Positions 1 to 64,000 of a DNA stretch of 64,000 bases are shown one piece after another. The stretch's first letter is position 1. Every line of letters starts with the position of its first letter. This stretch comes from Sphingomonas sp. 28-66-16 (lineage in GTDB: Bacteria; Pseudomonadota; Alphaproteobacteria; Sphingomonadales; Sphingomonadaceae), in the NCBI GenBank assembly GCA_002281485.1, contig NCGF01000001.1:62001-126000 (forward strand), given 5' to 3'. Made by a program: the position numbers and the translations under genes. The notes below the pieces were generated by a model. It saw only the letters and a program-made list of their open reading frames with translations. It had not been told where the DNA came from and did not search any database.

Positions 1-878
1 ATGAACAGAATATGGTCGGTTTTCATCGGCCCGTATTTTGTCGCGACGGTGGTGCCCTCGATCAGCGGCAGCAGATCGCGCTGGACGCCCTCGCGGCTGA
101 CCGAGCCGCCGCGTACGTCGCTGACCGCGATTTTGTCGATCTCGTCAAGAAAGACGATCCCGTTGGCCTCGGCATCGGCGAGCGCAGCCCGGCTCACCTC
201 GTCCTGATCGAGCCTCTTGTCGGCCTCTTCATCGACCAGCTTCTCCCACGCCTTGGGCACCGCCAGCTTGCGGCGCTTGAGATTCTGCTGGCCGAACGCC
301 TTGCCCATCATCTCGCCGAGATTGATCATGCCGGCCGGCTGGCCGGGGATTTCGAACGGCATTTGCGGGGCCTGTTCGATCTCGATCTCGACTTCCTTGT
401 CGTCGAGATGGCCATCGGCGAAGCGCTGCCGAAACGCCTCGCGCGTCGCCTCGCTCGCGCCCTTGCCCGTCAACGCATCGAGCAGCCGCGTCATCGCCGC
501 TTCCTCGGCCTTGTCCTTGACGGCGGCGCGGCGCCGCTCCTTCTCGAGCCGGATCGCCTCCTCGACGAGATCGCGCGCGATCTGTTCGACGTCGCGGCCG
601 ACATAGCCGACCTCGGTGAATTTGGTCGCCTCGACCTTGACGAAGGGCGCATCGGCGAGCTTGGCGAGGCGGCGGCTGATCTCGGTCTTGCCGCACCCGG
701 TGGGCCCGATCATCAGGATGTTCTTCGGGGTGACCTCGTCGCGCAGATCGGCGCCGAGGCGCTGGCGGCGCCAGCGGTTGCGCAGCGCCACCGCGACCGC
801 CTTCTTGGCGTCGGACTGGCCGATGATGTGCGCGTCGAGCGCGGCGACGATGGTCTTGGGCGTAAGGGCGTCGTTCAT
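1..878 (-). CDS. hslU: HslU, ATPase/unfoldase subunit of the HslUV protease (C-terminal part beyond window)
   Basis: AAA+ unfoldase that feeds proteins to the HslV peptidase in the cytoplasm. The visible ~292 residues start [15 protein letters not shown], carry the Walker A motif GPTGCGKTE (about residues 58-66) and the sensor-like [11 protein letters not shown] stretch, then the family-specific I-domain, and reach the Walker B region [13 protein letters not shown] before the window edge. The full family length is about 430 residues, so roughly a third is missing at the C-terminus. It lies downstream of hslV on the same strand, 109 bp apart, in the usual hslV-hslU order. The gap holds a long inverted repeat. 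Identification is secure from motif order and synteny. Confidence 0.97.
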
Positions 879-894
879 TATGGAAAAACCTAAT

Positions 895-971
895 CCGTTC
901 GTGTCGAGCGAAGTCGAGAAACATGTCATAGGCGCGGTCCAACGTGTCTCGACTTCGCTCGACACGAACGG
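895..971. repeat. Long perfect inverted repeat between hslV and hslU
   Basis: Two perfectly complementary 25-base arms (895-919 and 947-971) flank a 27-base loop; the pairing continues imperfectly a few bases into the loop. The arm core reads CGTGTCGAGCGAAGTCGAGA. There is no T-tract on either side, so it does not look like an intrinsic terminator. It fills most of the hslV-hslU spacer, so any shared transcript carries a very stable hairpin. It resembles the extragenic palindromic elements dispersed in sphingomonad genomes, but only one copy is seen in this window, so membership of a repeat family is an inference. Confidence 0.8.
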
Positions 972-987
972 AACGCGGCGGAAGATG

Positions 988-1542
988 TCAGGTCGCGCTG
1001 TCCAGCGTCTCGACCGTCAATTGCTCGTTGGTATAGACGCAGATATCGGCGGCGACCTTCATCGCCTTGCGCGCCATCACCTCGGCGTCCGCCTCATATT
1101 CGGCGAGCGCGCGGGCGGCGGCGAGGGCGAAATTGCCCCCCGAACCGATCGCGGCGATGCCCTTTTCGGGCTCGAGCACGTCGCCATTGCCGGTCAGGAT
1201 CAGCGTCACATCCTTGTCGGCGACGATCATCATCGCTTCGAGATTGCGCAGATATTTGTCGGTCCGCCAGTCCTTGGCCAGCTCGACCGCCGCGCGCAGC
1301 AGCGCACCGTGGTGCTGCTCGAGCTTGCGTTCGAGCCGCTCGAACAGGGTGAAGGCGTCGGCGGTCGCGCCGGCGAAACCGCCGATCACGCTGCCGTCGC
1401 CCAGCTTCCTGACCTTCTTCGCATTGGGCTTCATCACTGTCTGGCCCATCGAGACCTGGCCATCGCCCGCGATCACGACCTTGCCATTCTTGCGCACGGA
1501 GAGGATCGTGGTGCCGTGCCACACCATATCGTTGTTGCTCAT
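988..1542 (-). CDS. hslV: HslV, peptidase subunit of the HslUV protease
   Basis: Threonine (Ntn-type) peptidase that forms the proteolytic double ring of HslUV. The start chosen gives 184 residues; a longer frame upstream adds 20 residues unlike the family. The protein begins [14 protein letters not shown], so the catalytic threonine is Thr11 after a short propeptide, as is common in alphaproteobacteria. The block [21 protein letters not shown] and the [12 protein letters not shown] segment are typical of HslV. It precedes hslU on the same strand and is probably co-transcribed with it, with the inverted repeat at 895-971 between them. The region upstream (1543-1664) is shared with the divergent Yip1 gene. 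Confidence 0.97.
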
Positions 1543-1664
1543 GATCGGGGATATGGGACGCTGCACCGCCCGCTGCAATCCGCCCCCGCCAAAAGCGCCC
1601 ATCGGCTGGCCCGCTGCTGCCGTTTCTGCTATGCTCTGCCGGCAATCACGGCTGGGGGCATGCG

Positions 1665-2867
1665 ATGGCGACCAAAACTCCTGACGAAAATTCGGCCTCG
1701 CTGACCGAACGGGCCAAGCGCCTGATCTTGACGCCGGGTGCCGAATGGGCGCGGATCGACGCCGCGCCGATGACGAAGGCGGGGATCTTCTCCGGCTGGG
1801 TGATCCCGCTCGCCGCGATCGGCCCGATCGCGGCGCTGATCGGATCGCTGGTGTTCGGCTATGGCGCCTTTGGCATCACCTATCGCCCGTCGATCATGTC
1901 GGCCGTGGCGACGGCGTTGGTGAGCTATGGCGTGGCGCTGGCGAGCATCTGGATCATGGCGCTCATCATCAATGCGCTTGCGCCGAATTTCGGCGGCACC
2001 CAGAATGCGACCCAGGCAATGAAGGTCGCAGCTTATTCGGCGACCGCCGGCTGGCTGGCGGGCATGTTCCAGCTGATGCCGAGCCTGGGCTTTCTCGGCC
2101 TGCTCGGCCTGTACAGCCTCTATCTGCTCTATGTCGGTCTGCCGATGCTGATGAAAGCGCCGGCGGACAAGGCGATGTCCTATACGATCGTGACGATCGT
2201 GGTCGCGGTCGTCCTCTTCCTCGTTGCTGGTGGCATCACCGGCGCGATCGCGTCGCGCGCCGGCAGCCCGTTCGGATCGCTCGGCGGGCGCGGGCCGGAC
2301 GGCAGCCTCAGCGGCACCCTCAACATCCCGGGCCTCGGCAAGGTCGATGCCGGCAAGGTCGAGGAGGCGTCGCGCCGGATCGAGGCGGCTGCGGACCGGA
2401 TCAAGTCCGGCGCCGCCGACGCCAATGGGTCGATCGTCCCTGCGGCCAGCTTGCAGGCATTGCTGCCGGCGGCGATTGCCGGCTTCGCACGCGGCGACAC
2501 CGAATCGAGCAGCGGCGCTGCAGGGGGGATCGGCGGCAGCCGGGCCGAGGCGCGCTACACCCTTGGCGAGCAGAGCTTCACACTGTCGGTGACCGACACG
2601 GGGGCGCTCGGCAGCGTTGCGACGCTGGGCGGTGCGCTCAACATCCAGTCGAACAAGCAGACCGCCAACGGCTATGAGAAGACCGAGATGGTCGACGGGC
2701 GAATGACGACCGAGAAATGGAACGGCGGATCGGGGAGCGGCAGCTATGGCACGATGGTCGGCAGCCGCTTCATGGTATCGGCCGAGGGCGAAGCGCCCTC
2801 GATCGACACGTTGAAAGGCGCGGTCGCGGCGGTCGATCTGGCCCGGCTCGAAGCGCTCGCGAAATAG
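1665..2867 (+). CDS. Yip1-family multi-pass membrane protein
   Basis: Of unknown function; the N-terminal two thirds look like the Yip1/YIF1 domain found in many bacterial inner-membrane proteins. After a soluble start containing [16 protein letters not shown], about five hydrophobic segments are seen between residues ~40 and ~210 (for example [20 protein letters not shown] and [17 protein letters not shown]). The ~190-residue C-terminal part is soluble, Gly/Ala/Ser-rich and has no recognised fold. The ATG at 1665 follows a G-rich stretch. It is divergent from hslV, separated by 122 bp, and ends 75 bp before the acylase gene on the same strand. The family assignment is fairly safe, the role is not known. 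Confidence 0.8.
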
Positions 2868-2942
2868 CCGCGCGATCCGCGCGATTGCCACGCGGCGGAA
2901 AGCGGCATAGCGTCCGGCCAAACCAAAACAGGGGAGGCAAGG

Positions 2943-5237
2943 ATGCGGAAATCGGCACTCGGCGCGATCGGGGTAGCTTTGATCGCGGGCGGATTGGTCG
3001 GCGACGCCGCGCTCGCCAAGGGCCCGCGCTTCGAAGCGCGCATCACCCGCACCAGCTATGGCATCCCGCACATCCTCGCGCGCGACTGGGCGGGTGCCGG
3101 TTACGGGGTGGGCTATGCCTATGCGCAGGACAATCTATGCCTGCTCGCCGAGGAATTCGCGACCGTCGCCGGCGACCGATCGCGGCATTTCGGCCCGAAG
3201 CAAACGGCAACGCTTGGCTTCGACAAGGTCGACAATCTCTCGTCGGACATCTTCTTCCGCGCGATGATCGACTTGCCCGCGCTGCGCGCGAGCCTGGCCC
3301 GCCGCCCGGCCAAGGAGCGCGCGCTGCTCGAGGGCTATGTCGCCGGCTATAACCGCCATCTGCGCGATATCGGCGCCAAGGGGGTGCCCGAGGCGTGCCG
3401 GGGCAAGGCCTGGGTCAAGCCGATCACCACCGACGATATGTTGCGCGTCGCCGAAAAGCAGGTGCTGCTGGCAAGCTCGCTCGCGCTGGCCCCCTATATC
3501 GTCAACGCCGCACCGCCGGGCAAACCTCAGGCCTCGATCACCAGCACCCGCCTGCCCGGCGATCCGACGATCGGCTGGGGCAGCAATGGCTGGGCGTTCG
3601 GCGCCGAGGTCACCGACAATGGCCGCGGCCTGGTCGTCGGTAACCCCCATTTCCCCTGGGAGGGCCCATCGCGCTTCTGGGAGATGCAGATCACCATACC
3701 CGGCGAGATCGACGCGATGGGGGTCGGACTCGCCGGCACGCCGCTGGTCGCACTCGGCTTCAACAAGGACGTCGCCTGGACGCATACCGTGACGGCGGCG
3801 CAGCATTTCACCGGCTTCGAGCTCAAGATCGACCCCGCCGATCCGACCCGCTACCTCGTCGACGGCACCTCCGAAAAGATGCGCGCGACCGAGATCAGCG
3901 TGCCGATGCCGGGCGGCGCGGCGCCGGTGACGCGGACGCTCTACTCCACGCGCTTCGGCCCCGTGATCACGATCCCGTTCATCGGCATGGCGTGGAAGGC
4001 CGACAAGGCCTTTGCGATCCGCGACGCCAATTACGACAATGATCGTAGCATCACCGCATGGATCGCGATCGGCAAGGCCAGGAGCGTCGCCGAGGTGAAG
4101 GCCGCCGTCTCGTCGACGCTCGGCATCCCTTGGGTCAACACGATCGCCGCCGATCGCGCGGGCAATGTGCTCCACGCCGATGTCACCGCAGCGCCCAATG
4201 TCTCGATCGAGAAGGCCAAGGCCTGCGCCACGCCGCTTTCGGCGAGTGTGGCCGGGCGGTTCGTGTTGCTCGACGGCAGCCGATCGAGCTGCGACTGGGA
4301 CGACAGCCCCGGCACCGCGGGCCACCGCCTGATGCCCGCCGCCGATCAGGCGATCTGGGAGCGCCGCGACTATGTCGCCAATTCGAACGACAGCTATTGG
4401 CTGAGCAACGCCGGCGCGCCCTATCGCCAGCTTTCGCCGGTGCTTGGGCCATGGGGCACGGCGCGCACGCTGCGCACGCGCTCGGGGCTCGTCGAAATCG
4501 CCCGCCGGTTCGATGGCAGCGACGGGCTGGGCGGCACCAAGGTCGATCAGGCCAAGGCGAGCGAGATGATCCTCGCCAACAAGAGCCTCGCCGCCGAACT
4601 CGCGCTGCCGGCGATCCGGAAGCTCTGCGCCGGCGAGGAAAAGGTCGCCGCCGCCTGCGCCGCGCTCGGCACCTGGGACGGGCGCTTCAACCTCGACAGC
4701 CGGGGCGCGGTGGTGTTCTCGGCTTTCTGGCCGGCGGCGAGCCGCGTGCCCGGCATCTGGCAGACGGCTTTCGACCCCGCCGATCCGGTCCATACCCCGC
4801 GCGATTTCACCACGGCGGGCGAGGCTGGCGCCAAGTTGCTCGGCGTGCTCGCCGATACCCAGGCCAAACTGATCAAGGACGGCTTCGCGCTCGATGCGCG
4901 CTGGGGCGACACCCAGTTCGCCATCCGGGGCGACGAGCACATCCCGATCCACGGCGCCGATGGCCAGCTCGGCGTGCTCAACGTCCAGATGAGCAAGCCC
5001 GAGGCGGGCGGGCTCGTGCCCTATCATGGCTCGAGCTATATCCAGGTCGTGACCTTCGACGACAAGGGGCCGGTCGCCGATGCGGTGCTGAGCTATTCGC
5101 AATCGACCGATCCCGCTTCGCCGCATTTTGCCGATCAGACGCGGCTCTATTCGGCGAAAAAATGGGTGCGGCTGCCCTTCACCCCCGCCGAAATCAGGGC
5201 GAGCGCCGATGGCCCGGCGGTGACGATCCGCGAATAG
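2943..5237 (+). CDS. Penicillin acylase / acyl-homoserine lactone acylase family protein
   Basis: Periplasmic Ntn hydrolase that should cleave an amide bond in an N-acyl compound. A signal peptide (residues 1 to ~25, ending near ALA-KG) is followed by the alpha chain; the autocleavage site and nucleophile are in GWGSNGWAFG, making Ser214 the new N-terminus of a ~551-residue beta chain. The segment GNPHFPWEGPSRFWEMQ just after it is the conserved acyl-binding region. Length (764) fits the PvdQ/QuiP/aculeacin-acylase branch rather than classical penicillin G acylase, but the substrate cannot be read from sequence. A strong GGGGAGG site precedes the ATG. No lux-type genes are nearby, so quorum quenching is only one option. 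Confidence 0.88.
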   Translation: MRKSALGAIGVALIAGGLVGDAALAKGPRFEARITRTSYGIPHILARDWAGAGYGVGYAYAQDNLCLLAEEFATVAGDRSRHFGPKQTATLGFDKVDNLSSDIFFRAMIDLPALRASLARRPAKERALLEGYVAGYNRHLRDIGAKGVPEACRGKAWVKPITTDDMLRVAEKQVLLASSLALAPYIVNAAPPGKPQASITSTRLPGDPTIGWGSNGWAFGAEVTDNGRGLVVGNPHFPWEGPSRFWEMQITIPGEIDAMGVGLAGTPLVALGFNKDVAWTHTVTAAQHFTGFELKIDPADPTRYLVDGTSEKMRATEISVPMPGGAAPVTRTLYSTRFGPVITIPFIGMAWKADKAFAIRDANYDNDRSITAWIAIGKARSVAEVKAAVSSTLGIPWVNTIAADRAGNVLHADVTAAPNVSIEKAKACATPLSASVAGRFVLLDGSRSSCDWDDSPGTAGHRLMPAADQAIWERRDYVANSNDSYWLSNAGAPYRQLSPVLGPWGTARTLRTRSGLVEIARRFDGSDGLGGTKVDQAKASEMILANKSLAAELALPAIRKLCAGEEKVAAACAALGTWDGRFNLDSRGAVVFSAFWPAASRVPGIWQTAFDPADPVHTPRDFTTAGEAGAKLLGVLADTQAKLIKDGFALDARWGDTQFAIRGDEHIPIHGADGQLGVLNVQMSKPEAGGLVPYHGSSYIQVVTFDDKGPVADAVLSYSQSTDPASPHFADQTRLYSAKKWVRLPFTPAEIRASADGPAVTIRE

Positions 5238-5369
5238 CGCCGGATCGACCCGCACTGCGCAGCATGAGGCTGGCGGCGCGCGCGATGGGTTGCTAAGAGA
5301 AACCTATGCCCGGACCGATGTCGATCATCGGCCGGGCGGAAGGGTCACGAGTCGATTGGGGTGGGGACG

Positions 5370-5828
5370 ATGGCGATTGAAGCAACGGTCAACGGCAAGC
5401 CGGTCACCCTCACTGCCGAGCCCGACACGCCCCTGCTCTGGGTGATCCGCGAGGAGCTGGGGATGACCGGCACCAAATTCGGCTGCGGCATCGCCGCGTG
5501 CGGGGCGTGCAGCGTCCATATCGATGGCGAAGTGGTGCGTTCGTGCAGCGTGCCCGTGAGCGACATTGCCGGCAAAGCGATCACGACGATCGAGGGGCTC
5601 GCCAAGCCCGATGGCACGCTGCATGCGCTGCAGGCGGCGTGGATCGCGCATCAGGTGCCGCAATGCGGCTATTGTCAGTCGGGCCAGCTGATGGCCGCCG
5701 CTGCCCTGCTCGCCGCCAGCCCCAGCCCCAGCGACGACCAGATCGACGCGGCGATGACCAATATCTGCCGCTGTGGCACCTATCCCCGTATCCGCGCGGC
5801 GATCCATGCCGCCGCCGGCCAGGCTTGA
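5370..5828 (+). CDS. iorA: (2Fe-2S)-binding small subunit of a molybdenum hydroxylase (IorA type)
   Basis: Electron-transfer subunit of a xanthine-oxidase-family enzyme of the isoquinoline 1-oxidoreductase type. The N-terminal plant-ferredoxin-like cluster is ligated by the cysteines in [15 protein letters not shown] and a following Cys; the C-terminal helical cluster by CGYCQSGQL and [15 protein letters not shown] nine bases upstream is in frame, but the ATG at 5370 gives [12 protein letters not shown], the usual family start, and is preceded by GGGGTGGGG. It ends 11 nt before the large subunit, so the two are one transcription unit. No cytochrome subunit gene is adjacent. The exact substrate is unknown. 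Confidence 0.9.
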
Positions 5829-5839
5829 GGAGCAGCACG

Positions 5840-8041
5840 ATGGGCATGATCCGCAGGACTTTCCTGATCGGCGGCGCGGCGGTGGTCGGCGGCGGCATCT
5901 TCGCGATCAAATATGCCGACGGCGCTGCACGCTCGACAGCGGCGGCGCTGACCGATGGCAAGGACGGGCATAATTTCGCGACCTGGCTCAGGATCGGCGA
6001 CGACGACAAGATAACGCTCTATTCGCCGCACACCGATATCGGCCAGGGATCGAACACCGGCCTTGCCCAGATGCTCGCCGACGAACTCGACGCCGATTGG
6101 GCGCATGTCGAGGTCGTCTCGGCCCCGGCGGAATCGGCCTTTGCCAACGTGCCCTTGGGGCGCGGATTCCTCGCCGAGATGACGGGCTATCCGGGGCTCG
6201 TCTCGGCGCTGCCGACGTCGCTGGCGTCGATGATCGTGCGTTCGCTCGATCTCCAGATCACCGGCGGCTCGTCGGCGCTGCGCTTTACCGGCCAGCACGG
6301 GTTCCGCGTGATCGGGGCGGCGACGCGGCTCGCGCTGATCGATACCGCTGCCAAGCGGCTGGGCGTGCCCGCTGCCGAGCTGACCACCGCCGACAGCAAG
6401 GTGACCCATGCCAAATCGGGCCGCGCGCTCCGCTATGGCGCGCTTGCCGCCGAAGCCGCGACGCGATCGCTCGACGCCGCGCCGACGCTCAAGCAGGCGA
6501 AGGCCTTCCGCTTCATCGGCAAGCCGGTGCCGCGCTTCGACATCCCGGCCAAGGTCGATGGCACCGCGCAATATGGCATGGACGTGGTCAAGCCCGACAT
6601 GCGCGTCGCGACGGTCATTGCCGCGCCGATTCGCGGCGGCAAGCTGGTCTCGGTCGATCCCGCCCCGGCGATGGCGGTGGCGGGCGTCGAGAAGGTGATC
6701 AAGCTCGACGGCGCCGTCGTGGTGGTCGCCAAGGGCTATTGGCAGGCGCTCAAAGGCGCCCGCGCGCTCGCCCCGAAGTTCAGCGATGGCGGCCATGGCG
6801 GTATCTCGACCGCGTCGATCTTTGCCGAGCAGGACCGGCTGCGCGCCGCCGACAAGCCCGACACCAAGGCGGGCGGCGGCAATGTCGATGGCGCGTTCAA
6901 GGCGGAGGGCGCGAAACTGGTCGCGGCCGATTACCGCCTGCCCTTCCTCCACCACGCGATGATGGAGCCGTTCGCGCTGACCGCGCATCACCAGGACGGC
7001 AGGCTCGACGTCTGGGGCGGGATGCAGGATCCGCTCGCCGCCAAGATGGCCGCCGCCAAGGCGTCGGGGCTCGCCGCCGACAGGGTGACCTTTCATCCGA
7101 TGCTGATCGGCGGCAGCTTTGGCCGGCGGTTGCCGATGTACATGGAGATCGTCGACCAGGTCGCGCGTGTCGCGATGCAGGTCCCTTACCCGATCAAGCT
7201 GATCTGGGCACGCGAGGAAGAAGTGACGCAGGGCGCCTATCGCCCGCAAAGCTCGGCGCATCTCAAGGCGACGCTCGGCGCCGACGGCAGGATCACCGCC
7301 TGGCAGAACGACTTCGCGCAGCCCGAGGACGGCCTCAAGGAAGTGCCGTTCTTCTACGACATCCCCGCGGTCGCGCGGCGGCATTTCAAGCAGGTGTCGA
7401 ACCAGACCGTCGGCGCATGGCGCTCGGTCAACGCGACCCAGCACGGCTTCTATACCGAGAGCTTCATGGACGAGATGGCGCATGCCGCCGGGGTCGATCC
7501 GCTCGAGTTCCGCCGCCGCCACTTGAAGCCCGGCTCACGCCATCTCGCGGTGCTCGATCAGGCGGCCAGGCTCGGCGGCTGGGGCACGCCGCTGCCCGAG
7601 GGCACCGGGCGCGGCATCGCGATCGTCGAATGTTTCAACACCATCGCCGCGCATGTCACCGAGGCGACGCTCAAGGACGACGGCACGCCAAAGCTGCTCA
7701 AGGTGACGGCGGTGGTCGACTGTGGCACCGTCGTCAATCCTCGCAATGCCGAGGCGCAGGTGATGGGCGGCATCGTGATGGGCCTGTCGACCGCAATCGG
7801 CGAGGCGATCACGCTCGACAAGGGCGCGGTGCAGCAGCGCAATTTCAACGATTATACGGTGCTGAAGCTCGCCGACGCCCCGGTGATCGAGGTGCATTTC
7901 ATCAACAGCGGGCATGAAATGGGCGGCCTTGGCGAACCCGGCCTCCCCCCCGCCGCGCCCGCGCTCGCCAATGCGCTGTTCGCGGCGACCGGCAAACGGG
8001 TGCGGCAATTGCCGATCATGGCACAGGCAAAGCCGATCTGA
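5840..8041 (+). CDS. iorB: Molybdopterin-binding large subunit of a xanthine-oxidase-family hydroxylase (IorB type)
   Basis: Catalytic subunit of 733 residues holding the molybdenum cofactor. The N-terminus MIRRTFLIGGAAVVGGG is a twin-arginine signal with an RR-x-F-L core, so the assembled enzyme is exported folded to the periplasm together with the small subunit. Segments such as YSPHTDIGQGSNTGLAQMLA, GGSFGRRLPMYMEIVDQVA and GGLGEPGLPPAAPALANALF match the cofactor and active-site regions of the IorB/aldehyde dehydrogenase (periplasmic) branch; the last contains the expected base-like glutamate GEPG. The ATG at 5840 follows GAGG; a longer frame starting inside the small subunit is not credible. 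It acts with the gene just upstream. Confidence 0.9.
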   Translation: MGMIRRTFLIGGAAVVGGGIFAIKYADGAARSTAAALTDGKDGHNFATWLRIGDDDKITLYSPHTDIGQGSNTGLAQMLADELDADWAHVEVVSAPAESAFANVPLGRGFLAEMTGYPGLVSALPTSLASMIVRSLDLQITGGSSALRFTGQHGFRVIGAATRLALIDTAAKRLGVPAAELTTADSKVTHAKSGRALRYGALAAEAATRSLDAAPTLKQAKAFRFIGKPVPRFDIPAKVDGTAQYGMDVVKPDMRVATVIAAPIRGGKLVSVDPAPAMAVAGVEKVIKLDGAVVVVAKGYWQALKGARALAPKFSDGGHGGISTASIFAEQDRLRAADKPDTKAGGGNVDGAFKAEGAKLVAADYRLPFLHHAMMEPFALTAHHQDGRLDVWGGMQDPLAAKMAAAKASGLAADRVTFHPMLIGGSFGRRLPMYMEIVDQVARVAMQVPYPIKLIWAREEEVTQGAYRPQSSAHLKATLGADGRITAWQNDFAQPEDGLKEVPFFYDIPAVARRHFKQVSNQTVGAWRSVNATQHGFYTESFMDEMAHAAGVDPLEFRRRHLKPGSRHLAVLDQAARLGGWGTPLPEGTGRGIAIVECFNTIAAHVTEATLKDDGTPKLLKVTAVVDCGTVVNPRNAEAQVMGGIVMGLSTAIGEAITLDKGAVQQRNFNDYTVLKLADAPVIEVHFINSGHEMGGLGEPGLPPAAPALANALFAATGKRVRQLPIMAQAKPI

Positions 8042-8125
8042 TCAGCGATATTTGGCGCTGCTGGGCCGCCGACATCGTCGAATCGCGGTAGTCATCGCCC
8101 CCCCCGGCGGTTAGGGGGTGGCACC

Positions 8126-9478
8126 ATGATGTTCTTGCCAAGCCGGCGCTGGCGCGTCCTGATCAGGCGGCACGGGCCGACGTCGCCCGTCTGGCGTCGC
8201 CGTACGGCGATGGGGCTCGGCGCGGTGTCGATCGGGCTCGCCGCCCTGCTGTTCGCGACCCTTGCCGATGATGCGAGCGCGCTGTTCGCCCGGCTGGCGC
8301 GCACCTATTTCTGGTTGCCGCTGCTCGTCACCCCGCTCGGCTTTGCCGGCATCGCCTGGGCGACCGGGCGATTCGCGCCCGAGGCCGCCGGCTCGGGCAT
8401 CCCCCAGGTGATCGCCGCCGCGCAGAACCCGACCCGGGCGATGCGGCTGCTGATCTCGCCCCGCGCGGCGTTGCTCAAGTTCGGTTTCACGATCGCCGCG
8501 TTGCTGTGCGGTGCCTCGGTCGGGCGCGAGGGGCCGACGGTACAGATTTCGGCGGCGATCCTCAGCTGGCACCACCGGTTGTTCCGCGCGCCGATGCGCG
8601 CGTCGATGATCATCGCCGGCGGCGCGGCCGGCGTCGCCGCTGCGTTCAACACGCCGCTCGCCGGCGTGACGTTCGCGATCGAGGAGCTTGCCGACGCCTA
8701 TGAGCAGCGCGTCGCCTTGCTCGTGATGACGACGATCCTGATCGCCGGCATCGTCAGCCTCGGGCTGGCCGGCGACTATGTCTATTTCGGCGTCGTCGGC
8801 GAGCATCTGAAGGTCGATGCGGTGCTGCGCATCGCGCCGGTCGCCGGGGTCGCCGGCGGGATCAGCGGCGGGCTGTTCGCGCGCGCGATGCTCAATATCG
8901 GTGGCACCCGCGACCGCTGGTTCCCGGTACTCAAGGACCGGCCGGTGGTCTGGGCGCTCCTGTGCGGGATCGTCGTCGCGGTGATCGGCGTGGTCACCGG
9001 GCTCACCTGGGGCACCGGCTATGCGGCGGCGCGCGCGATCGTCGATGGCAGCCATGCGCCCTATTGGTTCGGCCCCGCCAAGCTCACCACCACGCTGGCG
9101 ACCGCCGCCTCGGGGCTGCCGGGCGGCATCTTCGCGCCGTCGCTCGCCACCGGCGCGGGGCTCGGCGCGCTGCTGCGGCCGCTGTTCCCGAACGATCCCG
9201 GCGGCGCGGTGGTGCTGCTCGGGATGGTCGCCTATTTTACCGGCGTCGTCCGCGCGCCGCTGACCGCCGTCATCATCATCGTCGAGGCGACCGCGAGCCG
9301 CGGCCTGATCATGCCGCTGTTCCTGTCGGCGCTGATCGCGCATGCGACCTCGGCGCTCGTCTGCAAGGAGCGGCTCTATCACGGGCTTGCCAAGCCGTGG
9401 CGGATCGCGCTTGCGCAATCGCCGAAGGCCCAGCCGGCCAGGGGGCCCCTTCCCCGCCCGGCGCCCGACGCCGGCTGA
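8126..9478 (+). CDS. CLC-family chloride channel / H+:Cl- antiporter
   Basis: Polytopic membrane protein of 450 residues from the CLC family. The three anion-binding signatures are present in order: GSGIPQ (about residue 90), GREGPTV (about residue 133, with the gating glutamate intact) and GGIFAPSLATGAGLG in the second half. The proton glutamate position cannot be assigned with certainty without an alignment, so channel versus exchanger is open. No CBS domains follow. The ATG at 8126 (second Met at 8129 also possible) is preceded by AGGGGGTGG. It stands alone, converging on gdhA. Confidence 0.92.
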   Translation: MMFLPSRRWRVLIRRHGPTSPVWRRRTAMGLGAVSIGLAALLFATLADDASALFARLARTYFWLPLLVTPLGFAGIAWATGRFAPEAAGSGIPQVIAAAQNPTRAMRLLISPRAALLKFGFTIAALLCGASVGREGPTVQISAAILSWHHRLFRAPMRASMIIAGGAAGVAAAFNTPLAGVTFAIEELADAYEQRVALLVMTTILIAGIVSLGLAGDYVYFGVVGEHLKVDAVLRIAPVAGVAGGISGGLFARAMLNIGGTRDRWFPVLKDRPVVWALLCGIVVAVIGVVTGLTWGTGYAAARAIVDGSHAPYWFGPAKLTTTLATAASGLPGGIFAPSLATGAGLGALLRPLFPNDPGGAVVLLGMVAYFTGVVRAPLTAVIIIVEATASRGLIMPLFLSALIAHATSALVCKERLYHGLAKPWRIALAQSPKAQPARGPLPRPAPDAG

Positions 9479-9514
9479 TCGCCGACGCGGCGCGCTGGCG
9501 AGACATGACGGTGC

Positions 9515-9550
9515 CGGGTCGCCCCACGCCGATCGGCGCCACGCGACCCG
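9515..9550. terminator. Candidate bidirectional stem-loop between converging genes
   Basis: An 8-bp perfect stem (9515-9522 with 9543-9550) encloses a 20-nt loop that itself contains the palindrome GCCGATCGGC. It sits in the 81-bp gap between the 3' ends of the CLC and gdhA genes. Only a weak T-rich tail (ATTTCTGT) follows on the plus strand, so efficiency is uncertain. Confidence 0.4.
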
Positions 9551-9559
9551 ATTTCTGTC

Positions 9560-10915
9560 TCAGACGACGCCGAACGCCAGCATCGCGTCGGCGACCTTCT
9601 TGAAGCCGGCGATGTTCGCGCCCTTCACATAGTCGATATAGCCATCCGGCCCGCGGCCATGCTCGACGCAGCGTTCGTGGATGCCCTCCATGATATCGAG
9701 CAATTGCTGCTGGAGATCGGCGACCTTCCAGGCACGGCGGCCGCTGTTCTGGCTCATTTCGAGGCCCGAGACGGCGACGCCGCCGGCATTGGCGGCCTTG
9801 CCCGGCGCGAACATGATGCGCGCGTCCTTGAAGACGTGAACGCCTTCGAGCGTGGTCGGCATGTTGGCGCCCTCAGCCACCGCGATGCAGCCATTGGCGA
9901 CGAGCGTGCGGGCATCGAGCCCGACCAGCTCGTTCTGGGTCGCGCACGGCAAGGCGACGTCGCACGGCACCCCCCAGGGGGTCAGCCCGGCATGGAAGGT
10001 CGCCCCGCGATAGGTCTCGACATAATCGGCGATTCGCCCGCGCCGCTTGGTCTTGTGTGCCTTGACCCAATCGATCTTTTCCTGATTGATGCCATCGGGA
10101 TCGTGGATGAACCCCGCGCTGTCCGACAGCGTCAGCACCTTGCCGCCAAGCTGGACGACCTTTTCGGCGGCGTGCGTGGCGACATTGCCCGATCCCGAGA
10201 TGACCGCCGTCTTGCCGGTGAGGTCCATGCCCTTGGTCTTGAGCATATTCTGCATGAAATAGACGGCGCCATAGCCGGTCGCCTCGGTGCGGATCAGCGA
10301 GCCGCCATATTCGAGCCCCTTGCCGGTCAGCACGCCGGTGAACTGGTTGGTGATGCGCTTGTACTGGCCGAACATATAGCCGATCTCGCGCGCGCCGACC
10401 CCGATGTCACCGGCGGGCACGTCGATATCGGCGCCGACATGGCGATAGAGCTCGGTCATGAAGCTCTGGCAGAAGCGCATCACCTCGTGATCGCTCTTGC
10501 CCTTGGGGTTGAAATTGGCGCCGCCCTTGCCGCCGCCCATCGGCAGACCGGTCAGCGCGTTCTTGAACGTCTGCTCGAACGCCAGGAATTTGAGTACGCT
10601 CTCGGTGACCGAAGGGTGGAAACGAAGCCCGCCCTTGTAGGGGCCGATCGCGTTGTTGTTCTGTACCCGCCAGCCGCGCTGGACGCGGATATTGTGATTG
10701 TCGTCTTCCCAACACACCCGAAACGAAATGATCCGGTCGGGTTCGGCGATCCGCCGCAATATCTGATAATGGTGATATTCTTCCTTGTCTTCGATGAATT
10801 CGTAAATATCCTGAGCGACCTCTTGCACAGCCTGAATGAATTCGGACTGTCCAGGATTGCGTCGTTGAACGCCCTCCATGAACACTGATAGATCGACATG
10901 GTCACTGGTAGCCAT
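9560..10915 (-). CDS. gdhA: NADP-type glutamate dehydrogenase
   Basis: Cytoplasmic enzyme that aminates 2-oxoglutarate to glutamate with NADPH. The 451 residues match the hexameric bacterial/fungal NADP-GDH length. Conserved lysines lie in GPYKGGLRFHPS (K94), QTFKNALTGL (K118) and PMGGGKGG (K130), and the GDIGVGAREIGYMFGQYK block and the dinucleotide fold ISGSGNVATHAAEK follow in the expected places. Transcribed alone, divergent from the acetolactate-synthase-like gene across a 328-bp region, and converging with the CLC gene. The assignment is secure; NADP rather than NAD preference follows from family membership. Confidence 0.96.
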   Translation of the reverse strand: MATSDHVDLSVFMEGVQRRNPGQSEFIQAVQEVAQDIYEFIEDKEEYHHYQILRRIAEPDRIISFRVCWEDDNHNIRVQRGWRVQNNNAIGPYKGGLRFHPSVTESVLKFLAFEQTFKNALTGLPMGGGKGGANFNPKGKSDHEVMRFCQSFMTELYRHVGADIDVPAGDIGVGAREIGYMFGQYKRITNQFTGVLTGKGLEYGGSLIRTEATGYGAVYFMQNMLKTKGMDLTGKTAVISGSGNVATHAAEKVVQLGGKVLTLSDSAGFIHDPDGINQEKIDWVKAHKTKRRGRIADYVETYRGATFHAGLTPWGVPCDVALPCATQNELVGLDARTLVANGCIAVAEGANMPTTLEGVHVFKDARIMFAPGKAANAGGVAVSGLEMSQNSGRRAWKVADLQQQLLDIMEGIHERCVEHGRGPDGYIDYVKGANIAGFKKVADAMLAFGVV

Positions 10916-11243
10916 TTTACCCTCCCCCCGGTATCGCCGGAAGCCAAATCCGGCCTGTCGTGCCGCATCGAGTCGCGGTTCGTCGACCGGATAAGCCTAG
11001 AGCATTCTCCTCCAATTACACACTATGTGACGGTCGGTCGGTGAATTGCCAAAAATTGCGGTACGTTTCTGGCGGTAACTATCCGTATTCGTGACATATA
11101 TTGCCTGATGCTGACCAGCGCCGTCCCGTGGCGGGACCATAAAGGGTGCCGCGCCCGGGTTTCTGTGCCATGAAGCCTGCGTCCGGCGGATGGGGGACGG
11201 CATCATTGTCGTTGCGGCGGGGGACTTCGGGGGGAGACAAACG
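10916..11243. promoter_or_regulatory. Divergent intergenic region between gdhA and the acetolactate-synthase-like gene
   Basis: A 328-bp gene-free stretch that must hold the promoters of both divergent units. Bases ~11000-11105 are clearly less GC-rich than the neighbourhood and include an A-tract (11051-11055) and CATATATTG (11096-11104), a plausible -10-like element for the rightward gene. A short direct repeat, GGTCGGTCGGT, lies near 11033. I see no credible small gene, tRNA or riboswitch fold here, and no confident -35/-10 pair. Confidence 0.5.
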
Positions 11244-12880
<1,637 letters not shown>

Positions 12881-12884
<4 letters not shown>

Positions 12885-14314
12885 GCAAGCTGAAGGACGT
12901 CTACCCGCTCTATCTCAACAACAAGGCGGCCCAGCCCAACGCCGATCTCGCGGTGACCGACAAGTTCACCGGCGAGATCGCGTTTCGGGTCGCGCAGGCC
13001 GATACCGCGACGATCAACGCGGGGATCGCTGGCGCCGTCGGCGCCGCCGAGCCGATGGCGCGGCTGGCAAGCTATGAGCGGCAGGCCGTCCTGCAGCACT
13101 GCGTCGACCGCTTCAAGGAACGCTTCGACGAACTCGCCTATGCGCTCTGCGTCGAGGCGGGCAAACCGATCAAGGATTCGCAAGGCGAGGTCACCCGGCT
13201 GATCGACACTTTCCGTATCGCCGCCGAAGAAAGCGTGCGGATGACAGGCGAGGTCCAGCCGCTCGACATTTCGCCCAGAGCGCGCGGCTATCAGGGGATG
13301 TGGAAACGGGTGCCGATCGGCCCGTGCAGCTTCATCTCGCCGTTCAACTTTCCGCTCAACCTCGCCGCCCACAAGATCGCCCCGGCGATCGCGGTCGGCT
13401 GTCCGTTCGTCATGAAGCCAGCGAGCCGCACCCCGCTCGGGGCGATCATCATGGGCGAAATCCTCGCCGAAACCGATCTGCCCGAGGGCGCCTTCTCGAT
13501 CCTGCCCGCGCACCGCGAAGGCGCCGATCTGTTCACCGAGGACGAGCGGCTCAAATTGCTGAGCTTCACCGGATCGCCGGCGGTCGGCTGGGCGCTGAAG
13601 GCCAAGGCGGGCAAGAAAAAGGTTGTGCTCGAACTCGGCGGCAATGCCGCGGTGATCATCGATCACGACGCCGATCTCGACGACGCGCTCGATCGGGTGA
13701 TCTTCGGCGCCTTCTACCAGTCGGGCCAGAGCTGCATCGGCGTGCAGCGGATCATCATCCACGCCGATATCTATGATCGCTTCCGCGACATGCTCGTCGC
13801 CAGGACCGAAGCGCTCGTCTCAGGCGATCCCAAGGACCCGAAAACCTTCATCGGCCCGATGATTTCCGAAGACGAGGCGAAGCGGCTCGACGGCTGGATC
13901 CAGGAAGCCGTGGCGAGCGGCGCCACGCTGCTCTGCGGCGGCAAGCGCGACGGCGCGATGCTGCAGGCGACGTTGCTCGACAAGGTCAGCCGCAGTTGCA
14001 CCGTCTATACCGAGGAAGCCTTTGGCCCGGTCGCGCTGCTTAGCAAATTCACCGATTTCGGCACCGCGCTCGACGAGGTCAATGACAGCAAGTTCGGGCT
14101 CCAGGCGGGCATCTTCACCCGCGATCTCTTCAAGGTGCTCGATGCCTGGGACCGGCTCGAGGTCGGCGGAGTCGTGATCAACGACGTGCCGAGCTACCGG
14201 GTCGACAACATGCCCTATGGCGGCGTCAAGGAATCGGGGCTGGGCCGCGAGGGTATCCGGTTCGCGATGGAGGACATGACCGAAATTCGCAATCTGGTGA
14301 TCCGGCGACGGTAA
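12881..14314 (+). CDS. NAD(P)-dependent aldehyde dehydrogenase
   Basis: Oxidises an aldehyde to the acid in the cytoplasm; 477 residues, typical of the superfamily. The catalytic cysteine is C285 in SGQSCIGVQR, the general-base glutamate is E251 in VLELGGNA, and the oxyanion-side asparagine is in ISPFNFPLN. The start is a GTG whose last two bases begin the TGA of the upstream gene (4-bp overlap), so translation is coupled to the acetolactate-synthase-like enzyme. The sequence is nearest in feel to the lactaldehyde/glyceraldehyde-3-phosphate branch, but the substrate is not decided. Probably it takes the aldehyde product, or supplies the acid, of the coupled ThDP enzyme. Confidence 0.9.
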
Positions 14315-14315
14315 A

Positions 14316-14346
14316 CCGGCGGACGGGGGTGTCCCGGCGCCGCCGG
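14316..14346 (+). terminator. Possible stem-loop after the aldehyde dehydrogenase gene
   Basis: A perfect 7-bp stem CCGGCGG/CCGCCGG (14316-14322 with 14340-14346) lies 2 bases beyond the aldehyde dehydrogenase stop; its loop contains a GGG/CCC pair. No T-tract follows. It may separate this unit from the cytochrome operon that starts at 14461. Confidence 0.3.
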
Positions 14347-14460
14347 ATTATGGTCTGGCCGCCGGGACGTAATTGGGGCAGCATCGGACGCGGGGTGGCA
14401 GGCGTCCGCAATGCCTCGCCCGGGGTGGACAGCCCGGGGCGATGAAGGGGGAAGCGCCGA

Positions 14461-15855
14461 ATGGCGAATGGGGGGCACTTGATTGGGCCGAAGCGAGCGA
14501 CGACGGTCGCGGCGCTGACATTGCTGTTGCTGGCGGCATCGGCGATGCTCGCCGGCATGGGCGCCGGCCGTGCCGGCGCGCAGCCCCAGCCGGGCGCGCG
14601 GTTCGAAGGCGTCGCGAGCTGCGCGGGCACGACGTGCCACGGCCGGCTCGAAGGCGATGGCGCGGTCGTGCGCCAGAACGAACTCGCCACCTGGCAGGAA
14701 CCATCGACCGAGGGTGGCGCACACAGCCGCGCCTACAGCGTGCTCGCCGGCCAGCGCGCGCGCCAGATCACCGCAACGCTTGGGCTCGGCGAGCCGACCG
14801 CCGCCCCCGCCTGCCTCGGCTGTCACGCAACGCCCGTGGGCGGCGCGACCGGCGCGCGGTTCGTGCGCAGCGACGGCGTCGGCTGCGAAGCGTGCCACGG
14901 CGCCGCCTCGCGCTGGATCGCCAGCCATTATGCCGTAGGCGCCAGCCACCGCGCCAATGTCGCCAACGGCATGGTCGCGCTCGACCAACCGATCGTGCGC
15001 GCCACTGTCTGCCTCGATTGCCATTATGGCAGCGCCCGCACGGGCCAGTTCGTCACCCACCGGATGATGGCGGCGGGCCACCCCCGGATCGCCTTCGAGC
15101 TCGACCTGTTCTCGACGTTGCAGCAACATCACGGCGAAGACGCCGATTATGCCGCGCGCAAGGGCCGCACCGACAGCGTCCGCCTATGGGCCGTCGGGCA
15201 GGCGATGGCGGTCAATCGCGCGATGACGCTCTTTGCCAATCCGGCGCGCGCGAGCGAGGGCGCCTTTCCCGAATTCACCTTTTTCGATTGCCATAGCTGC
15301 CATCGCCGGATTTTCGACCAGGCCGATCGCGTCAAGACGTGGGAGACCAATCCTGCCCGGCCGATCCCCGCCGGCATGCCGCCGTTCAACGACGAGAACA
15401 TGATCCTGCTCGCCGCCGCGACGCGCGTGGCGGCTCCCGGCATGGCCGCGCGGCTCGATGCCGATATCCGCGGCCTGCATCTCGCGATCGACCGCGACCG
15501 GTCGGCCGCGGCGGCCGCCGCCGCCCGGCTCGCGGCGACCGCGCAGGCGCTCGCAGGAACGCTGGCGGCGGGCCAGGGCAGCGATCTCGCCTATGCGATG
15601 GTCGAGTCGATCGCGGGGCCGGCGATCGCGCCGCGCTTCACTGATTATGAAGGATCGGTCCAGGCCGTGATGGCGATCGACACCTTGCTCAATGCGCTCG
15701 TCAGGCAGGGCCGGATCACGATCGGCGCGGCCGCCGGCATTCGCGCCGACATCAATCGCGGCTATGCAGCGGTGCGCGATCCCAACGGCTATCGGCCCAC
15801 CGATTTCCGGACCGCGCTCGTCCGTGCCGTCGCCAGCATTCGGGCGCTGCGCTGA
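14461..15855 (+). CDS. Pentahaem cytochrome c, cytochrome c554-like
   Basis: Exported multihaem c-type cytochrome, 464 residues, first gene of a four-gene electron-transfer unit. A signal peptide covers about residues 1-40 (hydrophobic core AALTLLLLAASAMLAGM). Haem sites are CLGCH (118-122), CEACH (142-146), CLDCH (184-188) and CHSCH (277-281), plus an unusual CAGTTCH site (54-60) with four residues between the cysteines. Several free histidines (for example HYAVGASH) could serve as distal ligands. Spacing and context resemble the cytochrome c554 / c-prime domain family; the C-terminal ~150 residues are helical and haem-free. The next gene overlaps it by one base. Partner and potential are unknown. 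Confidence 0.85.
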   Translation: MANGGHLIGPKRATTVAALTLLLLAASAMLAGMGAGRAGAQPQPGARFEGVASCAGTTCHGRLEGDGAVVRQNELATWQEPSTEGGAHSRAYSVLAGQRARQITATLGLGEPTAAPACLGCHATPVGGATGARFVRSDGVGCEACHGAASRWIASHYAVGASHRANVANGMVALDQPIVRATVCLDCHYGSARTGQFVTHRMMAAGHPRIAFELDLFSTLQQHHGEDADYAARKGRTDSVRLWAVGQAMAVNRAMTLFANPARASEGAFPEFTFFDCHSCHRRIFDQADRVKTWETNPARPIPAGMPPFNDENMILLAAATRVAAPGMAARLDADIRGLHLAIDRDRSAAAAAAARLAATAQALAGTLAAGQGSDLAYAMVESIAGPAIAPRFTDYEGSVQAVMAIDTLLNALVRQGRITIGAAAGIRADINRGYAAVRDPNGYRPTDFRTALVRAVASIRALR

Positions 15856-17837
15856 TGCGGTCGCGCCCGTTTTCTGCGCTGATCGCGGGCGGCGCCCTGG
15901 TGCTGTCGTCGTGCAGCGGCGGCGGCACCGGCGGCACCACGGCTGCCGTCACGCCAGCACCGGCACCGGCACCGACGCCGACCGCATCACCGGCGGCGCT
16001 CTATGCCCCGCCCGCCGCCGAAGCGCTGACCGTCGCCGATGTCCAGACGATCATCGCCCGCGCCGCCGCCGAAGCCCGCGCCCGCGCGCTGCCCGCCGTG
16101 ATCGTCGTGGTCGATCGCGTCGGCAACGTCCTCGCGGTGTTCCGGATGACCGGCGCGCGCGCGACCGCCGTGACGGCGGCCGCGCCCAATGGCGCCAATA
16201 TCGATGTCCAGAACCTCACGATCCCCGCCGAGGCAGGGGCGATCGCCAAGGCAGTCACCGGCGCCTATCTCTCGAGCGCCGGCAATGCCTTTTCGTCCCG
16301 AACGGCGAGCCAGATCGTTCAGCAGCATTTCCCGCCCGCGCCTTCGACGCCGGGGCTCGAGAGCGGTCCCTTGTTCGGCGTGCAGTTCAGCCAGCTCCCC
16401 TGTTCGGATTTTTCGGCGCGCTATGGCGGTACGGGGACGGCAGCGTTGATTGGCCCCAAACGGTCGCCGCTCGGGCTCGCCGCCGACCCCGGCGGCTTCC
16501 CGCTCTACAAGAACGGCGTCGTCGTCGGCGCGATCGGGGTGATGGCCGACGGGGTCTACGGACTCGACACCAATATCCTCGATACCGACAATGATCCCGA
16601 GGAGTATATCGCGCTCGCCGGGACGGTCGGCTTCGAGGCGCCCGAGGCGATCCGCGCCGATCGCATTTATGTCGACGGCACCCAGCTACGCTTCAGCGAT
16701 GCCAGCTATGCCGGGCTGCTCGCGACCGGCACGCCGAGCTATGCCGCGATCAGTCCCGCGCTCGGCAGCCTCGTCAGCGTGACGGGCTATTTCGGCGTGC
16801 CGACCCCGACCATTCTCGCCGGCAGCGCCTATGGCACCGAGGCGTCGGGGATCCGCGCCGCCACCACCGCCGAATTCGCCAACCGCGACGCCTATGTGCT
16901 GACCGACGGCAACGGCGCCCAGCGCTTTCCGATCCGCGCCGCGACCGACGCCGGCGACGTCGCCCAGCCGCTGACCGCCGCCGAGGTCCGCGCCGTGCTC
17001 GAAGAGGCGTTTGCGGTGATGAGCCGCGCCCGCGCGCAAATCCGCCAGCCGCTCGACGCCCGCGCGCAGGTGTCGATTTCGATGGTCGATACGCACGGTT
17101 CGATCCTGGGGATCGTGCGTGCGCCTGACGCCCCGATCTTCGGGACCGACGTCTCGCTGCAAAAGGCGCGCACCGCCGCCTTCTTCTCGAACGCGCGCGC
17201 CGGCAGCCAGTTGTCGGCCGATCCGAGCGCTGACGTCCGCCAGTTCGTGACGGCGGTGCGCAGCTTTCTGAACGATCCCAACGCGCTGACCGGCAGCGTC
17301 GCCTTTGCCGACCGGTCGGGCGGCAATCTCTCGCGCCCCTATTTCCCCGATGGCGAGGTCGGGCGGCCGAACGGCCCCTTCTCGCGCCCGATCGCGCAGT
17401 TCAATCCGTTCTCCACCGGGCTGCAATCGGCGCTGGTGCTGACCAATCTCGGCCAGCACCTCGGCTATGTCACCGGCGCCAGCGCGACCGACACCGCGCC
17501 GCGCTGCACCTTCATTCCCGATGCGGTGCCGGGCCAGAACCGTTTGCAGAACGGCATCCAGATCTTTCCGGGATCGGTGCCGATCTACCGCGGCAATGTG
17601 CTGGTCGGCGGGATCGGCGTATCGGGCGACGGGATCGATCAGGACGACATGATCAGCTTTCTCGGGCTCAACAATGCCGGGCTGCGGGTGGGGAGCATCG
17701 GCAACGCGCCGGCGGCGATCCGCGCCGACCAGATCGTCGTCGATCTCGGCAATGCCCAGGTGCGGCTGCGCTATGTCAACTGCCCGTTCGCGCCGTTCCT
17801 CGACACGGCGGCGCAAAATGTCTGCGCGGGGCTCTAG
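15855..17837 (+). CDS. Lipoprotein with two HbpS/GlcG-type haem-binding domains
   Basis: A 660-residue exported protein. The N-terminus has a lipobox, LSSC with Cys20 after a hydrophobic stretch, followed by a Gly/Ala/Pro/Thr linker, so it should be membrane-anchored on the periplasmic side or at the outer membrane. Two copies of a domain like HbpS/GlcG (DUF336) are visible: the first from about residue 50 (LTVADVQTIIARAAAEAR, then VVVDRVGNVLAVFRM), the second from about residue 375 (LTAAEVRAVLEEAF, then SMVDTHGSILGIVR). Each is interrupted by long insertions. HbpS-type domains bind haem or cobalamin-like ligands in characterised members. The ATG overlaps the upstream stop by one base. No CXXCH site is present, so any haem is non-covalent. 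Confidence 0.75.
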   Translation: MRSRPFSALIAGGALVLSSCSGGGTGGTTAAVTPAPAPAPTPTASPAALYAPPAAEALTVADVQTIIARAAAEARARALPAVIVVVDRVGNVLAVFRMTGARATAVTAAAPNGANIDVQNLTIPAEAGAIAKAVTGAYLSSAGNAFSSRTASQIVQQHFPPAPSTPGLESGPLFGVQFSQLPCSDFSARYGGTGTAALIGPKRSPLGLAADPGGFPLYKNGVVVGAIGVMADGVYGLDTNILDTDNDPEEYIALAGTVGFEAPEAIRADRIYVDGTQLRFSDASYAGLLATGTPSYAAISPALGSLVSVTGYFGVPTPTILAGSAYGTEASGIRAATTAEFANRDAYVLTDGNGAQRFPIRAATDAGDVAQPLTAAEVRAVLEEAFAVMSRARAQIRQPLDARAQVSISMVDTHGSILGIVRAPDAPIFGTDVSLQKARTAAFFSNARAGSQLSADPSADVRQFVTAVRSFLNDPNALTGSVAFADRSGGNLSRPYFPDGEVGRPNGPFSRPIAQFNPFSTGLQSALVLTNLGQHLGYVTGASATDTAPRCTFIPDAVPGQNRLQNGIQIFPGSVPIYRGNVLVGGIGVSGDGIDQDDMISFLGLNNAGLRVGSIGNAPAAIRADQIVVDLGNAQVRLRYVNCPFAPFLDTAAQNVCAGL

Positions 17838-17840
17838 CCG

Positions 17841-19670
17841 GTGGCCTCGCTCCTGATCCTGCCGCTGCTCGCCGCTGCGGCGCTGCCGCAAACGGCGGCC
17901 CAGCAGCCGGGCGGCGATGCCGGCCCGCCGCCGCTGCCGACCGCGCGACCGGACACGATCGAGGGGCGCAAACGGCCCGGCTATCAGCCGCCGCTGCCCG
18001 ATGCGGTGACCCAGGACAATCCCGGCGCGGTCCGCGCGCCGCGCCCCGAAGCCTTCCCGACCGACCAGATCCCGCTGCCCGATCGCTGGCGGCTGATCGA
18101 ATCGCTCGGGGTCGTCAAGGAGCGCTGGTTCGACCCCTATCACCAGAATACGCTGAAGGGCGATCGCCCGATCGACCGCGCCAAGGTGCCGTGGCTGCCG
18201 ATCAAGGGCGACGACTGGTTCTTCGCGGCGAGCGCGATCAGCGACACGGTGTTCGAACCGCGCACCTTCCCGATCCCGGTCGGCGTCCAGACCACCGAGC
18301 GACCGCAGAGCCTCGACGTGTTCGGTCGCGACCCGAGCTTCGTCTTTTCGCAGACCTTCATCGTCGGCGCGTCGCTGATCAAGGGATCGACCGCGTTCAA
18401 GCCGCCCGAGATCGAATACCGGCTCGCGCTCGCCTTCAACATGAACTATGTCGATGTGCCCGAGCGCCGCGTCCTGAGCGTGCGGCCCAGCGATCCGAGC
18501 GACCGGCTCGACGGCTTTGTCGGCGTCCAGGAAGCGTTCGTCGACTATCATCTGCGCAACACGTCCGACCGCTATGATTTCGAATCGATACGCGTCGGCA
18601 TTCAGCCCTTCCAGAGCGATTTCCGTGGCTTCCTGTTCAACGACAACCAGCTCGGCATCCGCTTCTTCGGCAATCGCGACGACAACCGGTTCCAGTTCAA
18701 CCTCGCGGCGTTCTGGCGGCTCGAGAAGGACACCAATTCGGGGCTGAACGATGTCGCGCGGCGGCCGCGCAACGATGTCGTCTTCGTCGCCAACCTCTAT
18801 CGGCAGGATTTCCTGGTGCCGGGCCTGACCAGCCAGGTGACCGCCGTCTACAACCTCAACCGCGAAGGCGGCCAGATCGAGGTCGACACCAATGGTTTTC
18901 CCGTCCGCCCGGCCCTGCTCGGGAATTTGCGCGGCCGCGATTACGACGTCGTCTATCTCGGCTACAGCGCCGACGGCCGGATCGGGCGGCTCAACCTGAC
19001 CGCGTCGCTCTATGGCGCGCTCGGCGAGGACCGGAACAATTTCTTCACCGGCCGCCCCGCGCGGATCAGGGCGTTTTTCGGCGCGGCCGAGCTGAGCTAT
19101 GACGTCGACTGGATACGCTTTCGCCTGTCGGGGCTTTATGCGAGCGGCGACCATGATCCGTATGACGATACCGAGAGCGGCTTCGATGCGATCTTCGAAA
19201 ACCCGATCTTTGCCGGCGCCGATACCAGTTACTGGATTCGCCAGACGATCCCGTTCGCCGGCGGCGGTCGCGCGGTGGCGATCAACGGCCGCAACGGCAT
19301 CCTCAATTCGCTGCGCTCGTCGAAGGAACAGGGCCAGTCGAACTTCAACAATCCGGGCACGATATTGCTCGGGGCGGGCGCCGATTTCGATCTGACGCCG
19401 ACGCTCAGGGTGTCGGCCAATGCCAACCATCTCTGGTTCGACGACACGATCGTGCTGCGGACGCTGCGCAACGAGGGCAGTATCCCGAAGGATATCGGCT
19501 GGGATCTGTCGACTGCGATCATCTGGCGCACAAAGGCGACGCAGAATATCGTCGGTCGGCTGTCGGCGGCAGTGCTCGCGCCGGGGGGCGGGTTTCGCGA
19601 TCTTTTCACCAACCGTGCGCAGGAACAGGCCTATGTCTCGATCCTCGCCAATGTGATCGTGAGCTATTGA
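17841..19670 (+). CDS. Putative outer-membrane beta-barrel protein of the multihaem operon
   Basis: A 609-residue protein with a short hydrophobic N-terminus (LLILPLLAAAALPQTAA, probable signal), a proline-rich linker, and then many alternating amphipathic stretches with aromatic girdles (for example YRLALAFNMNYVDV, RFQFNLAAFWRLE, RLNLTASLYGAL), ending in ILANVIVSY. This is the look of a large transmembrane beta-barrel. I recognise no named family, and it is not obviously MtrB or PioB by eye. It lies 3 nt after the HbpS lipoprotein and overlaps the decahaem gene by one base. The start is a GTG at 17841 with only a weak ribosome site, consistent with coupling. A role as sheath of an outer-membrane electron conduit is inferred from context only. 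Confidence 0.65.
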   Translation: MASLLILPLLAAAALPQTAAQQPGGDAGPPPLPTARPDTIEGRKRPGYQPPLPDAVTQDNPGAVRAPRPEAFPTDQIPLPDRWRLIESLGVVKERWFDPYHQNTLKGDRPIDRAKVPWLPIKGDDWFFAASAISDTVFEPRTFPIPVGVQTTERPQSLDVFGRDPSFVFSQTFIVGASLIKGSTAFKPPEIEYRLALAFNMNYVDVPERRVLSVRPSDPSDRLDGFVGVQEAFVDYHLRNTSDRYDFESIRVGIQPFQSDFRGFLFNDNQLGIRFFGNRDDNRFQFNLAAFWRLEKDTNSGLNDVARRPRNDVVFVANLYRQDFLVPGLTSQVTAVYNLNREGGQIEVDTNGFPVRPALLGNLRGRDYDVVYLGYSADGRIGRLNLTASLYGALGEDRNNFFTGRPARIRAFFGAAELSYDVDWIRFRLSGLYASGDHDPYDDTESGFDAIFENPIFAGADTSYWIRQTIPFAGGGRAVAINGRNGILNSLRSSKEQGQSNFNNPGTILLGAGADFDLTPTLRVSANANHLWFDDTIVLRTLRNEGSIPKDIGWDLSTAIIWRTKATQNIVGRLSAAVLAPGGGFRDLFTNRAQEQAYVSILANVIVSY

Positions 19671-22600
19671 TGCGGCGCCTGGTCGCTCTTCTGTTCGGTC
19701 TGGTGGTGCCGGCGATGCTCGTCCCCGCCGCGCTGTCGATCGCGAGCGACGCCGAAAAGCCCGTCGCGCGCGTCTATGTCGAGGCGCCGCCCGCGCCGAT
19801 GAGCCAGACGGCGGCGCAGGTCGCCGACAAGTCCGAGGGCTGCTATTCGTGCCACACGCGGACCGACGAACCCTCGATGCACGCGAGTTCGGCGGTGATG
19901 CTGGGCTGCGTCGATTGTCATGGCGGCAATGCGTCGGTGATCGGCGATCCCGCGCACGGCTATGACGATGCCGCCTATATCGCGGCGCGCGACAAGGCGC
20001 ATGTTTTGCCGCTCTATCCGAAGAGCTGGCACCATCCCGATTCGGCCAATCCCAAACGCAGCTACACGTTGCTCAACCGCGAAGCGCCGCAATATATCCG
20101 CTTCGTCAATCCGGGCGACTACCGCGTCGCGCGCGCGGCGTGCGGCGCTTGTCACCTCAACACGATCGAGGCGGCGGAGCGATCCCTGATGGCGTCGGGA
20201 GCGATGCTGTGGGGCGGCGCCGCCTATAATAACGGCATCGTCCCGTTCAAGAATTACATCTTCGGCGAGGCTTATACCGAGGACGGCGAGCCGGCGAAAA
20301 TCGTCTCCCCCGGCGCGCCGCCGGGCACCGTCACCGCGGCGCAGGCCAGGCGCGGCGCGCTCGCCGCGCTCTATCCGCTGCCGACCTGGCAGGTGATCCC
20401 GCCGGGCGACATCTTCCGCGTGTTCGAGCGCGGCGGGCGCAATGTCAGCACCCAGTTCGCCGAGGTCGGCCTGCCCAATCCGACCGGGTCGATCCAGCGG
20501 CTCGAGGAGCCCGGCCGACCCGACCTGAAGCAATCCAATCGCGGCCCCGGCACGGGTCTGCGCGTCGCCATTCCCGTGCTCAACATCCACAAAACCCGGC
20601 TCAACGATCCGCTGATGTGGTTCATGGGCACCAACGAGCAGCCGGGTGACTATCGCGGCTCGGGCTGCACGGGCTGTCACGTCATCTATGCCAATGATCG
20701 CGAGCCGCGCCACAGCCTGATCTATGCACCATTCGGTCGCGACGGGCAGACCCAGACGGTTGATCCGACGATCGCCTCGAAGATGGCGGGCGGCGAAGGC
20801 GAAGGCCACGGCGCCGGAGCCGATGGCCATGGCGGCCTCGTCCCGCCCGGTCCGCATCCCGGCGTCAAGGCCAGCGGCCACCCGCTCCGCCACGCCTTCA
20901 CCCGCGCGATCCCGACCAGCCAGTGCATGAGCTGCCACATGCACCAGCCCAATATCTTCCTGAATTCCTATCTAGGCTACACGATGTGGGACTATGAATC
21001 CGACGCACCGTCGATGTGGCCCAAGCAACAGAAATATTCGACCGCCGCCGAGGCGCATAAGGTGCTCGAGCGCAACCCCGAAGCCGCCGCGGTGCGCGGC
21101 AATTGGGCCGATCCCGATTTCGTCCGCAACGTCTATGATCTCAATCCGACACTGAAGGACACCCAGTTTGCCGACTATCACAGCCATGGCTGGAATTTTC
21201 GCGGCATCTTCAAGCGCGATCGCGAGGGCAATCTGCTCGATGCCGAGGGCGGGATCGTCGCCCCCACCGATCCCGAAAAATGGCGCAAGGCGGGCGAAGG
21301 CACGTTCGTGCCGCCCGGCGTCAATCCTGGCAAGGCGGTCCATCTGATGGACATCCATGCCGAAAAGGGCATGCAATGCGCCGATTGCCATTTCGCGCAG
21401 GATAGCCATGGCAACGGCCTGATCTATGGCGAAGTCGCCAACGCGGTCGAGATTGGCTGCAAGGATTGCCACGGCACCGCCGATGCCTATCCGACCTTGC
21501 GCACCTCCGGGCCCGCCGCGAGCCCCAAGGGCAATGATCTGGCGCTGTTGCGCAATCCCGACGGCCAGCGTCGCTTCGAATGGGTGCCGATCGAGGGCGG
21601 GCGACGCAAGCTCGTGCAGCGATCGATCGTCGACCCCAGGATCGAGTGGGACGTCCATCTGGTGAAGGACAGCGTCGATCCGGCGAGCCCCTATTTCAAC
21701 GCCAAGGCGGCGCGCGCCAAGCTGATGAGCCGCACCGGCGCCGAGGATGGCCGCTTCGCCTTCGGCCCCGGCGTGCTGCCCGGCGCGCGCGCCCACGGCG
21801 AGGACAAGGTCACCTGCTACACCTGCCACCTCAGCTGGACGACGAGCTGCGGCGGCTGCCATCTGCCGATCGAGGCGAACTGGAAGACGACGACGCATCA
21901 TTTCGAGGGCGAGGAAACCCGCAACTTCGCGACCTACAACCCGCAGGTCGCGCGCGACGACATGTTCCAGCTCGGCAAGGGCATGACGACCAAGGGCAAT
22001 GTGACGACCCCGGTGCGCAGCACCTCGGCGCTGGTGCTGTCGTCGACCAACGTCAATCGCGAGCGCATCTATGTCCAGCAACCGCCGATCAGCGGCATCG
22101 GCTTTTCGAGCCAGGCGTTCGCGCCGCATTTCCCGCACACCGTGCGGAAGACCGAGACCAAGACGTGCAGCGATTGCCATTTGTCGGCAAGGGACGACAA
22201 CAACGCGATCATGGCGCAGCTGCTGCTGCTCGGCACCAACTACGTTAACTTCGTCGGGCTCAATGCCTGGACCGGGCTCGCCGGCGGGTTCGAGGCGGTG
22301 CGCGTCACCGAATGGGACGAACCCCAGGCGGTGATCGGTTCCTACTTGCAGAAATACGCCTATCCCGATTTCTGGAAGCTGCATGTCGACAAGAACAAGC
22401 GCGAGCTCAAAAACTGGGTGCGCGGCCGATATTTCGACAAGAAGGCCTCGGGCGAGACCCATGCGATCGAGGAATTCCGCAACATCGTTCAGGGCACCAA
22501 GGACGCGGTCGGCTGCCTGCAACTCCGCGGCGAATATATGTTTGTCGCCGAAGGGCGCGGCGGTTTTCGCGTTTATGATGTCGCCTCGATCGCCAACAAG

Positions 22601-23668
22601 GGCTTTTCCGAACGGATCATTTCGGCGCCCTTCTCGAAGCTCGGCCAGAACGCGCATGTCGCCTCGCCCAACGCGACCTGTATGGCCTTGCCCACCGACC
22701 AGCCGATCAATCCGCTGCGCAACACCCCCGAACTCCGCGAGATCAACCAGGAACAGCCCTTCCTGCCGATCTACAGCTATGCCGCCGTTACCGATTCGGT
22801 CGACGGGTTGATCCTCGTCAATATCGAGACGATGGCCGACGGCGAGTTCCGCAACAATTTCCTCAAGCGCGCGACGACCTGGAACCCCGACAATGTGCTG
22901 AAGGGCGCCCGGCACATCGTGCTGGCGGGCGAGATCGCCTACATCACCGCCGATGTCGGGCTGGTCGTTGTCGATCTTGCCGATCCGCTCCACCCCAAGC
23001 TCGCGGCGGTGCGCCCGCTGAAGGACGCGCGGGCAAGCGCGCTCCAGTTTCGCTATCTCTGGGTCACCGATGCCGACGGCGTGAAACTGTTCGACGTCAC
23101 CCGGCTGCGTGATCCGGTCACCGTCGCTTCGGGCACGATCGCGCTCGCCGACGCCCGGCGGCTCTATATCGCGCGCACCTATGCCTATATCGCCGCCGGC
23201 AACGATGGCCTTGTGATCGCCAACGTGACCAACCCGCAGGCGCCCGCGATCTACAAGCGTGTGACGCTGGGTGGACAGCTCAACGATGCCCAGGACGTGA
23301 TCGTCGGCAGCACCAATGCGTCGTTGTTTGCCTATGTCGCCGATGGCCGTAACGGGCTCAAGGTGCTGCAACTCACCTCGCCCGATAGCCAGACCAATTT
23401 CTACGGCTTCTCGCCAGCCCCCATGCCCGAGCTGATCGCCTGGGCGCGCACCCCCTCGCCCGCGCTCGCGCTCTCCAAGGGGCTCGACCGAGACCGCGCG
23501 GTCGACGAGACCGGCGGGCAGATGGCGGTATTCGGCCGGCTCGGCTCGCGGCCGTTCACCCGCAAGGAGATGGAGTCGTTTTTCCTGACCAGCCGCGGCA
23601 CCCCGTGGAAGGTGAGCGATACGGTCGACATGACCGCCTGGCGCCCCCCGCTCAAAGCGCCGCGTTAG
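19670..23668 (+). CDS. Decahaem cytochrome c fused to a C-terminal LVIVD beta-propeller
   Basis: A very large exported cytochrome (1332 residues). The signal peptide spans roughly residues 1-26 and has no lipobox. Ten CXXCH sites are seen at about residues 58, 80, 158, 333, 419, 570, 597, 716, 727 and 833. From about residue 945 the protein changes into repeats such as HIVLAGEIAYITADVGLVVV and AYIAAGNDGLVIANVTNPQ, which match the LVIVD repeat of seven-bladed propellers. The His/Gly-rich stretch GGEGEGHGAGADGHGG (374-389) may bind metal. The ATG at 19670 overlaps the barrel stop by one base. It is the last gene of the plus-strand unit and stops 1 nt from the converging phosphodiesterase gene. 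Electron donor, acceptor and side of the outer membrane are not known. Confidence 0.85.
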   Translation: MRRLVALLFGLVVPAMLVPAALSIASDAEKPVARVYVEAPPAPMSQTAAQVADKSEGCYSCHTRTDEPSMHASSAVMLGCVDCHGGNASVIGDPAHGYDDAAYIAARDKAHVLPLYPKSWHHPDSANPKRSYTLLNREAPQYIRFVNPGDYRVARAACGACHLNTIEAAERSLMASGAMLWGGAAYNNGIVPFKNYIFGEAYTEDGEPAKIVSPGAPPGTVTAAQARRGALAALYPLPTWQVIPPGDIFRVFERGGRNVSTQFAEVGLPNPTGSIQRLEEPGRPDLKQSNRGPGTGLRVAIPVLNIHKTRLNDPLMWFMGTNEQPGDYRGSGCTGCHVIYANDREPRHSLIYAPFGRDGQTQTVDPTIASKMAGGEGEGHGAGADGHGGLVPPGPHPGVKASGHPLRHAFTRAIPTSQCMSCHMHQPNIFLNSYLGYTMWDYESDAPSMWPKQQKYSTAAEAHKVLERNPEAAAVRGNWADPDFVRNVYDLNPTLKDTQFADYHSHGWNFRGIFKRDREGNLLDAEGGIVAPTDPEKWRKAGEGTFVPPGVNPGKAVHLMDIHAEKGMQCADCHFAQDSHGNGLIYGEVANAVEIGCKDCHGTADAYPTLRTSGPAASPKGNDLALLRNPDGQRRFEWVPIEGGRRKLVQRSIVDPRIEWDVHLVKDSVDPASPYFNAKAARAKLMSRTGAEDGRFAFGPGVLPGARAHGEDKVTCYTCHLSWTTSCGGCHLPIEANWKTTTHHFEGEETRNFATYNPQVARDDMFQLGKGMTTKGNVTTPVRSTSALVLSSTNVNRERIYVQQPPISGIGFSSQAFAPHFPHTVRKTETKTCSDCHLSARDDNNAIMAQLLLLGTNYVNFVGLNAWTGLAGGFEAVRVTEWDEPQAVIGSYLQKYAYPDFWKLHVDKNKRELKNWVRGRYFDKKASGETHAIEEFRNIVQGTKDAVGCLQLRGEYMFVAEGRGGFRVYDVASIANKGFSERIISAPFSKLGQNAHVASPNATCMALPTDQPINPLRNTPELREINQEQPFLPIYSYAAVTDSVDGLILVNIETMADGEFRNNFLKRATTWNPDNVLKGARHIVLAGEIAYITADVGLVVVDLADPLHPKLAAVRPLKDARASALQFRYLWVTDADGVKLFDVTRLRDPVTVASGTIALADARRLYIARTYAYIAAGNDGLVIANVTNPQAPAIYKRVTLGGQLNDAQDVIVGSTNASLFAYVADGRNGLKVLQLTSPDSQTNFYGFSPAPMPELIAWARTPSPALALSKGLDRDRAVDETGGQMAVFGRLGSRPFTRKEMESFFLTSRGTPWKVSDTVDMTAWRPPLKAPR

Positions 23669-23669
23669 A

Positions 23670-24515
23670 TTACTCGCGCTCGGCGAACAGCTGGCGCACC
23701 AGCGGCTGCATCCGGTCGTCGAAGCGTGCCAACGCGGCGCGCGGGCGAACGGTATCGACATGGCTGACGAGCTGCGCGCCGTCCCATCGGTGTAGCGCAT
23801 AGCCGGGCGGATCATCGTTCACCATCGGGCGGCCATCGGGATTTTCGGGATCGATCGGCGACAGATCGAGCGACAATTGCGCGGCGGTCGCCGGGCAGAT
23901 CGAGACGGTGATGCCGTTCCACGGTGCCGACACCGCGCGGTGGAGATGGCCGCACCAGATCGCGATGATCTGACGATGCCCGCCGATCGTGGCGGCGAAG
24001 CGATCGGTGAAGGCGGTGCCCTGATCGGCGGCCATCCAGGCGATGCCGGCGTCGATCGGCGGATGGTGCATCAAGATCACCGTCGGGGTGGTCGGCTGCT
24101 CGGCCAGCCGCGCGGCCAGCCAGGCGGCGCGCACCGCACAGAAGCTGCCGCCATGCCGCCCGGCCTCGAGCGTATCGAGCAGGATCAGCCGCAGCCCGTC
24201 GCGTGACAGACAATATTGGGCGAAGCCGTCGGCCAGCGGGACCTGCGGAAAGGCAGCGGCAAACGCCGCGCGGTCGTCATGATTGCCCAGCATCGGATAG
24301 ACCGGGAACGGGCAGCGGCGAAGGATGGCGACAAGTCGCGCGAAACTCTCGGGATCGCCGCGGTCGGTCAGATCGCCGGTGGCGAGCAGGAGATCGGGCC
24401 GGTTGGGCCCGTCGATCAGCTGGTCGAGCACGGCATCGAGCCGCCGCCGGTTGTCCTCGGCGGGATTGTCGGGCTCGAAGCCCAGGTGGAGATCGGTGAT
24501 CTGCGCAATCAACAC
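23670..24515 (-). CDS. cpdA: CpdA-like class III cyclic nucleotide phosphodiesterase (metallophosphoesterase)
   Basis: Cytoplasmic dinuclear metal phosphoesterase of 281 residues. The metal-binding motifs appear in order: TDLHLG at the N-terminus, GDLTDRG (about residue 47), GNHDD (about 76), MHHPP (about 148) and CGHLH (about 188). This is the class III signature of CpdA, which hydrolyses 3',5'-cAMP in characterised bacteria. It is the last gene of the minus-strand operon, 12 nt after the FHA-decahaem gene, and therefore co-expressed with a protein carrying two cyclic-nucleotide-binding domains. That context supports a cNMP phosphodiesterase rather than a generic metallophosphatase, but substrate is not proven. 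The gene converges with the decahaem-propeller gene to 1 nt. Confidence 0.82.
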   Translation of the reverse strand: MLIAQITDLHLGFEPDNPAEDNRRRLDAVLDQLIDGPNRPDLLLATGDLTDRGDPESFARLVAILRRCPFPVYPMLGNHDDRAAFAAAFPQVPLADGFAQYCLSRDGLRLILLDTLEAGRHGGSFCAVRAAWLAARLAEQPTTPTVILMHHPPIDAGIAWMAADQGTAFTDRFAATIGGHRQIIAIWCGHLHRAVSAPWNGITVSICPATAAQLSLDLSPIDPENPDGRPMVNDDPPGYALHRWDGAQLVSHVDTVRPRAALARFDDRMQPLVRQLFAERE

Positions 24516-24527
24516 GGCCTCTTCTCC

Positions 24528-26357
24528 CTAGTCGGCAACCGTCTTCTGCGGTCGTATTGCAGTCAGTGCCGGGGACAATGCCCGGCTGGCCGGTGACAGG
24601 CGTTGCCGACTGGTCCAGGGCGCGTCCTGCTTGACATGATAGCTATGACACATCGAACAGCCCGACGGCACCTTGGACGCCGACGTTTCGCCGCCATGGC
24701 AGCTCCGGCAACTCTTGATCCCTGGCAGCAACAAGTCGCTCGCCCGCGTCGATTGTGACGCGGCGTGGCAGCTCGAGCAGGTTTCGGTGGTGTGGGCGTT
24801 GTGATCGAACCAGCCATGCATCAGATAGCGCATCGGCTGGTTGACCTTGGTTATCCGCCAATCGTCGCTCGCCGGCGACGCGGGCGGCGTGACGACATGG
24901 CATTCCCCGCAGGCGCCGCGCGGCGCGAACACCGCCTTGATCGCCGCGTCCGCCCCGGTTGCGCGCGTGGCGACGGCACCGGCATAAACGCTCTGGGCCG
25001 CTTGCTCGGCGCGGTCACCCGGCAAGCGCCGGCTATTGCCGCCCAGGTTGATCGGCCGCACCGGTCCGGTCGACCGGAAATAGGCACGCAGATCGGCGAT
25101 CGTCTGCGCCGTATCGCCGTGCCGCAAGGTGCGGACGGTGCCGCCGATCTTCTCGAACGCCAGGCTGTGGCAGCCCTGACAATTCTTCTCCATCGTCACC
25201 GGCACGAAGCGCGTGCCATCGGCGCTGGGCATATGGCAATCGGCGCAGACCAGCGCGTCGCCATAGCCGAACCTTGCCTTGAGCGTCTGCCCCATCCGCG
25301 CCACCCCGCCCCGGGGATCGAGGTGGAGTTTGTGGGGGAATTTGAGTCCGCTATCGTCGGTTGGCCTCGCATCGAGCGAGACGCGGTGCATCGCCGGCGG
25401 GTCGCCCGGTATCGTCGCAACGAGCGGGCGGAACTGGGGATGCGACGTGCCGAAATCGCCCGCATCGGCGATCTTGCTGTCCGCCAGCCGGCGCTTGAGC
25501 GAACCATGACAATCGGCGCAAAAGGCCTGCGCCGTCGGCGGCATCGGCCCGGCGCCCTCATGCTCGTTATGGCAATCGACACAGGCGCCCGGGCCGGGCT
25601 TGCCGAAGGCCCGGGCGATGCTGGCGAGCACGCGCCCACCCAGCGCGGGCGGCATCCGCGCGGCGGCCAGCCGGCGCGGCGGCGCATGGTCATGGACATC
25701 CTTGTGGCACGAAGTGCAGCTCGAATCGCGCACCGACACGAACGCCTGCTGATGGCAGGCAGTGCAGTTGCCCTCGAGCGCATGGTGCGCCTGGCTGAGC
25801 GGGCCGCTCGACCAGTTGTGGTCGGCTTTCAGCGCATAGACGCTGCGCTGATCTTGGGCAGGGCGATTGAAGAAGCCCCAGATCGGCACGGCCAGAAAGG
25901 CAATCAGGAGTCCGAGCGCCAGCAGCCAGGCGGTCGGGCGCTTGCCGGGCAACATGCGGCGGAGTGAAAAGGCGACCGCCTCGTCGCGATCCTCGGCAGC
26001 TTCCGAAAGCGCAGCGACGCGCTGCACGGTCAGCAGGATTCTGCCCTCGTCATCGCGGCTGACCATGATGCGGTGACCGCCGAAACGCAGCTCGGCGCCC
26101 TTGGCGCTGTTGATATCGGCGCGACGACTCGTCCGTCCGTCGACCTCGAAGCCGAGCGTCCCCTCGGCGATGATCGCGATGCGGCGGTCGTCGCGCTGCT
26201 CGATGCGTGCATGGAGCGGATCGACCGCGAGATCCTGAAGCTCGATGTCATTTTCGGCCGCGCGGCCGATCGTCAATATCTCCTTGTCGACCGGCGTCGT
26301 CCGGGCGATTTCACGCCCGTCGGCGGTGGTGCTGATGCGACAGATCAGGAAAGCCAT
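24528..26357 (-). CDS. FHA domain - transmembrane helix - decahaem cytochrome c fusion
   Basis: A 609-residue membrane-tethered cytochrome. Residues ~5-112 form an FHA-like domain (IGRAAENDIEL, then VDPLHARI), so the phosphothreonine-contacting Ser of the usual S-x-x-H is replaced by Asp. A single TM helix (about 142-163) follows a basic RRMLPGKR, placing the FHA domain in the cytoplasm and the rest in the periplasm. Ten CXXCH sites start at residues 198, 214, 259, 280, 371, 393, 483, 527, 550 and 567, in a cytochrome c3/c7-like spacing. The ATG at 26357 has GAGG eight bases upstream and lies 10 nt after the cytochrome b stop; a frame starting 12 codons earlier would overlap that gene. Likely the periplasmic electron acceptor or donor of the cytochrome b. 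Confidence 0.87.
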   Translation of the reverse strand: MAFLICRISTTADGREIARTTPVDKEILTIGRAAENDIELQDLAVDPLHARIEQRDDRRIAIIAEGTLGFEVDGRTSRRADINSAKGAELRFGGHRIMVSRDDEGRILLTVQRVAALSEAAEDRDEAVAFSLRRMLPGKRPTAWLLALGLLIAFLAVPIWGFFNRPAQDQRSVYALKADHNWSSGPLSQAHHALEGNCTACHQQAFVSVRDSSCTSCHKDVHDHAPPRRLAAARMPPALGGRVLASIARAFGKPGPGACVDCHNEHEGAGPMPPTAQAFCADCHGSLKRRLADSKIADAGDFGTSHPQFRPLVATIPGDPPAMHRVSLDARPTDDSGLKFPHKLHLDPRGGVARMGQTLKARFGYGDALVCADCHMPSADGTRFVPVTMEKNCQGCHSLAFEKIGGTVRTLRHGDTAQTIADLRAYFRSTGPVRPINLGGNSRRLPGDRAEQAAQSVYAGAVATRATGADAAIKAVFAPRGACGECHVVTPPASPASDDWRITKVNQPMRYLMHGWFDHNAHTTETCSSCHAASQSTRASDLLLPGIKSCRSCHGGETSASKVPSGCSMCHSYHVKQDAPWTSRQRLSPASRALSPALTAIRPQKTVAD

Positions 26358-26367
26358 CGTCAGCGCC

Positions 26368-27234
26368 TCACCAGTAGAAGAAAACGCTGACAACGTGCGC
26401 CGTCAGGGCTGCGATCAGCGCGAAGGTGGCGGGCACATGGACGTAAAGCCAGATTTCGAGCAGCGCCTTGAGCCGCAAATGGCGCCGCAGCCGATCGAGC
26501 ATGGCCACCTTGCGGCCGAGCAGCGCATCGACCCGTTCGAGCGCCGCCTGCATCTCCCCGCCATGGCCACGGATAAGCGCATGCGCCGCCGCCGTCGCGC
26601 AGTGCCGGTCGCGGCCCGACAGCCGCACTCTCAGGCCACCGCCGAACGGGTCCTGTTCGAGCGAGGCGAGCACCAGCCGCGCCAGCGCCGGATCGAGCGG
26701 CTGGGCGGCATCGTGCAACTGGCGATCGACCGCGCGCACCGCATCGAGCATTTGGCGCTGGGTCATCTCCTCGCGATTGTTGCTCAGCGCGGCCGGGATC
26801 GTCGTATAGGCGGCCACCCCCCAGATGCCCGAGACGATCACCAGCATCATCAGCGCATAGGCCAGCGTATGCACGTTCCAGCCGAACTGGAAACCGGTGT
26901 GCAGCGTGCCGATCACGATCAGGCTCAGGCCGAGATAGACATGCGCGCTGGTCGACGCCTTGAGCGACCAGCGACCGCGCGTCATCGCGCGTTTGCGCAC
27001 CCCGAGCAGCGTCAACCACAGGATCAACAGGACGCCGATCGTGCCGAGCGTATAGCCATACCAGCTGCCCCCATTGGGCCGCGGGCCGACGTCGATCAGC
27101 GCATAGGCAATGATGGCGACGCCGCTCAGCGTGAGCGCCACCTTGAGCCAGCGGAAGCCGGCATGGCGCAGAAACCCTTCGTGCAGGGGGTCGCTGCGGC
27201 GACTGGCCCGAGAGGCGCTCCGGCTGGCGATCAG
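26368..27234 (-). CDS. Integral membrane cytochrome b-like protein
   Basis: Helical membrane protein of about 288 residues linking the cytoplasmic iron-sulfur oxidoreductase to the periplasmic decahaem protein. Predicted helices lie at about 29-49, 60-79, 95-115, 120-143 and 260-285. Histidines inside or next to helices (H98, H112, H122, H266, H280) could ligate two b haems, so a quinone- or haem-based relay is likely. A soluble, Arg-rich loop (~150-255) connects helices four and five. No ATG, GTG or TTG lies between the upstream stop and the first helix; a CTG at 27234, overlapping that stop as CTGA and preceded by GGGAGGAACG, is the best start. The only alternative, an ATG at 27321, would overlap the upstream gene by 91 nt. 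I do not recognise a named family. Confidence 0.78.
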   Translation of the reverse strand: MIASRSASRASRRSDPLHEGFLRHAGFRWLKVALTLSGVAIIAYALIDVGPRPNGGSWYGYTLGTIGVLLILWLTLLGVRKRAMTRGRWSLKASTSAHVYLGLSLIVIGTLHTGFQFGWNVHTLAYALMMLVIVSGIWGVAAYTTIPAALSNNREEMTQRQMLDAVRAVDRQLHDAAQPLDPALARLVLASLEQDPFGGGLRVRLSGRDRHCATAAAHALIRGHGGEMQAALERVDALLGRKVAMLDRLRRHLRLKALLEIWLYVHVPATFALIAALTAHVVSVFFYW

Positions 27235-29690
27235 CGTTCCTCCCGTTCGAGCCGCGATACCGTCAGGAAGTTCTCCGGCGAGACGCGGATCGCCGCTCCG
27301 GTCGGGCAGGCGCGCACGCATGCGGGCCCGCCCTTGATCCCCGAGCACATGTCGCATTTGATCGCCTTTTTGGGCAATTCGACGTCCGGCCGGGCATGTT
27401 TCTTGCGCCACGCCTTGCTCGGCTCGCCCGGCCCTGGCCCCGCCCCAAGCAACAGCCAGCGGAGCAGGGACGGTTTCGGCGGCGGGACGCTGTCCATCCG
27501 GATCACGCCGTAAGGGCAGTTGCGCTGGCAATTGCCGCAGCCGATGCAGCTTTCATCGATGAACACCTCGCCGTCCGGGCCGCGATGGATCGCATTGGGC
27601 GGGCAATCGGCCATGCAGTGCGGATGTTCACAATGCCGGCAGCTCGTCGGCACATGGAGATGGGCATAGGTCCGCCCGGCCTCGCGATCGAGCCGCGACA
27701 GCCCCTCATGACTGTCGGCGCAGGCCTTCTCGCAATTGTCGCAGCCGACGCACAGATTCTCGTCGATCAGCAGCACGTCGGTGGCCTCGCCGATGCCATT
27801 GTCGACGAGGAATTTGGCGGTCTGCGAATACATGTCGACGATGCCCGAGAAACTGTCCTTGCGGCTCTCGACAAAGGCGTTGACGTTCTGGCGCGCGGCC
27901 ATGTCGGCGCGCGCCTTTTCGAGCAGCCGCGGCTTCGCCTCGAGCAGCCGGCGAAAGCTTTCGCCCTTGAGCCGGATCACCTCGGACTTGATCGCCGCCT
28001 TGACGGTCGCGGTGCGCTTGCCGCCCGCGATCAACGCCATTTCGCCGACATAGGAGCCCGCCGGCAGATAGGAGAGAAACACCGGTTTGCCGCCGACGCT
28101 CTTCTCGACGATCATGCTGCCGACCCGGATCACGAAGATGTCGTCGCCCTCCTCGCCCTCGGTGATGATCGGCTTGCCGGCACGCACCGTCTCGATCTCG
28201 GCGGCGTCGAGCACCTCGGTCAGATCGGCGGCGACCAACCCCGAACCGAACATCTGCAGCAATTGCCGCTCCACCGAAATCCGGGTCACCGCGCGCTTGG
28301 CGGCGGGCACCGACGCCATCAGCTTGAGCGCGGCGGTGCGCGACACCTCGACGACGACGACGTCGCTCGCCGCGCGGATCGTCGCCCCGCGCCGCCGACC
28401 CGAGATCAGCCCGACTTCGCCGAAGATCGATCCCTGCTCGATCGGCACCGTGATCGACGGATCGTCCTTGCTGACCTCGACCAGCACCGATCCCTGGACG
28501 ATGCCGAACAGCGACGAGCCGATCGCGTTGCGTTCGAAGATCGTCTCGCCCTTGCGATAGGCGCGCACGTCCGAATCGAGCATGAACTCGCGCATCTGCA
28601 GCGGCGACAGCTCGTTGAGGATGCTCACATTGCTGCGCAGCGATTCGAGCCATTGATCGACCGAGGGTTGGCTCTTGCGGCCCTTGAACGCGGCGAACTT
28701 CGCTTCGAGCAACGGTTCGTCGGCCGGCTTCAGCGTGGTGTTGCCGTTGATGAACTCGATGACGTCGTAGCCCTGGTTCATGCAATGCTTGATCAGCGGA
28801 TAGCCGGCGAGCGCGCCGATCACGAAGATGCCCGGCTTGGTCGTCTCGAACACCGGCGACAGTTGCGGGAACGCCTCGCGGTCGGCGCTGGTGAACGCGA
28901 TCCCGCACGATTCGATGAACGCGCGCGGCGCCGCCGAGCCCATCCGCGCGATGATCCGGTCGCAGCGGATCGTTTCCTGGCCGCTCGGGGTGTCGAGGAC
29001 GAGCTGCCCGTCTTTCACTTCGGCGGGGGTGGTTTCGAGCCGGATCGAGACCCGCCCCCGCTCGCCGGCTTCGGTGAGCAATTTGACGTTGGCCGGCTTC
29101 GAGCGGGCGAAATCGGCCGACCGGTTGAGGATGGTGACGATATTGCCCTGCGCCGGATCGGCAGCGAGGCCGAGCGCGTTTTCGATGCCGGCGTCACCCG
29201 ATCCGATCACCGTGATATGTTCGTCGACATAGGCGCCCGGGTCGTCGAGCTGATACTGGACATGCGGCAGATCGGCGCCCGCGCAACGCATCCGATTGGG
29301 GTTGCCCTGGGTGCCGATCGCCATCACGATTCGTTCGGCGGCGATCGTCGTGCCATCGGTCAGCAGGATTTCGAAATCGCCCTGGTCGCCCGTGATCGCC
29401 TTCACCTCGCTGCGGTACCGGACCTTGACCCCGCGTTCGGCCGCCTGGCGATCCCATATCGCAAGGATCGCCTCGCGCTTGCCGGCCGCGAAATCGACGT
29501 CGGAACGCAGCACGAGCTGGCTGGGCGTCGCCATCACATGCTTGCCCTTCTGATATTTGTAGATCGTATCAGAAAGGTGGTCGGTTTTCTCGAGCAAGAC
29601 GTGCGAGAGCCCGAGTTGCGCAGCCCGCGCGGCCGCGCTCAGCCCGGCCGGTCCCGAGCCGATGATGGCGACGCGGACGCGGTCCCCCAT
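27231..29690 (-). CDS. FAD/NAD(P) oxidoreductase fused to two cyclic-nucleotide-binding domains and four 4Fe-4S motifs
   Basis: An 819-residue cytoplasmic protein without signal peptide or TM helix. Residues ~5-320 form a two-dinucleotide-fold flavoprotein (GSGPAG at 11-16, GSGDAG at 163-168) of the thioredoxin-reductase/YpdA type. Two cNMP-binding domains follow, ~360-475 and ~485-600; the second has a complete phosphate-binding cassette (GEMALIAGGKRTATV, E550, R559), the first a variant (FGEVGL...RRRGATI). Residues ~640-800 are a DmsB/NrfC-like ferredoxin with sixteen cysteines (647, 650, 653, 657; 684, 687, 692, 696; 715, 718, 721, 725; 779, 782, 791, 795), enough for four clusters. The ATG at 29690 follows GGGGGGAT. 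It heads the operon with cytochrome b, FHA-decahaem and phosphodiesterase genes. Likely an NAD(P)H-linked module whose activity responds to cAMP or cGMP. Confidence 0.88.
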   Translation of the reverse strand: MGDRVRVAIIGSGPAGLSAAARAAQLGLSHVLLEKTDHLSDTIYKYQKGKHVMATPSQLVLRSDVDFAAGKREAILAIWDRQAAERGVKVRYRSEVKAITGDQGDFEILLTDGTTIAAERIVMAIGTQGNPNRMRCAGADLPHVQYQLDDPGAYVDEHITVIGSGDAGIENALGLAADPAQGNIVTILNRSADFARSKPANVKLLTEAGERGRVSIRLETTPAEVKDGQLVLDTPSGQETIRCDRIIARMGSAAPRAFIESCGIAFTSADREAFPQLSPVFETTKPGIFVIGALAGYPLIKHCMNQGYDVIEFINGNTTLKPADEPLLEAKFAAFKGRKSQPSVDQWLESLRSNVSILNELSPLQMREFMLDSDVRAYRKGETIFERNAIGSSLFGIVQGSVLVEVSKDDPSITVPIEQGSIFGEVGLISGRRRGATIRAASDVVVVEVSRTAALKLMASVPAAKRAVTRISVERQLLQMFGSGLVAADLTEVLDAAEIETVRAGKPIITEGEEGDDIFVIRVGSMIVEKSVGGKPVFLSYLPAGSYVGEMALIAGGKRTATVKAAIKSEVIRLKGESFRRLLEAKPRLLEKARADMAARQNVNAFVESRKDSFSGIVDMYSQTAKFLVDNGIGEATDVLLIDENLCVGCDNCEKACADSHEGLSRLDREAGRTYAHLHVPTSCRHCEHPHCMADCPPNAIHRGPDGEVFIDESCIGCGNCQRNCPYGVIRMDSVPPPKPSLLRWLLLGAGPGPGEPSKAWRKKHARPDVELPKKAIKCDMCSGIKGGPACVRACPTGAAIRVSPENFLTVSRLEREER

Positions 29691-29834
29691 GGCGATTATC
29701 CCCCCGTCGTTGCGGCGCGCGCACCACCCCCGTGCCGTCGTTCGCCGCAGAATGCGCTTTGAAGCGCGATGACGGCACCCTAACATGACGGCCGCGAACT
29801 ACCACCCTTGAACCTTCTGATCGCTGGGACAGTC
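29691..29834. promoter_or_regulatory. Divergent promoter region with a perfect 14-bp palindrome
   Basis: This 144-bp stretch separates the divergent starts of the cNMP-binding oxidoreductase operon and the CcmI-like gene, so it should hold both promoters. A hyphenated palindrome GCGCTTTGAAGCGC occupies 29754-29767 near its middle and is a candidate operator. No Crp-type TGTGA-N6-TCACA site is visible. The palindrome is short enough to be chance in GC-rich DNA. Confidence 0.4.
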
Positions 29835-30779
29835 ATGCCCTCTGCCAAGCCGGCCCCCCGATTCGCCACCTGGCTTTTGCTCGGCGCCGCCGCAGTGCTT
29901 TTGGTCTCAATAGCTTATGCGGTGTCACGCGGCGGCGCCGCGCCCGATGCCAAAACAGCCGCGATCCCGACGGCGACAGAGCCTCCGTCGACGCCGGCAT
30001 CGATCGAGGCACGCCGCGCGCGGACGCGCGCCGCGCCGGGTGATTCGCGTGCCTGGCAGGCGCTCGGCGAAGCCGAATTCGCGCAGGGCGCGTTCGGCGA
30101 CGCGGCCGCCGCCTTCGATCGGGCGACCCGGCTTTCCCCGGACAGGGCGGTCCTCTGGTCGGCGCTGGGCGAAGCCCTGGTGATGGCCAACCCGCGCGAT
30201 CCGATGCCGGCGCCCGCGCTGGTGGCGTTCCGCAAGGCGCTGTCGATCGATCCGAAGGATCCGCGCAGCCGCTATTTCGCAGCGGTCGCGCGTGATCTGA
30301 AGGGCGACCATCGCGGCGCGATCGACGACTGGTTCGCGCTGCTCGACGACACCCCCGCCGACGCCCCGTGGGACAATGATCTGCGCCGGACGATCATGCA
30401 GGTCGCCAGGATCAACAAGATCGATATTGCCGCACGAATGGCGGCCGCACGCCCGGCGACGCCGCATCCCCCGCTTGCGCCGGGCTTCGCGCCCGGCGCG
30501 GCGATTCCCGGCCCCGATGCGGACCAGATGCGCGCCGCCGGAGCGCTGCCGCCCAGCCAGCAGGCGGCGATGATCGCGGCGATGGTCGATCGGCTCGAAA
30601 CCAAGCTGCGCGCCGATCCGGCCAATGTCGATGGCTGGGTGATGCTGATGCGCAGCCGGATGACGATGGGCGATCGCGCGCAGGCCAGCGCTGCGCTCAA
30701 AGCGGCGATCGCTGCCAACCCGGCCGCGCGCGCGCGGCTCGAGGCCGCCGCCGCAAGCCTTCAGGTGCCGGCGCGCTGA
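29835..30779 (+). CDS. CcmI/NrfG-like TPR protein for c-type cytochrome maturation
   Basis: A 314-residue protein with one N-terminal membrane helix (FATWLLLGAAAVLLVSIAYAV) and a periplasmic region with tetratricopeptide repeats (RAWQALGEAEFAQGAFGDAAAAFDRA, shown here only in part as AWQALGEAEFAQGAFGDAA; again near the C-terminus as VDGWVMLMRSRMTMGDRAQA). This is the architecture of the C-terminal half of CcmI/CycH or NrfG, which hold apocytochromes for haem attachment. The other ccm genes are not in the window. Its place beside ~25 covalent haem sites suggests a dedicated chaperone for this locus. The ATG at 29835 follows GGGACAGTC; a TTG nine codons earlier is in frame but has no ribosome site. 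An intrinsic terminator follows directly. Confidence 0.75.
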   Translation: MPSAKPAPRFATWLLLGAAAVLLVSIAYAVSRGGAAPDAKTAAIPTATEPPSTPASIEARRARTRAAPGDSRAWQALGEAEFAQGAFGDAAAAFDRATRLSPDRAVLWSALGEALVMANPRDPMPAPALVAFRKALSIDPKDPRSRYFAAVARDLKGDHRGAIDDWFALLDDTPADAPWDNDLRRTIMQVARINKIDIAARMAAARPATPHPPLAPGFAPGAAIPGPDADQMRAAGALPPSQQAAMIAAMVDRLETKLRADPANVDGWVMLMRSRMTMGDRAQASAALKAAIAANPAARARLEAAAASLQVPAR

Positions 30780-30816
30780 CGCGGCATGCGCCGCGCGCCG
30801 GCACCGGCCTATTTTT
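30764..30816 (+). terminator. Strong intrinsic terminator overlapping the end of the CcmI-like gene
   Basis: A perfect 13-bp GC-rich stem (30764-30776 with 30793-30805) with a further 3-bp inner stem is followed six bases later by TTTTT (30812-30816). The left arm covers the last codons of the CcmI-like gene, and its stop codon sits in the loop. It ends the plus-strand transcript before it runs antisense into the adenylate cyclase gene. Confidence 0.82.
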
Positions 30817-33055
30817 CGGTTGCCTGGAAAACGCCGTCCCAGCCGGCGGGCGGCGGGTTATCGGTGAAATGCCGCACGCGATCGTGCATCAGGCCATAGA
30901 ATTTGGCGAGCCCGAAGGTGGCAGCGACCGGCGACCCCGTATCGAGCAACGCCTTCGCCGCGACCCATTGCTGCGCAGCATAGGCGCCGAGCATCGCCAC
31001 GTGATCGGCGGCAAAGACCTCGAATTCGGGCGTCTCGGCAACGGCTTCGTCGCCGATCAGCACATAGATCGTCTCGGGCGCGTCGCGCCCGACGACGCGC
31101 ACGCAATCGAGCGGCAGTATCGCGAACCGGGGCAGATGGCGCTCGAGCGATTCGCCGATCGCGATCCTGACACCGTAATATTTGGTCAGCCCCTCGATCC
31201 GCGAAGCGAGGTTCACCGTATCGCCGATCAGCGAATAGGATAGCCGCTGCGCCGATCCCATGTTGCCGACGCAGCACGGACCGGCATTGAGGCCGATGCC
31301 GAGATTGACCACGCCGGGCCAGGGTTCGGCGGTCTGGTTGGGCATGTCGATGTTGAGCTTTTCGAGCCGCGCCACCATCGCCAGCGCTGCGCGGGCGGCG
31401 TTGGCATGTTGATCGGGATCGTCGAGCGGCGCATTCCAGAACGCCAGGATCGCATCGCCGATGAACTTGTCGATCGTCGCCTTGCGGGCGAGCAATATGT
31501 CGCACATCGGGGTCAGGAAGGCGATCAGGAAGCGGATGATCTCCTTCGGCGTGAGCTGTTCGGAGATCGAGGAGAAACTCCGGATATCGCAGAACAGCAC
31601 GGTCATCTCGCGCTCTTCGCCGCCGAGTTCGAGCTGGCTCGGATCATCGACGATCCGCTTGACGAGCGCCGGCGATAGATAACGGTCAAACGCCTGGTGG
31701 ATATACGCGCGCTGGCGTTCCTCGCGGTAGAAGATCACCACCGTCTCGACGAGATAGACCGCGGTCAGCCCGATCACGGCATAGGTGGGGTCGAGCAGGA
31801 AGTGATAGGTGCGGAACGCTTCCCAGCTGCCCCCCATCGTGCCGGCGATCATGGCTGCCCCCAGCAGCGCCCCGCGCGTCGCGCCGATCGCCGGCAGCAG
31901 GATCGCCAGCACCAGCCCGAACACCACCAGCAAGCTGCGTTCGAGCCCCGGCGCCCAATCTGGCCGGGTGAGGAACTTGCCGAGGATCATCTGTTCGACG
32001 GCCTGGGCATGCACCATCACGCCCAGATCGCGATCCTGGATCGGCGTGGCGACGAGATCGCGCAGACCGACCGCACCGGCCCCGATGAAGACGATCCGCC
32101 CGGCAAATTCACGCTCCATCTCGGCCGGGGAAAGCTTTCCTTCGAGGACCTTCCAGGCAGGGACGACGCGATCGGGATGCGGCGCGGTAAAATACATCCA
32201 GAGTTCGCCGGCCGGGGTCGTCGGCACTTCGAAGTCGCCGATCTTGATCGAGACGACGTCGCCCCCTGTCCCGCCGAGCTCGCCGCTGGCATTGCTCGAC
32301 TTGACGAGGATCGAGCCCGCCCCTTGGGCAACGCGCAGCGCATCGGCCGATAGTGACGGCAGCAACTGGCCATTGGCCGAGGCGATCATCGGCGCCTTGC
32401 GGACGATGCCATCGCTGTCGCCGACCAGACTGACGAAGCCGAGCCCGGTCGCCGCCGCGCTGAGCGGTGCGAGCGGCTGGATCGCGTTGGTGAACCCCGC
32501 GACGCCGGCGCTCGGCGACGAGCCCAGCACCGCGATTCCGGCCTTCGGCGCGGGCACCGCACCGCGACCCTCGCGAGTCAGGAACAGGCCGAGCGTCACC
32601 GGCGCCTGGCGGATCACGTCGGCAAGGGCGGTATCATTGTCAGGCAGCGATTCGAGGAGGGCGCGCATCGCCGGGCTGCCACCCTCGCGTTGCAGCCGTT
32701 TGGCGAGCCGCGCCGGCGAGGTCCGGTCGCTTTCCGAAAAGACGATGTCGAACGCGATCGCCGATGCGCCGGCATTGGCGATCCGGCGCGTCAGATCGGC
32801 GATATCGGTGCGCGGCCACGGCCACTGGCCGAGCCGCCTGATCGTTTCATTGTCGATATCGACGATCCGGACCGGCGCTTCCTCATAGGGGCGCGGCGCG
32901 ATCCGCTGAAATCCATCGAACAGCAGAAGACCGGTACGGTTGAGCTGCGATACGCCAAACACCTGCAACATCGCTGCAACCGCCAGCGTCGCGAGGCCGG
33001 GCACGATCAATCCGCCGCGCCGCCTCAAATAGCTGCGGATTGGCCCGCCCGCCAT
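30809..33055 (-). CDS. CHASE2-domain adenylate cyclase (class III)
   Basis: Membrane cyclase of about 748 residues that should make cAMP from ATP. After an N-terminal helix, a periplasmic CHASE2 sensor fills about residues 40-350 (VRIVDIDNETIRRLGQWPWPR, AIAFDIVFSE, GRIVFIGAGAVGLRD). Three helices follow (~365-440), then the cyclase domain: FCDIRSF carries the first metal Asp (~480), TIDKFIGDA the base-specifying Lys (~520) and the second Asp (~524), and SLIGDTVNLASRIEGL the transition-state Asn/Arg. All key residues are intact. The ATG at 33055 has GGGGGG seven bases upstream; an ATG at 33070 adds five residues. It faces the CcmI-like gene tail-to-tail and is divergent from a FecR operon. Being next to cNMP-sensing and cNMP-degrading genes, it may serve that system. 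Confidence 0.9.
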   Translation of the reverse strand: MAGGPIRSYLRRRGGLIVPGLATLAVAAMLQVFGVSQLNRTGLLLFDGFQRIAPRPYEEAPVRIVDIDNETIRRLGQWPWPRTDIADLTRRIANAGASAIAFDIVFSESDRTSPARLAKRLQREGGSPAMRALLESLPDNDTALADVIRQAPVTLGLFLTREGRGAVPAPKAGIAVLGSSPSAGVAGFTNAIQPLAPLSAAATGLGFVSLVGDSDGIVRKAPMIASANGQLLPSLSADALRVAQGAGSILVKSSNASGELGGTGGDVVSIKIGDFEVPTTPAGELWMYFTAPHPDRVVPAWKVLEGKLSPAEMEREFAGRIVFIGAGAVGLRDLVATPIQDRDLGVMVHAQAVEQMILGKFLTRPDWAPGLERSLLVVFGLVLAILLPAIGATRGALLGAAMIAGTMGGSWEAFRTYHFLLDPTYAVIGLTAVYLVETVVIFYREERQRAYIHQAFDRYLSPALVKRIVDDPSQLELGGEEREMTVLFCDIRSFSSISEQLTPKEIIRFLIAFLTPMCDILLARKATIDKFIGDAILAFWNAPLDDPDQHANAARAALAMVARLEKLNIDMPNQTAEPWPGVVNLGIGLNAGPCCVGNMGSAQRLSYSLIGDTVNLASRIEGLTKYYGVRIAIGESLERHLPRFAILPLDCVRVVGRDAPETIYVLIGDEAVAETPEFEVFAADHVAMLGAYAAQQWVAAKALLDTGSPVAATFGLAKFYGLMHDRVRHFTDNPPPAGWDGVFQATEK

Positions 33056-33385
33056 GATGTTGCCCCCCATGCGTCGCCCGATCGCGCGACGTGGTGCCCT
33101 CTAGCACGGATTGATTGGCGCCGAAAATTACCGGTGTCGCGACAGCGTCGATCGGCCCGGAAGATCTTTGGTGAGATCAATTCAATTACACCGCAAATCA
33201 GCATCTTGTAAAAAGACGGACTATCGAAATTGATGACGGACGTGGCGTGTGCAGCAAGAAAATAACCTCTTGCAGCATTTTTTTGGAGTATTTTGCGACC
33301 AGCTTGCCTAACATGGGTTTATTGTTCCGGTCCCACGCGGTGTTGCAAATTGGCTGGTTCAACCTCGGGGGAGGGGACTGAGATC
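33056..33385. promoter_or_regulatory. AT-richer divergent region between the cyclase and FecR units
   Basis: A 330-bp stretch without a credible gene. Bases ~33170-33340 are distinctly AT-rich for this window and include a seven-T tract (33278-33284) and several TATTTT/TTATTG elements, as expected of promoters for both divergent units. I cannot assign a confident -35/-10 pair or operator. No tRNA or structured RNA was recognised. Confidence 0.5.
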
Positions 33386-33796
33386 ATGAAATTACTGCAA
33401 TCGCGCACGGTGCGCCGCCTGGCATTTTTTGCGGGCGGCGCAATGCTTTGGACGGGGCCTGCGCCTGCTCAGGACGATCGCGTCGCGGCGCTCGATCCGA
33501 TCGCGGAGGCCTCCACCGATGTCGAGGCCGGGATGGCGCTTGCTGCGCAGCAATCGGCTGCCGGCGATCTCGTCGAGGCCGCCGCGACGCTCGAGCGGGT
33601 GCTGCTGCTCCACCCGCTCGCGCATCGGGCGCTGATCGTTCATGCGGGGCTCTTGTGCCGGCTCGACGATGCCGAAGGCGGCCGGATCGAGCTCGCGAAG
33701 TTTCTGAACCCGCCGGTGGCCGATCCGGCGTGGACCGCGGCAATCGGCGCCTGTGGCGCAATGCCGGTTGCGGCGAACCAGGGGACTGGCAAATGA
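33386..33796 (+). CDS. Small exported TPR-like protein upstream of FecR
   Basis: A 136-residue protein with a signal peptide (MKLLQSRTVRRLAFFAGGAM, cleaved near APAQ-DD) and a helical body. The segment GMALAAQQSAAGDLVEAAAT followed by LERVLLLHPLAHRALIVHAG reads as one or two tetratricopeptide-like helices. The ATG at 33386 follows GAGGGGACTGAGATC. Its stop overlaps the start of the FecR-domain gene by four bases, so the two are coupled. Small TPR plus FecR pairs are often seen near CHASE2 cyclases. Function unknown; a periplasmic scaffold for the FecR protein is a guess. Confidence 0.7.
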   Translation: MKLLQSRTVRRLAFFAGGAMLWTGPAPAQDDRVAALDPIAEASTDVEAGMALAAQQSAAGDLVEAAATLERVLLLHPLAHRALIVHAGLLCRLDDAEGGRIELAKFLNPPVADPAWTAAIGACGAMPVAANQGTGK

Positions 33797-34773
33797 ACGG
33801 ATCGACAACAAGCAATCGCGCGCGCGCCAATCGGTCGCTGATCGGTGCCGCCGTCCTGCTCGCCACCTTGCCAGCGGCGGCGCAGGCGCAGGTCGTCGGC
33901 GTCAACGCCGCCGTGCACAACAAGGTGTCGATCCGCAGCAATGCGGCCAAGACGTCGCGGCCCGCCGTGCTCAAGGATCGTGTCGCGCTCAACGATGAAG
34001 TGCAGACCCAGGCCAACAGCCAGTTGCGCGTCCTGCTGCTCGACAAATCGGACTTCACCGTCGGCGCCAACGCGCGGGTGACGATCGACCGCTTCGTCTA
34101 TGATCCGGCGCGCGGGACCCGCTCGATGGGCGCGACCGTCGCACGCGGGGCATTCCGCTTCATGTCGGGTCGTTCGAGCGGCGCGGGATCGACCGGATCG
34201 ACGATCAAGACCCCGATCGCGTCGATCGGCATCCGCGGCACGATGGTCGAAGGCACCGTCGGCGCCGAGGCCGTCCGCATCGCCGCGCTCGAGCCGGCGG
34301 TCGGCCCCGGCGTCCGCAGCGACCCGGCGACCGCCTCGCTGATCATCCTGCGCGGCCCCGGCCCGAACCAGCAGGGCAATTCGCGCCCGGGCGCGATCGA
34401 CGTTCAGTTCGGCAACCGGCTGATCACGCTCGATCGGCCGATGCAGGCGCTGTATCTCCCGGGCGCCGGCATGGCGCCGATCGGCCCCTTCACCGTTTCG
34501 CCGTCGGCGCTCAGCGACGTGCAAATCCTGATCAATCCCGCATTGGCCGGCAAGCTCAGCATCGCGGCAGCGCTGTTGGGGGCAGCCCGCCAGGGCGGTA
34601 GCACCGGTTCGGGCGGCGGCAAGGCGCCCTCGAGCGGTGGCAACGGCGGATCGTCGGGCGGCCAGCTCGCCAAGACGGGTCGCTTCCCGTTGCTCGCCGC
34701 GCTCGGGCCGCTCGGCGCGATCATCGGCGTCATCGTCGCGACCCAGGGCAGCGACACCCCCGCCAGCCGGTAA
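33793..34773 (+). CDS. FecR-domain exported protein
   Basis: A 326-residue protein with a signal peptide (core SLIGAAVLLATLPAAAQAQ) and a FecR-type domain at about residues 45-150: VALNDEVQTQANSQLRVLLL, then DFTVGANARVTIDRFVYDP and SIGIRGTMVEG, which is the usual pattern of this beta-rich domain. The C-terminal third is Gly/Ser-rich and ends in a hydrophobic segment (FPLLAALGPLGAIIGVIVAT) that could anchor it. Stand-alone periplasmic FecR proteins lack the anti-sigma helix of true FecR, and no ECF sigma factor is nearby, so iron regulation is not implied. It overlaps the TPR-like gene by 4 bp and converges with the cyclophilin gene. Confidence 0.85.
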   Translation: MNGSTTSNRARANRSLIGAAVLLATLPAAAQAQVVGVNAAVHNKVSIRSNAAKTSRPAVLKDRVALNDEVQTQANSQLRVLLLDKSDFTVGANARVTIDRFVYDPARGTRSMGATVARGAFRFMSGRSSGAGSTGSTIKTPIASIGIRGTMVEGTVGAEAVRIAALEPAVGPGVRSDPATASLIILRGPGPNQQGNSRPGAIDVQFGNRLITLDRPMQALYLPGAGMAPIGPFTVSPSALSDVQILINPALAGKLSIAAALLGAARQGGSTGSGGGKAPSSGGNGGSSGGQLAKTGRFPLLAALGPLGAIIGVIVATQGSDTPASR

Positions 34774-34789
34774 CGGCTGCGCGCGGCGT

Positions 34790-35452
34790 TCAGCGGCGCG
34801 GGGGCAGCTCGATCAGCCACGGTTTGACCCGCCCGGTCGGGTGGGGCGTCCCGTCGAGCCGGATCGCGCGGATCAGCTTGACGGGGGCGAGGATCATCTG
34901 CCCCCGCATCACCCCGCGGCCGCCGCCGGTCGGCAGCGCCATGATCCGGCGGACGACGTCCATCCCGGCGACGACATGGCCGAACGCGGCATAGCCCCGG
35001 TAGCTGCCCTGCGCATCGAGCGCGGGGGCGGCACCGACGGTGATCGAGAAATTGCCGGTCGCCGAATCGGGGTTGTCGCCATGCGCCATCGAAATCGTCG
35101 CATCGAGGTGGCGGATGCCGGTGCGGTCGGTCGGCTCGAGCGGCACCGAGGGCAGCATCCGCCGCGCCTGGGTGTCGATGCCGCCCTGGATGAAGCCGCG
35201 TTTGGGATCGCTCTTGGCGTGCACCGCGCGGTAGAAGCCGGTGCCGTCCAGCCGCCCGTCATCGACATAGGCAAGGAAATTGGCGCTCGTCCTCGGCGCG
35301 CGCCGGGTATCGAGCGCGACCACGATATCGCCCGCCGCGGTGACGAGGCGCACGCGCACCATCCCGGCACCGGCGGGCGCCTTCGACGCCGGCGATGCCG
35401 CGACGGTGATCGACGACAGGAAGGCGAGCAGGACGATGATCGGTCGGCGCAT
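34790..35452 (-). CDS. Exported cyclophilin-type peptidyl-prolyl isomerase
   Basis: A 220-residue periplasmic PPIase of the bacterial cyclophilin class. A signal peptide (MRRPIIVLLAFLSSITVAAS) precedes the core: GDIVVALDTRRAPRTSANFL, the GFYRAVHA active-site strand (equivalent of the F-H-R-V motif, with Tyr and Ala variations), IQGGIDTQ, and FGHVVAGMDVVRRI. The region normally containing QFFI reads NFSITVG, so the catalytic cleft is slightly divergent. The ATG at 35452 follows AGGAAAGG. It is transcribed alone on the minus strand, with a 131-bp gap to the divergent amidohydrolase gene. Confidence 0.9.
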   Translation of the reverse strand: MRRPIIVLLAFLSSITVAASPASKAPAGAGMVRVRLVTAAGDIVVALDTRRAPRTSANFLAYVDDGRLDGTGFYRAVHAKSDPKRGFIQGGIDTQARRMLPSVPLEPTDRTGIRHLDATISMAHGDNPDSATGNFSITVGAAPALDAQGSYRGYAAFGHVVAGMDVVRRIMALPTGGGRGVMRGQMILAPVKLIRAIRLDGTPHPTGRVKPWLIELPPRR

Positions 35453-35583
35453 GCGCCTTTCCTAACCGCCGATCGCGCGCGATGCGACCCACCCGCCAGG
35501 TAAAATCCCCTCGCGGCCATTGAATCATCCGGCCTGGGGCGCCTAAGAATGGCGCCAGACCAGAAATTTATCGGGGGACTTAC

Positions 35584-38500
35584 ATGATCTATCGGGGAAG
35601 CGCCTTGCTGGCGGCATTGCTGGCGACGACATCGGCGCTGGCGCAGGCGCCGACCCCGGCGGGCGATGCCGCGAAGCCGCCCAAATGGGATGTCAGCGCC
35701 CCCCCCGGCATGACGACCCGCCAGATCCCGATCGCCGTCGACGAGGGCAGCTGGATGAACGTCGACGTCTCGCCCGACGGCAAGACGATCGCGTTCGATC
35801 TGCTCGGCGACATCTATACGATGCCGATCGCGGGCGGCACGCCGACGCGGATCGCCGAGGGGCTCGCCTATGAACAGCAGCCGCGCTTCTCGCCCGACGG
35901 CAAGCGGATCGCGTTCGTCTCGGATCGCGCCGGCGGCGACAATATCTGGCTGATGAACGTCAACGGCACCGACAAGAAGCAGGTCTCGAAAGAGGATTTC
36001 CGACTGCTGAACCAGCCGAGCTGGAGTCCCGACGGCCGCTTCATCGTCGCCAAGAAGCATTTCACGACCGGCCGCTCGCTCGGTACCGGCGAGGTCTGGC
36101 TCTATCATGTTTCGGGCGGCGGCGGCGTCCAGCTCGTCAAGCGCGCGAGCGAGCAGCTCCAGAAGGAACTCGGCGAGCCGATCTACGCCCCCGACGGCAA
36201 GGGCATCTATTACACCCGCAACGTCACCCCGGGGCCGATCTTCGAATATGCCCAGAATTCGAACACCGATCTGTTCGACATCGAACGTTATGATCTCGAA
36301 ACCGGCGAGGTGACGACGGCGGTATCGGGGGTCGGCGGATCGGTGCGCCCGACCCCCTCGCCCGACGGCAAGCTGATCGCCTTCGTCCGCCGCGAGCGCG
36401 CCAAATCGAAGCTCTATGTGAAGGACCTCGTCTCGGGCGAGGAACGCAAGATCTACGACGCGCTCGATCAGGACGTGCAGGAAACCTGGGCAGTGACCGG
36501 GGTCTATCCCAACATGGCGTGGACCCCCGACAGCAAGCAGGTCGTCTTCTGGGCCGGCGGCAAGATCCGCCGCGTCGGCGCCGATGGCCAGGGCGCCGCC
36601 GAGATTCCGTTCCGGATCAACGACACCCGCGTCGTCATCGATGCGACGCACCCGACGGTCGATGTCGCCCCGGCGACCTTCGAGACCCGGATGCCGCGCT
36701 GGGCCGAGGTCTCGCCCGACGGGCGTCAGGTGGTGTTCGAAACGCTCGGCAAATTATGGGTCAAGCCGATGGCGGGGGGCACCGCCAGGCGGCTGACGAG
36801 CGACGCCGGCGCGAGCTTCGAGCTTTGGCCGAGCTGGTCGCGCGACGGCAAGACGATCGCCTTCATCGGCTGGACCGATGCCGGCCTCGGCCATGTCCGC
36901 AGCGTCGCGGCTACCGGCGGCGTCGCGCGCGACGTCACCAGCCAGCCGGGCCATTATGCCCGGCCGCGCTTCTCGCCCGATGGCCGCACGATCGTGTTCG
37001 AACGCGGCGAGGGCGGCGGGCTGACCTCGGACAATTGGAGCGCCAACCCCGGCATCTACCGCGTCGCGGCGAGCGGCGGCACCCCGGTGCGCATCGCCAA
37101 GGACGGCGCCGAGCCGCAATTCGGCGCGGGCAACGACCGCGTCTTCATGATCGGCAGCGACAAGGGCAAGCGCCAGCTCGTCAGCACCGATCTCAGCGGC
37201 CAGGCGCGCCGCGTCCATGCCACCGGCGAACTGGTCAATGATTACCAGGTCTCGCCCGACGGCCAGTACCTGGCATTTCGCCAGAATTACGAAGCGTTCG
37301 TGATGCCGTTGCTGCCGGGCACGCAGGACGTGTCGACCGATCCCAAGGGCGGGCCATTGCCGGTCACCCGGGTCAGCGGCGAGGGCGCGAATTTCATCCA
37401 CTGGTCGAATGACGGCAAGCAGGTGCACTGGAGCCTTGGGCCGACGTTGTTCACCGCCGAGACGAGCGCGCTGTTCGCCTCTGCCCCGGTCGGCGCCGAT
37501 GCCCCGAAATTCCAGCCGCCCAAGACCGGCGTGTCGCTGTCGATGGCGGTCACCGCCGAAAAGCCGAGCGGTACCGTCGCGCTGACCGGTGCGAGGATCG
37601 TGACGATGGCCGACAAGGCCGGCGGGATCATCGACGACGGCGTGATCGTCATCACCGGCGACCGGATCGTCGCGGTCGGCAAGCGCGGCGACGTGACGAT
37701 CCCGGCCGGCGCCAAGCTGGTCGACGTCACCGGCAAGACGATCATCCCCGGCCTCGTCGATGCCCATGCGCACGGGCCGCAGGGCGAGGATGAGCTGGTG
37801 CCGCAGCAGAATTGGTCGGCGATGGCCAATCTCGCCTTCGGCACGACGACTATCCACGATCCCTCGGCCCGCGCCGCCGAAATCTTCGTCGCATCCGAAA
37901 TGCAGCGCGCCGGCAAGATCCTGGCCCCGCGCATCTTTTCGACCGGCGAGATCATCTATGGTGCCAAACAGCCCGACGTCTATGCCGAGATCAACAGCTA
38001 CGAGGACGCGCTCGCGCATGTCCGCCGGCTGAAGGCCGAGGGCGCGCATTCGGTGAAGAACTACAACCAGCCGCGCCGCGAACAACGCCAGATGGTCGTC
38101 AAGGCAGCGCAGGCCGAGGGGATGGAGGTCGTGCCCGAGGGGGGCTCGCTCTACACGATGGACCTGACGCTGATCGAGGACGGCAACTCGACCGTCGAGC
38201 ACAATATTCCGCTAGACATATTCTACCAGGATCTGGTGAGCTTCTGGTCGCAGACCAAGACCAACTACACCCCGACGCTCGTCGTCACCTATGGCGGGCC
38301 GGCGGGCGATCCCTACTGGCGCGCGCATACCGACGTCTGGAAGCACCCGCTCCTCGTCCGCCATGCCCCGCCGGGGCTGCTCGCCGCGCAGAACGTCCGC
38401 CGCACACTCGCGCCCGAGGAGGATTATGTCGATGCCGCGAGCGCGCGCGAGGCCAAGAAGCTTGCCGACAAGGGCGTGCAGGTGTCGATCGGCGCGCATG

Positions 38501-38865
38501 GCCAGCAGGCGGGGCTCGGGCCGCATTGGGAAATGTGGTCGTTCGTGCGCGGCGGCTGGAGCAACATCGATGCGCTGCGCGCGGGCACGATCATGCCCGC
38601 GACGTCGCTCGGCTATGCCAAGGACGTCGGCTCGCTCGAGGTCGGCAAGCTTGCCGATCTGGTGGTGCTCGATGCCGATCCGACGGTCGACATCCGCAAC
38701 AGCGACAAGGTCGATCGGGTGATGCTCGGCGGCCATCTCTACGATGCCAAGACGCTCGACGAGACGGTGACCGGCACCCGCAAGCGCCAGCCCTATTGGT
38801 GGGAAACCTCGGGCAAGGCGAGCGCCGGATCGGGCGGCGCGGGGCACAGCGACGGCGACATCTGA
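35584..38865 (+). CDS. TolB-propeller / amidohydrolase fusion protein
   Basis: A 1093-residue exported enzyme. A signal peptide (to about residue 20, ALAQ) is followed by a TolB-like beta-propeller with repeated P-D-G-K turns (VSPDGKTIAFDL, FSPDGKRIAFVSDRAG, PSPDGKLIAFVRRE) over residues ~40-640. The C-terminal ~430 residues are an amidohydrolase-superfamily TIM barrel: the metal-binding HxH is H728-H730 in GLVDAHAHG, and further ligands should lie in EHN and AHG segments (VEHNIPLD, SIGAHGQQ). The end GYAKDVGSLEVGKLADLVVL is the family's closing motif. Members are secreted or periplasmic imidazolonepropionase-like hydrolases of unknown substrate, often thought to act on peptides. Single gene with a G-rich ribosome site. 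Confidence 0.9.
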   Translation: MIYRGSALLAALLATTSALAQAPTPAGDAAKPPKWDVSAPPGMTTRQIPIAVDEGSWMNVDVSPDGKTIAFDLLGDIYTMPIAGGTPTRIAEGLAYEQQPRFSPDGKRIAFVSDRAGGDNIWLMNVNGTDKKQVSKEDFRLLNQPSWSPDGRFIVAKKHFTTGRSLGTGEVWLYHVSGGGGVQLVKRASEQLQKELGEPIYAPDGKGIYYTRNVTPGPIFEYAQNSNTDLFDIERYDLETGEVTTAVSGVGGSVRPTPSPDGKLIAFVRRERAKSKLYVKDLVSGEERKIYDALDQDVQETWAVTGVYPNMAWTPDSKQVVFWAGGKIRRVGADGQGAAEIPFRINDTRVVIDATHPTVDVAPATFETRMPRWAEVSPDGRQVVFETLGKLWVKPMAGGTARRLTSDAGASFELWPSWSRDGKTIAFIGWTDAGLGHVRSVAATGGVARDVTSQPGHYARPRFSPDGRTIVFERGEGGGLTSDNWSANPGIYRVAASGGTPVRIAKDGAEPQFGAGNDRVFMIGSDKGKRQLVSTDLSGQARRVHATGELVNDYQVSPDGQYLAFRQNYEAFVMPLLPGTQDVSTDPKGGPLPVTRVSGEGANFIHWSNDGKQVHWSLGPTLFTAETSALFASAPVGADAPKFQPPKTGVSLSMAVTAEKPSGTVALTGARIVTMADKAGGIIDDGVIVITGDRIVAVGKRGDVTIPAGAKLVDVTGKTIIPGLVDAHAHGPQGEDELVPQQNWSAMANLAFGTTTIHDPSARAAEIFVASEMQRAGKILAPRIFSTGEIIYGAKQPDVYAEINSYEDALAHVRRLKAEGAHSVKNYNQPRREQRQMVVKAAQAEGMEVVPEGGSLYTMDLTLIEDGNSTVEHNIPLDIFYQDLVSFWSQTKTNYTPTLVVTYGGPAGDPYWRAHTDVWKHPLLVRHAPPGLLAAQNVRRTLAPEEDYVDAASAREAKKLADKGVQVSIGAHGQQAGLGPHWEMWSFVRGGWSNIDALRAGTIMPATSLGYAKDVGSLEVGKLADLVVLDADPTVDIRNSDKVDRVMLGGHLYDAKTLDETVTGTRKRQPYWWETSGKASAGSGGAGHSDGDI

Positions 38866-39042
38866 CGCGGCGGCGCTGGCGCGACCCGCCGGCGCCGACA
38901 TATCGGTCGTGCCGACAATCTGCGCCACCAGCACCGATCGCGCAGCAATGCTGCCGATCGGTGGCTGATCGCACCCGATATTGATGAGAAACGCGCGCCG
39001 GCTTCTGATAGCCTGAGGCCGGCTTCACTTCAGGGGGAATCG

Positions 39043-41550
39043 ATGATGCGCGATCTGTTCGGGCTTGGCTTTGCGGCGCAGCGTTTTCGGCTTCGGCGCG
39101 GGGTCGCGCTGGCCGCCCTGATTGCCTTGGCGCCGCCTGTCCTGACCGCCGCCCATGCGCAGCCAGGCGCGCAGAAGCCGTCCGACGCGCCGACGCTGAC
39201 GAGCGGCTTCATCCCGTTTGCCTGGGATGCCGCCAAGGGGCGCGTACTGATCGAAATCCCCGCCTTCGATCAGGATATTCTCTATTATGTATCGGCGGCG
39301 AGCGGCGGCGGCTCGGTCGAGCTGCCGCTCGATCGCGGCATTCTCGACAGCCAGGTGATCCATTTCGAACGCGCCGGCCCGCGCGTGCTGGTGCGCGCGC
39401 AGACCACCGATTATCGCGCGGTGACGGGCGATGCTGCCCAGGCCGAGGGGGTCCGCGATTCCTTCCCCACCTCGGTGCTCGCGTCGCTGCCGATCGAACG
39501 CGAGGCGAACGGCCGGGTGATCGTCGATGCGACCGCCTTGTTCATGCGCGATGCCGCCAATATCGAGGGCAGCCTGCGCCGCGCCAACCAGGGCAATTTC
39601 CGGTTCGATGCGGCGCGCAGCAGCTTCTATCCCAAGCAGTTGAAGGCATTTCCCGACAATAGCGAGTTCGAAACCGTCTCGACCTTTGCCGCCGACGCCC
39701 CCGGCGCGCTGGTCGCCAACGTCACTCCCGATGCGCGGTTGATCACGCTGCGCATCCATCACAGCTTCCTGCGCGCCCCGACCGGCTATGTGCCGCGCGT
39801 CGCCGATCCGCGCATCGGGGTGAGCGCGATCCGCTTTCACGATTATTCGAAGCCGTTCAGCGAAGGCCCCGAGACCGAGTGGATCACCCGCTGGCGGCTC
39901 GAGAAGAAGGATCCTTCGGCGGCGCTGAGCGAGCCGGTCAAGCCGATCACCATCTATTTCGACCCGGCGATCCCCGATCCGATCCGCCACGCGATGAAGC
40001 AGGGGCTGCTGTGGTGGAACAAGGCCTATGAGGCGGCGGGCTTCAGGAACGCGATCGTCGCGCTCGATGCCCCCGCCGACATGGATCCGATGGATATCCG
40101 CTATGCCTATGTGCTGTGGATCAATCGCGACGAGCGCGGCTTTTCGAGCGGCGGCAGCTACCGCGATCCGCGCACCGGCGAGATCATCGGCACCAAGGTG
40201 CGGATGGATTCGCACCGCATCCGCACCGTCGGCAACTACTGGGACGCCTATATGGGCGGTCTGCCCGGCGATGGCAGCGGCGTGACGGTCGCCGATCCCG
40301 CCCTGCTCAGCGCCGACCGGATGGCGGCGATGCCGGCGGGCCAGCGCGACATGGTGCTGCTGCGCCAGGCGCTGCTCACCGCGCACGAGCTTGGCCATTC
40401 GCAGGGCTTCGGGCATAATTTCGCATCGAGCCTCAACGATCGCGCCTCGGTGATGGAATATCCCACGCCGCGCGTGAAGGTGGTGAACGGCAAGCTCGAT
40501 CTCTCCGAAAGCTTCCAGAAGGCGATCGGCGCCTATGACGTCTATATGGTGCGCTACGCTTATACCCCCTTTGCGCCGGCCGCCGAAAAAGCCGGGCTCG
40601 ACGCGGTGATCGCCGATATGCGCGCCAAGGGCATCCTCTATGTGCCCGATACCGATCCGCGCTGGACCTGGTACGACGATCGCGCCACCCCCACCGAAAA
40701 TCTGCGCGAGACGATGGCGGCGCGCGCGATCATGCTCGCCAATTTCGGGCCGGCGATGCTCCAGCCCGGCGAGCCGATCGGCGCGCTGCGCGACGTCCGG
40801 CTGTGGATGGCCTATCTCCATCATCGCTACGCGATCGAATCGGGGCTCAAATATATCGGCGGGCAATTCACCAACATCGTCGTCAAGGGCGAGACGCTGC
40901 CGCCGACCGAGATCATCCCCGCCGCCCTCCAGCGCGAGACGCTCGGACTGTTGCTCGACGCGATCGAGCCCGGAAATCTCGCGCTGCCCGAAAAACTGCT
41001 CGCCCAGTTGACGCCCGATCCCGGGCCCAATCTCGAGGATCTGTCGAACGACGATGTCTTCGATCAGCTCCGCGCCGCGCGCATCCTGGCGGCGCTGGTG
41101 CTCGAGCCGCTGTTCGATGCCGATCGCGCGGCGCGGATGGTCGCGCTCGCCGCGCGGCAGGGGGACACGCTGACCTTTCCCGAAATGGTCGAGGCGGTGC
41201 TCGCGCATAGCTGGAACGCGCCCCGCGACGGCACCGCCGCCGGGCGCGCGCTGCGCCGCGAGGCCCAGCGGGTGACGCTCGACGCGATGATGATCCTCGG
41301 CGCCAAGACCGATGGCTCGCCCGAGGCGCGCGCCTATGTGCTCGATCGCCTCGCCCAGCTCGCCGATCAGCTCAAGGGTCGCGGCGACGCCGATCCGCTG
41401 ACCGCCGCATTCTATCGCCAGTCGGCGCGCGACATTGCGCACTACCTCGAAAACCCCGCCGCCAACGCCCCCAAATCGGCCTCACCGGGCTGGGGCAAGG
41501 GGCCGCGCTCGCGCTTCCCGATGCCGCCGGGGCCACCGCTCGGCGGCTGA
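39043..41550 (+). CDS. Large exported zinc-dependent metalloprotease
   Basis: An 835-residue secreted zincin. The signal peptide has its hydrophobic core at about residues 20-36 and cleaves near AHAQ. The catalytic motif is H448-ELGH-SQGFGH-458, an extended HExxHxxGxxH as in metzincin-like enzymes, so three His ligate zinc and Glu449 is the base. The N-terminal region resembles the DUF5117-like domain and the C-terminal ~300 residues a DUF4953-like domain of the large bacterial zinc-dependent metalloproteases. A Met-turn candidate, ASVMEYPTPR, follows the motif at the right distance. The ATG at 39043 (or 39046) follows AGGGGGAATCG. The gene stands alone, 177 bp from the amidohydrolase; both may feed peptide scavenging. 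Confidence 0.9.
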   Translation: MMRDLFGLGFAAQRFRLRRGVALAALIALAPPVLTAAHAQPGAQKPSDAPTLTSGFIPFAWDAAKGRVLIEIPAFDQDILYYVSAASGGGSVELPLDRGILDSQVIHFERAGPRVLVRAQTTDYRAVTGDAAQAEGVRDSFPTSVLASLPIEREANGRVIVDATALFMRDAANIEGSLRRANQGNFRFDAARSSFYPKQLKAFPDNSEFETVSTFAADAPGALVANVTPDARLITLRIHHSFLRAPTGYVPRVADPRIGVSAIRFHDYSKPFSEGPETEWITRWRLEKKDPSAALSEPVKPITIYFDPAIPDPIRHAMKQGLLWWNKAYEAAGFRNAIVALDAPADMDPMDIRYAYVLWINRDERGFSSGGSYRDPRTGEIIGTKVRMDSHRIRTVGNYWDAYMGGLPGDGSGVTVADPALLSADRMAAMPAGQRDMVLLRQALLTAHELGHSQGFGHNFASSLNDRASVMEYPTPRVKVVNGKLDLSESFQKAIGAYDVYMVRYAYTPFAPAAEKAGLDAVIADMRAKGILYVPDTDPRWTWYDDRATPTENLRETMAARAIMLANFGPAMLQPGEPIGALRDVRLWMAYLHHRYAIESGLKYIGGQFTNIVVKGETLPPTEIIPAALQRETLGLLLDAIEPGNLALPEKLLAQLTPDPGPNLEDLSNDDVFDQLRAARILAALVLEPLFDADRAARMVALAARQGDTLTFPEMVEAVLAHSWNAPRDGTAAGRALRREAQRVTLDAMMILGAKTDGSPEARAYVLDRLAQLADQLKGRGDADPLTAAFYRQSARDIAHYLENPAANAPKSASPGWGKGPRSRFPMPPGPPLGG

Positions 41551-41631
41551 CCCGCGCCGCGAAATTGCCAAGCCGCGCCCGACACGCCACACTCGCGCGA
41601 CAAACGGGCAGATGGCTTGGAGGGGGTGGCG

Positions 41632-42873
41632 ATGGTCTATATTCTCGGCGGCTGGCAAAGCGATTTCGCGGCCAACTGGCAGCGCCAGGGCATCGACATC
41701 GCCGATGCCTTTGTCGATTGCGTGCAGCAAGGCCTCGCCGCCACCGCGCTCGACGCGGGCGAGATCGACACCGGCCATGTCGGCAATTTCACCGCCGAAT
41801 TGTTCGCCGGCCAGGGCCTGCTCGGCGGCTTTTTCGGGCTGGTCGACCCCGCCTTCAATGGCCTGCCGAGCGCGCGCCACGAAGCCGCCTGCGCCTCGGG
41901 CAGCGTCGCGATCCTCGCCGCCACCGCCGAGATCGAGGCGGGTCGCTATGATCTCGCCTGCGTCGTCGGGATCGAGCAGATGCGCAACGTCCCCGGCAGA
42001 ATTGCTGCGCAGCATTTGGGGGCCGCTGCCTGGGCGGGGCACGAGTTTGGCGATGCCGATTTCGTCTGGCCGCGCGCCTTTTCGGACCTCGCCGACGAAT
42101 ATGACGCCCGCTACGGGCTCGATCCCGCGCATCTCCGCGCGATCGCCGAGATCAACTTCGCCAATGCGCGCCGCAACCCCAATGCCCAGGCGCGCGGCTA
42201 TCGCTTCTCCCCCGAAAGCTTCACCGACGACGACGAGGCCAACCCGGTCGTCGAGGGCCGCATCCGCAAGATGGATTGCGGCCAGGTGACCGATGGCAGC
42301 GCGGTCGTCTTCCTCGCCTCGCCGAAGCGCGCCGCCGCCTATGCCGCCAGACGCGGCGTCGCGCTCGACAGTCTCGCGCGGATCGCCGGCTGGGGGCATC
42401 GATCGGCGCCGATCGGCTATGCCCGCAAGATCGCCGACAGCGCCGGCGCCGCTTACGTCTTCCCGCAGGTCCGCCGTGCGGTGCTAGATGCGCGCGCCCG
42501 CGCCGGGGTCGTCGACATCGCGCAGCTCGACGCGATCGAGACGCATGACTGCTTCACCTCGAGCGAATATATGGAGATCGACCATCTCGGCATCACCGCG
42601 CCGGGCGAAAGCTGGCGTGCGATCGAGGACGGCACGATCGCGCCCGGCGGCGCACTGCCGGTCAATCCCTCGGGCGGGCTGATCGGGCTCGGCCATCCCG
42701 TCGGCGCGACCGGGGTGCGAATGCTGCTCGACGGCTACAAACAGGTCACCGATCGCGCGGGCGACTATCAGGTCGAGGGCGCCGCGCGCGTGCAGACGCT
42801 CAACATCGGCGGATCAACGACCACCTCGGTGAGCTTCATCGTCGAGCGCGCCGATGCGGCGCTCGCCGCATGA
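41632..42873 (+). CDS. Thiolase-family acyl-CoA acyltransferase (SCP-x/acetyl-CoA acetyltransferase type)
   Basis: A 413-residue cytoplasmic thiolase-fold protein. The nucleophilic cysteine is C87 in EAACASGSVAIL; the other active-site elements are ETHDCFTSSEY and GGLIGLGHPVGATG. The sequence looks like the SCP2-thiolase branch, which acts in lipid or steroid side-chain metabolism in some bacteria and includes divergent members with no proven activity. The ATG at 41632 has GGAGGGGGTGGCG in front of it. The next gene starts inside its stop codon (4-bp overlap), tying it to a DUF1295 membrane protein; a role in lipid modification would fit both, but is not shown. Confidence 0.87.
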   Translation: MVYILGGWQSDFAANWQRQGIDIADAFVDCVQQGLAATALDAGEIDTGHVGNFTAELFAGQGLLGGFFGLVDPAFNGLPSARHEAACASGSVAILAATAEIEAGRYDLACVVGIEQMRNVPGRIAAQHLGAAAWAGHEFGDADFVWPRAFSDLADEYDARYGLDPAHLRAIAEINFANARRNPNAQARGYRFSPESFTDDDEANPVVEGRIRKMDCGQVTDGSAVVFLASPKRAAAYAARRGVALDSLARIAGWGHRSAPIGYARKIADSAGAAYVFPQVRRAVLDARARAGVVDIAQLDAIETHDCFTSSEYMEIDHLGITAPGESWRAIEDGTIAPGGALPVNPSGGLIGLGHPVGATGVRMLLDGYKQVTDRAGDYQVEGAARVQTLNIGGSTTTSVSFIVERADAALAA

Positions 42874-43667
42874 CCGTCGTGGCGCTGGTCGCGACCAACG
42901 CGCTGGTGCTCGTCGCGCTGTTCTTCGGCCTGTGGCTGATCACGCTCAAGACCCGCGACGTGACGCCGGTCGACAGCGTCTGGGCGCTCGGCATGGTCGT
43001 GCTCGCGGCGACGAGCTATGTGCAGACGGACGGCGATCCGGGCCGCAAGGCGCTGCTCCTCGTGCTGTGCGCGCTCTGGGGCGTCCGCCTCGGCGGTTAT
43101 CTCTTGTGGCGCTGGCGCCACCACGGCCCCGACCGGCGCTATGTCACGATGTTCGGCAAGGCCAAGGACGCCAGGGGCTGGGGCTTCGGCGAAGCCTCGG
43201 CGCGGATGGTCTATCTAACGCAGGCGCCGCTCCTTTTCATCGTCTGCCTTCCCGTCCAGCTCGGCCAGCTCGACGCGCTGCCGCCAGTCGGCCCGCTGGC
43301 CATCGCTGGCGCGGCGATCGCGCTCGTCGGCATCGCCTTCGAGAGCATCGGCGACTGGCAACTCGTTCGCTTCCGCGCCGACCCGGCCAATCAGGGGCAG
43401 GTGCTGACGACCGGCCTGTGGCGCTACACCCGCCATCCCAATTATTTCGGCGATGCCTGTACCTGGTGGGGACTCTACCTGATCGGCGCCGAGAGTTTCA
43501 CCGGACTGTGGGCGCTGCCCGGGCCCGTGCTGCTGACCTGGACGCTGATGAAATGGTCGGGCGTGCCGACGATCGAGGGACGGCTCAAGCGCAAGAAGCC
43601 GGGCTATGAGGATTATGTGCGTCGGACGAGCGGGTTCGTGCCGTGGTGGCCGAAGGGGAAAGCGTGA
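42870..43667 (+). CDS. DUF1295 membrane protein (steroid 5-alpha-reductase-like fold)
   Basis: A 265-residue polytopic membrane protein. Six or so hydrophobic segments are seen, with the conserved C-terminal block GLWRYTRHPNYFGDACTWWG and a later PxxEGRLKRKKPGYEDYVRR tail, the hallmark of DUF1295 and related isoprenylcysteine methyltransferase / sterol reductase folds, in which this region binds NADPH or SAM. The ATG overlaps the stop of the thiolase gene (ATGA), so they are translationally coupled. Substrate unknown. It converges with the isochorismatase-like gene, 12 nt apart. Confidence 0.9.
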   Translation: MTVVALVATNALVLVALFFGLWLITLKTRDVTPVDSVWALGMVVLAATSYVQTDGDPGRKALLLVLCALWGVRLGGYLLWRWRHHGPDRRYVTMFGKAKDARGWGFGEASARMVYLTQAPLLFIVCLPVQLGQLDALPPVGPLAIAGAAIALVGIAFESIGDWQLVRFRADPANQGQVLTTGLWRYTRHPNYFGDACTWWGLYLIGAESFTGLWALPGPVLLTWTLMKWSGVPTIEGRLKRKKPGYEDYVRRTSGFVPWWPKGKA

Positions 43668-43679
43668 CGACGCGGTCGC

Positions 43680-44291
43680 TCAATGGCCAACCTCGGCGAA
43701 GACGATCTCGGCGAAACCGGCGGTCGTCGTCTCGCGTCGCCAGTCGCGCTGGAGTTCGCACGCCACCTGAATCCAGCTGACCGGGACGCCACCCGCCTGA
43801 ATGAGCCGCGCGAGTCCGGCGCGATGTGCCTCTTCGGACGTTCCCGCGACCGCATCGACGACGGCATAGACCTCGAACCCGGCACGCAGCGCATCGAGCG
43901 CGGGAAAGACAAGACAGACCTCGGTCCAAAGCGCGACCATGATCAGCTTCTTGCGGCCGGTGGCTTTGACGGCAGCGACGAAATCATCGTCCTCCCAGGC
44001 ATTGATCGCGGTGCGGTCGATCGGCCTCACGTCACCCAGCACGTCGGTGATCTGGTGAATCGTCGGCATATTGCGCCCGGTCGCGACGTTCACGGTCGAG
44101 AGCACGACCGGAAGCTCGTATAATGTGGCGGTTCGCGCAACGGCAACGACGTTATCGACCAGCGCGCGCTTATTCATCGTCACGATCGAGCCGACCTGGA
44201 CCGGCTGAAAGTCGATGATCACCAACGCCGCATTTTGCGGGGTCAGCAGGTGATCGGCCAGCGGATCGCGGATCGTTGCGGGCGATGTCAT
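43680..44291 (-). CDS. Isochorismatase-like hydrolase (YcaC type)
   Basis: A 203-residue cytoplasmic cysteine hydrolase fold. The catalytic triad candidates are D27 in LVIIDFQPV, K114/K115 in TGRKKLIMVA and C126 in LWTEVCLVFPALDAL. This sub-branch (YcaC and relatives) acts on unknown amides. It is the last of three minus-strand genes, 27 nt after the cupin gene, and probably shares their LysR-controlled promoter. The name isochorismatase refers to the fold only; no siderophore genes are around. Confidence 0.88.
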   Translation of the reverse strand: MTSPATIRDPLADHLLTPQNAALVIIDFQPVQVGSIVTMNKRALVDNVVAVARTATLYELPVVLSTVNVATGRNMPTIHQITDVLGDVRPIDRTAINAWEDDDFVAAVKATGRKKLIMVALWTEVCLVFPALDALRAGFEVYAVVDAVAGTSEEAHRAGLARLIQAGGVPVSWIQVACELQRDWRRETTTAGFAEIVFAEVGH

Positions 44292-44318
44292 GACTCGTCT
44301 CCCTATGTGACTGGGCGC

Positions 44319-44786
44319 TCAGTGTGTTGGCGTGTCGACATACTGCGTGTCGGTCGGGCCATTGCCGCTGATGATGACGGTGACCGGTCGGGCCCGTGTC
44401 GATGCGAAATGAGCTTCGCCCGCAGGCTCGGTGTAGAAGCTCCCCGGCCCCAGCGCGCGGGTGCCGGCGTCGGTCGCCCGAGCGCCGTAGCCGAAGTACC
44501 AGGTCCCCGCGATGACCACCGCAGATCGATCGTCGCGGTGCGTATGCGCGGCAATCCGCGTGCGCGCCGGGATGCGCAATTGGATGGCGTACGGCCCCCG
44601 CCTCGTCGGATCGCCGCTGAGGATCACGGTGCGGATGCCGGCAACACCCGATGTTCCGGCGCCGCCCGCATGCTGTTCGAGCGCCGTGATATCGGCGGGC
44701 GTCAGCCGGACTTGCCCGCGATCAACCGCTGCCGAAACGGTCACCGGGGTGATGATCGCCGCCAGCAAGATCTGGCTGCGCGTCAT
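44319..44786 (-). CDS. Exported single-domain cupin protein
   Basis: A 155-residue protein with a signal peptide (MTRSQILLAAIITPVTVSAA) and one cupin barrel. Motif 1 reads IAAHTHRDDRSAVVIAGTW and motif 2 GPGSFYTEPAGEAHFASTR, with the His/Glu metal-ligand positions mostly kept. Its ATG overlaps the stop of the alpha/beta hydrolase gene by four bases. In such operons a periplasmic cupin often handles the same small molecule as the hydrolase, but nothing in the sequence fixes which one. Confidence 0.85.
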   Translation of the reverse strand: MTRSQILLAAIITPVTVSAAVDRGQVRLTPADITALEQHAGGAGTSGVAGIRTVILSGDPTRRGPYAIQLRIPARTRIAAHTHRDDRSAVVIAGTWYFGYGARATDAGTRALGPGSFYTEPAGEAHFASTRARPVTVIISGNGPTDTQYVDTPTH

Positions 44787-45697
44787 GGCTTTGCGTCCAG
44801 AAACGCGCGCACCGCAGCGACCGTCGCTTCAGGTTGCTCCTCGATCAGCCAGTGGCCCGAATCCTTGATGACGGCCGACTGCACGTTGCGCGCAGCAAAG
44901 CGCATGACGCCCGCCATATTGGCCCCGAACGAGTGATCGCCGCCGATCGCCAGGACCGGCATCGTCAGCAGTCCTTCGGCCAGAAATGCCTGATTGTCGC
45001 GGGCATCCTGATCGAACGCCTTGAATTGTTCGAACCCGGCATGCATCGCCCCCGGCAGCGCGTAGAGGGCGGCATAATGGTTGCGTGACGCCTCGCTGAA
45101 CTTGGCGGGCGTCGCCGAGAATTCGTTCCAGAAGCGGTCGAGATAGATGCGCTCGCGTCCCGCGACGAGCCTTTCCATGTCGGGTCCGCCGAACCGGAAA
45201 TGCCAGAGCAGCGGGTTTTTGAGGATTTCCTCCCACGGGCCGACTCCGGGCAGCGGCGCGTCCATCAGCACGAACCGCTTCACCCGGTCGCGATGCTCGG
45301 CGGCGAACGCGTAGCCGACCATGTTGCCGATATCATGGGTGACCAGATCGACCGCCCCGATCTTGAGCGCGTCGAGCAATCCGCCAATATCCTGGCCTTG
45401 GGTCTTCTTGTCATACCCGCCCGCCGGACGCGCCGACCGGCCAAGGCCCCGCAGATCGGGGACGATCACCAAGTGATCCCGCGCCAGATCGGCGGCGAGC
45501 GGGGCCCACATGTCACCGGTTTCGCCATAGCCGTGCAGCAGCACCACCGCCGGACCCTTGCCACCGATGCGGACGTGCAGCGTCGTGCCGTTTGTCGCGA
45601 TATCGCGCTCGACAAAGGAGGGTGGAAAGGGCCGGACCTGGCCGGCCGCGGGCGCGGCGACCAGCAGCGCCAGGATCAACAGCATGAAGCGAGGCAT
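44783..45697 (-). CDS. Exported alpha/beta hydrolase of the epoxide hydrolase / haloacetate dehalogenase type
   Basis: A 304-residue protein with a signal peptide (LLILALLVAAPAAGQ) and a complete alpha/beta hydrolase core. The HGYGETGDMW oxyanion loop is followed by the nucleophile elbow VTHDIGNMVG, where the nucleophile is Asp, not Ser. An acidic residue in GGDHSFG and the histidine in DSGHWLIEEQ complete the triad. An Asp nucleophile points to epoxide hydrolase or dehalogenase-like chemistry. The ATG at 45697 with GGGGGAACGTC upstream is preferred over a longer frame. First gene of the operon with the cupin and isochorismatase-like genes, divergent from a LysR regulator. Confidence 0.88.
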   Translation of the reverse strand: MPRFMLLILALLVAAPAAGQVRPFPPSFVERDIATNGTTLHVRIGGKGPAVVLLHGYGETGDMWAPLAADLARDHLVIVPDLRGLGRSARPAGGYDKKTQGQDIGGLLDALKIGAVDLVTHDIGNMVGYAFAAEHRDRVKRFVLMDAPLPGVGPWEEILKNPLLWHFRFGGPDMERLVAGRERIYLDRFWNEFSATPAKFSEASRNHYAALYALPGAMHAGFEQFKAFDQDARDNQAFLAEGLLTMPVLAIGGDHSFGANMAGVMRFAARNVQSAVIKDSGHWLIEEQPEATVAAVRAFLDAKP

Positions 45698-45713
45698 GAC
45701 GTTCCCCCGTTGA

Positions 45714-45734
45714 CGAGCAAAGTTGAAGTGCTCG
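45714..45734. promoter_or_regulatory. Candidate LysR operator: inverted repeat CGAGCA-N9-TGCTCG
   Basis: Perfect 6-base arms (45714-45719 and 45729-45734) lie in the 111-bp space between the divergent hydrolase operon and the LysR gene, 17 bases from the hydrolase start. LysR regulators usually bind such interrupted dyads in the promoter of the neighbouring divergent operon. Purely positional and pattern-based. Confidence 0.35.
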
Positions 45735-45808
45735 ACATCAGAATGCCCGTCATGCATCGTCCGGACTAGCCCGGTCCTGTTGAAGCTTGTTTGCGGGATT
45801 GCCGAACA

Positions 45809-46696
45809 ATGATGAAGCTCGATGGCATTTCGGCGTTCGTCGCGATTGCCGAAGAAGGGTCGATCAGCGCGGGCGCAAGACGGCTCGGTGTTGCGAAATC
45901 AGTCGCGAGCGAACGGCTTGCCGAACTCGAGCGATCTTTAGGAACGCGGCTGTTTCAGCGCACCACGCGCAAATTGACGCTGACGTTGGACGGCACGATG
46001 TTCCTTCCACGGGCACAGCGCGTGCTGACGGAAACGGGCCAGGCCGTCGCCGAGATTGCCGAGCGGCGCGGCACATTGGCCGGTCCGTTTCGACTGTCGG
46101 CGCCCGTCAGCATCGGCATTCTCCATCTCGGGCCGGCGCTGTATCGATTCATGGCTGACAATCCCGAAGTCGAACTGTCGCTCGAACTCGACGATCGCTT
46201 CGTCGATGCCGCCGCCGATGGGTTCGACGCCGTGATCAGGCACGGCCCCGTCGTCGACAGCCGACTGGTCGCCAAACGGCTCGCGGTCACGCGACGGACG
46301 CTGGTTGCCTCGCCCGCCTACCTCGATCGCCACGCTGCGCCAACCTCGCTCGCAGAACTCCAGAATCATCGGGGGATTCTGTATACAAATCGCGATGCCG
46401 ACTGGCGCTTCTCAGGGGCCGACGGCTGGAAGGTGGTAAGGCCGCGCACGTGCATGCGCGTCAACAACGGCATTATCATGCGCGATGCCGCGCTGGCGGG
46501 TCTTGGCATCACCCTATTGCCGACGTTCTTCACGCATCGCGAGGTCGCGTCGGGGTCGCTGGTCCAGATCGATATCGGGGTGGAAGCTGAAGGTGCCGAA
46601 CTCGTCGTGTGCTATCCACGCGCCCGCACCGCGTCGGCCAAAGTGGCGGAACTGACGAGGGTACTCAGAGCGACTTTTGCGGAACTGCCCCGCTGA
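45809..46696 (+). CDS. LysR-family transcriptional regulator
   Basis: A ~295-residue DNA-binding regulator. The N-terminal winged helix-turn-helix is clear: FVAIAEEGSISAGARRLGVA, then SVASERLAELERSLGTRLFQ and RTTRKLTLTLDG. The C-terminal half is a periplasmic-binding-like effector domain (PFRLSAPVSIGILHLGPALY). ATG codons at 45809 and 45812 are both possible, a TTG at 45791 is less likely. Divergent from the hydrolase-cupin-isochorismatase operon, which it probably controls through the dyad at 45714-45734. It converges with the carotenoid oxygenase gene. Confidence 0.92.
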   Translation: MMKLDGISAFVAIAEEGSISAGARRLGVAKSVASERLAELERSLGTRLFQRTTRKLTLTLDGTMFLPRAQRVLTETGQAVAEIAERRGTLAGPFRLSAPVSIGILHLGPALYRFMADNPEVELSLELDDRFVDAAADGFDAVIRHGPVVDSRLVAKRLAVTRRTLVASPAYLDRHAAPTSLAELQNHRGILYTNRDADWRFSGADGWKVVRPRTCMRVNNGIIMRDAALAGLGITLLPTFFTHREVASGSLVQIDIGVEAEGAELVVCYPRARTASAKVAELTRVLRATFAELPR

Positions 46697-46711
46697 CTCG
46701 CGAAGCGCCGA

Positions 46712-48172
46712 TCAACTGCCCAGAGATGCCCGATCCGCCCACCAGCTATGCGTCCCGCTCGAAATCTTGTGCGGCAGCGCAATTCGGCACACCGGGCCCG
46801 CCGCGATGTCGCGCGCGTCGATCAGCACGCATTCGCTCGTGCCGCGGTTCTCGTCGGTGATGAAGCTCACCAGATAGCCGTCGTCCTCGGCCGTGCTGCC
46901 CAGGCGCGGCGCGAACGGGGCCTCGCTCGCATAGCGACCCTCGTCGAGCATCAGGCTCCAGCTGTCGCCCGTCTCGAGATCATGCTTGACGAAGCCGTTG
47001 AACAGGAACCAGCCGGGCCTGGTCGTCGTCGAATAGACATAGCGGTGCTTGCGGCCCGCGACCTGCTGGTTGATCATCCCGAATTCGAGAATGCGGTCGT
47101 CGAGCCGCTCTTCCTTGGTCGTCCCGTCGGCGAGGTTGAAGCGCCAGCGGTGGAGCTTGGGCTGGAAGCTGTGCTCGTCGACATAGGCCATCATATGGCC
47201 ATAGCCATCTTCGTTGGGCAGCGGCGCGGGCTGGGGATTGTCCTGGAAATAGGCGTCCATCACCACCTCGTCGCCCTCCTCATAGGCGTTGAGGAAATGG
47301 AGGATGTAGGTCGGCGCCGCCTCGAACCAGCGGATCTCCTCGGGTTGGCCGTGGCGCGGGATCAGCCCGAAGCGGCTCGGGATCCCCTGGTGCAGCCGCG
47401 CCGCGTGGAGGCCGCGCTGGAGCAGCTCCTGGTCCCAGAACATCGGCAGGTCGTTGACGATCGACCAATGCTCGGAAAAGATCATGTCGTGCGGCAGCCG
47501 CGGTCCCGGCAGCGGCACCGGGATGTAATGGACCAGCGTGCCGCCCGCATCGACGACGCCGTAATGCATATAGGGCGCGTGCTTCGAATAGTTGAAGAAC
47601 AGCAGTTCGCCGGTCGCCTCGTCGACCTTGGGATGCGCCGAGATGCCGTCGAGCGGCACCCAGGGCGCCAGCCCCAATGGCGCGAGCGTCTCGGGATCGA
47701 GCAGATAGCCCTCGCCGCACTGGTAGAAGGTCGAGAGCGCCTTGCCGGCATGGACGATGATGTCGGTGCTCGATGAATCCTTGAGCCCGCCATGCGCGCC
47801 GAAGCCCGGGCGCTTGGACGTGCCGGGCTTGTCCATCAGCCCGCCCCACAACGATCCGCCCGCTTCCTGCTCGGCGGCAAGGCAGCGGGTGCGCACGAAG
47901 CGGTTGCGATAGCTGGCGGTGCCGCCCGCAAAGCTGATCTGGTGGACCATCCCGTCGCCGTCGAACGGGTGATATTTGCCGAGCGGCTGGTGGAGCTGGT
48001 TCTCGGTGTTGCGCAGATAGACGCCGTCGATGTCGGCGGGGATCCTGCCCTCGATCACCTCGAGGTCGGTCGCGGTCAGCTCCTCGTGCTGCGGGGTCCA
48101 GGCGCCGTTGAGATAGGGATGGTTGCTCGGTTGCAGCGTGCCGGCAAGGGCGGTGCGTTCGAGAATCTGCAT
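46712..48172 (-). CDS. Carotenoid oxygenase family protein (RPE65/lignostilbene dioxygenase-like)
   Basis: A 486-residue non-haem iron(II) dioxygenase that cleaves a carbon-carbon double bond in a carotenoid, apocarotenoid or stilbene. The four iron-ligating histidines are at H180 (DGISAH), H228 (LPHDMIFSEH), H292 (LHFLNAYEEG) and H475 (GTHSWW), spaced as in the family, with the N-terminal propeller strand LRNTENQ. The ATG at 48172 has GGGAGAGG upstream. It lies 33 nt downstream of the DUF2891 gene on the same strand, so read-through from that operon is possible, though a functional link is not evident. Carotenoid versus stilbene substrate cannot be told. Confidence 0.92.
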   Translation of the reverse strand: MQILERTALAGTLQPSNHPYLNGAWTPQHEELTATDLEVIEGRIPADIDGVYLRNTENQLHQPLGKYHPFDGDGMVHQISFAGGTASYRNRFVRTRCLAAEQEAGGSLWGGLMDKPGTSKRPGFGAHGGLKDSSSTDIIVHAGKALSTFYQCGEGYLLDPETLAPLGLAPWVPLDGISAHPKVDEATGELLFFNYSKHAPYMHYGVVDAGGTLVHYIPVPLPGPRLPHDMIFSEHWSIVNDLPMFWDQELLQRGLHAARLHQGIPSRFGLIPRHGQPEEIRWFEAAPTYILHFLNAYEEGDEVVMDAYFQDNPQPAPLPNEDGYGHMMAYVDEHSFQPKLHRWRFNLADGTTKEERLDDRILEFGMINQQVAGRKHRYVYSTTTRPGWFLFNGFVKHDLETGDSWSLMLDEGRYASEAPFAPRLGSTAEDDGYLVSFITDENRGTSECVLIDARDIAAGPVCRIALPHKISSGTHSWWADRASLGS

Positions 48173-48205
48173 GCGGCCTCTCCCATTGTCTTGTCGGAGC
48201 CGATG

Positions 48206-49198
48206 CTAGCGCCCCTCGCCCGCCACCGCCAGCATCGCGAAGGTCGCCAGCCAGTGCGCGCCCATATAGTCGTCGGCGAGGTGCGGCAGCGACGCGGCGA
48301 GGTGCCGATCCGCCGAAGCGCGGGCGACATCGGCGAGCGCGGGGTCGAGCAGCCCGGCGATTCCGTTCAGGCACCAGGCGCGGCTGAGGTTGCATCCGTC
48401 GAGATGCGCGATCTTGCCGTCGGACCGGTCCGATACCGTCGCGGGGGTGAACAGGCTGGCGGGCGCGTGCGCGCCGAAGCGCGGCAGGAAAGCCGCGAAC
48501 CAGGCTCGAAACTCGGCCGGGTCGAGCATCTTCGCCATGCACATGGCCTCGCACAGCGCCGGCGACAGGAACTCGTCGCCGCCGGGCTCCCACGCCTGGC
48601 AGTCGCGATCGGCGCCGAACCAGCCGCGGGCGCGATCGGCGATCAGCGCAGCGAGCGGGGCGTGATGGGTCGCTGCCCAGTCATGCGCGAGGATCAGCGC
48701 GAAGGCGGTGTTGTAGTGGGTGCCGACCCGGATCGGATAGGTCAGCTTGGGCAGATGCCCGGCCAGCCGCGCGGCAAAGGCGCGGGCGAGCGGATCGAGC
48801 CTCGTCGCCCAGTCGGGCCGGTCCGATCGCGCCGCCTCGGCATGCAGCGCGAGCGCCCAGGCCCAGCCATAGGGCCGCTCGAACCCTGCCGAACCCGGAC
48901 GGTCGAGATAGGCGCGCTCGCCCTCGACCGCCTCGGGGGTGATCATGGCATCGACCAGCGCCTCGATCCGGGCATTGGCGGGCATCGCCGGAAACGCCCG
49001 CCGCACGCGGAGCAACAGCCAATAGCCATGCACGCAGCTGTGCCAGTCATAGCTGCCGAAGAAGATCGGGTGGAGCGCGCGCGGGCCCTGGACGTCTTCG
49101 GGTCCTGCAAACGTGTGATCGAGCTTGTGGGGATAGTCACGCGTGACATGGCCGAGCGCGATATCGGCGAAACGGGCGGCGAGCGCGGCATCGAGCAT
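48206..49198 (-). CDS. DUF2891 protein
   Basis: A 330-residue soluble protein of unknown function. Conserved-looking stretches such as HPIFFGSYDWHSCVHGYWLL, VGTHYNTAFALIL and WEPGGDEFLSPALCEA are rich in Trp, His and acidic residues, and the helical pattern suggests an alpha/alpha-barrel. This is typical of the DUF2891 family. There is no signal peptide. Its ATG overlaps the stop of the DUF979 gene by one base (TGATG), making it the fourth gene of the 5-oxoprolinase-type operon. An enzymatic role on an N-acyl or pyroglutamyl compound would fit the company it keeps, but is only inferred. Confidence 0.85.
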   Translation of the reverse strand: MLDAALAARFADIALGHVTRDYPHKLDHTFAGPEDVQGPRALHPIFFGSYDWHSCVHGYWLLLRVRRAFPAMPANARIEALVDAMITPEAVEGERAYLDRPGSAGFERPYGWAWALALHAEAARSDRPDWATRLDPLARAFAARLAGHLPKLTYPIRVGTHYNTAFALILAHDWAATHHAPLAALIADRARGWFGADRDCQAWEPGGDEFLSPALCEAMCMAKMLDPAEFRAWFAAFLPRFGAHAPASLFTPATVSDRSDGKIAHLDGCNLSRAWCLNGIAGLLDPALADVARASADRHLAASLPHLADDYMGAHWLATFAMLAVAGEGR

Positions 49199-50136
49199 CA
49201 GCGAAATCCCAGAAAATAGATGAGCAGCAGGTTGACCGCGAGCATCGGCAGCGCGGTGCCGATCTGCGCCCTGATCACCGCGTTGCGATCGTCGAGTTCG
49301 AGCAACGCGGCGGGGACGATGTTGAAATTGGCGGCCATCGGCGTCATCAGCGTGCCGCAAAAGCCCGCGAGCATCCCGATCGCGCAGACGATCGCCGGAT
49401 CCCCGCCAAAAACGCCGACGAGGATCGGCAGCCCGATCGCGGCGGTCATGATCGGGAAGGCGGCAAAGGCGTTGCCCATGATCATCGTGAACAAGGCCAT
49501 GCCGATCGCATAGGCAGCGACCGCGGCGAAGAGGTTGCCCGCAGGAATGATCCCGCCCGCGAGCCCGCCGACGACCTGCCCCACCCCCGTCACCGCGAAG
49601 AGCGCGCCGAGCGCTGCGAGCATCTGCGGCAGGACGGCGGCCCAGCCGACCGAGTCCATCAGCCGGCGTCCCTCCTCGATCGGCGCGAGCGGCGGCGGCC
49701 TGAGCCAGGCGTAGCACACCGCCAGCGCGAGCAGCACGCCCGCGCCGAGCGAGACGAGCGTCACCTGCTTGGGATCGACCAGCCCGCTATCCTTCAGAAA
49801 CAGGGTCCCCGCCAGCGCACAGACCGGCACGATCAGCGCGGGCCCGAACAGCCAGTTGCCGTGCCGCGCCGATGCGGCACGGCGCTCGGCCTGGCTGGTC
49901 GTGGCGGCGGTGCCGCGCCCGATCAGCCCGAACCCCGCGATCGCCACCAGCCCCAGCGCGAGCACGCCATTGCCGACGTCACCCAGCCAGTCGCCGCCAA
50001 GGAAGCTGATCGCGAGCAAGCCCCAGAAGGCGGCATTGCCGAACCGTTTGGCATTGCCGGCGTCGCGCGCGCTGAGCAGCGCGAAGGCGCCGAACACCAG
50101 CCCGGCAAAATCGTAGAGCAAGGGAAGCCCGATCAT
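49198..50136 (-). CDS. DUF979 membrane protein, putative transporter subunit
   Basis: A 312-residue integral membrane protein with about eight to ten hydrophobic segments, including the conserved GGIIPAGNLFAAVAAYAIGM and FCGTLMTPMAANFNIVPAAL blocks of the DUF979 family. Its ATG overlaps the DUF969 stop (ATGA). DUF969 and DUF979 proteins nearly always occur as a pair and sit near 5-oxoproline genes in other bacteria, hence the idea that together they form a 5-oxoproline transporter. That fits here, directly downstream of oplAH. Confidence 0.88.
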   Translation of the reverse strand: MIGLPLLYDFAGLVFGAFALLSARDAGNAKRFGNAAFWGLLAISFLGGDWLGDVGNGVLALGLVAIAGFGLIGRGTAATTSQAERRAASARHGNWLFGPALIVPVCALAGTLFLKDSGLVDPKQVTLVSLGAGVLLALAVCYAWLRPPPLAPIEEGRRLMDSVGWAAVLPQMLAALGALFAVTGVGQVVGGLAGGIIPAGNLFAAVAAYAIGMALFTMIMGNAFAAFPIMTAAIGLPILVGVFGGDPAIVCAIGMLAGFCGTLMTPMAANFNIVPAALLELDDRNAVIRAQIGTALPMLAVNLLLIYFLGFR

Positions 50137-50807
50137 CGCGCCGCGTCCCGGCGCAGGCGCCGGTCGAGCAGCAGCAAACGCACGCCATGGATGGCAAACG
50201 CCGCGATCGCGCTGGGGATCGCCCAGACCGAGAGCTGAAAGGGCGCGAGCTCGATCCCGTTCTGCTTGAGAAACCCGATGATCAGGAGAATGGAGCCGAT
50301 CGCGACGAAGATATCCTCGCCGAAGAACACCCCGACATTGTCGGTCGCGGCGGCGAACGCCTTGACCCGTTCGCGGGTCGGCGGATCGAGCGGGCCATGC
50401 GCGAGTTCGGCCGCCGCCTCGGCCATCGGCGCGACCAGCGGGCGCACCGTCTGGGCGTGCCCGGCGATCGACACCAGCCCGAGCGCCGCGGTCGCCTGGC
50501 GGAACAGCAGATAGGCGATCAGCAGCCGCCCGGTCGATGCCCCCCTGACGCCGGCGATCAGCGTCCGGGCGCGTTCCTGCAGCCCATAGCGTTCGAGCAC
50601 GCCGATCACCGGCAGCAGAATGTAGATGATCGTCACGAAACGGCTGTCGTTGAACGACTTGCCGAACGCCGCGACGATCGCGAGCGGCGCCATGCCGGCG
50701 GCGAGCCCGGTCGCCCCGGCGGCCGCGGCCACCACCAGCAGCGGATTGAGCCGCAGCGCGAAACCGATCACCACCACAAGGATGCCGATCAACAGCCAGT
50801 AATTCAT
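50133..50807 (-). CDS. DUF969 membrane protein, putative transporter subunit
   Basis: A 224-residue integral membrane protein with helices at about 3-20, 25-45, 60-80, 150-180 and 185-215 and the conserved stretches [20 protein letters not shown] and [20 protein letters not shown]. The latter, with NxGxFFGED, is characteristic of DUF969. Its start overlaps the end of oplAH by 4 bp and its stop overlaps DUF979. See DUF979 for the proposed joint transport role. Confidence 0.88.
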
Positions 50808-53800
50808 CGCGCCCCAAATCCCCCGCCGCCCGGCGTTTCGATGATGAACACGTCGCCCGGCGCCATCGCTACCGTCGCGGTCGCGCCGAGCGACTCGATC
50901 GAGCCATCGGCGCGCCGCACCGCGTTTCGCCCCGGCGCCGCATCCCCCCCGCCGGCCAGCCCGCGCGGCGGCACCGCGCGGCGATTGGACAGGATGCCCG
51001 CCGTCATCGGTTCGAGAAAGCGGAGATGACGCACGACGCCGTCGCCGCCCCGATGCCCGCCCTGCCCGCCCGATCCGGGGCGGATCGCGAAGCGTTCGAG
51101 CACCACCGGCTGGCGGGTTTCGAGGATTTCGGGATCGGTCAGCCGGCTGTTGGTCATGTGCGTCTGGACCGCGCTCGCACCATCGAAATCGGGGCCAGCC
51201 CCGGCGCCCCCGGCGATCGTTTCATAATATTGGCGGGTCGCATCGCCGAAGGTGAAGTTGTTCATCGTCCCCTGCGACGGCGCCAGCGCGCCGCATGCGG
51301 CGAACAGCGCGTCGGTGATCACCTGGCTCGTCTCGACATTGCCCGCGACCACCGCCGCCGGGAAGCGCGGGTTGAGCATCGATCCTTCCGGCACGATCAG
51401 CGTCACCGGGCGCAGGCAGCCGTCGTTCATCGGGATCGGCGCGTCGACGAGGCAGCGGAACACGTAGAGCGCCGCCGCCCGGCAAATTGCATAGGGCGCG
51501 TTGAAGTTATCGGGCAGCTGGCCGCTCGTCCCGGCAAAGTCGATCACCGCCGATCGGCTCGCGTGATCGATCGTCAGCGCGACCCGCACCACCGCGCCAT
51601 TGTCCATCGGATAGGCAAAACTGCCGTCTCGCATCCCGGCGATCAGCGCGCGGACCGCTTCCTCGGCATTGGCCATGACATGGGCCATATAGGCGTCGAT
51701 CGTCGCGCGCCCATAGACCCCGGCGATCCGCTGGAGCTCGGCAGCGCCGCTCGCGCAGGCGGCGATCTGCGCCCTGATATCCGAAAGATTGCGATCGGGC
51801 CGACGCGCCGGCCAGGCGCCCGCGCCGAGCAGCGCACGAAATTCGGCCTCACACAGCCGGCCCGCGTCGACGAGCAGGAAATTGTCGATCAGCACGCCCT
51901 CGTCGAGGATCGATTTGCTGTTCGACGGCATCGATCCCGGGGCGATCCCGCCGACATCGGCATGATGCCCGCGCGCCGCGACATACCAGGCGGGCGCGGG
52001 ATCGTCGCCGACGAAGACGGGCATGATCACGGTGATGTCGGGCAGGTGCGTGCCGCCGCGATAGGGCGCGTTGAGGACATAGACATCGCCGGGCAGCATG
52101 CCGCGACCGTCGACCGGCTGCCCGTCGGGCCTGGGCCCGCGCGCGGCGATGATCGTGCGGATGCTGTCGCCCATCGAGCCGAGATGGACGGGGATGTGCG
52201 GGGCATTGGCGATCAGCGCGCCCGATCGATCGAACAGCGCGCACGAGAAATCGAGCCGTTCCTTGATGTTCACCGATGACGCCGTGTTCTGGAGCACGAC
52301 CCCCATCTGCTCGGCGATCGCCATGAACAGGTTGTTGAAAATCTCGAGCAGCACGGGATCGACTTCGGTGCCCGCCGCCGGCATGCGGACGACCTTGGCG
52401 ACACGATCGAGGATCAGATTGCCCTGCGCGTCGCGCGCGGCCTGCCAGCCGGGTTCGACGATCGTCGTGGCAAGCGGATCGACGATGATCGCCGGGCCGG
52501 TGATCCGTTGCCGGGCCGCGATCCGATCGCGTTCGAACAGCGGCCAACTGCCCGGCTCGATCGGGTGCGCGTCGCCGATCGGGGCGGGCGGGATCACCGA
52601 GGCCGCAGCGGCGCTCGCCCCGGTCGCCTCGGCAATCACCGTCTCGGCGATGATCCGCGCCGCGCCATCGGTATAGCCGAAGCGCTGGCGGTGGACCGTC
52701 GCGAACTGCACCAGCATCGCCGGGACGTCATCGGCTGCGAGCTCGATCGTGCTGTCGCTGCCGTCATAGCGCAGCGCGACGCGGCGCGCGACGCTGATCG
52801 CCGCCGCCGCCACCCCCTGCCCGACCAGATCGGCGCGCGCCGCCGTCGCCACGCTTGCGAGCGCATCGCCAAGCGGGGCTTCCGCTGCAGCATCGAGTGC
52901 GAGGCCGAGCGTGCGCTGGTGCAACGCCGACCGATCGGCGAGGCCAATGCCATAGGCCGAGAGGATGCCGGCGAGCGGATGAATCATCACCCGCTCGATT
53001 CCGAGCGCATCGGCGACGAGGCACGCATGCTGGCCGCCCGCGCCCCCGAAACAGGCGAGCACATAGCGGCTGACATCATGGCCGCGGGCGATCGAGATCG
53101 CCTTGATCGCGCGTGCCATCGTATCGACCGCGATCCGCACGAAGCCTTCGGCGAGCGCGACCGGGGTCAGCGCCGTCCCGGTCGCCTGCGCGGTCTCGGC
53201 GGCCATCGCCGTCAGGTGATCGGTCACCACCCCGGCATCGATCGGCTGGTTGCCGTCGGGGCCGAACATCGCGGGAAAATGATCGGGCCTGATCTTGCCG
53301 AGCATGACGTTGCAATCGGTGACCGTGATCGGCCCGCCGCGACGGTAGCAGGCCGGGCCCGGCACCGCCCCCGCCGATTCGGGGCCGACCCGCAGCCGCC
53401 CCCCCTCGAAACGGCAGATCGAGCCGCCCCCGGCCGCCACCGTGCTGATCTCGAGCATCGGCGCGCGGATCCGCACCCCCGCGACGAGCCGCTCGTTGCT
53501 GCGCTCATAGATGCCGGCATAATGCGAAACATCGGTCGAGGTGCCGCCCATGTCGAAGCCGATGACGCGGCCGAACCCTGCTGCCGCTGCCGACTTGACC
53601 ATCCCGACGATTCCGCCGGCGGGGCCCGACAGCACCGCATCCTTGCCCCGAAACGCCGCCGCATCGGCAAGCCCGCCGCTCGACTGCATGAACAGCAATT
53701 CGCCCGGATCGCCCAGCCCGGCGACGACCTGATCGACATAATGGCGCAGCACCGGCGACAGATAGGCATCGACCACCGTCGTATCGCCGCGCCCGATCAG

Positions 53801-54385
53801 CTTGATCAGCGGCCCGGTCCGGTGGCTGATCGACACCTGGGTGAAGCCGATTTCGCGCGCGAGCGTCGCCAGCGCGGATTCGTGCGCGGTCCAGCGCCAG
53901 CCATGCATCAGCACGATCGCGACCGCGCGAAAGCCCGCGTCATAGGCGGTCTGCAAGCCAGCGCGCGCGGCCTTTTCGTCGAGCGGCTCGATCACCGTGC
54001 CGTCGGCCAGCACGCGCTCGCCAATCTCGATGACGCGCTCGTAGAGCGGCTCGGGCAGGATGATCCGGCGCGCGAAGATGTCGGGCCGCGCCTGATGGCC
54101 GATGCGCAGCGCATCGCGAAAGCCACGCGTGATCGCCAGCACCACCGGCGCGCCCTTGCGCTCGAGCAGCGCGTTGGTCGCGACCGTCGTTCCCATCCGG
54201 ACCGCGCCGAGCGTGCCGCCGTGATCGGCGAGGATCATCCCGATCCCCGCCACCGCCGCGTCGGCATAGCGCTCGGGATTGTCCGACAGCAGCTTGCGCG
54301 TCACCACGCGGCCATCGGGATGCCGGGCGATGATATCGGTGAAGGTTCCGCCGCGATCGATCGCAAAGGCCCAGCCGCCGCTCAT
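50804..54385 (-). CDS. oplAH: 5-oxoprolinase-type HyuA-HyuB fusion (ATP-hydrolysing)
   Basis: A 1193-residue cytoplasmic enzyme with the HyuA-like domain first (nucleotide motif [11 protein letters not shown] at residues 8-18, [30 protein letters not shown]) and the HyuB-like domain from about residue 680 ([46 protein letters not shown], ending PGGGGFGAR). Length and order match eukaryotic-type 5-oxoprolinase, which opens 5-oxoproline to glutamate with ATP; related fusions act on hydantoins or N-methyl compounds. The downstream DUF969/DUF979 pair supports 5-oxoproline as substrate. The downstream gene starts inside its stop region. The glutamate formed could enter central nitrogen metabolism. 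Confidence 0.9.
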
Positions 54386-54448
54386 CGCGCCGACCCTAGA
54401 GCCTCGCTCGCGGGTTTCAACTCCCCTCGGCGGCGCGGCCGACCCGGT

Positions 54449-54775
54449 CTATTGCCGACGCCCGCGCGCGCCACGCAGCGACTGGAGCGCTGCCGAACAG
54501 CCGCTCGACAGGCTCGAGCGGTGCGCGCGGATGCACGGGCCGAGCTTGCCGTCGCCGAGCACCATGCCGGCGCAGAAGGACGCGATATCGGCGCTGCACG
54601 CCTGCATGATGGCACCGCGACCGCTGGCCGGCGGCGGCACCGTGGCCTGATCGGTGGGTGCGGCCGGATCGGGCATCGTCATGTTGCTTTGAGCGGTGGC
54701 CATGGCAGCGGCGCCGAGCGCGGCCGAGAAGACGATGGTGACGAGGATCGAGCGGACATTGGCGATGGTGCGCAT
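54449..54775 (-). CDS. Small exported Cys-rich protein (GLG1-like repeat)
   Basis: A 108-residue protein with a signal peptide (core ILVTIVFSAALGAAAMATAQ) and a C-terminal domain with cysteines in ACSADIASFCAGM, LGPCIRAHRS and LSSGCSAAL. The pattern C-x5-D/S-x2-C, GxC, LSxxC resembles the cysteine-rich repeat named after Golgi protein GLG1, which bacteria use in short periplasmic proteins. The ATG at 54775 has AGGAAACC upstream and gives a normal signal peptide; a start 9 codons earlier is possible. Function unknown. It is divergent from the NRAMP-like gene. Confidence 0.72.
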   Translation of the reverse strand: MRTIANVRSILVTIVFSAALGAAAMATAQSNMTMPDPAAPTDQATVPPPASGRGAIMQACSADIASFCAGMVLGDGKLGPCIRAHRSSLSSGCSAALQSLRGARGRRQ

Positions 54776-54909
54776 GAGACTGGTTTCCTGGTTGGTCATC
54801 CCAGAACGATCGGCCACCGAAAACCCTTCGCAAGGCACCGCCCGCCCTCCGCGCCGGCGGCGCCGACAATGCCGATTGCTCGCGGCTGTGCGGCGTGCGA
54901 CGACCGGGC

Positions 54910-56229
54910 ATGGTTGAAGCCGATTCCCCTAGCGGTACTATAGCCGATCCTCCGGCGACGGGCCTGAAGGGCGCGCTCAAGCTGCTCGGTCCCGGGTTGA
55001 TCACCGGCGCCGCCGACGACGATCCAAGCGGCATCGGCACCCACAGCCAGGTCGGCGCCGAGTTCGGCTATGGCCTCGCCTGGACCTTCGTGCTCAGTTT
55101 TCCGCTGATGGTCGCGATTCAGGAAGTCGCGGCCCGGATCGGCCGCGTCACCGGCGCGGGAATCGCCCGCAACCTGCGGCGCCATTATCCCCGCCCGCTG
55201 CTCTGGGCGATGGTCGCGCTGCTGCTGATCGCCAACGTCATCAATCTCGGCGCCGATCTGAGCGCGATGGGCGCGGCGCTGGGGCTGCTTGCGGGCGGCG
55301 ATATCGCTCTTTACACGCTGATGTTCGGGATCGTCTGCGTCGTGCTCGAAGTCGTGCTGAGCTATCCGCGCTATTCGGCGGTGCTCAAATGGACGACCTT
55401 GTCGCTGTTCAGCTATGTCGCCGTCGTCCTCGTCGCGCAGGTGCCCTGGGGCCATGCGCTGCGGTCGCTCGTCGTTCCCGAACTGCAATGGAATATCGCC
55501 TATGCGACCGCCTTCGTCGCGATCCTCGGCACGACGATCAGTCCCTATCTCTTCTTCTGGCAGGCCGCGCAGGAGATCGAGGAAGAGCATCGCCACCACG
55601 CCAAGCCGCTGTGCATCACCCCTGCCGAGGCAGGCCCCGAACTCGCCCGGATCCGCACCGACACGCTGATCGGCATGGCGTTCAGCACCTTCGTGTCGCT
55701 GGCGATCGTGTTCGCGACGGCGGCGACGCTCCATGCGCATGGCATCACCGACATCGCCACCTCGTCGCAGGCCGCCGAGGCGCTGCGTCCGATCGCCGGG
55801 CAATTCGCCTTCGCGATGTTCGCCCTCGGCATCATCGGCACCGGGCTGCTCGCGGTGCCCGTGCTGGCCGGATCGGCGGCCTATGCGGTCTCGGAAATGC
55901 TGGGCGTGGCCGGCAGCCTCGATGCCAAGCCGCTCGATGCCAAAATATTCTACGCAACGATCGCGGTGACGACGCTCGCCGGCGCCGGGCTCAACACGGT
56001 CGGGATCGATCCGGTCCGCGCGCTCTACTGGACGGCGGTCGTCAACGGCGTCCTCGCCGCGCCGCTGATGGCGGTGATGATGCTGATCGTGCGCAATCCG
56101 CGGGCGATGGGCCGGCTGACGCTGCCGCTCGGGCGCACCGTCCTGGGCTGGGCGGCCACCGCCGTCATGGCGGCGGCGACGCTGCTGTTCTTCGGTTTTC
56201 TGCTGGCGGGCGCGCTCGGCCGAGGGTAA
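54910..56229 (+). CDS. NRAMP-related divalent cation transporter with altered metal-site motifs
   Basis: A 439-residue membrane protein with about eleven helices and the LeuT-like inverted repeat of the NRAMP family. In helix 1 the canonical DPGN reads DPSG (in AADDDPSGIGT), and in helix 6 the usual A-x-x-MPHN reads TTISPYLFFWQAAQEIEEE, so the soft-metal methionine is lost. It therefore belongs to the NRAMP-related branch, some members of which carry Mg2+ instead of Mn2+/Fe2+. The ATG at 54910 gives MVEADSPSG; a GTG five codons upstream is also in frame. No Mn- or Fe-box regulator or neighbour was seen. Confidence 0.87.
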   Translation: MVEADSPSGTIADPPATGLKGALKLLGPGLITGAADDDPSGIGTHSQVGAEFGYGLAWTFVLSFPLMVAIQEVAARIGRVTGAGIARNLRRHYPRPLLWAMVALLLIANVINLGADLSAMGAALGLLAGGDIALYTLMFGIVCVVLEVVLSYPRYSAVLKWTTLSLFSYVAVVLVAQVPWGHALRSLVVPELQWNIAYATAFVAILGTTISPYLFFWQAAQEIEEEHRHHAKPLCITPAEAGPELARIRTDTLIGMAFSTFVSLAIVFATAATLHAHGITDIATSSQAAEALRPIAGQFAFAMFALGIIGTGLLAVPVLAGSAAYAVSEMLGVAGSLDAKPLDAKIFYATIAVTTLAGAGLNTVGIDPVRALYWTAVVNGVLAAPLMAVMMLIVRNPRAMGRLTLPLGRTVLGWAATAVMAAATLLFFGFLLAGALGRG

Positions 56230-56334
56230 GCTTCGCCGTCCGCGTGACTGGCGATCGGGTGGTGCACCACCGGGAAGCACGGACAATCGACGCCGCCTCG
56301 CCTGGGCATCCCTCGATCCGTTGCGGAGGTTTGC

Positions 56335-57045
56335 ATGCCCGAATTGAGCCCGACCCGAATCGCCTTTCTGCTGTTTCCCGACGTCACCCAGCTCGACTTG
56401 ACCGGCCCCGCGCAGGTGCTGTCGCGGCTGGGCAACGCCGCGATCGATCTCGTCGCCAAAACGATCGATCCCGTGATGACCGATGCCGGTTTCGCGCTGG
56501 TGCCGACCGCGACCTTCGACTCGGCGGCGCCGCCCCACCTCCTGTGCGTGCCGGGCGGCTTCGGGGTCAACGACGCGATCGACGATCCGGCGACGCTCGA
56601 CTGGGTGCGCACGGCGGCGGCCGGGGCCGATTGGGTGACGAGCGTGTGCACCGGATCGCTGATCCTCGGCGCCGCCGGGCTGCTGCAAGGCTATCGCGCG
56701 ACGACGCACTGGGCGCAGCACCAGCATCTCGCCGCGTTCGGCGCGGTGCCGGTCCATGAGCGCGTCGTGTTCGATCGCAACCGGGTGACCGGCGGCGGGG
56801 TGACCGCGGGGATCGATTTCGCGCTCGCGCTCACCGCCGCGATCCGGGGCGAAGCGCACGCCCGGCTCGTCCAGCTCAGCCTCGAATATGATCCCGCCCC
56901 GCCGTTCGACAGCGGCGCACCGGCGCGCGCCGATGCCGATACGCTCGCGCGCTATCGGGCGCTCGCCGCCAGGGCCGCGCCCGGGCGCGACGCCCGGACG
57001 CTGGCAGCCGCCGCGCGGCTCAATGCGGCTGTTTCAGCCCCTTGA
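56335..57045 (+). CDS. DJ-1/PfpI family protein (isonitrile hydratase-like)
   Basis: A 236-residue cytoplasmic protein with the class I glutamine amidotransferase-like fold of DJ-1/PfpI. The start IAFLLFPDVTQLDLTGPAQV is typical of the InhA/GlxA N-terminal branch, and the nucleophile elbow is TSVCTGSLILGAAGLL with C105 followed by Thr, as in isonitrile hydratase. There is no AraC-type DNA-binding domain. A GGAGG site precedes the ATG. Its last 26 bases overlap the end of the converging dedA-like gene. Confidence 0.88.
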   Translation: MPELSPTRIAFLLFPDVTQLDLTGPAQVLSRLGNAAIDLVAKTIDPVMTDAGFALVPTATFDSAAPPHLLCVPGGFGVNDAIDDPATLDWVRTAAAGADWVTSVCTGSLILGAAGLLQGYRATTHWAQHQHLAAFGAVPVHERVVFDRNRVTGGGVTAGIDFALALTAAIRGEAHARLVQLSLEYDPAPPFDSGAPARADADTLARYRALAARAAPGRDARTLAAAARLNAAVSAP

Positions 57046-57652
57046 GCTTGTGCCAGACATAGAAGGCGGCGGCGGCGATCATGAGCACGCCGATCACCAG
57101 ATCGGCGCTGTGGAACGCCGCCTTGACGCGCGGATCGCTGTTCCATTTGTCGCCGAGCACCATCCCGACCCAGGCGAGGCCGAAGCACCACGGCCATGAG
57201 CCGAGAAAGGTGTAGAGGTGGAACTGGAACAGCGGCATCCGCGCGACGCCGGCCGGAAAGGCGATGAACGAACGCACCACCGGCAGCAGCCGCCCGATCA
57301 GCACCGCGATATTGCCGAAGCGCTGGAAGAAGCGATCGGCGGCATCGATCTCGCCGGGGCCGATCAGCAGATATCTGCCCCAGCGCAGGAATGCCGGGCG
57401 TCCGCCGCGCTTGCCGACCTCATAGGCGACAATCGAGCCGATATTGCAGCCGATCGCGCCGGCAGTGGCCGCGAGATAGAGATCGAACCGCCCGGTCGAG
57501 ACGAGATAGCCGGCGAACGGCATGATGATTTCGGACGGCAGCGGAATGCACGCCGATTCGATCGCCATCAGCGCGACGATCCCGAGATAGCCGCCGGTCG
57601 AGATCACCCAGATCGTGAAGCCGGCGAGCACGCCGAGGATTTTTTCGAACAT
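57020..57652 (-). CDS. DedA-family membrane protein
   Basis: A 210-residue inner-membrane protein of the DedA/VTT superfamily, implicated in other bacteria in lipid-carrier (undecaprenyl phosphate or phospholipid) translocation and envelope homeostasis. The conserved stretch IESACIPLPSEIIMPFAGYL with its acidic residue, the GAIGCNIGSIVAYEVGKRGG glycine-rich segment and the RLLPVVRSFIAFPAGVARM arginine-containing segment are all present. It overlaps the end of the DJ-1-like gene by 26 bp tail-to-tail. Likely co-transcribed from the GT-C-like gene upstream. Confidence 0.92.
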   Translation of the reverse strand: MFEKILGVLAGFTIWVISTGGYLGIVALMAIESACIPLPSEIIMPFAGYLVSTGRFDLYLAATAGAIGCNIGSIVAYEVGKRGGRPAFLRWGRYLLIGPGEIDAADRFFQRFGNIAVLIGRLLPVVRSFIAFPAGVARMPLFQFHLYTFLGSWPWCFGLAWVGMVLGDKWNSDPRVKAAFHSADLVIGVLMIAAAAFYVWHKLKGLKQPH

Positions 57653-57672
57653 GGCGGCGGCGCTAGCGCGAA

Positions 57673-57708
57673 GACCGGCCCGAAGGAAGGCGCAAAATCA
57701 GGCCGGTC
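57673..57708 (-). terminator. Possible stem-loop at the end of the GT-C-like gene
   Basis: A perfect 8-bp stem GACCGGCC/GGCCGGTC (57673-57680 with 57701-57708) with a 20-nt loop spans the stop codon of the GT-C-like gene. No T-tract follows, and the dedA-like gene starts 20 nt further on, so it may attenuate rather than end transcription. Confidence 0.25.
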
Positions 57709-59128
57709 GCGGCGCCGCGCGGCTCGCCCGCCACAATAATGCCGCCAGCCCCAGCGCGAGTACCAGATAGAGCGCCATGCCCGCCCAGGGCGACCAGCCC
57801 CAGAACTGGCCCGGCAGATCGCGAAACCGGCCGGCGGGGACGTCGTCGACGAGGATCGGGCGCCACAGCGGGAAGCGGGCGGTGTCGGGGGCGGTGATGA
57901 CGGTCGCGGCGATGGCCAGATTGATCACGACCGACAGCCCGAGCAGCGCCAGCACGCCGATCCGCGCCCGCGCCCGTTCGAGGCCCGCCCAGAGCGGCGC
58001 AAGCCCGAGCGCGAGCAACGGCAGCATCGGCACCGAATGGCGCGGCCCGGTCGAAAAACCGCCGTCCCAATAGACATAGGACGCGTTGACGAGCAGCACG
58101 AGCAGGATCACCGCCGCCGCCATCACCGCGACGTCGCGGTGCGGCCCGCGCGCCAGCCGGATCAGCCCGAGCGGGGCGATCGCGAGCACCGGCGCCACCC
58201 AGATCAGCCCGCGCCGCAGCCCGAACACCAGCTCGAACATCACGTCTGCTTTGGGATAGGTGAGTCCGAACAAGCCCTGCTGCATGCCATCGAACCCGAC
58301 CACGCCTTCATAGCCGACCTTGAAGGGCACCCCGAAGGCCAGCAGATTATAACCGATCAGCGGCAGCATCGCCGTGATGCCGCCCGCCAGCGCGACCCCG
58401 ATCAGCCGCCAGCGCACAGGGCTTCGCCACGCCCGCCACAGCGCCCATAGCCCGATCGCGCTGCCCGCGATCACCGCCTGATATTCGACCACCACCGCCC
58501 AGCCGAGCGCCGCGCCGGCCAGCGCCGCGAGCGCCGGGCGCGGCCGATCGTCAGCACTGCCCCACCAGATCGCCCAGACCGCGATCATGAACAAAGCGGC
58601 GACCGCGGCATGGCCGAAGATCGTCGTCGACCAGCCCCAGGCAGGGCAGCCCAGACCATAGCCGAGCGCGGCGACCAGGCCGGCGCGCGGGCTGCCGGTG
58701 ATCGCCCGCGCCAGCGACCACAACGCCACCGCCGCCAGCGCGGTGAGCAATGCCGAGGACAGGATCGCCGCCGCGCGCAGCCTGAGCCGCAGGTAAGCGG
58801 TGAGCGCCGGCGCCTCGATCGCCTTGTCGAGATAGCGCGATGTTTGTCCGGTGAGGCCATAGAGCGTCGCGACGACCGGCGTCGCCATCAGCGTCATGCC
58901 CGGTGCCTTGTCGAGGTAGAAATGCGCGCCGAACCGCGCCTTGTCGATCGTCAGCGGGGCGAATTCGTCGATCGTCGCGTCGCCGCGCTCGGCAAGCGAG
59001 ATCGCCGCGAAGAGCCGGGTCGAATTATTCGGATTATATTCCCACGACCCGAACCAGCTCGCCGACAGCCAGACCAGGGCAAACAGCAGCGCGGGCACCG
59101 CGCGGGAAGAGGCCAACCATCGCCGCAT
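57698..59128 (-). CDS. Polytopic membrane protein resembling GT-C glycosyltransferases
   Basis: A 476-residue inner-membrane protein with eleven or so hydrophobic helices. The first large periplasmic loop contains ERGDATIDEFAPL and HFYLDKAPGMTLMATPV; an acidic pair followed by a DK-P motif is what the PMT/ArnT-type GT-C enzymes show in the same place (DKPP). It lacks a DxD that could be assigned with confidence. So a lipid-linked-sugar transferase is plausible but unproven. It lies 3 nt after the DUF2306 gene. The first ATG is used. Confidence 0.65.
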   Translation of the reverse strand: MRRWLASSRAVPALLFALVWLSASWFGSWEYNPNNSTRLFAAISLAERGDATIDEFAPLTIDKARFGAHFYLDKAPGMTLMATPVVATLYGLTGQTSRYLDKAIEAPALTAYLRLRLRAAAILSSALLTALAAVALWSLARAITGSPRAGLVAALGYGLGCPAWGWSTTIFGHAAVAALFMIAVWAIWWGSADDRPRPALAALAGAALGWAVVVEYQAVIAGSAIGLWALWRAWRSPVRWRLIGVALAGGITAMLPLIGYNLLAFGVPFKVGYEGVVGFDGMQQGLFGLTYPKADVMFELVFGLRRGLIWVAPVLAIAPLGLIRLARGPHRDVAVMAAAVILLVLLVNASYVYWDGGFSTGPRHSVPMLPLLALGLAPLWAGLERARARIGVLALLGLSVVINLAIAATVITAPDTARFPLWRPILVDDVPAGRFRDLPGQFWGWSPWAGMALYLVLALGLAALLWRASRAAPRPA

Positions 59129-59131
59129 GCC

Positions 59132-59644
59132 TCAGCCGAACAGAAACTGGCCGAGCATCCGGTTGAACGGGAAGGTGAAGAAGCCCGCGATCAGCAGCGC
59201 GCCCGTGACCATCCCCCTCACCGACGACCGGTGCTGCGCGACACGGTGCGTGCGCGCCGACCACCAGATCAACGGCACCTGGATCAGCACCCACACCGAC
59301 AGAATGTGGATGATGCTGAACCCGCCGTGATTAACGCTGCGGATCCCGAACGATATCAGCGCGGTCAGCACCATCGCCGCCACCCAGATCGTCCCCAGCG
59401 CACGGTGCGGCCGATCGCCGCGCCGCCGCAACAGCATCACCGGGGTCAGGCCGAGCGCGACCGTCATCGTCGCCAGATGGAGCCAGACCATCGTCGGGAT
59501 CTGGCCCCAGTAAGGCCGGCCGCGAATCAGCGCGGCGAGGACAAAACCGAGCAGGACGAGCGCGCCGATCGCGAGCACGCGTTCGAATCCGTCGGGAGCC
59601 AGCGATTTGGCGGCGCCCCGCTTCGGCCCCAAGATCGTCGCCAT
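59132..59644 (-). CDS. DUF2306 membrane protein
   Basis: A 170-residue protein with four hydrophobic segments. WLHLATMTVALGLTPVMLLR, PHRALGTIWVAAMVLTALIS and AQHRSSVRGMVTGALLIAGF contain the conserved histidines of the DUF2306 family, whose fold is like that of small b-type haem membrane proteins. The function is not known. It starts 36 nt after the stop of the upstream secreted protein gene and is followed 3 nt later by the GT-C-like gene. Confidence 0.85.
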   Translation of the reverse strand: MATILGPKRGAAKSLAPDGFERVLAIGALVLLGFVLAALIRGRPYWGQIPTMVWLHLATMTVALGLTPVMLLRRRGDRPHRALGTIWVAAMVLTALISFGIRSVNHGGFSIIHILSVWVLIQVPLIWWSARTHRVAQHRSSVRGMVTGALLIAGFFTFPFNRMLGQFLFG

Positions 59645-59680
59645 CCGCCCCCCTCCCTGGTCACGCCGTCGACCGTCGGC

Positions 59681-60088
59681 CTATTGCGGTTGATCGGCCG
59701 CCTGGGCTGCCTTGCGCGCCTTCGCCTCGCGTCGCGCGAGTTCGAATTGCTGCGCCGCGCACCCCGAAGCGCCACCGATGCCTGCCGTCGAACAGCTGCC
59801 GTTGCCCGACGCCCCGACATCCTGCACCGACTGCTGGCGCACCGCCCAGCTTTCATATTCGGGCTTGATGCTGCCTTCGCGCAATTCCTTGGGAATCCGG
59901 AACTGCTCGGCGGCCGGGCGGCGGCTGCAGACGACGATCTGGTTGCCATCGGCGTCGGTCGGGCATTTGTCCTTCTCGCCGTAGAGGATCAGCACACCAC
60001 CGACCGGGGCTTCCTGCGCCGACGCGATGCCGCCCGCCGTTACCAGCGCCATTGCAGCGAGCGCCCCCCTGATTGCCTGCGTCACCAT
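59681..60088 (-). CDS. Small exported protein of unknown function
   Basis: A 135-residue protein with a signal peptide (IRGALAAMALVTAGGIASAQ). The mature part includes YGEKDKCPTDADGNQIVVC, and later [19 protein letters not shown], so four cysteines could form two disulfides; the C-terminus is a charged helix. I know the look of it from sphingomonad genomes but can name no family. The ATG at 60088 has a near-perfect GGAGGTGAT upstream, which fixes the start against a longer frame. 52 nt downstream of coq7. Confidence 0.75.
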   Translation of the reverse strand: MVTQAIRGALAAMALVTAGGIASAQEAPVGGVLILYGEKDKCPTDADGNQIVVCSRRPAAEQFRIPKELREGSIKPEYESWAVRQQSVQDVGASGNGSCSTAGIGGASGCAAQQFELARREAKARKAAQAADQPQ

Positions 60089-60140
60089 ATCATCACCTCC
60101 CATGCACCCCGGCCGAAACGGCTGGCGGCGCGACCCGGTT

Positions 60141-60677
60141 TCAAATTCGTTTCGCCGTGGCGATCGCGATGCGGCAACCCAGCCGGATCGCGCCACTCAA
60201 CAGCGGATAGGCTGGCGCGCGCTCGGCGCCCGATGCAAGCGCCGTTTCGCGATGCTCGACTTCGTCGGCCTGGAAATCGGCGATGGCGTCCGACAGTTCG
60301 GGATCGCGCTCCCCCAGCTGGTCGAGCTGCTCGGCGTAATGGCGATCGATTTCGGTTTCGACGGCAGCGGTGCACGCCATCGCCGCTTCGGGGCCGATCG
60401 CGGCGGTCACGGCACCGAGCGCAAAACCCGCGACGCTCCACAATGGCTGCAACACCGTCGGGCGGACGCGGCGCTCGGCCATCAGGCGGTCGAAGAAGGC
60501 GCGGTGGCGCTCTTCCTGCGCGGCCATGCCGGCGATCAACCGCGCCGCCGCGCCGCGATCGCCCATCACCGCCAACTGCCCGGCATAGATCCGCGTCGCG
60601 CCGAATTCGCCGGCCTGGTCGACGCGCACCATCGCATCGGACCGCCGGCCACGATCGCCTGGTTTCCAACCCGTCAC
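60141..60677 (-). CDS. coq7: Coq7-type 3-demethoxyubiquinol hydroxylase
   Basis: A 178-residue di-iron monooxygenase for a late hydroxylation in ubiquinone synthesis. The six ligands are all in place: E24 in QAGEFGATRIYAGQ, E55 and H58 in QEERHRAFF, E107 in TAAVETEI, E139 and H142 in DEVEHRETA. The family start is a GTG whose bases overlap the TGA of dsbB (GTGA, 4 bp), so the two are coupled. Short compared with the mitochondrial protein, usual for alphaproteobacteria. It is membrane-associated without real TM helices. Confidence 0.94.
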   Translation of the reverse strand: MTGWKPGDRGRRSDAMVRVDQAGEFGATRIYAGQLAVMGDRGAAARLIAGMAAQEERHRAFFDRLMAERRVRPTVLQPLWSVAGFALGAVTAAIGPEAAMACTAAVETEIDRHYAEQLDQLGERDPELSDAIADFQADEVEHRETALASGAERAPAYPLLSGAIRLGCRIAIATAKRI

Positions 60678-61171
60678 TTCGCTTTGCTCCGCATCATCAG
60701 TCCCAATATGGCAGTGCCGCCGGCAATCGAGAATAGCGCATTGAAGCCGGCGAGCGAAATGCCGCCCAACGTCCATTGCGGCGCATCGCAGCGGACGATC
60801 GGCGCCGCCATGACGCGCGCGAGGATGTCTTCGGTCGTGCCGCCGCCGGCGCCCGCGCCGATCGTCGACGTGCAGGCCGTGATGCCCTGCCACCAATGAT
60901 ATTCGACCCCCGCATGGAAGACGCCGATCGCGCCGCTCGTCAGGATCGCCAGCGCTGCCAGCGCGACCAGCACGCGCCGGGCATCGGCCCCGGGGACGAC
61001 AAAGGCCAGCGCCGCCAGCGCGATCGCGGCATAATGCGGCCAGCGCTGCCAGTGGCACATTTCGCAAGGATAAAGCCCGCCGACGAGCTGCGACCCGAGC
61101 GCGCCGGCCATCAGCGCAAGCGGCAGCAGCAGCGCGATCAGCCGCGCGCGATCAAAGGCCGTGGCGGGCAT
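60674..61171 (-). CDS. dsbB: DsbB-like disulfide bond formation protein
   Basis: A 165-residue inner-membrane protein with four helices that passes electrons from DsbA to ubiquinone. The first redox pair is C36/C39 in GGLYPCEMCHWQRWPH, the second C100 (GITACTS) and C128 (IVRCDAPQW). All four are intact. Being coupled to coq7, which makes its quinone acceptor, is functionally tidy. It starts 5 nt after the ctpA stop. Confidence 0.92.
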   Translation of the reverse strand: MPATAFDRARLIALLLPLALMAGALGSQLVGGLYPCEMCHWQRWPHYAAIALAALAFVVPGADARRVLVALAALAILTSGAIGVFHAGVEYHWWQGITACTSTIGAGAGGGTTEDILARVMAAPIVRCDAPQWTLGGISLAGFNALFSIAGGTAILGLMMRSKAK

Positions 61172-61176
61172 CGGGC

Positions 61177-62559
61177 TCAGTTGGGCTTTGGCGGCGGCGG
61201 CGCATCGGGATCGGGCGGCACCGCAACGGGCGTCCCCAGCCGTGCGATCGTCGCGACCTGGGTCGGCCCGCCGAGCCGGGCGATCGTCTGCAGCGCGTAA
61301 TAAAGCTGGAAATCGTCGATATTGCGCTTCTTGAGCTCATCGGGCGTCGCCGAAAGGCGCGGATCGGTCTTCGAATCTTCCTCGAGCACCGAATTGTCGA
61401 CCTTGGCCTCGTTGATCAGATGGCGGCGCAGATCGTCTTCGCGGAACACCGGCCGGGTCTTGTAATCAGGATCGCTGAGCTGCGGCACCGGCACATCGGG
61501 ATCGATGCCGCCTTCCTGCACCGACCGGTCGGACGGGGTGTAATAGCGGGCCGTCGTCAGCCTGACCTCGGTCTTGGGGCCCAGCTTGAGCAGCGACTGG
61601 ACCGAACCCTTGCCGAAGCTGCGCTCGCCGAGCACCAGCGCGCGATGATGATCCTGAAGCGCGCCGGCGACGATTTCCGACGCCGATGCCGTTCCCGAGT
61701 TGATCAGCACGACGATCGGCAGGCCCTTCGCAAAGTCGCCCGGCCGCGCATAATAACGCTGGATATCGGACTTCTCGCGCCCGCGTTGCGAGACGATCTC
61801 GCCATGATCGAGGAAGGTGTCCGAAACCTCGATCGCCTCGTTGAGGAGTCCGCCGCCATTGTCGCGCAGATCGACGATGTAGCCGAGCGGATCATGGCCG
61901 AGCTTCTTGCGAATCTGCACGATCGCGTCGCGGGTATAATCGCCGGTCCGTTCGGAAAAGCTGTTGATGTTGATGATGCCGATATCGCCCTTCACGTCCC
62001 ATTTGACGGGCTTCTGGACGATCACTTCGCGCACCAGCGAGACTTCGATCGGTTTTTCCCGGCCGCGCCGGACCAGCGTCAGCGAAATCCGGGTGCCCGG
62101 CTTGCCGCGCATCTCGGTGATCGCTTCATCGAGCGTCAGGCCGTAGAGCAATTTGCCGTTGAGCCGGGTGATATAGTCCCCGGCCTTCACCCCGGCGCGA
62201 AACGCGGGCGTGTCCTCCTGCGGGGCGATCACCTTGACCGCGCCGTCCTCCATCGTCACCGACAGGCCCAGCCCGCCGTAGCTGCCCTCGGTCTGGATCC
62301 GCAGATTATCGTAATCGACGCCGTCGGCGAAAGAGCTGTGCGGATCGAGCGCGGCGAGCATCCCCTGGATCGCGCCCTTGACGAGCACCTTGTTGTCGAC
62401 CGGATCGACATAGTTGGCCTTGACGAGATTATAGACGTCCATGAATTCGTCGAGATCGCGGTAGGTGCTCGTATCGACCTGCGCCATCGCCCCCGTCGCG
62501 ACGGGGATGAGCGCGAGCGTGGTGACGATCGCGGTGGCCTGGAGCAGTGCACGGGACAT
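61177..62559 (-). CDS. ctpA: S41 family C-terminal processing peptidase (CtpA)
   Basis: A 460-residue periplasmic serine protease. A signal peptide (IVTTLALIPVATGAMAQ) is followed by the N-terminal helical part, a PDZ domain at about 90-165 (GGLGLSV, VIAPQEDTPAFRAGVKAGDY) and the S41 core with the Ser-Lys dyad at S292 (GTASASEIVAGAL) and K317 (GERSFGKGSV). The gap of 25 residues equals that in E. coli Tsp. ATG 62559 lacks a clear ribosome site; an in-frame TTG at 62580 with AGGA upstream is an alternative. It lies after the envC-like gene, as in many alphaproteobacteria. Confidence 0.93.
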   Translation of the reverse strand: MSRALLQATAIVTTLALIPVATGAMAQVDTSTYRDLDEFMDVYNLVKANYVDPVDNKVLVKGAIQGMLAALDPHSSFADGVDYDNLRIQTEGSYGGLGLSVTMEDGAVKVIAPQEDTPAFRAGVKAGDYITRLNGKLLYGLTLDEAITEMRGKPGTRISLTLVRRGREKPIEVSLVREVIVQKPVKWDVKGDIGIININSFSERTGDYTRDAIVQIRKKLGHDPLGYIVDLRDNGGGLLNEAIEVSDTFLDHGEIVSQRGREKSDIQRYYARPGDFAKGLPIVVLINSGTASASEIVAGALQDHHRALVLGERSFGKGSVQSLLKLGPKTEVRLTTARYYTPSDRSVQEGGIDPDVPVPQLSDPDYKTRPVFREDDLRRHLINEAKVDNSVLEEDSKTDPRLSATPDELKKRNIDDFQLYYALQTIARLGGPTQVATIARLGTPVAVPPDPDAPPPPKPN

Positions 62560-62655
62560 GAACGCGGTACTTTCTGACAAGGGTATCGATTCCTGTGTAA
62601 CGGCAAACCCCGCGCGATCAAAGCATCCCGAAGATGAATGCCGGCTGGCCGACTC

Positions 62656-63858
62656 TCATCCGAGCAACCGGGTCATGTCGATCGGCCGATCGCGGCGGCG
62701 CAGCTCGACGGTGACGCGCGGCGATTCGCCCGCCGGCGCGCGGCCGATCGGGGTCCCTTGCGCCACCGGCGTCCCGACCGTGACCGAAATCTCGCCGAGA
62801 TTGGCGATCAGCGAGGTCCAGCCGCCGCCATGGTCGATGATTACCACTTTGCCGTACGCGCGAAACGGCCGGGCGAAGACGATCCGACCCGCCGCCGGGG
62901 CGACGATCTGCGCACCGGCCGCCGCCTCGATCGTGAGCCCGCGCGAGCGCACCCCCGAATCGGCGATCTCGCCGAGCCCGGTCACCACCCGGCCCGCCAC
63001 CGGCAAGCGATAGGGCGGCGCGGCGGGCGACCAACCGCGCAGATCGACGGGCGACGATGCCTCGCCCGGGCGCGGCGGGCGCGGCAGCGGGCCGGGCAGC
63101 GATTCGAGATCGGCGCGGACCGTCGCCTGATCGCCGAGCTGGTCCATCAGATCGACGATGTCGCGCGCGCGTTCGCCAAGCGCGATCGCCCGGTCCGATT
63201 CGAACAGCGCATCACGCCCCAGCGCGCGCGATTTCAGTCGATGCTCGGCCTCGAGCCGGGTGAGCGCCAGACGTTCGGCCTCGAGCCGCCCCCGGCTCTC
63301 GCGCAGCGCATCGACCGCCACGGCAGCATCGTTCTGCAACCGCCGGGTGCGTTGCAGCGCGGCGCGGACATCGGCGGTACGCGCGCGCACCACCGGCAAT
63401 ACGGTGCCGAGCACCGCGCGGACATGGACGAGATCGGTGACCGATCCCGGCTGGACGAGGCTGATGATCACCGGCCGTCGGGCGAGCGACTGGAGCGCGG
63501 CGATCAGCCGGGTGATCGGGCCCTGGCGTTCGGCGAGCGCGGCGCGCTGCCCCTCGAGCAGCCGGCGGATGATCGTGATCCGCGCCTGCGCTGCGCCGAT
63601 ATCGGCTTCGGCGCGCTGGATGCGCGCGGCGACGGCGGCTTCCTGCGCCCGCGCCTTGCGGGCCTCGTCGCGTTCGGTCGCGGCGGCGCGTTCGAGCGCG
63701 TCGGCGCGGGCCTGCGCCGCGGCCGACTGGGCCTTCGCCTCGCTCAGCCGCGTCCGGTCGGCGGCCAGGCCGCCCGGCGGCGTCCGGGTTGCCGGCGCAC
63801 TGGTGGCCAGCGCGAGCGCGCCCGCCACCGCCGCGCCTGATCGGGTCCACCGCGTCAT
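62656..63858 (-). CDS. EnvC-like murein hydrolase activator (degenerate LytM domain)
   Basis: A 400-residue exported protein. The signal peptide (about residues 1-24) leads into a long Ala/Arg/Glu-rich coiled coil (about 30-260), followed by a LytM/M23 fold at about 290-395. In the fold the zinc ligands of active M23 endopeptidases are absent: GRVVTGLGEI replaces the usual GxxxHxGxD region and VTVELRRRDRPID the HxH strand, as in E. coli EnvC. It therefore should activate amidases at the septum rather than cut murein itself. The start at 63858 follows AAGGA within the end of rlmH, 5 nt after its stop. Confidence 0.87.
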   Translation of the reverse strand: MTRWTRSGAAVAGALALATSAPATRTPPGGLAADRTRLSEAKAQSAAAQARADALERAAATERDEARKARAQEAAVAARIQRAEADIGAAQARITIIRRLLEGQRAALAERQGPITRLIAALQSLARRPVIISLVQPGSVTDLVHVRAVLGTVLPVVRARTADVRAALQRTRRLQNDAAVAVDALRESRGRLEAERLALTRLEAEHRLKSRALGRDALFESDRAIALGERARDIVDLMDQLGDQATVRADLESLPGPLPRPPRPGEASSPVDLRGWSPAAPPYRLPVAGRVVTGLGEIADSGVRSRGLTIEAAAGAQIVAPAAGRIVFARPFRAYGKVVIIDHGGGWTSLIANLGEISVTVGTPVAQGTPIGRAPAGESPRVTVELRRRDRPIDMTRLLG

Positions 63859-63863
63859 CGCCG

Positions 63864-64000
63864 CTATCCTTCGCGGTGATAGGGGTGATTGGCAAGAATG
63901 CTGGTCGCGCGCCACAATTGCTCGGCGAGCATCGCGCGCGCGAGCAGATGCGGCCAGGTGGCGCGGCCGAACGAGAGCAGCAGATCGGCCCCGGCGCGCG
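63864..64000 (-). CDS. rlmH: RlmH, 23S rRNA pseudouridine1915 N3-methyltransferase (C-terminal end only)
   Basis: Only the last 45 codons lie in the window. They read [20 protein letters not shown] and then [21 protein letters not shown] before a TAG at 63864-63866, the well-conserved C-terminus of the SPOUT methyltransferase RlmH, which modifies helix 69 of 23S rRNA. The N-terminal two thirds lie to the right of the window. It is upstream of the envC-like gene, which begins 5 nt after the stop. Confidence 0.88.

Follow-up and report, generated by a model that had tools for sequence, protein, structure and literature searches.

We describe a locus of Sphingomonas sp. 28-66-16 that probably encodes a cyclic-nucleotide-gated electron conduit, leading from NAD(P)H to multihaem cytochromes across the membrane. 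This reading is drawn from the cofactor ligands, the intact nucleotide-binding cassettes, the linkage of the genes and their co-occurrence with a class III cyclase, all of which can be read from the sequences compared here. The relevant genes lie in the window (the whole 64,000-nucleotide stretch of DNA that was analysed) as follows:

23670..24515, minus strand: class III cyclic-nucleotide-phosphodiesterase-like metallophosphoesterase (Pfam Metallophos, class III motif)
24528..26357, minus strand: FHA domain, one transmembrane segment (residues 145-163) and decahaem c-type cytochrome (Pfam, CXXCH count)
26368..27234 (frame open to 27531), minus strand: membrane cytochrome b with four invariant His in two 14-spaced pairs (alignment)
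27231..29690, minus strand: flavoprotein of 819 residues with a FAD/NAD(P) domain, two tandem cNMP-binding domains and four 4Fe-4S motifs (Pfam, conservation in 119 sequences, PDB profile matches)
29808..30779, plus strand: CcmH/CycH-type TPR protein lying between the cyclase and the core (PF23914, 5.2e-16)
30809..33070, minus strand: CHASE2 and class III adenylate/guanylate cyclase domains; the start of the flavoprotein is 1118 bp downstream

A previous sequence-only reading had proposed the first four genes as an operon, and their order, coordinates and strand were all reproduced. The spacings of +10 and +12 nucleotides that it gave are correct, whereas the 4-nucleotide overlap of flavoprotein and cytochrome b requires a CTG start at 27234, where there is no ATG, GTG or TTG.

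A conserved three-gene core

The flavoprotein, the two-haem cytochrome b and the FHA-decahaem protein are found on the same strand and within 3 kb in 110 of the 118 fetched loci (109 of 117 when one duplicate is removed), and their linkage thus exceeds chance. The genes are therefore neighbours elsewhere, and the refuting outcome named by the sequence-only reading, genes that are rarely adjacent in other genomes, did not arise; the conserved core consists of three of the four genes. Gene calls from our home-made GC-bias caller served for family discovery only and were excluded from these counts. Among the eight loci that do not conform, the sequence of four (L076, L093, L098, L106) stops 2 to 904 bases past the flavoprotein match, and the other four (L156, L167, L168, L174) have no downstream FHA protein in the fetched stretch, L167 carrying one elsewhere on it. 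In two genomes of one genus (loci L175 and L176), flavoprotein and cytochrome b are fused in a single open reading frame of 1118 and 1123 residues.

The flavoprotein was detected in 118 of 298 genomes of the host's family and in 26 of 289 genomes of its class; in the latter set, the FHA-decahaem protein is present in all 26 flavoprotein genomes and in one more. The sequence-only reading recognised no described system with this set of genes, and we likewise found no description of one in the literature searched, whose coverage omits most subscription journals. In public records the parts of the system carry the label 'hypothetical protein' or no more than the name of a domain.

The flavoprotein and its predicted nucleotide-binding cassettes

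Pfam searches of the flavoprotein identified Pyr_redox_3 (5.8e-30), cNMP_binding in two stretches (PF00027; 3.6e-32, 110.6 bits against a cut-off of 27.5) and several Fer4 models, in agreement with the domain make-up proposed earlier, including 16 cysteines in four ferredoxin motifs. The sites of interest are:

28377..28424, minus strand: phosphate-binding cassette of cNMP domain 1, residues 423-438 (G424, E425, R434); Glu and Arg align with PKA RI
28002..28049, minus strand: phosphate-binding cassette of cNMP domain 2, residues 548-563 (G549, E550, R559); aligns with PKA RI
27306..27752, minus strand: 16 cysteines of the four 4Fe-4S motifs, residues 647-795

Conservation at these sites is complete: G424, E425, R434 and T437 of the first domain, G549, E550 and R559 of the second, and all 16 cluster cysteines are each present in 119 of 119 sequences. 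As in the PKA and PKG regulatory pairs and in CRP, the cNMP domains are in tandem, with Glu and Arg matching those of the cAMP-binding PKA RI; in those proteins, however, they govern kinases or DNA binding, whereas here the pair is embedded in a redox enzyme. The intact cassettes, together with the finding that 116 of 118 carriers also have a cyclase, make it likely that the flavoprotein binds a cyclic nucleotide.

The N-terminal domain is closest to FAD-NADPH reductases of the YpdA/Bdr type (131 bits to PDB 7a7b), from which the protein departs in its fused cNMP pair, its four 4Fe-4S motifs and its tie to a cytochrome b; its score to the YpdA bacillithiol disulfide reductase family (TIGR04018) is 124.6 bits against a cut-off of 339.9, and membership was rejected. 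No CXXC occurs in the first 330 residues, which make up the flavin domain, in any of the 119 sequences. There is thus no dithiol of the thioredoxin reductase type, and an identity as thioredoxin reductase, which would call for this redox-active motif, was discarded.

Cytochrome b and the FHA-decahaem protein

In cytochrome b, H119/H133 and H287/H301 form two pairs 14 residues apart, located in hydrophobic segments and conserved in 111 of 111 aligned sequences. Two His pairs in membrane helices, as predicted here from sequence, are what a two-haem transmembrane cytochrome b displays. The protein has no Pfam match above cut-off, the best being PF01292 (cytochrome b561/Ni-hydrogenase cytochrome b; 17.6 versus 30.1 bits). 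The FHA-decahaem protein matches Cytochrome_C7 (3.8e-14) and FHA (6.7e-5; 23.7 bits, cut-off 20.7), and carries ten CXXCH motifs in the window copy, ten in 23 of 25 aligned sequences and nine in the other two. Of the residues that we take to form the phosphothreonine-binding FHA motif (Gly-Arg, Ser-x-x-His, Asn), Gly-Arg is present in 25 of 25 sequences and His in 18, but Ser in only one and Asn, in the column read as its site, in none.

The conserved cofactor ligands imply the path put forward by the sequence-only reading, in which electrons would pass from NAD(P)H to flavin, 4Fe-4S clusters, b haem and c haem. In NADPH oxidases, ferric reductases and STEAP proteins, electrons from NAD(P)H are moved outward across the membrane through a flavin and two b haems that are held by paired His. 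The core resembles them in these elements, but has iron-sulfur clusters in between and a decahaem acceptor, and its flavoprotein and cytochrome b fall outside their Pfam names. CymA, ImcH and CbcL are inner-membrane cytochromes that draw electrons from quinols into multihaem conduits. Like them, the core has a multihaem protein anchored in the inner membrane that would hand electrons to the periplasm; unlike them, it most likely takes its electrons from NAD(P)H, by way of the cNMP-domain flavoprotein.

Association with a class III cyclase

Neither the cyclase nor the outer-envelope module described below figured in the sequence-only reading, and the co-occurrence of the cyclase is the strongest support that we obtained. 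A class III cyclase is present in 116 of 118 flavoprotein genomes versus 24 of 180 flavoprotein-free genomes of the same family, a comparison that ignores kinship; by genus, tallied by hand, the values are 42 of 42 with the flavoprotein versus 14 of 54 without, which reduces the effect of kinship without removing it. The two carriers that lack a cyclase (G941 and G961) are represented by genomes 73% and 76% complete. Since 24 family genomes have a cyclase and no flavoprotein, the enzyme also serves other roles.

The window cyclase is the only PF00211 match found in this genome; one carrier genome has 39 cyclases. Of 88 carriers for which the place of a cyclase is listed, at least 19 have one within 25 kb of the core, versus approximately 2 expected; the count is 16 of 84 when places added from separately checked carriers are left out. 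Among 18 carriers checked singly, it is within 25 kb in nine, and farther off or on a different contig in the others. An orthologous cyclase is adjacent to the core in only two of the 118 fetched loci (L072, L074) and was not retained as a fixed neighbour.

The phosphodiesterase is lineage-limited

The phosphodiesterase matches Metallophos (5e-19). PMC4222275 provides the class III motif D-GD-GNH[E/D]-H-GHxH, reports that 3',5'-cAMP activity of SpdA was not detectable, and states that the specificity of class III enzymes is not predictable from sequence. The window protein has the motif, and so do 76 of the 77 homologous matches; the remaining one is truncated by a contig end. The protein is thus, like SpdA, Rv0805 (94.1 bits) and CpdA, a metallophosphoesterase with the five class III motifs, but unlike SpdA and CpdA it is under the cut-offs of both their families: 90.7 bits versus 225 for the CpdA 3',5'-cAMP phosphodiesterases (NF008359) and 140.6 versus 400 for the SpdA 2',3'-cNMP phosphodiesterases (NF050112). 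Of the earlier label 'CpdA-type', the class III motif stands, whereas the family assignment does not, the score to SpdA being the better one.

In a first set of loci, drawn mostly from the Sphingomonadales, 62 of the 68 that are testable have the gene after the core. In the 34 testable loci of the second set (G loci), divided by the kinship column of the genome listing, it adjoins the core in 8 of 8 from the same family and 0 of 26 from outside. The phosphodiesterase is therefore lineage-limited, and the idea that it is a fixed part of the system was dropped. Given this limit and a class III specificity that is unreadable from sequence, the earlier claim that the operon can remove its own signal is unproven.

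The outer-envelope module and other neighbours

Convergent with the core genes, the window carries an outer-envelope module:

14461..15855, plus strand: cytochrome c554-like protein with four CXXCH and one CX4CH
15855..17837, plus strand: HbpS-like predicted lipoprotein (PF03928, 6.6e-23; lipobox-like N-terminus, read by eye)
17841..19670, plus strand: predicted 18-strand outer-membrane barrel, AlgE/Occ-like
19667..23668, plus strand: 1333-residue protein with ten CXXCH and C-terminal LVIVD repeats (decahaem-propeller protein)

The decahaem-propeller protein is present in 20 of the 289 class genomes, all within the 26 flavoprotein genomes (Fisher p 6.6e-26, kinship ignored). It is missing in six of the 26 carriers, in one of which (G084) the contig ends inside the module. 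The AlphaFold model of its residues 27-1223 was unusable (pLDDT 45), and neither this protein nor the barrel has a sequence match in the PDB. Structure comparison of the barrel ranked AlgE and Occ channels first, with no MtrB-type barrel among the matches listed; unlike AlgE and the Occ (OprD) channels, to which it is at most 15% identical, this barrel has a genetic tie to a decahaem protein. That convergent pair of genes had prompted a simple MtrCAB-type reading; given this ranking we do not adopt it as such, but the barrel may still form an MtrB-type complex, and we assign no final acceptor. Membership of the decahaem-propeller protein in the ExtM selenite/tellurite cytochromes (NF040943) was also rejected (67.3 bits, cut-off 800).

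The TPR protein is present in 79 of 118 loci, on the strand opposite to the flavoprotein in all 79, and is possibly a haem-maturation accessory. Neighbouring TPP-enzyme and aldehyde dehydrogenase genes occur in only 9 and 7 of 118 loci, and were discarded as a metabolic clue. Two-partner secretion genes adjoin the locus on a plasmid; among the loci searched, 7 have a homologue of the transporter and 10 one of the exoprotein, whereas the window has none.

Proposed mechanism and alternatives

In the proposed scheme, NAD(P)H would reduce the FAD of the soluble flavoprotein, whose four 4Fe-4S clusters would relay the electrons to cytochrome b. There, two b haems stacked within the inner membrane would carry them across to the FHA-anchored periplasmic protein with its ten c haems. 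Genomes that have a decahaem-propeller protein in the linked outer-envelope module would pass the electrons on to it. The nucleotide would come from a class III cyclase and, bound by the two cNMP domains set between the flavin and iron-sulfur parts, would alter flavin-to-cluster transfer. From the evidence above we infer the binding and gating, the sign of the gating, the choice between cAMP and cGMP, the direction of flow, the order of the cofactors and the final acceptor. The complete version, in which the nucleotide of a dedicated class III cyclase binds the flavoprotein directly and switches a continuous flavin, iron-sulfur, b-haem and c-haem path, extending in most carriers to the decahaem-propeller protein, is tentative and has, in our estimate, somewhat less than an even chance of being correct. 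The earlier interpretation as a whole is partly supported.

The endpoint of the path could differ, in that the barrel may admit one compound, for example an oxyanion, which the decahaem-propeller protein reduces in the periplasm, instead of the system acting as a wire to outside solids. We regard this periplasmic reductase as conceivable but on balance doubtful: the AlgE/Occ-like barrel and short matches of the 1333-residue protein to ExtM, ExtN and ExtO of selenite/tellurite operons (8.2e-19 to 2.7e-8, 67 to 33 bits) are consistent with it, but these matches span approximately 50 residues at two haem motifs and are far under the cut-offs (67 of 800 and 33 of 200 bits).

It is also rather unlikely that the same conduit operates without allosteric gating, its cNMP domains being structural or docking elements and the tie to the cyclase reflecting a separate Crp/Fnr transcriptional circuit that travels with the locus. 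In its favour, this genome has four further cNMP-domain places (frames of 238-255 residues), a Crp/Fnr gene lies within the same stretch of plasmid pMSHV, and the cyclase is not always near the core; against it, structural use alone would not preserve Glu and Arg in each of the two cassettes throughout 119 of 119 sequences from several bacterial families. Reverse flow appears quite improbable. In this case the outer-envelope decahaem proteins would gather electrons from a donor in the periplasm or outside the cell, and NAD(P)+ would be reduced by the flavoprotein when the nucleotide permits. A chain of haems can in principle run in either direction, the cofactors reveal no potential, and the likeness of the barrel to substrate channels (AlgE, Occ/OprD) would suit uptake of a small compound; however, bis-His multihaem c cytochromes often have potentials close to or higher than that of NAD(P)+/NAD(P)H, which would make the reduction of NAD(P)+ dependent on energy, and the core shows no energy-coupling subunit.

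Implications

Bacterial cyclic nucleotides are best known for their action via transcription factors, and we know of no earlier case in which one directly controls an electron-transfer complex of the respiratory type. A redox complex that itself senses the nucleotide would couple second-messenger signalling directly to electron flow and, if the proposal is true, would allow control within seconds rather than through gene expression. The system, common in the family yet undescribed, is also a concrete candidate target for class III cyclases, many of which have none assigned.

Organization and conservation of the core

The operon comprises four consecutive minus-strand genes (29690 to 23670), with a cyclase gene lying 1118 bp upstream of the flavoprotein gene on the same strand.

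Genes of the operon and the upstream cyclase
Flavoprotein: minus strand, first gene, 819 aa; Pyr_redox-type FAD/NAD(P) domain, two cNMP-binding domains, four 4Fe-4S motifs
Cytochrome b: minus strand, second gene; hydrophobic protein with 14-spaced His pairs
FHA-decahaem protein: minus strand, third gene; FHA domain, one TM segment, ten CXXCH
Phosphodiesterase: minus strand, fourth gene; class III-type metallophosphoesterase
CHASE2-class III cyclase: 30809-33070, upstream of the operon; only PF00211 match found in the genome (86% complete)

The spacings of +10 and +12 nt given in the sequence-only reading are correct; the -4 overlap between the first two genes depends on a CTG start codon, and the cytochrome b start is therefore only putative. 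Full-length flavoprotein relatives were found in 2 of 36 other genomes of the genus and, with the source genome counted, in 118/298 genomes of the family, 26/289 of the class and 15/398 of the phylum sample. We analyzed 118 loci, namely 80 mostly Sphingomonadales loci (the best 80 of at least 568 confirmed flavoprotein relatives) and 38 further stretches; one pair among the 118 is the same contig. The FHA-decahaem gene lies within 3 kb of the flavoprotein gene, on the same strand, in 110/118 loci, and an ORF with at least three hydrophobic segments sits between them in all 110. Of the 289 genomes of the class, all 26 flavoprotein carriers and one further genome have the FHA-decahaem protein. 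In L175 and L176, from a single genus, flavoprotein and cytochrome b form one ORF (1118 and 1123 aa). One genome (G348) holds two flavoprotein copies (L173, L174), the L174 copy having no FHA-decahaem gene on its stretch.

The check suggested in the sequence-only reading, that the genes are neighbours elsewhere, holds for this three-gene core. The phosphodiesterase is limited by lineage: in the mostly Sphingomonadales set it comes after the FHA gene in 62 of 68 testable loci, and in the second set in 8 of 34 loci, all eight from the family of the source genome. The 26 out-of-family loci of the second set comprise 25 without it and one in which it lies farther off.

Cofactor ligands and nucleotide cassettes

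In 119 flavoprotein sequences, the 16 cluster cysteines, both Rossmann-fold nucleotide-binding motifs, and the Gly-Glu and Arg of each cNMP cassette are invariant or nearly so; this Glu and Arg align with those of PKA RI, a cAMP binder. In the NAD(P) domain, an Arg where the second beta strand ends (R190) is kept in 115/119 and hints at NADPH. No CXXC was found in the flavin domain in any of the 119. Cytochrome b carries H119/H133 and H287/H301 in 111/111 aligned sequences, a pattern that matches two b haems stacked across a membrane. Ten CXXCH motifs are present in 23/25 aligned FHA proteins and nine in two, where the tenth is CX4CH. The FHA domain keeps its Gly-Arg, and the usual Ser occurs in 1/25 and the usual Asn in 0/25, which makes a docking role likelier, judging from these residues, than phosphothreonine reading.

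Phosphodiesterase and cyclase

The phosphodiesterase scored highest against SpdA (140.6 bits) and CpdA (90.7 bits), each below the family cut-off, and in the structure database its top scores were 94.1 bits for Rv0805 and 82.6 bits for an Enterobacter phosphohydrolase; one public record labels it cpdA and another only metallophosphoesterase. SpdA is reported to lack activity on 3',5'-cAMP, and the same paper states that sequence does not predict the specificity of class III enzymes (PMC4222275), so removal of its own signal by the operon is a candidate role.

A class III cyclase was present in 18/18 chosen carrier genomes versus 6/36 relatives lacking the flavoprotein, and family-wide in 116/118 carriers versus 24/180 non-carriers (Fisher p 2e-55, descent not accounted for), or 42/42 versus 14/54 by genus (genera counted by hand). 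The two family carriers without a match are 73% and 76% complete. A cyclase lies within 25 kb of the core in 9 of the 18 chosen carriers, and farther off or on another contig in the other half; in the family it is nearby in at least 19/88 carriers with a listed place (at least 16/84 without places added from the 18-carrier check), about 2 being expected at random placement. Speaking against a fixed cyclase-core pairing, an orthologous CHASE2-cyclase adjoins the core in only 2/118 loci; four further loci have other cyclases within the fetched stretch. TPR-like and FecR-domain genes (33293-34773) adjoin the cyclase.

Outer-envelope module and neighbours

Plus-strand genes converging on the operon encode c554-like and HbpS-like proteins, a barrel, and a protein of 1333 aa that combines ten CXXCH motifs with LVIVD repeats. 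In many out-of-family class genomes the HbpS-like, barrel and 1333-aa genes lie downstream of the core on the same strand. The predicted structure of the barrel (pLDDT 70.7) contains 18 long strands and has AlgE as its closest match. The 1333-aa protein occurs in 20/289 class genomes, all within the 26 carriers. As for the remaining six, the contig of G084 stops within the module; a c554-like gene is close by in G111, G119, G164 and G317, accompanied in G119 and G164 by a five-haem protein and a different predicted outer-membrane protein; and no c554-like gene was seen on the G179 stretch. More than one outer module may therefore be served by the core, and the end acceptor may be either extracellular or a periplasmic compound.

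The c554-like gene is closely preceded on the plus strand by tightly spaced genes (11190-14314) for a TPP-dependent enzyme and an aldehyde dehydrogenase, with relatives near the core in 9/118 and 7/118 loci, respectively; relatives of a Glu/Leu/Phe/Val dehydrogenase gene (9560-10915) are near it in 23/118 (median identity 81%). L154 (13913-14392) and six similar loci encode a small secreted-looking protein (about 150-220 aa) between the FHA-decahaem and HbpS genes, with no Pfam match in the two tested. On Sphingobium herbicidovorans plasmid pMSHV (L197 36418-42511, L199 2005-10584), the system adjoins a two-partner-secretion pair (exoprotein of 2092 aa), a CHASE2 cyclase, a CHAT protein and a Crp/Fnr regulator.

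Proposed electron transfer pathway

All parts belong to known fold families, with cut-offs missed for YpdA, CpdA, SpdA, PF01292 and ExtM. The sequence-only reading recognised no described system; we likewise found none in the open literature, and two plasmid records give the proteins generic names only. We regard the system as a variant form of NAD(P)H-to-haem electron transfer across the membrane, previously undescribed in the open literature searched; a gated wire would be the bolder interpretation. The ligands, linkage and co-occurrence are direct observations. Most likely, NAD(P)H would reduce FAD in the flavoprotein, and the electrons would reach the outer module by way of the four clusters, then two b haems, then ten c haems; the direction of flow and the acceptor are what we infer. 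In this most likely scheme, a cyclase-made nucleotide would also bind the pair of domains that separates the flavin from the clusters and alter transfer, with binding, the identity of the ligand, and gating and its sign all presumptive.
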